Shown here in pieces: positions 1 to 23,721 of a stretch of 23,721 nucleotides of DNA (positions within the stretch are counted from its first letter, which is position 1; each line of letters opens with the position of its first letter). Source of the DNA: Bacteroidales bacterium. Its GTDB lineage: Bacteria > Bacteroidota > Bacteroidia > Bacteroidales > UBA932. The stretch lies in the NCBI GenBank assembly GCA_016283985.1, contig JAEENZ010000077.1:1-23721 (forward strand), read 5' to 3'. The notes below the pieces were generated by a model. It was not told the DNA's origin and did no database searches. It saw only the letters and a list, made by a program, of their open reading frames with translations. The position numbers and the translations under genes are program-made.

Positions 1-37
1 CCTATATATCCGGATTATTTCCTGTAACACCGATTTC

Positions 38-135
38 GGGTAAGGTCCAATTTCAGAGTCGACATCTTACCCGCTGGAAGTGCCTGGGAGGCCGAAATGC
101 CGGTAAGGTCCCCGGCATGGAATTGGACCTTACCC
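38..135. repeat. Nested inverted repeat with 15-bp perfect outer arms
   Basis: The arm GGGTAAGGTCCAATT at 38-52 is perfectly complementary to 121-135. Inside it, CTTACC (66-71) pairs with GGTAAG (102-107), with GAC (61-63) against GTC (108-110) beyond a two-base bulge. A separate stem, ATGCCGG (97-103) with CCGGCAT (112-118), would compete with that inner pairing. The GGTAAGGTCC word is therefore reused in both orientations. This could be a cruciform, a structured RNA or a remnant of a miniature element; the sequence does not decide. Confidence 0.6.
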
Positions 136-150
136 TCTGTGGCCCCCACC

Positions 151-179
151 GAGATTTCGTCGCTTCGCTCCGACATCTC
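151..179. repeat. Short imperfect hairpin
   Basis: GAGAT (151-155) pairs with ATCTC (175-179), and the interior is itself CG-rich and partly palindromic (TCGCTTCG and CGAAGCGA read on opposite strands). There is no U-tract on either side, so it is not a standard intrinsic terminator. Confidence 0.4.
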
Positions 180-200
180 TGCCGCCTGCGGCGGGCTTGC

Positions 201-257
201 CGATATGAAAGTAAGAAAGCGCTCAAGTTAACTTGGCGCTTTCTTACTTTCATATCG
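201..257. repeat. 57-nt near-perfect palindrome abutting tRNA-Ser
   Basis: A 22-base arm at 201-222 is exactly complementary to 236-257. Between them lie one unpaired T (223) and the perfect 12-bp palindrome CAAGTTAACTTG (224-235). The whole unit is thus two 28-base half-sites with a single bulged base. On the minus strand it starts at the base immediately after the tRNA-Ser discriminator, so a tRNA transcript reading on would fold it at once. No T-run follows, so if it stops transcription or marks the tRNA 3' end it does not do so as a classical intrinsic terminator. Confidence 0.75.
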
Positions 258-344
258 CGGTGGGGACGAGATTCGAACTCGTGGTACGGTTACCCGTACG
301 GCAGTTTAGCAAACTGCTGGTTTCAGCCACTCACCCACCCCACC
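258..344 (-). tRNA. tRNA-Ser (anticodon GCU)
   Basis: On the minus strand an 87-nt cloverleaf can be drawn. Acceptor arms GGTGGGG (338-344) and CCCCACC (259-265) pair fully, and the discriminator base is G (258). The T-arm is ACGAG-TTCGAAT-CTCGT, and the long variable arm is as expected for a class II tRNA. The anticodon stem-loop is GCAGTTTGCTAAACTGC, giving anticodon GCU (bases 308-310), which reads AGC/AGU serine codons. The CCA end is not encoded. A promoter-like pair lies just upstream at 395-424, and a large palindrome follows directly downstream. Confidence 0.95.
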
Positions 345-394
345 GGAAGGTCTTTTGCTGAACCGTTCCCAATGCCTTTTCGCGATTGGGACTG

Positions 395-424
395 CAAATA
401 TAAGAATTATTATCTAACTTCCAA
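395..424 (-). promoter_or_regulatory. Putative Bacteroidota promoter for tRNA-Ser
   Basis: Read on the minus strand, TTG (422-424) is followed after 19 bases by TATATTTG (395-402), an exact match to the TAnnTTTG -7 box of Bacteroidota. Initiation would fall near 388, about 44 nt ahead of the tRNA. The promoter overlaps the last codons of the C69 dipeptidase gene. A CCCAAT/ATTGGG hairpin (368-373 with 385-390) lies at the start of the leader. Confidence 0.5.
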
Positions 425-2113
425 CACCTTCCCGTGCTCGGATTCGGCGACTGCCTTGCGCCAAGCTTCCACGTAAGGGATGTTCTTGATGCCCTTGGGG
501 GTGCCGGAGTGATACTCGCTGCATACGAACGAGCCGTCTTCGTTCTGGGCTTTCACGTTGCCGTCCAGATACTTGACGAGCAGCAGCTCCTCAAGCGCAA
601 CCCAGGATGCGAACTGCTTCTGGGCAGTCTCCACGGTGTATTTCGTCATCAGCTTGCGGGCCTTGCGAAGGCGGCCGCGGGAAACCAGCTTCGCCACTTT
701 TTCGTCGAACGAAGGCACGGCCGAGAACATTTGCTCCTGCTCGAAAGAATCCACCGCGCAGCGCACGGTAGGGGCCATCACATTGTACATCTTGTAGCAG
801 GCCTGGGCGATGCGGTTGCAGATCCAGAACTGCGAGGTTGGGGAGTAGTGCAGGATGTCTCCGTTACCCACGCGCAGGCACTCGGGCACGCGCTGCGTGC
901 TCACGTAAATAGGTGTAAGATAGGATGTTGCGGCATCGTCCGTGCCGAACCATACCAACGCGCCCACTTCTTCCGGCAGCCATCCGCGGGCCTGCGCCAC
1001 GAACCAGAAACCGGTCTGCTGGGTGGCGATCGCACGCTCGTTCACATACTCCTTTCCGTTCCAACTGAAGTGCATCGGGCGCCAGCGGTAAGGCAGGGCA
1101 TTGCCGCCCGCACCTATATCCTGGGTCATGTCCAGCGGCGTGCCTTCGAAATGGTCGCGCATCACGTCGGCCACGTCCTTCGCGGTAATCTTGCGGGACG
1201 GTTTCACGAACAGGGGCATCTCCCCGGAAAGGTCGTGCCCGAGGGCGTACTCCGTCCAGTCGGACGCCGGACGGGAGACCTCCACGCCGTTCTCCTCATA
1301 CGTGAACACCCCGTCGCAGAGGATGTTGAAGGCGCTCCAGGCACGGGCGTCACAGGCACGGGCCCCGCCGAAGTCGAGGGGATTGTAGGCATCGCGGAAG
1401 GAGAAATCCTCATCCGCCCCGCTGAACCAACCCTGCTCGCGGGCGAAAGAAATCACGTCCGGCGCATACAGGCAGTTTTCCGGATCGTTCAGGGGGAAGC
1501 GAGTGATGCGGGCCTGGTTGGCGTGTGCGCAGATGTATCCGTCCGGAATCCGGCGGGCCACCCACACAATGCCCTTGTTCGAAGGGCCCTTGCCCACGAT
1601 ATCCATCACCCATGCCTCGTTCGCGTCCGCGATGGAGAAGGACTCCCCTTCGGAAGGATAGCCGTAACGGTTCGCGAGCGACACGATGGTGTCGATGGCT
1701 GCGCGCGCCGTGGCAGCCCTCTGCAGGGTAACATAAATCAGTGAACCATAGTCCATTATGCCGGCAGAATCGGCCTGCTCTTCGCGCCCGCCCCAGGTGG
1801 TCTCGCCGATGATTACCTGCTTCTCGTTCATGTTCCCGACCGTCTTGAAAGTGCGGGGAATCTGGTGAATCTCACCGAGATGCTTATAGGTGTCCCACTC
1901 GGTTATCTGCAGGCGCGAACCCTTGCGGAACTTGCCTGCAGGGGTGAAATACAGCTCGCCGAAGAGCACATGCGAATCGGCGGCATAAGACACCATGCAG
2001 GAACCGTCGGCACTGGCGCCTTTGGTAATTATCACATTGGAACATGCTTCTCCGCGGACACCCGCAAGGAGAAGGGCGGCAAGTGCCGCGAGGCATAATG
2101 ATTGTACTTTCAT
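410..2113 (-). CDS. Secreted C69-family dipeptidase
   Basis: The protein has 567 residues. It has an N-terminal signal peptide (residues 1 to about 23: MKVQSLCLAALAALLLAG...) followed at once by Cys24 in the context EACSNVIITKGASADGS. In peptidase family C69 (U34, PepD type) the N-terminal Cys of the mature chain is the nucleophile, so signal cleavage before Cys24 would also activate the enzyme. Family signatures include IIGETTWGG, ANEAWVMD and CAHANQARITRF. The family hydrolyses dipeptides, and the export signal places this one in the periplasm or outside. I chose the ATG at 2113 because the signal peptide begins there; an upstream in-frame ATG at 2137 would fall inside the promoter box. It is divergent from the 2162 gene. 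Confidence 0.88.
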   Translation of the reverse strand: MKVQSLCLAALAALLLAGVRGEACSNVIITKGASADGSCMVSYAADSHVLFGELYFTPAGKFRKGSRLQITEWDTYKHLGEIHQIPRTFKTVGNMNEKQVIIGETTWGGREEQADSAGIMDYGSLIYVTLQRAATARAAIDTIVSLANRYGYPSEGESFSIADANEAWVMDIVGKGPSNKGIVWVARRIPDGYICAHANQARITRFPLNDPENCLYAPDVISFAREQGWFSGADEDFSFRDAYNPLDFGGARACDARAWSAFNILCDGVFTYEENGVEVSRPASDWTEYALGHDLSGEMPLFVKPSRKITAKDVADVMRDHFEGTPLDMTQDIGAGGNALPYRWRPMHFSWNGKEYVNERAIATQQTGFWFVAQARGWLPEEVGALVWFGTDDAATSYLTPIYVSTQRVPECLRVGNGDILHYSPTSQFWICNRIAQACYKMYNVMAPTVRCAVDSFEQEQMFSAVPSFDEKVAKLVSRGRLRKARKLMTKYTVETAQKQFASWVALEELLLVKYLDGNVKAQNEDGSFVCSEYHSGTPKGIKNIPYVEAWRKAVAESEHGKVLEVR

Positions 2114-2127
2114 ACTCCGATTTTTAC

Positions 2128-2155
2128 TTGAATACAAATATATTGATTATTTTTG
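2128..2155 (+). promoter_or_regulatory. Putative promoter for the 2162-3622 gene pair
   Basis: TTG (2128-2130) and TATTTTTG (2148-2155, an exact TAnnTTTG) are 17 bases apart. If used, initiation would fall at or beside the ATG at 2162, giving an almost leaderless message. It overlaps the divergent -7 box at 2135-2142, so the two promoters would compete. The spacing is a little short. Confidence 0.3.
2135..2142 (-). promoter_or_regulatory. Putative -7 box for the C69 dipeptidase gene
   Basis: TATATTTG on the minus strand matches TAnnTTTG and lies 21 bases upstream of the ATG at 2113. No clear TTTG -33 element is seen at the usual spacing. Confidence 0.4.
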
Positions 2156-2161
2156 CAAGTT

Positions 2162-2581
2162 ATGAAAACAAAGCACATACTCTTGACAGTCGTCGGCCTT
2201 CTCATGTTCCTCGCCGCATCCGCGCAGGAACAGCCTCTCACGCCGGAGCAGCGTGCGAAAAAGATGCGCGAGGCCATCGACAAGATGGTGGAGGATTACG
2301 AACGCAACCTCCAGCTTGAGGACTGGCAGGCTTTCTATGCCGATTCCATCCTCACCCACAACCTGGAAGAAAGGAACAAGGAGATGGAGGCCATGGCGTC
2401 CAACAAGGTGGAGAACTACGACCTTTACACGATGGTCGGGGACAAGTGGGAAGAAGAGACCTACAAGGCTTTCCGCCGGATACTGACGGACGAACAATGG
2501 AAGAAATACCTCAAATCCGGCGCAGGCAGGGCCAAGAAGGCCCGCGACCAGCGTGCGGCCAAGAGGGAAGGAACCAAATAG
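2162..2581 (+). CDS. Small secreted charged protein of unknown function
   Basis: The protein has 139 residues. It has a signal peptide, MKTKHILLTVVGLLMFLAASA, with likely cleavage before Gln22. The mature part is highly charged and probably all-helical, rich in Glu, Lys and Arg, with a basic tail (GRAKKARDQRAAKREGTK). I do not recognise a named family; short exported proteins of this composition are common in Bacteroidota. The stop is followed after three bases by the start of pheS, so the two are probably co-transcribed, yet nothing in the protein suggests a link to translation. The ATG at 2162 is chosen over an upstream TTG because the signal peptide starts there. Confidence 0.75.
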   Translation: MKTKHILLTVVGLLMFLAASAQEQPLTPEQRAKKMREAIDKMVEDYERNLQLEDWQAFYADSILTHNLEERNKEMEAMASNKVENYDLYTMVGDKWEEETYKAFRRILTDEQWKKYLKSGAGRAKKARDQRAAKREGTK

Positions 2582-2584
2582 GAT

Positions 2585-3622
2585 ATGACAATCGAGATTA
2601 TAGAGAAGGTGTTCGGCGAGTTGAACGCCCTCAAATGCAAGACAGAGAAAGAAGTGGAAGAAGCGCGCGTGCGCTTCTTGGGTAAAAAAGGCGAGATAAC
2701 GGCCCTCTTCGAGGAGTTCCGCAGCGTCAGCGGAGACGAGAAACGCGCCTTCGGCCGTCCGCTCAACGAACTCAAGCAGGCCGCCTTCGCGAAGATAGAG
2801 GAGCTCCGCGGCGCCGCCCAGTCCGGCGGTTCCGACGAAGGGTCCAAAGAGGACACCTCCCTCCCCGGTGAGCAGTACGAGCTCGGCAGCCGCCACCCTG
2901 TGAGCATCGTCCGCCAGCAGATAGTGGACATCTTCCGCAAGTTCGGATACGACGTGGCGGAAGGCCCCGAGATCGAGGACGACTACCACGTGTTCGAGGC
3001 CCTCAACTTTCCTCCGAACCACCCAGCCCGCGACATGCAGGATACTTTCTTCGTCTCCGCAGGGCATCTCAACCCGCTGCTTCTCCGTACCCACACCTCC
3101 TCCGTCCAGGTGCGTGCGATGGAGAAACTTCCTCTCCCCATCCGCGTAATCTGCCCCGGCCGCGTGTTCCGCAACGAAGCGATTTCCGCCCGCGCACACT
3201 GCATCTTCCATCAGGTGGAAGGCCTCTACATAGATGAGAACGTCACCTTCGCGGACCTCAAGCAGGCCATCCTGCTCTTCGCCCGCGAGATGTTCGGGGC
3301 CGACGCCCAAATCCGCATGCGCCCCTCCTTCTTCCCCTTCACCGAGCCTTCGGCGGAGGTTGACGTGAGCTGCAACATCTGTCACGGAAAGGGTTGTAAC
3401 ATATGCAAGGGCACCGGCTGGCTCGAGATACTGGGCTGCGGCATGGTGGATCCGAACGTGCTCGAGGCCTCCGGCATCGACAGCAAGAAGTACAGCGGAT
3501 TCGCCTTCGGAATGGGTATCGAGCGCATCGCCATGCTCAAGTGGCAGGTGAACGACCTGCGCCACTACTTCGAAAACGACCTTCGCTTCCTGCGGGAGTT
3601 CGAGGGAGCCACCGAAGTATAA
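2585..3622 (+). CDS. pheS: Phenylalanine-tRNA ligase alpha subunit
   Basis: The protein has 345 residues, the usual length. It is the catalytic subunit of the cytoplasmic alpha2-beta2 enzyme that charges tRNA-Phe. The N-terminal helical tRNA-binding region (about 1-90) precedes the class II core. Motif 2 lies at about 193-213 (RVFRNEAISARAHCIFHQVEG in two parts: RVFRNEAISA, then RAHCIFHQVEG) and motif 3 at 305-317 (GFAFGMGIERIAM). Residues 263-274 carry CNICHGKGCNIC, a four-Cys cluster found in Bacteroidota PheS that may bind zinc. The partner pheT is not next to it; the following gene is a receptor with its own promoter. It is three bases downstream of a secreted-protein gene. Confidence 0.97.
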   Translation: MTIEIIEKVFGELNALKCKTEKEVEEARVRFLGKKGEITALFEEFRSVSGDEKRAFGRPLNELKQAAFAKIEELRGAAQSGGSDEGSKEDTSLPGEQYELGSRHPVSIVRQQIVDIFRKFGYDVAEGPEIEDDYHVFEALNFPPNHPARDMQDTFFVSAGHLNPLLLRTHTSSVQVRAMEKLPLPIRVICPGRVFRNEAISARAHCIFHQVEGLYIDENVTFADLKQAILLFAREMFGADAQIRMRPSFFPFTEPSAEVDVSCNICHGKGCNICKGTGWLEILGCGMVDPNVLEASGIDSKKYSGFAFGMGIERIAMLKWQVNDLRHYFENDLRFLREFEGATEV

Positions 3623-3639
3623 TTCATAATATATAGGTA

Positions 3640-3670
3640 TTGCATTCTTCGGCAGAGTTTCCTACCTTTG
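3640..3670 (+). promoter_or_regulatory. Promoter of the seven-gene receptor/peptidase operon
   Basis: TTG (3640-3642) is followed after 20 bases by TACCTTTG (3663-3670), an exact TAnnTTTG -7 box. Initiation would fall near 3677, some 13 nt before the ATG at 3690. This is the clearest promoter of the window by motif and spacing. Confidence 0.65.
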
Positions 3671-3676
3671 CCGAAG
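3647..3676. promoter_or_regulatory. Perfect dyad overlapping the operon promoter (candidate operator)
   Basis: CTTCGGCA (3647-3654) and TGCCGAAG (3669-3676) are perfect 8-bp inverted arms separated by 14 bases. One arm sits in the promoter spacer; the other covers the end of the -7 box and the start site. It could bind a dimeric regulator. Alternatively, as RNA from pheS it would form a hairpin, but no clean U-tract follows at once. Confidence 0.4.
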
Positions 3677-3689
3677 TAGTGTTTTATTT

Positions 3690-6479
3690 ATGAAGAAGTT
3701 TCTCCTCCTCATATGCCTTCTTTTGCCCATATCGGAAACGGTTTGGGCGCAGTCTTTCAGCATGTCCGGGCGCGTCGTGGACACCGAAGGCTCGGCTGTG
3801 GAACTTGCAGTGGTTTCGCTCAACAAATCCATCTGGGCAACCACCGATAAGAACGGAAATTACACTCTCTCCAATCTCAAAAAGGGAAAATACGAATACC
3901 AGGTATCCTTCGTAGGATATAAAGACATCACCGGCAGCGTTGAGATTTCCAATAACACCATTTTGAATTTCACCCTGCAGTCCCTCAGCCTCGAGCTGAA
4001 CAGCGTCACGGTTACCGCCGAGCGTGAAGATATGGGCTCCAAGTCGGTTATCAACGAAGAAGCCGTGCGGCACCTGCAGCCCAAAAGCGTGAGCGACCTT
4101 CTGCAGCTTGTGCCCGGAAACCTGGCCAAGAACCCCAACCTTAATGAGCTCTCGCAGGCTACGGTCAGGGAGATAGAACCGAGCGCCGGGGCCTCCCTGG
4201 GCACATCCGTCATAGTCGACGGCACGCCCCTCAGCAACGATGCCAACCTCCAGGCCATCGCCTCCACCCGTTACGGCTCTGCCTCCGGAACCCAGACCGA
4301 TGGCATGAGCGACCAGACTACGGCCGGTGGCGGAACCGACCTTCGCACCGTCAGCGCGGGCGTCGTGGAATCCATGGAGGTCATCAGCGGAATCCCTTCC
4401 GCCGAATACGGCAACCTCACGTCCGGCGTGGTGATAGTGAAAACCAAGGCCGGGCGCACCCCGTGGGAGTTCAAATCGCAGGTGGATCCCAACTCCAAGC
4501 TGGCCTACATAGGAAAGGGCTTTGCCTTGAAGAAGGGCGGATCCTTCAATATTGGCGGGGACTGGAGCCAGAGCTACAGCGATCCGCGCCGGAAGTATCT
4601 CGGCTACGACCGTCTTACCGCCGCGGGAGGTTTCTCCAAGGTGTGGAATAGGGCCAGCCTCAACATCAAAGGCTCGGTCTATTCCAACGTGAACAACCGC
4701 AAGACGGATCCGCAGCTGGAAGAACTGGAAATCAACTTCACCAACAAGAACGTGGGCCTGCGCCTTTCCGCCAACGGAAGCGTGCAGCCGAAGACTTCGC
4801 TGATCACATCCCTGGACTATAATTTCTCTACGCAGGTCTCGCGCACGGAAGACATACATATAAATAAGGTATGGAGCCCGGACGGTGCCGTAACGGACAC
4901 CCGCGTGAGCGGAATCCAGCAGGCCTACCAGAAGATTCGCCCCTACAACGCCGAGTACACCCTTCACGGCATCCCTGTGAACATCTACGGCCAGCTGGTG
5001 GCCGGGAAGTATTTCCAGATAGGCGAGAAGGACTACAATAAAATCAAGGCAGGTGTCGAATATACGATGGATGCCAACCGGGGCAAGGGCCTTTCCTACG
5101 ATATAGAAACCCCTCCACAGGCCGCTTCGACCCATACGTTGAGGCCCCGCGCCTACAAGGATATCCCTGCCCTGAACACCGCGTCGGTATTCATCAGTGA
5201 CAAGGGCCGTTTAACCCTGGGTGGAACGGTATTAAAGTCGGAAATCGGAGTACGCGCATCGAATCTGTTCCTGAATGCCGAAAAAAGCGGCGGAAACAAG
5301 GGCTACTTCGTGGTAGAACCCCGCGTGAACCTGTCGCTGGGCATTCTGGGCGAGGCTCTGTCGATAAACGCCGGCTATGGTATCTCCAACAAGATGCCTA
5401 CCCTCCTGTATCTGTATCCCGAGCCCACATACTACGACTTCATCTGCCTCAACCGCTATAGCGAAGCCTCCGGCACCGGGCTGGCCGTCATCAACACCCA
5501 AATCGTAGAGGACACCTTCAATCCGGACCTCAAGCCCGCCAATGCGGTCAAGAAAGAACTCGGGTTCAGTTTCAAGACCAAACCCGTGAGCGGATTCGCC
5601 ACGTTCTTCCACGAAACCCACACGAACGAGTTCGGCTACAAAGGCCAGCTCTATTGGGGGCGCTTCGCACAGTATGTCATCCCCGATGGCGCAACGGATC
5701 TCGCGCTGGAAGGAAACGATGTGACCTTCAACCTCGGAGGCACGCGCCAGACGGCCGCCAAGACGGATAAGATGGAATTCTCCAGCTGGAGCCGGCCCGA
5801 CAACACGGCCAGGAGGATCAAGTATGGCATAGAATACGGGCTGGACTTCGGGACCATCAAGCCGCTCAGGACATCCGTCAACATCAACGGTGCGTGGTTC
5901 CATATCCAGCGGATCAGGCAGACCACCAGCACATCCTTCCGCAGCAAGCTGGATAAATATGCCCCCACCATGCCGTCCGGAAGCGGCAAGGTGCAGGACC
6001 GTGTGAACACGAGTTTCCGTTTTATCACCCACATTCCTGAAGTAAAACTGGTGCTCACCACGACCGTGCAGGTTGTCTGGTACGAGTCAGAACGGACTGT
6101 CTATCTCGACGAAAACGGCACCCCGAGAGCATACGACTACAGCTATCAGGGCAAGGATTACCTTGCGGTGGAGCCTGTGGGATTCTACGATACCGACGGC
6201 AAATTCACCGAATGGAATGCTGCTACAATGAACGCGAACCCTGAGTACAACTTCATGATGGACCGCTATTTCACGTATGGTTTCCTGCCGGACGTGATCG
6301 AGCCATGGGCCCTGCTTAACATAAGGCTCACGAAGGAGATAGGCTCCCACGCGCAGATATCGTTCACGGCCAACAATGTTACCAATACCAGCAGGTATCA
6401 TACGAACAAGAACACGAACACGAAGACTCAGCTTTATCCAAACATGTATTTTGGTGCAGAACTTAAAATCAATTTATAA
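3690..6479 (+). CDS. TonB-dependent outer-membrane receptor
   Basis: The protein has 929 residues and a signal peptide (MKKFLLLICLLLPISETVWA). Residues about 22-105 form a carboxypeptidase-regulatory-like beta-sandwich (GRVVDTEGSAVELAVVSL...GNYTLSNLKKGKYEYQVSFVGY). The plug follows from about 110 (SVTVTAERED, VSDLLQLVPGN, SVIVDGTPLSND, VVESMEVISGIPSAEYGN), and then a long beta-barrel ending in FGAELKINL. Receptors of this type import large or scarce ligands with TonB-ExbBD energy. There is no SusD-like partner; the following gene is a DUF4876-like lipoprotein. It is first gene of a seven-gene transcript, 12 bases ahead of the next start. The ligand cannot be read from the sequence. Confidence 0.93.
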   Translation: MKKFLLLICLLLPISETVWAQSFSMSGRVVDTEGSAVELAVVSLNKSIWATTDKNGNYTLSNLKKGKYEYQVSFVGYKDITGSVEISNNTILNFTLQSLSLELNSVTVTAEREDMGSKSVINEEAVRHLQPKSVSDLLQLVPGNLAKNPNLNELSQATVREIEPSAGASLGTSVIVDGTPLSNDANLQAIASTRYGSASGTQTDGMSDQTTAGGGTDLRTVSAGVVESMEVISGIPSAEYGNLTSGVVIVKTKAGRTPWEFKSQVDPNSKLAYIGKGFALKKGGSFNIGGDWSQSYSDPRRKYLGYDRLTAAGGFSKVWNRASLNIKGSVYSNVNNRKTDPQLEELEINFTNKNVGLRLSANGSVQPKTSLITSLDYNFSTQVSRTEDIHINKVWSPDGAVTDTRVSGIQQAYQKIRPYNAEYTLHGIPVNIYGQLVAGKYFQIGEKDYNKIKAGVEYTMDANRGKGLSYDIETPPQAASTHTLRPRAYKDIPALNTASVFISDKGRLTLGGTVLKSEIGVRASNLFLNAEKSGGNKGYFVVEPRVNLSLGILGEALSINAGYGISNKMPTLLYLYPEPTYYDFICLNRYSEASGTGLAVINTQIVEDTFNPDLKPANAVKKELGFSFKTKPVSGFATFFHETHTNEFGYKGQLYWGRFAQYVIPDGATDLALEGNDVTFNLGGTRQTAAKTDKMEFSSWSRPDNTARRIKYGIEYGLDFGTIKPLRTSVNINGAWFHIQRIRQTTSTSFRSKLDKYAPTMPSGSGKVQDRVNTSFRFITHIPEVKLVLTTTVQVVWYESERTVYLDENGTPRAYDYSYQGKDYLAVEPVGFYDTDGKFTEWNAATMNANPEYNFMMDRYFTYGFLPDVIEPWALLNIRLTKEIGSHAQISFTANNVTNTSRYHTNKNTNTKTQLYPNMYFGAELKINL

Positions 6480-6491
6480 TATCAAAGTATT

Positions 6492-7688
6492 ATGAAGCGT
6501 TTCTTTACAATTTTGGGCATCGTGGCTGTAGCAGCCACTGCCGTGCTCTCCACCTCCTGCAATAAGGAAGGGACTGCAAAGAAATTCACCCTCACGGTGA
6601 ACATCACCCTCCCCGAGGGCGTAGAAGTAAGCGACATAGTTGCCGAAGCAGCAAAGGGCAACAAAGTCACTTCCCTGGAAGTCGTTACTACCGAAAAGGC
6701 AGTCACCGCAAGCGCATCCCTTCCCCAGGGAGACTACAAAGTTTCTGTGAACGGTAGCATCTCTTCTGCAAAGAAAGCTGTCGGCGCGGCTGAGGTTTCT
6801 CTCTACGAAGATCAGACTATTACAGTTGAGCTCGCAGTGGCTTCCGCTTCTCCCATCATCATCAAGGCTGTCCAGTACACCCCCGGCAAGATGGCCTACA
6901 TCCAGCCTCTCAGCGATACCTGGATCGAACTTGTGAACAATTCGGATGAGGTCCAGTATCTCGACCAGATCGTCCTTATCGGTGGAATGGGCCGTCAGAC
7001 CAAAGCCAACGCATGGCAGGCAAACGGCTACGAGAGCCTCTATGGTGGCGTAACCCAGAGCCCCGTTTATGCTTTCCCCGGCAACGGAACCGATTATCCC
7101 CTGCAGCCCGGCCAGAGCGTCGTCGTTGCAAACGCCCCTATCAATCACACCGCACAGGGCGAGGGCTTTGAGAACTGCGCAGACCTTTCCAAGGCGGACT
7201 GGGAGTTCTATGCTTCCTACAACGCCAAGGATACCGACTATGAGGGCATCCCCAACATGGAACTCGTACACTATCCTTTCACCAGCCAGCTGAACTGGGG
7301 CCAGAACTTCTTCGGATGGGCCGGCCTTATCGCCAAGCTTCCCGAGGGTGTCACTCCCGCTCAGTATGCGGCAGACGAGAAGAACCTCATGACCACTCCC
7401 GGAACCACTTCTTCCTACAAGTATCTGATGATTCCCAGCGAGTATGTCCTCGATGCCATCGACGTTTGGGAAGCCGATGCTGAAGAGCACTATCCTACCT
7501 TCCTCCCCGTCGACGATGCAGAAGGCATCCTTGGACCTGCAGCTTGGAGCGGAAAGGGTGTACGCCGTAAGGTTACCAAGATCGAGAACGGCCGTGCTTA
7601 CTACAAAGACACCAACAAGTCTTCCGCAGACTTCATAGTCGGAAAGGTTGTTCCCGGTGCTGTTCCTACCGCAGTTGATGCTGAATAA
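6492..7688 (+). CDS. DUF4876-like lipoprotein
   Basis: The protein has 398 residues. The signal peptide ends in a lipobox-like LSTSC with Cys23 as the lipidated residue. Residues about 35-120 look like a small beta-sandwich (FTLTVNITLPEGVEVSDI...YKVSVNGSIS). From about 128 the sequence IIIKAVQYTP...DTWIELVNNSDEVQYLDQIVLIGG resembles the opening of a lamin-tail-like Ig fold. From memory, it matches DUF4876 proteins of Bacteroidota, found beside TonB receptors; I could not search. A plausible role is a ligand-binding lid or partner of the receptor, which is inference. Its last 11 bases overlap the next gene, suggesting translational coupling. Confidence 0.75.
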   Translation: MKRFFTILGIVAVAATAVLSTSCNKEGTAKKFTLTVNITLPEGVEVSDIVAEAAKGNKVTSLEVVTTEKAVTASASLPQGDYKVSVNGSISSAKKAVGAAEVSLYEDQTITVELAVASASPIIIKAVQYTPGKMAYIQPLSDTWIELVNNSDEVQYLDQIVLIGGMGRQTKANAWQANGYESLYGGVTQSPVYAFPGNGTDYPLQPGQSVVVANAPINHTAQGEGFENCADLSKADWEFYASYNAKDTDYEGIPNMELVHYPFTSQLNWGQNFFGWAGLIAKLPEGVTPAQYAADEKNLMTTPGTTSSYKYLMIPSEYVLDAIDVWEADAEEHYPTFLPVDDAEGILGPAAWSGKGVRRKVTKIENGRAYYKDTNKSSADFIVGKVVPGAVPTAVDAE

Positions 7689-9249
7689 ACTTCATATTAT
7701 TTGTGCAAGCCTTCTCCTGCCGATGCTTTTCGCACCGGCGGGGGAAGCCTTTGCGCAAGTATGGCACCAGGAGAGAAACAATGGTATAAAGAACGTCCGC
7801 AGCGGCAGTTCTTCCCCCGTTTCCCTCCAATACAATCCAACGGATTCCTGGAACGTTGCAAACGCATCCTGGAACTATGAAAACGGGGATTTCCACCGTC
7901 CGGACAATCCTTCCGGGAAAAGTGAACTGGACCTTGCCGTGGAGGAACTCGGCACTCTGAAGCAGATCCGCACGGCGGGCAGTCTAAGATACCGTAACAC
8001 CAAAGACTTCAACCGCAACTGGAATTCCCTTATCGGCAACGACCCCGACAACCCATATGTTATCTGCGATACCCTTGCAGACAATTCGGTAACCGAACGT
8101 TTCGATATCGGTGGCGCGCTCAGCTGGCAGATCGACGACAAATGGATCGTTGCCGGCAAGATAGGTCTTACGACCGCAACGCTGACCGATTCGAAGGACC
8201 CCCGTCCGAAGAATGACATTTCCAGAATCCCGCTGACCCTCGGCGTCGAGCGCAGCCTGGGCAAAAACTGGCGCGTCGGACTGTTCGGAGGTGCGGAACT
8301 GTTCGTGTCCAAGTTCACCAACTATCTTGAATACGGCCAGAAGGCGTATCGCTATTATAAGATGAAGGGAATGGGCGATTTCTTCGCCTTCAGTTCCTCG
8401 GAAAGTTCGAGCGCCCCGCGCGACTATTCCGGAACTACTTTTTCTGCCGGCCTGAATGCCACCCTGAATGCTACGGGCTTCGACAATTTTGCCGAGGCGG
8501 CATTCCATAGCGGATATGAAAACGCCCGGGACGGAGGCTCTGCGCACGAATGGAAAGCGGGAGACTATAGTTTTACCCGCATCTGCTTCCAGGACAGGCT
8601 GGACCTCAAGGGAGACCTTCGCCAGAGCATCGTCCTCAAGGCTGAAATCAAGATGACTCAAGGATTCTGGTACGACCAGAAACAGAAAATCGACACCGAG
8701 CACGGCAACATTTCCTATTATGAGGTTATGAGCCGCTACAAGAACAACGATGCCGCCAGGCTCATCGCCGGGGTTGGATACAGTATTGGCAAAGACGGTT
8801 CGTGGAATACCTCCGCAGGCGTGAAGTTCAATTCCGAAAACTTCACCCACTATTCCGACGGAGACCCCTATACCCAAGCCTGGAATAAGCTGATCATCGA
8901 TGCCGAAGGCTGGAAAACCCTGCCGGTCGGCCGTAATGTCCTGGACGTTTCTGCGGGTGTCGGCTACGTGCTGCCTCTTGGAGAGGCTGTTTATGCAAGC
9001 GGATTCAACGGCGCGGCAAAAGATGACATAACGGACATCTACGTCGATCCCATATTCGCTTATGAGACAACCGGAAAACTCTCCGCCTTCTTCCGGGCCG
9101 ACTGGGTATTCGCTCCCGTCAAGTCGCTCTGCCCGGGCATATTCGTGAAGGGGTCGATGATCAAACAGACGGGGGCTGCTACGCAGTACCCCGCATTGGA
9201 AGGGACTTCGTTCTTCGGATTGTCCGCAGGCGCCTTCCTTAAATTTTAA
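7678..9249 (+). CDS. DUF6850-like outer-membrane beta-barrel protein
   Basis: The protein has 523 residues. The signal peptide MLNKLHIICASLLLPMLF...GEAFA is cleaved before Gln27. The mature chain alternates polar and aromatic residues in strand-sized blocks and ends in FFGLSAGAFLKF, a C-terminal Phe beta-signal for barrel insertion. There is no plug domain, so it is not a second TonB receptor. From memory it fits DUF6850, a barrel family seen with DUF4876 and a TonB receptor. I start it at 7678, inside the end of the preceding gene, because the signal peptide begins there; an in-frame upstream ATG at 7648 would add a non-signal extension. It might be a secretion pore or anchor for the peptidases that follow. 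Confidence 0.75.
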   Translation: MLNKLHIICASLLLPMLFAPAGEAFAQVWHQERNNGIKNVRSGSSSPVSLQYNPTDSWNVANASWNYENGDFHRPDNPSGKSELDLAVEELGTLKQIRTAGSLRYRNTKDFNRNWNSLIGNDPDNPYVICDTLADNSVTERFDIGGALSWQIDDKWIVAGKIGLTTATLTDSKDPRPKNDISRIPLTLGVERSLGKNWRVGLFGGAELFVSKFTNYLEYGQKAYRYYKMKGMGDFFAFSSSESSSAPRDYSGTTFSAGLNATLNATGFDNFAEAAFHSGYENARDGGSAHEWKAGDYSFTRICFQDRLDLKGDLRQSIVLKAEIKMTQGFWYDQKQKIDTEHGNISYYEVMSRYKNNDAARLIAGVGYSIGKDGSWNTSAGVKFNSENFTHYSDGDPYTQAWNKLIIDAEGWKTLPVGRNVLDVSAGVGYVLPLGEAVYASGFNGAAKDDITDIYVDPIFAYETTGKLSAFFRADWVFAPVKSLCPGIFVKGSMIKQTGAATQYPALEGTSFFGLSAGAFLKF

Positions 9250-9260
9250 ATAACGGAAAC

Positions 9261-11063
9261 ATGAAACTCCGAACGATGATGGCAGGTCTGGCTGCCATTC
9301 TTTTGATAAGCATATCAGCCTCCTGCTCCCGCCGGGCAGGTGTTGCCGTAGTTATAGACCCTGTAAGTGAACGCGAAGCGGCAAAGGAACTTGCCGATTA
9401 CGAGAAGGCCCTTCGCGAGGCGGACGGATACAAAGTTTATCGTCTTTGCGAGGACTGGGAAAGCCCGGATGCCATCAAGGCCCAACTGAAGGATCTATAC
9501 CAGAAAGGAAAGATACGCGGAGTCGTCTTTGTTGGCGACATCCCGATCCCGATGGTTCGCGACGCGCAGTTCTTCACCAGCGCGTTCAAGATGGACCAGG
9601 AGCGCCCGCGCAAAGAATCCAGCGTGCCCTCGGACCGTTTCTACGACGACTTCGACCTGGAATTCGAATACATCGACAAGGATGACGACGGGGATCCCTT
9701 CTTTTATTACAGCCTTGCATCAGGCCGCGACGTGCCCCTGCAGCCGGACATCTTCAGCGGCCGCATACGTCCCACCGACACCGAGGTCTCTACCCGTTAC
9801 GAAAAACTCCGTCTGTATCTCACGAAGGCCGCCCGCGCACACAGGAACCCGGACCGTCTGGATCACATTTTCGTGTTCAACGGCTCGGGCAGTATAGCGG
9901 AGAGCAAGCCTGCCCACATGGATGAGCAGATGTCCCTCAGGGAGCATCTCCCCTGGATGAAGACCCTGCCCGGAGCCTTCACATACATGGACCACACGGA
10001 CCACGATCCGCTCAAGTGCCGCATCCAGAACGAGCTCATGCGCCCCGAACTGGACATTGCGATCCTGCACCACCACGGGGATTTTGATACCCAGTATTTC
10101 AAGATAAAGAAAGAGGACAACCTCACGCTCGAGGACTTCGGCAACTACCGCCCGGAGGCGAAAATAGTCATCATGGACGCCTGCTACAACGCTGCGTTCA
10201 ACAACAAGGACTGCATCGCCAACGAGTATATATTCCAGGAAGGAGGCACCTTGGTCGCATGGGGCGGAACCGTCAACGTGCTTCAGGACAAATGGCCCGA
10301 CGAGTTCCTCGGTCTCGTGGCCCAAGGATATCCCATAGGCGATCTAAACCGTTTTTCTCCCTACCTCGAGATGCATATAGTGGGAGATCCCACGTTCACT
10401 TTCAAGAAAGAGAAAGTCTGCCGTTCCGCCGATAAGGCCTGCCTCGACATACGCTATGGAAAGAAGAGCCCGGACAAGCTCCTCAAGATTCTGAAGACTT
10501 CCCCCGTCTCCCTCGAAAGGCACGAAGCTTTCAACACGATTATCCGCAGTTGCGATCACGCCACCCGTCTGAAGGCTATAAAGATAGCCATCGAAGACAG
10601 CGCCGAGCAGATCCAGCGCGAGGCTGTGAACTGCTTTGCTCCGCTTGGAGACCCGGAACTGATACCGCTGGTAGCCCGCATGGCAACCCTCAACAACGCC
10701 TCGGCCCGAGTGCGACAGAACACCTATGAGAGCCTCCAGTTCTTCCCCCGGGAGCAGATGCTCTCCGCCATAGAGGCTTCTCTTGACAGCCTTGCCTGCC
10801 AAAGTGCGGACACGACATATTTCGAGAAGATCCGCAGCATAGCCAACACCCGCTGCGGAACCTGGGACGAGGACATCGACAAACTCATCAGCGGTGAACT
10901 GAGTGAAAAGTGGAAGATGTTCCTGTCGAGATCTTTCCGCATCTATCTCCCCGCCTACCGACTGCGCGAAGTGCGCGACTTTGCCGACACCTGCTCCAAC
11001 GAAGTGCTGGCCTCAAATATAAAAGAAGCCATTGAATGGCACCGACTTGCATATACATACTGA
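9261..11063 (+). CDS. C25-like (gingipain-type) cysteine peptidase lipoprotein with helical repeats
   Basis: The protein has 600 residues. A signal peptide ends in ISASC with Cys22 as the likely lipid site. Residues about 26-385 form a caspase-like clan CD fold. Catalytic His is likely His272 in LHHHGDFDTQY and Cys is Cys308 in IVIMDACYNAAF. The 36-residue spacing is close to that of gingipains. Other conserved blocks are VGDIPIPMVRDAQ (91-103), FSGRIRP (165-171) and VGDPTFTF (374-381). Residues about 400-600 are helix pairs like HEAT repeats (AVNCFAPLGDPELIPLVARM). The cleavage specificity is unknown. It is the fourth gene of the operon, 11 bases after the barrel gene, and paralogous to the next gene. 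Confidence 0.82.
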   Translation: MKLRTMMAGLAAILLISISASCSRRAGVAVVIDPVSEREAAKELADYEKALREADGYKVYRLCEDWESPDAIKAQLKDLYQKGKIRGVVFVGDIPIPMVRDAQFFTSAFKMDQERPRKESSVPSDRFYDDFDLEFEYIDKDDDGDPFFYYSLASGRDVPLQPDIFSGRIRPTDTEVSTRYEKLRLYLTKAARAHRNPDRLDHIFVFNGSGSIAESKPAHMDEQMSLREHLPWMKTLPGAFTYMDHTDHDPLKCRIQNELMRPELDIAILHHHGDFDTQYFKIKKEDNLTLEDFGNYRPEAKIVIMDACYNAAFNNKDCIANEYIFQEGGTLVAWGGTVNVLQDKWPDEFLGLVAQGYPIGDLNRFSPYLEMHIVGDPTFTFKKEKVCRSADKACLDIRYGKKSPDKLLKILKTSPVSLERHEAFNTIIRSCDHATRLKAIKIAIEDSAEQIQREAVNCFAPLGDPELIPLVARMATLNNASARVRQNTYESLQFFPREQMLSAIEASLDSLACQSADTTYFEKIRSIANTRCGTWDEDIDKLISGELSEKWKMFLSRSFRIYLPAYRLREVRDFADTCSNEVLASNIKEAIEWHRLAYTY

Positions 11064-11072
11064 TAACCTGAT

Positions 11073-13235
11073 ATGAAAACAATCCGTTTGATAATCACAT
11101 CCCTCCTGCTCCTGAGTGCCCTCGGAGCTAAGGCGGGCAATGGTTTTGCAATTGTAATCGACCCCGAGAGCTACTCCGCCGCCAAGGCGGAAGTTGACGC
11201 GTATGCCGCCGCCATCGCCAAGGCCGACGGCTACAAGGTGCAGATAATAGAGGATGTCTGGGGCGTGCCGGACAGCATACGTGCGGTGCTCAAGAGCCTC
11301 CATTCCGCCCGGCGGAACCCCATAGTCGGGGCCGTTTTCGTGGGAGACATCCCCGTAGCCATGGTCCGTGGCGCCCAGCATCTCGCCAGCGCCTTCAAGA
11401 TGGACGAGCAGAAGTATCCGAGGCATCAGTCTTCGATTCCGAGCGACCGCTACTACGACGATTTCTCGCTTGAGTTCGAATTCCTCGGGCGTGACGAAGG
11501 GACGCCTCTCTTCTACTATTGCCTGACGGCCGATGGCGCCCAGACCCTCTCCCCGGACATCTTCTCCGGCCGCATCCGTCCGATGGACGAGAACGGGAAG
11601 GTGCGCATCGACGCTCTCAAGGCCTTCCTCCTGAAAGCCGCAGACGCCCGCCTCAACCCTCCGACGATGGACCAGATGTTGTTCTTCAGTGGACACGGTT
11701 ACATTTCCGAAAGCAAGACTGCCCGCCTCGACGAGAAGCGGGTATGGCTCGAGCACTTCCCCCTCATCGACGACGGCCGCAATCACGTCAGCTACATAGA
11801 TTATTCGGACGTTGTGCCGGTCAAGCCCCACCTGATGAACGAGCTGATGCGCCCCGAACTCAACGTGGCGATGCTGCATCACCACGGGGCCCCGGATACC
11901 GAATACCTCAACGCCGCAGAGCGTCCCTACATGGTGAGCGACGCGAAGGAATATATAGTAAAGAACCTTCGCTCCCACGTATACCATGCCCGCCAGCGCG
12001 GCAAGGACTACAAGAAGATGCAGGCCGATCTCAAGGCCCGTTTCGATGTGCCGGACAGCTGGTTCAAGGATGTCTTCGACGAGGATGTCCACAAGGCGGA
12101 TTCCCTGGAAGAGGCCTCGCTGGACCTCTATATCGAGGACTTCGCCGGATACGGCTACAAGCCGGCCGCCCAGCTGGTGATCCTGGATGCCTGCTATAAC
12201 GGCTCCTACCAGCTGAACGACTGCATCGCCGATGAGTATATCTTCCAGGAAGGAGGAACCGTCGCCGTGCAGGCTAACAGCGTCAACTCCCTGCAGGACA
12301 AGTGGCATGACCGCTTCTTCGGCATTGTGGCAGCAGGCGGTTGCGCCGGCGACCTCGTGCGCTACGCCCCCTACATCGAGAGCCATCTGATCGGCGACCC
12401 GACCTTCCGTTTCGCATACTCGGGCAAGAATATCGACAAGCTTATCCAGAAAGACAGCAAGTGTGCCTGGAAGCGTCTCCTCCGCAAAGGAACCCCCGAC
12501 CAGAAGGCCCTTGCCATCGAGCATCTCTTCAGGAAGGGTGCATTGTCTTCCGCAAAGCTGATGGACATCTACAAGACTTCTCCTTATGCCGTAGTGCGCC
12601 TGGAAGCTTTCTACTGCCTGTCCCGTGCCAAGGGCGACGCCTTTGTGGAGGCCATCTGCCTTGCGATGGACGATGCCGATGAGTTTATACGCCGCATTGC
12701 CGTCAAGTATGCCGGAAAGAGCGGCGATCCGCGCCTGATTCCCAGCATGGTAAAAATGTTCCTGACCAACAACGCCACTTCCAGGATAGTATTCGACACT
12801 TCCTACGCGCTGCTCTCCTTCGACAAGGATGCCCTCTTTGCCGAATTCGACAAGCAGATCGCGGATGTTAAGATGGTGAACGCAGAGGAGGATGCCGCCA
12901 AGCTGAGGCAGTCTTTCGAAAGGTCGGCAACGCGATTCCTTGATGACCAGGCCGCTATCACCGACCCCGCTACCAGCGCCAAGGAACGTCGCACCAACAT
13001 CCGCCAGATCCGTTCCAACCTGAATTTCGGCAATGTGCCCGGGCTGCTTGAGTATCTGCAGTCCTGCACGGATGCCAAGGTCCAGGTAACTCTGCTGGAG
13101 GCCCTTGGATGGCACAGCCATGCTTGGAACGCCAGCGAAATAGCCAAGGTTGCCGAGGCCATGAGCTCCAACGACGCCCTTCCCGAAGAAGTGCGCCGCG
13201 AGGCCTTGAAGACCTGCAAGCGTATTTCAGAATGA
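11073..13235 (+). CDS. C25-like cysteine peptidase with helical repeats, second copy
   Basis: The protein has 720 residues and is a diverged paralogue of its upstream neighbour. It has a signal peptide (MKTIRLIITSLLLLSALGAKA) but no lipobox Cys, so this copy should be released rather than anchored. Catalytic residues are likely His271 (LHHHGAPDTEY) and Cys374 (LVILDACYNGSY). The gap between them is 103 residues instead of 36, due to an insert of about 67 charged, helical residues at roughly 280-350. A further HG pair occurs in FFSGHGY (205-211), where the first copy has FNGSGS. The C-terminal half (about 455-720) is HEAT-like. It lies nine bases downstream of copy one, and its stop overlaps the next start as ATGA. 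Confidence 0.82.
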   Translation: MKTIRLIITSLLLLSALGAKAGNGFAIVIDPESYSAAKAEVDAYAAAIAKADGYKVQIIEDVWGVPDSIRAVLKSLHSARRNPIVGAVFVGDIPVAMVRGAQHLASAFKMDEQKYPRHQSSIPSDRYYDDFSLEFEFLGRDEGTPLFYYCLTADGAQTLSPDIFSGRIRPMDENGKVRIDALKAFLLKAADARLNPPTMDQMLFFSGHGYISESKTARLDEKRVWLEHFPLIDDGRNHVSYIDYSDVVPVKPHLMNELMRPELNVAMLHHHGAPDTEYLNAAERPYMVSDAKEYIVKNLRSHVYHARQRGKDYKKMQADLKARFDVPDSWFKDVFDEDVHKADSLEEASLDLYIEDFAGYGYKPAAQLVILDACYNGSYQLNDCIADEYIFQEGGTVAVQANSVNSLQDKWHDRFFGIVAAGGCAGDLVRYAPYIESHLIGDPTFRFAYSGKNIDKLIQKDSKCAWKRLLRKGTPDQKALAIEHLFRKGALSSAKLMDIYKTSPYAVVRLEAFYCLSRAKGDAFVEAICLAMDDADEFIRRIAVKYAGKSGDPRLIPSMVKMFLTNNATSRIVFDTSYALLSFDKDALFAEFDKQIADVKMVNAEEDAAKLRQSFERSATRFLDDQAAITDPATSAKERRTNIRQIRSNLNFGNVPGLLEYLQSCTDAKVQVTLLEALGWHSHAWNASEIAKVAEAMSSNDALPEEVRREALKTCKRISE

Positions 13236-14593
13236 GATTTTTTGTCGCATCGCTGCTCGCACTCCTGCCTATCCTCATGACCGGGCAGGAGTTGCCTCAG
13301 TATGTCGACAATTCTTCCAACAAATACTTCCCTCCGATCATAGACCAGCACGGCGGATCTTGCGCCCAGGCATCCAGCATAGGCTACGTGTTCACCTATG
13401 AGATGAACCGCTATCTCGACAGGGATGCCTCAGCCAGCCCGGCCAACCGGTTCAGCTACCAGTTCATCTGGAACCTTGTCAACGACGGCATAGACCAGGG
13501 CGGCTTCGCCGAGGACGGACTCTTCGTGGCCATGCGTTCCGGTGCCATGACGGAAGAGGACTTTTCCACGCTCACCACCGGTCATTTCACATGGCCTTCC
13601 GGCTTTGAGAAATATCGTAACGCCCTGAGATACAGGGTGTCGCGCTTCGTAAAGTTCAATAAGGACGTGGATACTTACAAGCAGTATCTCGCCGGCAGCG
13701 ACGGCAAGCCGGGAGGCATTCTGTCCTTCTCCGGAAACTGCTACGGCTGGAACATGGTCTACGACTACGACGGTCCTTCCGGAACCGGATACAAAGCTCT
13801 TGCGACAACCCTTCCCAACGATGGCGCCCATGCTATGACCATAGTCGGCTACGACGACCTCGTAACCTACACCGATGCCTCCGGGCAGAAGCACGAGGGG
13901 GCGTTCATCGTCGCGAACAGCTGGGGAACATCCGTCCACGACAGGGGCAGGTTCTATTATCCCTACGACTTCTTCCGGGACAATACGACTATCGCCAGGG
14001 TGTTGAGCGACGACGCCATTACGGCCGAAGTCCGGTATCAGGAGCCCCGCATCCTGTTCAAACTCACCATAGAGTATACCTCGCGCAACGACCTTGCATA
14101 CAATATCGGGGCGACCGACAAGGTTTCTGCAGGAGTGCCGGACAACTATTATCTGCAGACCGGCATGAGCAACAAGGGAGGCGACCACTATATGCGTGGA
14201 ACATATGACAAGGAACCGCTCGAGTTCGCTCTGGACCTTACGGACCACATCCCTTCATCCGATCCGGATTATTGCAGGTACTTCCTCAAGATAGTCCGCA
14301 CCGCGCAGGGGAAAGAGAAGGGGACGGGATCGCTCAAGGCTCTGTCCGTGATAGATTACCGCAGCGGCACCCCGGTGGAACACAAGTACCGCGGCCATCT
14401 TCCGCAGCCCCTGGTGGATGGGGAGAACTATTTCATAATTGGGCTGGTACCCCGCTACACGGTGTCGTGCTCGTCCGTGCGGCTTGCGACCGACACGCCC
14501 CTATACATGAAGACCGCATCCGGCCAAAAGGCCAAAGTAACCATCAGTCGGACAGGCCTTAACGCCAAGTTGCAATATACCGTTACCAAATGA
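13232..14593 (+). CDS. Secreted papain-like (C1) cysteine peptidase
   Basis: The protein has 453 residues and a signal peptide (MRFFVASLLALLPILMTG). The papain catalytic set is complete and in order: Gln39 and Cys44 in IDQHGGSCAQASS, His200 in DGAHAMTIVGYDD, and Asn229 in VANSWGTSVHDRGRFYYPYDF. The catalytic Cys lies only about 25 residues after the signal peptide, so there is no room for the usual inhibitory propeptide. Residues about 260-453 look like one or two beta-sandwich domains of unknown role. The start at 13232 overlaps the upstream stop (ATGA), which supports translational coupling; longer upstream starts lie inside the C25 gene and lack a signal peptide. It probably acts outside the cell or in the periplasm together with the two C25 enzymes. 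Confidence 0.87.
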   Translation: MRFFVASLLALLPILMTGQELPQYVDNSSNKYFPPIIDQHGGSCAQASSIGYVFTYEMNRYLDRDASASPANRFSYQFIWNLVNDGIDQGGFAEDGLFVAMRSGAMTEEDFSTLTTGHFTWPSGFEKYRNALRYRVSRFVKFNKDVDTYKQYLAGSDGKPGGILSFSGNCYGWNMVYDYDGPSGTGYKALATTLPNDGAHAMTIVGYDDLVTYTDASGQKHEGAFIVANSWGTSVHDRGRFYYPYDFFRDNTTIARVLSDDAITAEVRYQEPRILFKLTIEYTSRNDLAYNIGATDKVSAGVPDNYYLQTGMSNKGGDHYMRGTYDKEPLEFALDLTDHIPSSDPDYCRYFLKIVRTAQGKEKGTGSLKALSVIDYRSGTPVEHKYRGHLPQPLVDGENYFIIGLVPRYTVSCSSVRLATDTPLYMKTASGQKAKVTISRTGLNAKLQYTVTK

Positions 14594-14934
14594 AGAAGAT
14601 ACTGTCCATAGTATTGCTGGCTGCCATGCTGATGTTGGTATCCTGTATCGACGACAGGAAAAAGGAACCCGTATTGGTCAGCGGCGAGGTGGAATTCATT
14701 TCCCAACATGGCCGTTGGACGTATATATCCCTTGAAACCGGCAAGGTGGTGGGAACGGGTTTCCTCGGCGACGAAAAATCCGATGCCGAATGGGCTCTGC
14801 GCGATGACTGGGACATCGCCATCTGCGATTCCCTCATCCGTACCAACGGTGGCACCTCGGGCCCCGGAGAGGGTGCCGCTTCGGCGGAATCTGCCACAAA
14901 AGCCCTCCCGGATACCTATCAGGAAATCTGGTAA
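14590..14934 (+). CDS. Short HmuY-like lipoprotein
   Basis: The protein has 114 residues. The lipobox LVSC gives Cys19; the following IDD is acidic, as in Bacteroidota lipoproteins exported to the cell surface. WTYISLETGKVVG (43-55) and DDWDIAICDSLIRTNGGTSG (72-91) match the N-terminal part of the HmuY family, whose Porphyromonas member binds haem. HmuY proteins are about 200 residues, so the C-terminal half is missing here, and no continuation is visible in other frames downstream. It may therefore be a truncated or minimal version, and haem binding must not be assumed. The start overlaps the preceding stop (ATGA). It is last gene of the operon. Confidence 0.7.
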   Translation: MKKILSIVLLAAMLMLVSCIDDRKKEPVLVSGEVEFISQHGRWTYISLETGKVVGTGFLGDEKSDAEWALRDDWDIAICDSLIRTNGGTSGPGEGAASAESATKALPDTYQEIW

Positions 14935-14958
14935 CCCCCTTTTTGGGTGTTGTTTTTT
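14934..14958 (+). terminator. Weak intrinsic terminator at the operon end
   Basis: ACCC (14934-14937) can pair with GGGT (14945-14948), followed shortly by six T (14953-14958). The stem is only four base pairs, so this is a tentative call. It overlaps the stop codon of the HmuY-like gene. Confidence 0.3.
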
Positions 14959-14980
14959 CGGGTAATTAGCCGTATTATTG
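14950..14980 (+). promoter_or_regulatory. Putative promoter for the small peptide and BspA-like lipoprotein genes
   Basis: TTG (14950-14952) is followed after 20 bases by TATTATTG (14973-14980), one mismatch from TAnnTTTG. The spacing equals that of the operon promoter at 3640. Initiation near 14987 would give a short leader to the ATG at 15004. Confidence 0.45.
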
Positions 14981-15003
14981 CAGAATAGTAAGCTAGCGAT
15001 AAT

Positions 15004-15138
15004 ATGGAAATCCGGTATTATGAATCACCGGCCGTTGAGGTTGTCCAACTGCATGGTGGAAGTTTTTTATGCGTAAGCGGTTCAGGAACCGAGAACGTTA
15101 TTGTGGGCGGGGGCTTTACTGACAGCGATTTTGAATAG
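15004..15138 (+). CDS. Small peptide of the YESP...LCxSG type
   Basis: A 44-codon frame, starting MEIRYYESPAVEVVQL, continues with HGGSFLCVSGSGTENV and ends in an acidic, Gly-rich tail (GGGFTDSDFE). It has no signal peptide or membrane segment. It fills the space between the promoter at 14950-14980 and the ribosome binding site of the BspA-like gene, ending 14 bases before that start. A second frame before the fimbrillin-like gene (23500-23634, minus) shares Y-E-S-P, a Glu three residues on, and L-C-x-S-G at the same spacing. That conservation between two loci argues that both are real genes. The function is unknown. I believe similar short frames often precede surface-protein genes in Bacteroidales, but could not check. 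Confidence 0.7.
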   Translation: MEIRYYESPAVEVVQLHGGSFLCVSGSGTENVIVGGGFTDSDFE

Positions 15139-15145
15139 AGGAGGG
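15138..15145 (+). promoter_or_regulatory. Strong Shine-Dalgarno deciding the BspA-like start
   Basis: GAGGAGGG is unusually strong for Bacteroidota. Its GGAGG core (15140-15144) is 8 bases before the ATG at 15153, but only 2 bases before the ATG at 15147. The later start is therefore preferred. Confidence 0.65.
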
Positions 15146-15152
15146 CATGATC

Positions 15153-18100
15153 ATGAAGAAACTGTTAGTATTAGCCGCGTTCCTTGCTTTTGTGCCTTCC
15201 TGCACCAAGATGATGGAACAGAACACCGAACCTGAGCAGATTCAGGAGCCGGCCCAGATAGAAACAGAAGAAACGGTGGTCTTCTCCGCCACTACCGAAG
15301 GTGCGACCAAAACCGTGCTTTCGGAAGATGGAGGAGTTTATCACGTCTTGTGGGCCACGGGTGATGTCATAAACGTGAACGGAACCAACCTGACCCTTCA
15401 GAGCGAGGATCAGCCCGCCGGTTACGGCCCTGGCGAGAAGAAGGGTAATTTTGCCGGATCAAAACCCCTTGCGGCGGGATCCGGCCCCAAGTATAAGGCT
15501 GTCTATCCTAATACCCTTAGGGACAAGTACGGGTATTTCAACCTCCCCGGTGAACAACCGTACCTGGCCGGAGGCGTAGCCGCCTTCCCCATGTATGCCG
15601 AGTCCGACGATGAGAGTTTCTCGTTCAAGAACCTTTGCGGTCTGATTCAACTTAACCTGAAGGGCGATAAGAGCGTCAGCACCATATCCCTCGTGGACAA
15701 GGACCCTTCCGAGCCCAAACCGATGAGCGGGCGTTTCAACGTCAGTGCAGATGCCGCCGTGCTCACGGCCGGCACGAACGGCACCGCCCTGGTCTGCGAA
15801 ACGCCGGTGGCCCTGAACACCGAGACCTTCACATCCTTCTTCATCACCGTTCCTGCCGCCACATACGGCAAGCTGAGGATAATCATAGAGGCTTACGACG
15901 GCACCACCTGCACCCTTACCAGCAAATCTGCAGTCACTGTCGAGAGGAGCATGATCACGCCAATCAACATCTCCAACCCGAACTTCAAGAACGAGACCGC
16001 CCAGATCACCTATACTACTTCGAACACCAGTAAGATAGACAAGTACCCTGCCGGTGCCGATGCGGCAGTTTTCGGAGATGGTTTGACTGTGGTCAGCCAT
16101 AACTATAATTCAGAGACAAAAACCGGTGTAATCACCTTCTCTGGGCCCGTTACCAGCGTAGGATATCATGCCTTCCGCGGTGTCAGCAACCTGAAGACGA
16201 TGACCATTCCCAACACGGTCACGTCCATCGGGGAGCGTGCATTCGAGAGTTGCGGCAACCTGGAGAGCGTCAACTTCCCGCGTTCGCTTTCGACAATCGG
16301 CACTTATGCATTTGTCAACAGCAGCAAGTTTGTGCCGGACGATCTGTCTCATATCAACACCATCTACGCCGGCGCGTTCCAAAGCGTCAATCTAAGCGGA
16401 ACGCTCATCCTGGGAGATAATTTCACAAGAATCGACTTTGATGCCTTCCGCAACACCAAGGTTTCGGAAGTGGTAATAGATCACACCCCGGAGACCATTG
16501 GAACCGGATTGTTCCTCAACTGTACTAGTTTGCAGGAGGTATCTTTCAGTGACGATATTGAAATCCCCTCTTACATGTTCCAAAGCTGTACCAGTCTTAG
16601 TACGCTGAATTACAATGCCGATGTCAGCAGCATAGGGGAGGCTGCATTCGACCATTGCACTTCGATGACTTCGCTGACTCTCCCATCGTCGCTGACGACC
16701 ATCGGGAAAGATGCCTTCAGCTATTGCACGGGGATTGAGACCATCGTTTTCCCGGACAATGTCTCATATATCGGCAGAGGAGCATTTGCGCACTGTACTT
16801 CGCTTGAAGAACTGAATCTGCCGTCCGGACTTGCCACCCTGTATGAAAGGGAGAATTTCGCAGCCTGCACATCGCTTACTACAGTCCATTTCCCTGTTAA
16901 TGAGACCTTCCATACCATTCCCTATCTCTGCTTCGACGGATGCACGAACCTGGTTTCTGCGGACATCCCGGCAAATGTGACCAACATAAGCCAACTGGCC
17001 TTCCGGAACTGCGGTTTCACCGAGCTCCCGGAAGGATGGGGAAGGAAGTCCATCACTTATGGGGACCAACCATTCAATGGATGCCCGATAATCTCCATTA
17101 CTTTCCCGGACGACTGGACGTCCATCCCGAATAATTTCTGCTGGGGATGGAAAAGCCTGCGGGAAGTGCATTTCGGATCGGGAGTGACTTCGGTCGGAAG
17201 CAGCGCTTTCCGCGAGTGCACCGCGCTTACAGACGGGGCCAAAGTGGTAATCCCCGCCAATGTGAACTCCATAGGAAGTCACTGCTTCTACCAGAGTGGT
17301 CTCACCAGCCTGCCTTCAGGCATCAACCGTGCTGATATCACCTTAGAAAGCTATGTCTTTGCAAAGTGTCATTTTGCTTCGGTGGATGTTTCCAATTGGA
17401 CAACCATACCTCAAGGTTGCTTCAGCGAATGCAGTTCTTTAACCAGTGCAGTATTCGGCAGCTCCCTTACATCTATCAAATCCTATGCATTCTCCAACTG
17501 TTCCTTGTTAGACACCGTCTCACCGCTGCCGGCTTCTCTAAACGATATGGGCAGTTATTGTTTCTCCGGGACCGCCCTGTCCGATATCCCGGCCGGCCTT
17601 CACGATTGTACTTTCGGGGAGCATATCTTTGAAGGGACTCCTATGACAAGCATCACGATGCCGGATGGGATGACTACCGTTCCTGCCTATATGTTCGCCA
17701 GCTGCGCCAGTCTCACAACGGTCGATCTCAACGATGTCACGACCCTTGGGAATTTCGCTTTCAGTGGTTGCAGCCTCCTGAATTCCGTAACGGCTCCCGA
17801 AGTCGTCACTGTAGGGGAGAATGCCTTCTACCGCAACCATGCGCTGGTATCCATCGAATTGCCGTCGGTCGTGACCGTCAAGAGCAACGCTTTCAACGAG
17901 AGCTCGCATCTGGAGACCGTCGATCTCGGCACGCACATCGCCACCCTTGGACAGGATTGCTTCAATAACATCCAGACCATGCAGGCGGTTTATATCCGCA
18001 ATGGTGCGGCGATTGTCTCGCTCTCAACACGCTTTACCAGTTATCCCGCCCACCCGAAACCGTTGATTTATGTCCCGGAAGGGCTGCTGGATTCTTATAA

Positions 18101-18797
18101 GGGTGCTGCCGGCTGGAGCAATTACAGGGAGTATTTCCGCGGTCTTGACATAGTAGTTTCGCTGCCTCCAGTCACCTCGATGCAACTCGGCGATGGCAGC
18201 GTGCCGTACTACAGCATCCCCGGCATCATAAATGCCCTTTGCGACAACGGCGGGACCCTGACCTTCCTTGCCGACAACACCGTCGATCTGACCTTTACCG
18301 GTACGGCGACCGGGGTGGTCGACATGAACGGACACAGCCAGAACAAGGTTTTCTGGATGCAGAACACAGGCGGAAGCATCACTGTCCGCAACGGCACCTT
18401 CACCCAGACCGGCGACTGCTTCGACGGCAAGACGGGCTTTGCCGATGGATATGGCGGAACCGTGATTCTGGAAAATATGACCGTGAAGGGAACCCTGTGG
18501 ACAGACAGCCACCCCTACATTATCCGCAGCGGTGACTATAACCAGATCAGGAACATGAAGAAAAACGATGTCACCTCCGATGGCTCCGGAACGGTTACCA
18601 TCGAAGGCGGCACCTTCAAAAGCTTCTATAATTACTCGAGCAGCGGCTGGACCTACGGGGACTATTATATCTCTGGCGGAAAGTTTGCTTTCGACCCTAG
18701 AACTGCAACCAACGTCACAATAGTTGCGGGCCACTCCGTAGTGCCCAATACCGATGGCGACAGTGCGACATTCCCATATAAGGTAGTCGCCGACTAG
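15153..18797 (+). CDS. BspA-like leucine-rich-repeat surface lipoprotein
   Basis: The protein has 1214 residues. The lipobox FVPSC gives Cys17, followed by a Glu/Gln-rich linker. Residues about 40-280 resemble a fimbrillin-like N-terminal domain (VVFSATTEGATKTVLSEDG, FKNLCGLIQLNLKG, FFITVPAATYGKL). Residues about 330-995 hold some two dozen LRR_5 (BspA/TpLRR) repeats of roughly 23 residues, of type LxxIxxPxxVxxIGxxAFxxC. Residues about 1005-1214 form Gly-rich strands like a beta-helix (GGTLTFLADNTVDLTF, GSITVRNGTFTQTG, GTVTIEGGTFKSF). BspA proteins bind host proteins or other bacteria; that role here is by family only. It follows a small peptide gene and converges on the M48 gene with only two bases between the stops. 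Confidence 0.88.
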   Translation: MKKLLVLAAFLAFVPSCTKMMEQNTEPEQIQEPAQIETEETVVFSATTEGATKTVLSEDGGVYHVLWATGDVINVNGTNLTLQSEDQPAGYGPGEKKGNFAGSKPLAAGSGPKYKAVYPNTLRDKYGYFNLPGEQPYLAGGVAAFPMYAESDDESFSFKNLCGLIQLNLKGDKSVSTISLVDKDPSEPKPMSGRFNVSADAAVLTAGTNGTALVCETPVALNTETFTSFFITVPAATYGKLRIIIEAYDGTTCTLTSKSAVTVERSMITPINISNPNFKNETAQITYTTSNTSKIDKYPAGADAAVFGDGLTVVSHNYNSETKTGVITFSGPVTSVGYHAFRGVSNLKTMTIPNTVTSIGERAFESCGNLESVNFPRSLSTIGTYAFVNSSKFVPDDLSHINTIYAGAFQSVNLSGTLILGDNFTRIDFDAFRNTKVSEVVIDHTPETIGTGLFLNCTSLQEVSFSDDIEIPSYMFQSCTSLSTLNYNADVSSIGEAAFDHCTSMTSLTLPSSLTTIGKDAFSYCTGIETIVFPDNVSYIGRGAFAHCTSLEELNLPSGLATLYERENFAACTSLTTVHFPVNETFHTIPYLCFDGCTNLVSADIPANVTNISQLAFRNCGFTELPEGWGRKSITYGDQPFNGCPIISITFPDDWTSIPNNFCWGWKSLREVHFGSGVTSVGSSAFRECTALTDGAKVVIPANVNSIGSHCFYQSGLTSLPSGINRADITLESYVFAKCHFASVDVSNWTTIPQGCFSECSSLTSAVFGSSLTSIKSYAFSNCSLLDTVSPLPASLNDMGSYCFSGTALSDIPAGLHDCTFGEHIFEGTPMTSITMPDGMTTVPAYMFASCASLTTVDLNDVTTLGNFAFSGCSLLNSVTAPEVVTVGENAFYRNHALVSIELPSVVTVKSNAFNESSHLETVDLGTHIATLGQDCFNNIQTMQAVYIRNGAAIVSLSTRFTSYPAHPKPLIYVPEGLLDSYKGAAGWSNYREYFRGLDIVVSLPPVTSMQLGDGSVPYYSIPGIINALCDNGGTLTFLADNTVDLTFTGTATGVVDMNGHSQNKVFWMQNTGGSITVRNGTFTQTGDCFDGKTGFADGYGGTVILENMTVKGTLWTDSHPYIIRSGDYNQIRNMKKNDVTSDGSGTVTIEGGTFKSFYNYSSSGWTYGDYYISGGKFAFDPRTATNVTIVAGHSVVPNTDGDSATFPYKVVAD

Positions 18798-18799
18798 AA

Positions 18800-19579
18800 C
18801 TACTTCGCCGGGCGGGTGTAACCGTCGGCCGTTGCCTTCTTGTTAACCCTGTCGATACGGGACTGAGTGTCAGGATGGGAGGAGAAGAGGTTGGCGATGG
18901 AACTTATCTGGGTGGGAGTTCCGGATTCGGACTTGCTCATCAGCTTCTCGAACGCCATGGCCATGTAGTAGGGGTTCTTGTTTGCTCCCTTCAGGAATTC
19001 ATATCCGAAATCATCCGCCTCGGTCTCCTGCTTGCGGGAGTATTTGGCGTTTATCATCTGCTCTCCAAGCTGGCCGAGCACGCTGTCGGTGAGGGCGGCG
19101 GCCATGTTTCCGGTAGATGCTATCACGTCCATCGCCGCGGAGGCGTAGAGGCTCATCTTGTAGGCGTTGAGGGTGTGCTTGAGGGCCACGTGGCCTACCT
19201 CATGGCCGATTACTCCGAGGGCTTCGTGATCCGTCATCACGTCCAGAAGGCCGGTGTAGACACGCACGTTGCCGTCAGCGCAGGCGAAGGCGTTCACCTC
19301 GTCGTTCTTGTAAACCTTGAAGGTCAGGGGCGTGCCGTCTACGTCGGTGAGGCCCTTGGTAATGCGGTTGAGGCGGGTCACATAGTTGCCGCTGGTCACT
19401 ATCTGGCTTTCAGCGTCGAGCTGTGCCACGGACTGGGAAACATATCCGAGGATATCGTTGTCGGTGATGGCCATGGCCTGCAGGATCTTGGCACCGCTCT
19501 GGCTCAGGCGGGCCTGGTTGAGGGATGCGCAGGAGGTCATGCCGAGCGCAACCGCGAGGATAAAGAGGAGACGTTTCAT
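18800..19579 (-). CDS. M48-family zinc metalloprotease lipoprotein
   Basis: The protein has 259 residues. The lipobox GMTSC gives Cys17. The zinc site is HEVGH at 126-130 (His126, Glu127, His130), with the third ligand likely Glu187 in ETEADDFGYEFL. The SSHP motif at 233-236 is also typical of M48 enzymes of the BepA/LoiP/YfgC type. Such periplasmic lipoproteins take part in quality control of outer-membrane proteins, which would suit the barrel-rich neighbourhood, though that link is inference. There are no TPR repeats, so it is the short form rather than full BepA. It is divergent from clpB across 99 bases. Confidence 0.93.
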   Translation of the reverse strand: MKRLLFILAVALGMTSCASLNQARLSQSGAKILQAMAITDNDILGYVSQSVAQLDAESQIVTSGNYVTRLNRITKGLTDVDGTPLTFKVYKNDEVNAFACADGNVRVYTGLLDVMTDHEALGVIGHEVGHVALKHTLNAYKMSLYASAAMDVIASTGNMAAALTDSVLGQLGEQMINAKYSRKQETEADDFGYEFLKGANKNPYYMAMAFEKLMSKSESGTPTQISSIANLFSSHPDTQSRIDRVNKKATADGYTRPAK

Positions 19580-19601
19580 GTTTTAGCGTATTAACAGATA
19601 G

Positions 19602-19609
19602 CAAATATA
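19602..19609 (-). promoter_or_regulatory. Putative -7 box for the M48 gene
   Basis: TATATTTG on the minus strand matches TAnnTTTG and lies 22 bases upstream of the ATG at 19579. No convincing -33 TTTG is seen at the usual distance. Confidence 0.4.
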
Positions 19610-19663
19610 ATAAAAAATGACATAATGGCACTGGAATGCTATTTGTCTTTTCTGTCGACGAAA

Positions 19664-19669
19664 AAGGAG
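19664..19669 (+). promoter_or_regulatory. Shine-Dalgarno deciding the clpB start
   Basis: AAGGAG lies nine bases before the ATG at 19679. The in-frame ATG at 19625 lacks such a site and would add an unrelated 18-residue stretch. Confidence 0.6.
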
Positions 19670-19678
19670 ACAAGTACT

Positions 19679-21730
19679 ATGGAAAACAAATACGAATTCC
19701 TCAGCAAATACGCCATCGACCTCAACGAGGCCGCGGCAAAGGGCAAGCTCGACCCGGTGATCGGGCGCGACGACGAGATCCGTCGCGTGCTGCAGATACT
19801 GAGCCGGCGTACCAAGAACAACCCCATCCTGGTTGGCGAACCGGGCGTGGGCAAGACAGCCATATCCGAAGGCATCGCCACCAAGATAATCAACGGCCAG
19901 GTGCCGGAAAACCTCAAGTCCAAGAAGGTCTATTCCCTTGATATGGGCGCACTTATCGCAGGCGCGAAATATCAGGGCGAGTTCGAGGAGCGCCTGAAGG
20001 GAGTGGTGAAGGAAGTGGTCGAGAGCGAGGGCGAGATCATCCTCTTCATCGACGAGATCCACACCCTGGTCGGGGCCGGCAGGTCCTCCGGCGCGATGGA
20101 CGCATCCAACATCCTGAAGCCTGCGCTTGCGCGAGGCGAACTCCGTACCATCGGCTCTACCACCCTCGACGAGTACCAGAAGTACTTCGAGCAGGACAAG
20201 GCCCTGGAGCGCCGTTTCCAGAAGGTGATGGTGGATGAACCTTCGCCCGCCGAGAGCATAGCCATCCTCCGCGGCCTGAAGGAGAAATACGAGAATCACC
20301 ACAAGGTGCGCATCGAGGATGACGCCCTCATCGCGGCCGTGAACCTCAGCCACCGCTACATCAACAACCGTTTCCTCCCGGACAAGGCCATCGACCTGGT
20401 GGATGAGGCGGCTTCCAAGCTGCGCCTGGAGATGAATTCGGTGCCGGAGCCCATCGACGACCTGAACTCCCGCATCCGCCAGCTGGAGATAGAGAAGGAG
20501 GCGGTGAAGCGCGAGAGCACCTCGCTTAAGGCGGAGAAGATAGATTCCGAGTTGACGGAACTGAAGGCGAAGCGCGAGGAGCTGATGAAGCGTTGGGATT
20601 CCGAGAAGTCCATCGTTGCCGACCTGCAGAAAGCCCGGCAGGAGATAGAGGACTGCGAGAACGAGGCCCGCATCGCCGAGCGCCAGGGCAACTACGGCAA
20701 GGTGGCTGAACTGCGCTACGGCAGGATCGCCCAGGCCCGCGCCCGAATCGAGGAGCTCTCCGCCAAGCAGGCCGCCATCAAGAATCCTATTATAAATGAG
20801 GCGGTTACGCCCGAGGATATCGCCGAGGTCGTGGCCCGCTGGACGGGCATCCCCGTGAACCGTATGCTGGAGAGCGAGAAGGAGAAGCTGCTGCGCATGG
20901 AAAGCGAGTTGCACAAGCGCGTGGTGGGCCAGGACAAGGCCATCGCCGCCGTGTCCGACGCAGTCCGCCGCAGCCGCGCAGGCCTCTCGAACGAGCATCG
21001 GCCGATAGGCTCATTCCTCTTCCTTGGCACCACCGGCGTGGGCAAGACCGAGCTGGCGAAGGCCCTGGCTGAGTTCCTCTTCAACGACGAGACGATGATG
21101 ACCCGTATCGACATGAGCGAGTACCAGGAATCCCATACGGTGAGCCGCCTGATAGGCGCGCCTCCCGGATATGTGGGTTACGATGAGGGCGGCCAGCTGA
21201 CAGAGGCCGTACGCCGCAAGCCCTATTCCGTGATCCTGCTGGACGAGATCGAGAAGGCCCACCCGGACGTGTTCAACATCCTCCTGCAGGTGCTGGACGA
21301 CGGCCGCCTGACGGATAACAAGGGCCGCACGGTGGACTTCAAGAACACCATCCTCATCATGACCTCCAACCTCAAGGAGGAGGAACTGCGCCTGCGCATG
21401 AGGCCGGAATTCCTGAACAGGATAGACGAGATCGTGGTGTTCGATGCGCTCACGCACGAGAATATTAGGGAAATCGTGCACATCCAGATGGGTATTCTGC
21501 AGAAGAAACTCGAAGAGGATAACGTTGCCCTCACTTACACCAAGGCCTTCGAAGACGACATGGTCGAAAACGGCTATGACCCCGTCTTCGGCGCCCGCCC
21601 CGTCAAGCGCTTGATCCAGCGCGAGCTGGTGAACAAGCTCGCCCGCGAGATCCTGGAAGGCAAGATTCGAAAAGATTCCGCCATCGAAGTAGACAGTGCG
21701 GGTGGGGAGACGGTGCTGAGGAATAGATAA
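19679..21730 (+). CDS. clpB: ClpB-type AAA+ disaggregase lacking the N-domain
   Basis: The protein has 683 residues; typical ClpB has about 860. It begins [19 protein letters not shown], equal to the linker just before AAA-1, so the whole Clp N-domain (about 145 residues) is absent. AAA-1 has Walker A GEPGVGKT (53-60) and Walker B ILFIDEIH (121-128). A full-length coiled-coil M-domain (about 255-365) marks it as ClpB rather than ClpC or ClpA. AAA-2 has Walker A GTTGVGKT (450-457), Walker B VILLDEIE (518-525), and GAR sensor 2 (638-640). After TSNL (562-565) about 19 residues normally present before RPEFLNR are missing. There is no IGF/L ClpP loop that I can see. ClpB works with DnaK to dissolve aggregates. 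A bidirectional terminator follows. Confidence 0.9.
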
Positions 21731-21731
21731 A

Positions 21732-21768
21732 AAAAAAGGAGGTTGCTTACTCAGCAGTCTCCTTTTTT
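21732..21768. terminator. Bidirectional intrinsic terminator
   Basis: AAAAAAGGAG (21732-21741) is perfectly complementary to CTCCTTTTTT (21759-21768). An inner TGCT/AGCA pairing (21744-21747 with 21753-21756) continues the stem after a short mismatch. The A and T runs give a U-tract on either strand. It ends clpB on the plus strand and the fimbrillin-like gene on the minus strand, whose stop is 20 bases away. Confidence 0.88.
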
Positions 21769-21788
21769 AGGACTATTAAATAAAGGTT

Positions 21789-23483
21789 TTATTTCCTTGT
21801 GAATGTCATTCCAGTTGCCGCGCTATCTCCAGGGTTGGCTTGATAGACTCTGGTATAGGTGCTGTTTAGCCCAGTTGCCGAAGCGTCTGAAGCGGTAACC
21901 AAACTAATGGCAACGACATAGTATGTTTTGCTGCTTTTTTTCAGGGTCTTTGCATTGGAAGAATTGTATGTCAGTTTGTTGAAATCTGCAGAACAACTAA
22001 TCCAGAGCCTGAAATAATTGTTGGCATCGCAAACAGGATTAGGAGCAAAATCCCACCCTATGCCTTTGGAAACGAATCCGCCGCCCAAACCAGGAAGGGC
22101 GGTCATGTGAGATTTACCACTAACAGGCGCCGTGAGCTCTTGTGCGGACGTGCCATCGAACATGATTCCGAATTTGCACATTTTTGCAGTGTAATCAATA
22201 TCCACGATCGCATCAAGAATATAATTGTCGTATAATCCTGAAATACCAATATTGTTCGTTAAACCATCGGGTGCAGATACATTATAAGGGTTTGTAAATG
22301 TAACATCGGTATTATCGTTGGCAACGCTAGGACCGAATTTCTTACTGTTAATGGTCCAAGTTCCCTTGAAATCGGCCGCAGAAATCTGAGTGATTTTAAC
22401 AGTTTTTCCGGAATCAAAAGTAAGAGTTTCGATTCTAGGCAAATTTGTATCATTAGCCGTCCAGCTGATAACGCCAGTAGTACTATTATAAGATAACCAG
22501 GAGGGAATAGAAGAATATGACTCCCCACTATTAAATGTGACAGAGCCTGCCGCATCCGTTGTCCATTTGTCAATGCTGTCAAATGCAAGAGTGCGGGCTA
22601 CCCTATACACTTTGCCTGCAGAGATGCTTGATGCGGCATTGAAGACTACGGAACATTTTACCCCATCAACATCTCCAGTAATCGTGGCGCCATCAAACAC
22701 GCTATTTTCCCAGACGGTAATATATGCAGTTGCGACTTGTCCGGATACGGATGCCGGGTGGAAGGTTATCGCTCCTTTGGTGCTTGAACCTCCGGGATTT
22801 CCCCATGAAATATGAACTTTATTGTAAACATCTTCGTCGTACAACGTAATGGTTGTATGCTCGTCAGCTGTAGGAGTAACCCCGTCAGGGAAGGTAAGTT
22901 CTACTTTGAGAACGCTGGTTTTGTATGCGAAAGAAATATGGGCGATTTTGTCACCTGTTCCAGGATCCGTGGTCATGCTGGATACTTCCGTGCCGCCTAC
23001 AATAACATGTAACAGATTTGCGTCTGCCAGTTGACCGGATTGGTTCCGAAGATCGCAAAAAGTGGGGGTTGAATTATACGATATCGGCGTCACGTTGTTG
23101 TCCAGATAGAAGAAAATATCTGTTGCATCAGCAGGAATGGTCTTGCAATCGGACTCAAATGATGCACTCTTATGATCAAGAGAAAGAGTGGACTCGTCTA
23201 ATGACATGAACATTCTGTCTTTTTCTTCATCCGAAGTGTTTATGTACTTCAACTGTGTGGCCCCATTTTTAAAATAGCCCCACAAATGATCGGTTTTATC
23301 TTGGAAAGTAAGGGAATATCCTCCGGCTCCATTATCAGTAAAAGTGAGCTTAGTTGTGGGGGCGGAAGCTTTTACAATCAGTTTTCCTCCTTCAGGGGAA
23401 ACACTCTCATTATTAGTTGGTTCTTTGGTGCAGGAAACAAGAGCTGCAGCAATAGCAAATGCTATAAAAATTCTTTTTGTCAT
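21789..23483 (-). CDS. Fimbrillin-like surface lipoprotein
   Basis: The protein has 564 residues. The signal peptide MTKRIFIAFAIAAALVSC gives lipid Cys18, followed by TKEPTNNES. The N-terminal half (about 28-310) resembles fimbrillin-family proteins: KLIVKASAPTTKLTF, DHLWGYFKNG, then ADATDIFFYLD and FAYKTSVLKVELTFPDG. The C-terminal half, from about 318, is a separate beta-rich region (IDKWTTDAAGSVTFNSG, FKGTWTINSKKFG) of unknown fold. It may be a pilus subunit, tip protein or adhesin; I cannot tell which. I chose the ATG at 23483, since a GGAGG at 23492-23496 lies eight bases before it, over the upstream in-frame ATG at 23522. The gene is visibly richer in A+T than its neighbours, which may mean transfer. 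A small peptide frame precedes it. Confidence 0.75.
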   Translation of the reverse strand: MTKRIFIAFAIAAALVSCTKEPTNNESVSPEGGKLIVKASAPTTKLTFTDNGAGGYSLTFQDKTDHLWGYFKNGATQLKYINTSDEEKDRMFMSLDESTLSLDHKSASFESDCKTIPADATDIFFYLDNNVTPISYNSTPTFCDLRNQSGQLADANLLHVIVGGTEVSSMTTDPGTGDKIAHISFAYKTSVLKVELTFPDGVTPTADEHTTITLYDEDVYNKVHISWGNPGGSSTKGAITFHPASVSGQVATAYITVWENSVFDGATITGDVDGVKCSVVFNAASSISAGKVYRVARTLAFDSIDKWTTDAAGSVTFNSGESYSSIPSWLSYNSTTGVISWTANDTNLPRIETLTFDSGKTVKITQISAADFKGTWTINSKKFGPSVANDNTDVTFTNPYNVSAPDGLTNNIGISGLYDNYILDAIVDIDYTAKMCKFGIMFDGTSAQELTAPVSGKSHMTALPGLGGGFVSKGIGWDFAPNPVCDANNYFRLWISCSADFNKLTYNSSNAKTLKKSSKTYYVVAISLVTASDASATGLNSTYTRVYQANPGDSAATGMTFTRK

Positions 23484-23491
23484 AGCTTTGT

Positions 23492-23496
23492 CCTCC
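23492..23496 (-). promoter_or_regulatory. Shine-Dalgarno of the fimbrillin-like gene
   Basis: GGAGG on the minus strand lies eight bases before the ATG at 23483. It has the same core and spacing as the site before the BspA-like gene, and likewise begins just after the stop of a small peptide frame. Confidence 0.6.
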
Positions 23497-23499
23497 AAA

Positions 23500-23634
23500 T
23501 TAAAGATCACCACCAAATTCAAGATCCAGGTCGGTTCCCAAATCTACTTCAGGATCGACAAGACCACTTTGGCACAAAGGCCCGGAAACATTGATGCGAA
23601 TCGCCTCACAAGTAGGTGATTCATAAGGACTTAC
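23500..23634 (-). CDS. Second small YESP...LCxSG peptide, start not found
   Basis: An open frame of 44 codons reads VSPYESPTCEAIRINV, then SGPLCQSGLVDPEV, and ends DLGTDLDLEFGGDL. It shares YESP, the Glu three residues later and LCxSG at the same spacing with the peptide at 15004-15138, and has the same acidic Gly/Asp-rich tail. Its stop is 16 bases before the fimbrillin-like start. The frame stays open upstream through the poly-G run to a TAA just beyond, but contains no ATG. A gain of one G, or a loss of two, would join it to the ATG at 23687. So it is either a phase-off or broken gene, a gene with a non-standard start, or a victim of a homopolymer error. Confidence 0.5.
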   Translation of the reverse strand, partial: VSPYESPTCEAIRINVSGPLCQSGLVDPEVDLGTDLDLEFGGDL

Positions 23635-23635
23635 G

Positions 23636-23646
23636 CCCCCCCCCCC
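23636..23646 (-). repeat. Poly-G tract (11 G on the coding strand)
   Basis: Eleven consecutive C on the plus strand are G on the strand of the peptide and lipoprotein genes. Homopolymers this long are prone to slippage. The tract lies exactly where the peptide frame and its only nearby ATG are out of register. Confidence 0.8.
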
Positions 23647-23662
23647 GTCAAGAATTCGGGGG
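23642..23662. repeat. Small hairpin beside the poly-G tract
   Basis: CCCCCG (23642-23647) pairs with CGGGGG (23657-23662) around a nine-base loop. Part of the poly-C/G run forms one arm, so tract length would change the possible registers of the stem. Confidence 0.4.
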
Positions 23663-23721
23663 TAAAACTGATTTTTGTGTTAACCATGTTATTAATGTTA
23701 ATTGGTTGTCATTCAGCGTTT
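23663..23721. other. A+T-rich leader to the window edge
   Basis: It is rich in TTAA and ATTAAT words and holds the ATG at 23687 discussed above. I see no exact TAnnTTTG box on the minus strand here, so the promoter of the fimbrillin-like locus is probably beyond the window or of another type. Confidence 0.4.

Follow-up and report, generated by a model that had tools for sequence, protein, structure and literature searches.

The seven genes at positions 3690-14934 of the DNA analyzed here (a stretch of 23,721 nucleotides from a rumen-type Bacteroidales bacterium, hereafter the window) begin with a four-gene block that is conserved in Bacteroidota, and they end with a papain-like C1 cysteine peptidase and a short lipoprotein whose families carry complementary pieces of the haemophore HmuY. 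At a shade under even confidence, we interpret the cluster as a protease-coupled TonB-dependent import operon in which the two HmuY pieces would tether the C1 peptidase.

Gene layout and putative control signals

All seven open reading frames of the cluster lie on the forward strand (Table 1). Their junctions are as the first-pass annotation had described them: three are gaps, of 12, 11 and 9 bases, one is an overlap of 11 bases, and at two the genes meet in an ATGA. The identities that it had given to the receptor, the DUF4876 and DUF6850 proteins and the three cysteine peptidases likewise agree with Pfam, that of the C1 peptidase by way of its family. One good promoter had also been proposed, and a site fitting the Bacteroides-type promoter consensus indeed precedes the receptor; the motif was found twice on the forward strand in a scan of the window, against 0.15 expected per strand, and above the receptor in 12 of the 34 relatives scanned. 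However, a terminator-like hairpin at 3647-3676 overlaps this site, which speaks against a clean promoter. Downstream of 14934, a terminator-like ACCC..GGGT structure followed by a T-rich run was read by eye; it is not listed by the hairpin scan that found 3647-3676.

Table 1. Positions of the genes and other features in the window.
Feature	Position	Strand	Basis
Bacteroides-type promoter-like site, TTG-N20-TACCTTTG	3640..3670	+	19 bases 5′ of first start codon
TonB-dependent receptor (TBDR)	3690..6479	+	carboxypeptidase-regulatory-like domain and plug; Pfam Plug 3.3e-9
DUF4876 lipoprotein	6492..7688	+	Pfam DUF4876 2.5e-40
DUF6850 outer-membrane beta-barrel	7678..9249	+	Pfam DUF6850 3.3e-71; predicted structure
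C25-HEAT cysteine peptidase, copy a	9261..11063	+	Peptidase_C25 4.9e-9; gingipain-family
C25-HEAT cysteine peptidase, copy b	11073..13235	+	Peptidase_C25 1.4e-5
Papain-like C1 cysteine peptidase	13232..14593	+	beta-rich domain and putative C-terminal HmuY-type hairpin
Putative HmuY-type hairpin, C1 peptidase codons 420-453	14489..14590	+	alignment to HmuY C-terminal hairpin
HmuY-N short lipoprotein	14590..14934	+	HmuY N-terminal part only; Pfam HmuY 1.5e-9

The receptor matched neither a SusC-type model in the profile search nor, by sequence comparison, any PDB entry at E ≤ 0.01. The DUF4876 protein is related to a solved structure, 4q1z (BT_1938 of B. thetaiotaomicron), and the lipobox cysteine is kept in all 32 members of its family alignment. 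The predicted model of the DUF6850 protein (pLDDT 83.9, pTM 0.81) is a barrel of roughly 18 strands that lacks a plug domain. SusD was not matched by any of the seven proteins in Pfam at E ≤ 0.1, so that the SusD-family partner lipoprotein of SusCD / RagAB systems was not found among them.

Conservation of the block and its C25-HEAT peptidases

In 45 of the 49 loci seeded with C25 genes, the receptor, DUF4876, DUF6850 and C25-HEAT genes were all present, mostly with tight spacing and with one to three C25 copies adjoining the same outer-membrane genes; three of the four incomplete loci are cut by contig ends. This recurrence indicates that the association of the genes is not due to chance. The first-pass annotation had named peptidases that are not retained next to the receptor in relatives as a finding that would count against it, and since they are kept there in 45 of 49 loci in the neighbourhood check, this does not occur. 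These counts come from genomes picked for their C25 or C1 content and not at random, and they include four near-copies (L026, L027, L029 and L048) that have about 12 kb in common at 99.9% identity; of these, L026, L029 and L048 were left off the DUF4876 tree because they nearly duplicate L027. When 40 relatives of genome G019 were taken by kinship, four had C25-HEAT genes: two of these show the block and the receptor on one contig, one has a contig that starts inside DUF6850, and one has the genes in pieces and without a DUF4876 match. The receptor/DUF4876/DUF6850 triad also exists without peptidases, as in 7 of 15 DUF6850 loci from eight genomes, and related C25-less triads are found near ABC/PepSY-TM/DUF4857-type genes.

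Both C25 copies of the window scored above the Pfam cut-off of 23 bits (36.3 for copy a, 24.9 for copy b), and the catalytic His272 and Cys308 are each present in 99 of 99 full-length copies; the profile scores and the His/Cys dyad together place them in the C25 family. HEAT_2 was matched at 2.7e-11 in copy b and at 6.7e-6, just under the cut-off, in copy a. By eye, copy a has a probable lipoprotein signal (SASC) and copy b a plain signal peptide. The likeness to gingipains lies in the C25 domain with its dyad, whereas the window proteins have HEAT repeats, have little sequence between signal peptide and catalytic domain, are encoded in an operon with a receptor and lack the T9SS C-terminal domain. 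This sorting domain was matched at E ≤ 1 in none of 20 C25 members, both window copies included (set A1, 20 of 103 frames). SprA, the T9SS translocon, was present in three of eight operon-bearing genomes and undetected in the other five, among them those of B. ihuae and B. xylanisolvens. The gingipain parallel that had been drawn is therefore weak.

Two pieces of HmuY in the C1 peptidase family and the short lipoprotein

The C1 protein of the window matched Peptidase_C1 only at 0.012, under the Pfam cut-off, and its assignment follows from the family, which matches Peptidase_C1 (E ≤ 0.01 in 29 of 95 members) and keeps the active-site residues: Gln in 94 of 95 with one gap, Cys in 95, His in 94 and Asn in 95. 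The set behind the counts out of 95 (A5) comprises the window protein and 94 of the 120 proteins listed, from 305 found, and these counts hold among the matches listed. Compared with full HmuY, the family profile matched columns 174-219 (probability 91.5, E 8.6e-7), the best of 30 column-shuffled decoys reaching E 0.042. A tail HMM matched 56 of the 95 proteins and none of 95 reversed sequences at E ≤ 0.01, and at E ≤ 10 it matched 89 of the 95, yet also gave 43 matches in the reversed set; the HmuY family model PF14064 itself was matched at E ≤ 0.01 in only 18. Profile comparison thus has the upstream papain-like family ending in the HmuY C-terminal hairpin, a match that is weak for the window protein alone, which reached 7.4 bits against the tail model (search size 526) and did not match PF14064 at E ≤ 0.1 in Pfam. 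At the same search size, 9 of the 14 C1 proteins adjoining HmuY-N had a tail match at E ≤ 1 and only 5 (L012 and L079-L082) at E ≤ 0.01. The tail of the window protein and its close relatives has diverged.

The complementary N-terminal part is found on the lipoprotein, whose family matched columns 18-109 of full HmuY (probability 99.3, E 4.5e-20), so that PF14064 homology is divided between the lipoprotein and the C1 family. The sandwich of HmuY that contains its N-terminal strands also contains beta13-15. The annotation of the last gene as HmuY-like holds as a family match, but the match covers only positions 4-49 of the 157-position model and the window lipoprotein has no full-length HmuY domain. 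It ends short of the thumb and fingers, where the haem ligands His134 and His166 are located; both residues fall into the stretch that separates the two pieces of the window, and the positions of Arg79-Tyr80 read Asp-Ser. Judged by its sequence, the gene is thus a conserved short protein that has only the N-terminal part of HmuY and lacks the haem ligands. The lipobox cysteine is kept in 24 of 24 members of the family alignment, and the frames measure 112-139 aa in 14 loci, that of L012 reaching the contig end. Set A6 comprised 22 of 32 sequences together with those of the window and L012, and set A7 comprised 18 of 30 together with L067; L069, a further HmuY match, was left out. The DUF4876 protein also scored against HmuY (58.9, E 9e-5), over its signal and N-terminal region. 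An identity of the short lipoprotein as a HmuY-type haemophore was considered and rejected, since only the N-terminal part is present and the haem ligands are absent.

In the 50 genomes searched, 13 strong short HmuY-N matches were found, each directly 3′ of a C1 gene, and in most loci the two genes overlap. The C1 genes adjoining HmuY-N reached the end of the C1 model in 14 of 14 cases and related C1 genes elsewhere in 0 of 14, a contrast that partly reflects different architecture because proteins with the tail went into building the model and the C1 proteins away from HmuY-N are larger paralogues. These 14 non-adjacent proteins (13 of them read to the stop codon) had neither a tail match at E ≤ 1 nor a nearby HmuY-N gene. 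The C1 tail and HmuY-N would probably act as a docking clip. Small inhibitors are encoded beside other bacterial cysteine peptidases, and the short lipoprotein might instead inhibit the C1 peptidase or act as its chaperone, with the HmuY pieces as the binding interface; the position and overlap of the genes and their co-occurrence would suit this as well. We nevertheless think it unlikely, because the conserved lipid anchor is more to be expected of a tether than of a soluble inhibitor and the common piece of the fold is the C-terminal tail and not the catalytic domain.

Iron response, alternatives and a proposed mechanism

In the excerpted text of PMC10434189, iron depletion induced PG1019-22 of P. 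gingivalis 20.8-214.5-fold and BT1933-39 of B. thetaiotaomicron 3.5-7.4-fold. Both loci (PG1019-PG1022 and BT1933-BT1939) have DUF4876 and a TonB receptor in common with the window operon, the BT locus also a HEAT-repeat protein; that excerpt describes them as iron-regulated TonB/outer-membrane transport and does not name C25, C1 or HmuY-N genes. Literature excerpts further report a receptor operon of this kind as upregulated in three species and a 36.7-128-fold induction of BT3625-33, where the triad lies near ABC/PepSY-TM/DUF4857-type genes. Triads of this type (BT3625-BT3633) share the TBDR-DUF4876-DUF6850 genes with the window operon and have redox/ABC accessories in place of the peptidases.

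The parallel to haem acquisition that the first-pass annotation had drawn therefore stands as far as iron depletion induces homologous loci in print, and does not extend to HmuY-type haem capture, given the missing ligand region and the Asp-Ser. A gingipain/HmuY-like haem piracy, in which haem proteins would be cut extracellularly by the peptidases and the haem held by the lipoprotein and imported by the receptor, could draw on this induction, on the HmuY and C25 family matches and on the gingipain-HmuY partnership that is the subject of PMC3040768. The lipoprotein, however, stops ahead of the ligand-bearing thumb and fingers and has Asp-Ser at the Arg79-Tyr80 positions, the C25 proteins lack a T9SS domain, with SprA undetected in five of eight genomes, and we regard this reading as improbable. 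The operon resembles the Hmu operon (hmuYRSTUV) in its HmuY-family sequence and TonB receptor, but its HmuY is in two pieces without haem ligands, and the CobN-like HmuS and inner-membrane genes are absent from the seven, which also tells against haem piracy.

A scavenging of peptides for nitrogen, in which surface peptidases would digest dietary or microbial protein, the receptor would import the products and the iron regulation would be incidental, has a precedent in peptide transport by RagAB, known from structure titles, and would make use of all three peptidases, of which one probably carries a lipid anchor and another is encoded next to a lipoprotein. The lack of a SusD-type partner among the seven genes, the strong iron response reported in print for homologues and the unseen T9SS export route for the C25 proteins all argue against it. 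This too strikes us as unlikely. The C25 enzyme PorU processes T9SS cargo, and a comparable action of the peptidases on the machine itself, maturing or regulating the receptor, barrel or lipoproteins, would fit the recurrence of these outer-membrane genes with one, two or three C25 genes next to them and a dedicated partner role such as the C25-less triads allow, but it is the least probable of the alternatives, since those triads presumably function without such maturation and the papain-like enzyme was added in one lineage.

A close analogy is with Fus / Ydd-PqqL of Pectobacterium and E. coli, where, according to the excerpted text of PMC6793856, a TonB-dependent receptor is likewise encoded with an exported protease and expression responds to iron, as reported here for homologues. 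Receptor and exported protease also share one gene cluster in the window, whereas the peptidases are C25 and C1 cysteine peptidases and not FusC-like M16 metalloproteases, and a DUF4876 lipoprotein and DUF6850 barrel are added. The Fus/PqqL-type clusters were mapped across Proteobacteria in the same source, and the window operon belongs to Bacteroidota. By this analogy, import followed by cutting would fit better than gingipain-like cutting outside.

In the protease-coupled import operon that we favor, the genes would be co-transcribed, and the receptor, DUF4876 lipoprotein and DUF6850 barrel would work as one unit in the outer membrane that takes up a scarce peptide or protein ligand, probably one carrying iron. 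One to three C25-HEAT peptidases, located in the periplasm or at the outer membrane's periplasmic side, would then cut the imported ligand and so release its cargo. The lineage of the window may have gained a papain-like peptidase with the HmuY C-terminal hairpin together with the small HmuY-N lipoprotein, whose association with the tail would rebuild the palm of HmuY, minus its thumb and fingers, and thereby tether the peptidase to a lipid anchor at the membrane. A bolder version, which we hold more tentatively and think somewhat doubtful, would make this an ancient iron-responsive protein importer of Bacteroidota that takes in an iron protein through the receptor, DUF4876 and DUF6850, with C25-HEAT peptidases cutting it in the periplasm. 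One clade would have split a haemophore into two genes and lost its haem-binding middle, and the halves would assemble by themselves into a clip that holds a papain-like protease to the machine.

In Proteobacteria, Fus/PqqL already provide a worked-out case of whole-protein import followed by proteolysis, and a widely conserved operon that joins a TonB receptor to cysteine peptidases would carry the principle over to gut and rumen Bacteroidota. If one haemophore fold has indeed been divided between an enzyme and a lipoprotein, it would be an unusual natural case of split-protein reuse, and an annotation as HmuY family on proteins of about 115 aa should not be taken to denote a haem binder. This reading of the operon would also give DUF4876 and DUF6850 a testable role and would offer a mechanism for the iron-induced locus of B. 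thetaiotaomicron and P. gingivalis.

Operon layout and flanking signals

The first-pass annotation had the seven genes, their coordinates and their junctions exact on re-reading, and domain searches identified them as a TonB-dependent receptor, DUF4876, DUF6850, two Peptidase_C25 proteins with HEAT, a papain-like protein and an HmuY-family protein; the window's papain-like protein alone scores below the Pfam cut-off. The annotation had also claimed one good promoter. A promoter-like site of the Bacteroides type is present, but a terminator-like hairpin covers part of it, so that it is likely a promoter, though not a clean one. The terminator-like site that follows the operon was read by eye and is missing from the computed terminator list.

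The leucine-rich-repeat gene beyond that site adjoins the operon also in L001, a sheep-rumen Bacteroidales MAG locus that is the nearest DNA to the window among seven rumen-type loci compared (82.1% over 19 kb with flanks). At locus L062, too, the receptor-DUF4876-DUF6850 triad is flanked by an LRR_5 gene.

Positions of features in the window and in compared loci
Feature	Location	Positions	Strand
Peptidase family C69 gene, left end, outside operon	window	410-2137	minus
Bacteroides-type promoter-like site	window	3640-3670	
Terminator-like hairpin	window	3647-3676	
Seven-gene operon	window	3690-14934	plus
C1 (papain-like) peptidase	window	13232-14593	plus
HmuY-N lipoprotein	window	14590-14934	plus
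Terminator-like hairpin and T-rich run	window	past 14934	
BspA-type leucine-rich-repeat gene	window	15147-18797	
Second C25 copy, Chitinophagaceae	L033	12209-14422	
Lipoprotein-like gene	L013	12193-13053	
Lipoprotein-like gene	L014	12279-13142	

HmuY-like sequence in the last two genes

The last gene of the operon matches the HmuY model at positions 4-49 only. It is not a damaged gene, because its 32 homologues are equally short (92-118 aa, in a search restricted to about 63-199 aa). When compared with 19 aligned full HmuY proteins, this HmuY-N family matched columns 18-109 (probability 99.3, E 4.5e-20), and the C-terminal tail of the C1 family to columns 174-219 (probability 91.5, E 8.6e-7). 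As decoys for the tail match, 30 column-shuffled HmuY profiles gave a best E of 0.042 and the reversed profile 0.55, while control alignments against HmuY gave 0.22 for C25, 0.25 for the barrel and 9e-5, across the signal/N-terminal region, for DUF4876. One C1 homologue, P0132, matched PF14064 at 2.9e-6 with a nominal span of positions 62-157; with our own full-HmuY profile its hairpin alone aligned (167-207 of 209). Further C1 homologues match PF14064 at about 108-157, and 18 of 95 C1 members do so at E<=0.01. A tail HMM recovered 56 of the 95 C1 proteins at E<=0.01 versus none of 95 reversed, and 89 versus 43 at E<=10.

Fifty genomes, 46 selected for C25 and four for C1, were searched for HmuY-N. 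All 13 strong short matches (>=88 bits) lie directly downstream of a C1 gene; the 11 weaker ones (<=51.5 bits) fall in frames of 197-522 aa, and two of them (L067 and L068) are full HmuY proteins. Among 28 distinct C1 proteins, the end of the C1 model was reached in 14/14 beside HmuY-N versus 0/14 elsewhere. When these non-adjacent 14 were re-read with longer flanks, 13 to a stop and one into a contig end, none had a tail match at E<=1 or an HmuY-N gene nearby. In a same-size search, the adjacent proteins showed the tail at E<=1 in 9/14 and at E<=0.01 in 5/14, the five being L012 and L079-L082, which are outer members. For the window and close kin the scores are 0.7-7.4 bits, and thus the HmuY likeness of the window's tail comes more from descent within its family than from its own residues. 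In kin of G019 (and G033), multidomain proteins of ~800-1550 aa (L106-L119) share the papain-like and beta-rich domains, and no HmuY tail was seen in them.

PMC2671838 describes the HmuY palm as a two-sheet sandwich, with beta1, beta6 and beta13-15 in sheet I and beta2-5 in sheet II; the thumb and finger carry the haem ligands, His134 and His166, on beta8 and beta11. The lipoprotein would supply the N-terminal palm strands and the C1 peptidase the last strands. HmuY-type haem capture by the lipoprotein finds no support, since nothing similar to the haem-holding middle with His134 and His166 was found in HmuY-N or the C1 peptidase, and the window's HmuY-N has Asp-Ser at the haem-contacting Arg79-Tyr80 positions (mapped by an inferred chain numbering + 25, consistent with Arg54-Tyr55 and His109). 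We favour a reading in which the two pieces may form a tether built from the palm; the main rival is that HmuY-N acts as an inhibitor or chaperone of the C1 peptidase.

Conservation of the receptor-peptidase block

The expectation that relatives keep the peptidases beside the receptor was borne out. Of 49 loci from a C25 protein search, one genome per species, whose block counts are thus conditional on C25, 45 carry by iterated profiles the receptor, DUF4876, DUF6850 and between one and three C25-HEAT genes, all in the same direction. Contig ends cut three exceptions (L005, L011, L043); in the fourth, L049, the C25 frames are fragmentary and the receptor is absent. The loci span several Bacteroidales families plus one Chitinophagaceae and one Ignavibacteriaceae MAG (L047); in L047, barrel and peptidase lie 2.3 kb apart. 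The catalytic His and Cys are present in all 99 C25 copies of at least 550 aa. The second Chitinophagaceae copy keeps both, with TGHG/NSC replacing HHHG/DAC.

Across four of the 49 loci (L026, L027, L029, L048), about 12 kb including the C25 operon is 99.9% identical under the record names B. bouchesdurhonensis, B. xylanisolvens, Butyricimonas sp. and Phocaeicola faecicola, reflecting either recent transfer or mislabelled or contaminated records. Parabacteroides/Proteiniphilum-type loci carry lipoprotein-like genes (286-287 aa) after the single C25 gene in L013 and L014, and L022 has a similar one; the two scanned, L013 and L014, gave no Pfam family over the cut-off.

Among 40 relatives of G019, sampled by kinship, C25-HEAT genes occur in four. 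The block is readable on a single contig in G050 and G053; in G048 the contig starts within DUF6850 and DUF4876 is on a different contig, and in G049 no DUF4876 was found and the genes are scattered over separate contigs. DUF4876 occurs in 7/40, leaving four genomes that have it with no C25-HEAT match.

Probable peptidase location, iron regulation of homologous loci and the triad

The parallel drawn with gingipains is weak: the T9SS sorting domain is absent from 20/20 C25 proteins scanned, and SprA, present in three of eight operon-bearing genomes, was undetected in the other five, B. ihuae and B. xylanisolvens among them (3/5 are MAGs). By eye, the C25 proteins have a signal peptide followed nearly at once by the catalytic domain, and a lipobox-like SASC is found in copy a of the window's clade. 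The simplest reading is that these peptidases would sit in the periplasm or on the inner face of the outer membrane, and therefore that the ligand would be imported first and cut by them afterwards.

Hmu, gingipain and SusCD labels each miss at least one tested defining feature. The nearest mechanism is the protease-associated Fus/PqqL import that PMC6793856 describes for Proteobacteria, where some FusA homologues have other proteases beside them; the architecture is alike, whereas protease family, partners and phylum all differ.

Under iron depletion, PMC10434189 reports upregulation of PG1019-PG1022 (DUF4876, receptor; 20.8-214.5-fold), BT1933-BT1939 (HEAT protein, DUF4876, receptor; 3.5-7.4-fold) and BT3625-BT3633 (36.7-128-fold), with a receptor operon upregulated in three species (Fig. 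1C: PG1019-21, BT_1938-9 and a P. intermedia locus). In a haemin experiment reported in PMC10470040, a DUF4876 gene changes with the same sign as HmuY. We infer that the BT locus carries DUF6850 and C25 genes, ordered as in B. xylanisolvens (L027). BT_1938 is the solved DUF4876 structure (4q1z); predicted structures have pLDDT 83.0 for DUF4876 and 83.9 for DUF6850.

There are 15 DUF6850 loci in eight operon-bearing genomes, and eight of the 15 are C25 loci; the other seven, all read, are receptor-DUF4876-DUF6850 triads in which C25 is absent. Five of these (L060, L061, L064, L065, L066) have an ABC transporter within a few genes, together with similar small membrane genes, as judged from protein starts, and the domain scan done on L060 gave PepSY-TM, ABC and DUF4857. 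On the DUF4876 tree, whose long branches close to the root leave the deep order unsure, C25 presence takes 2 changes versus 6.7 in shuffles, and C1-bearing operons form a single clade (12 rows, support 100/100). From the C25-less triads and this tree, the triad therefore looks like an uptake unit, and the peptidase appears to be one accessory among several.
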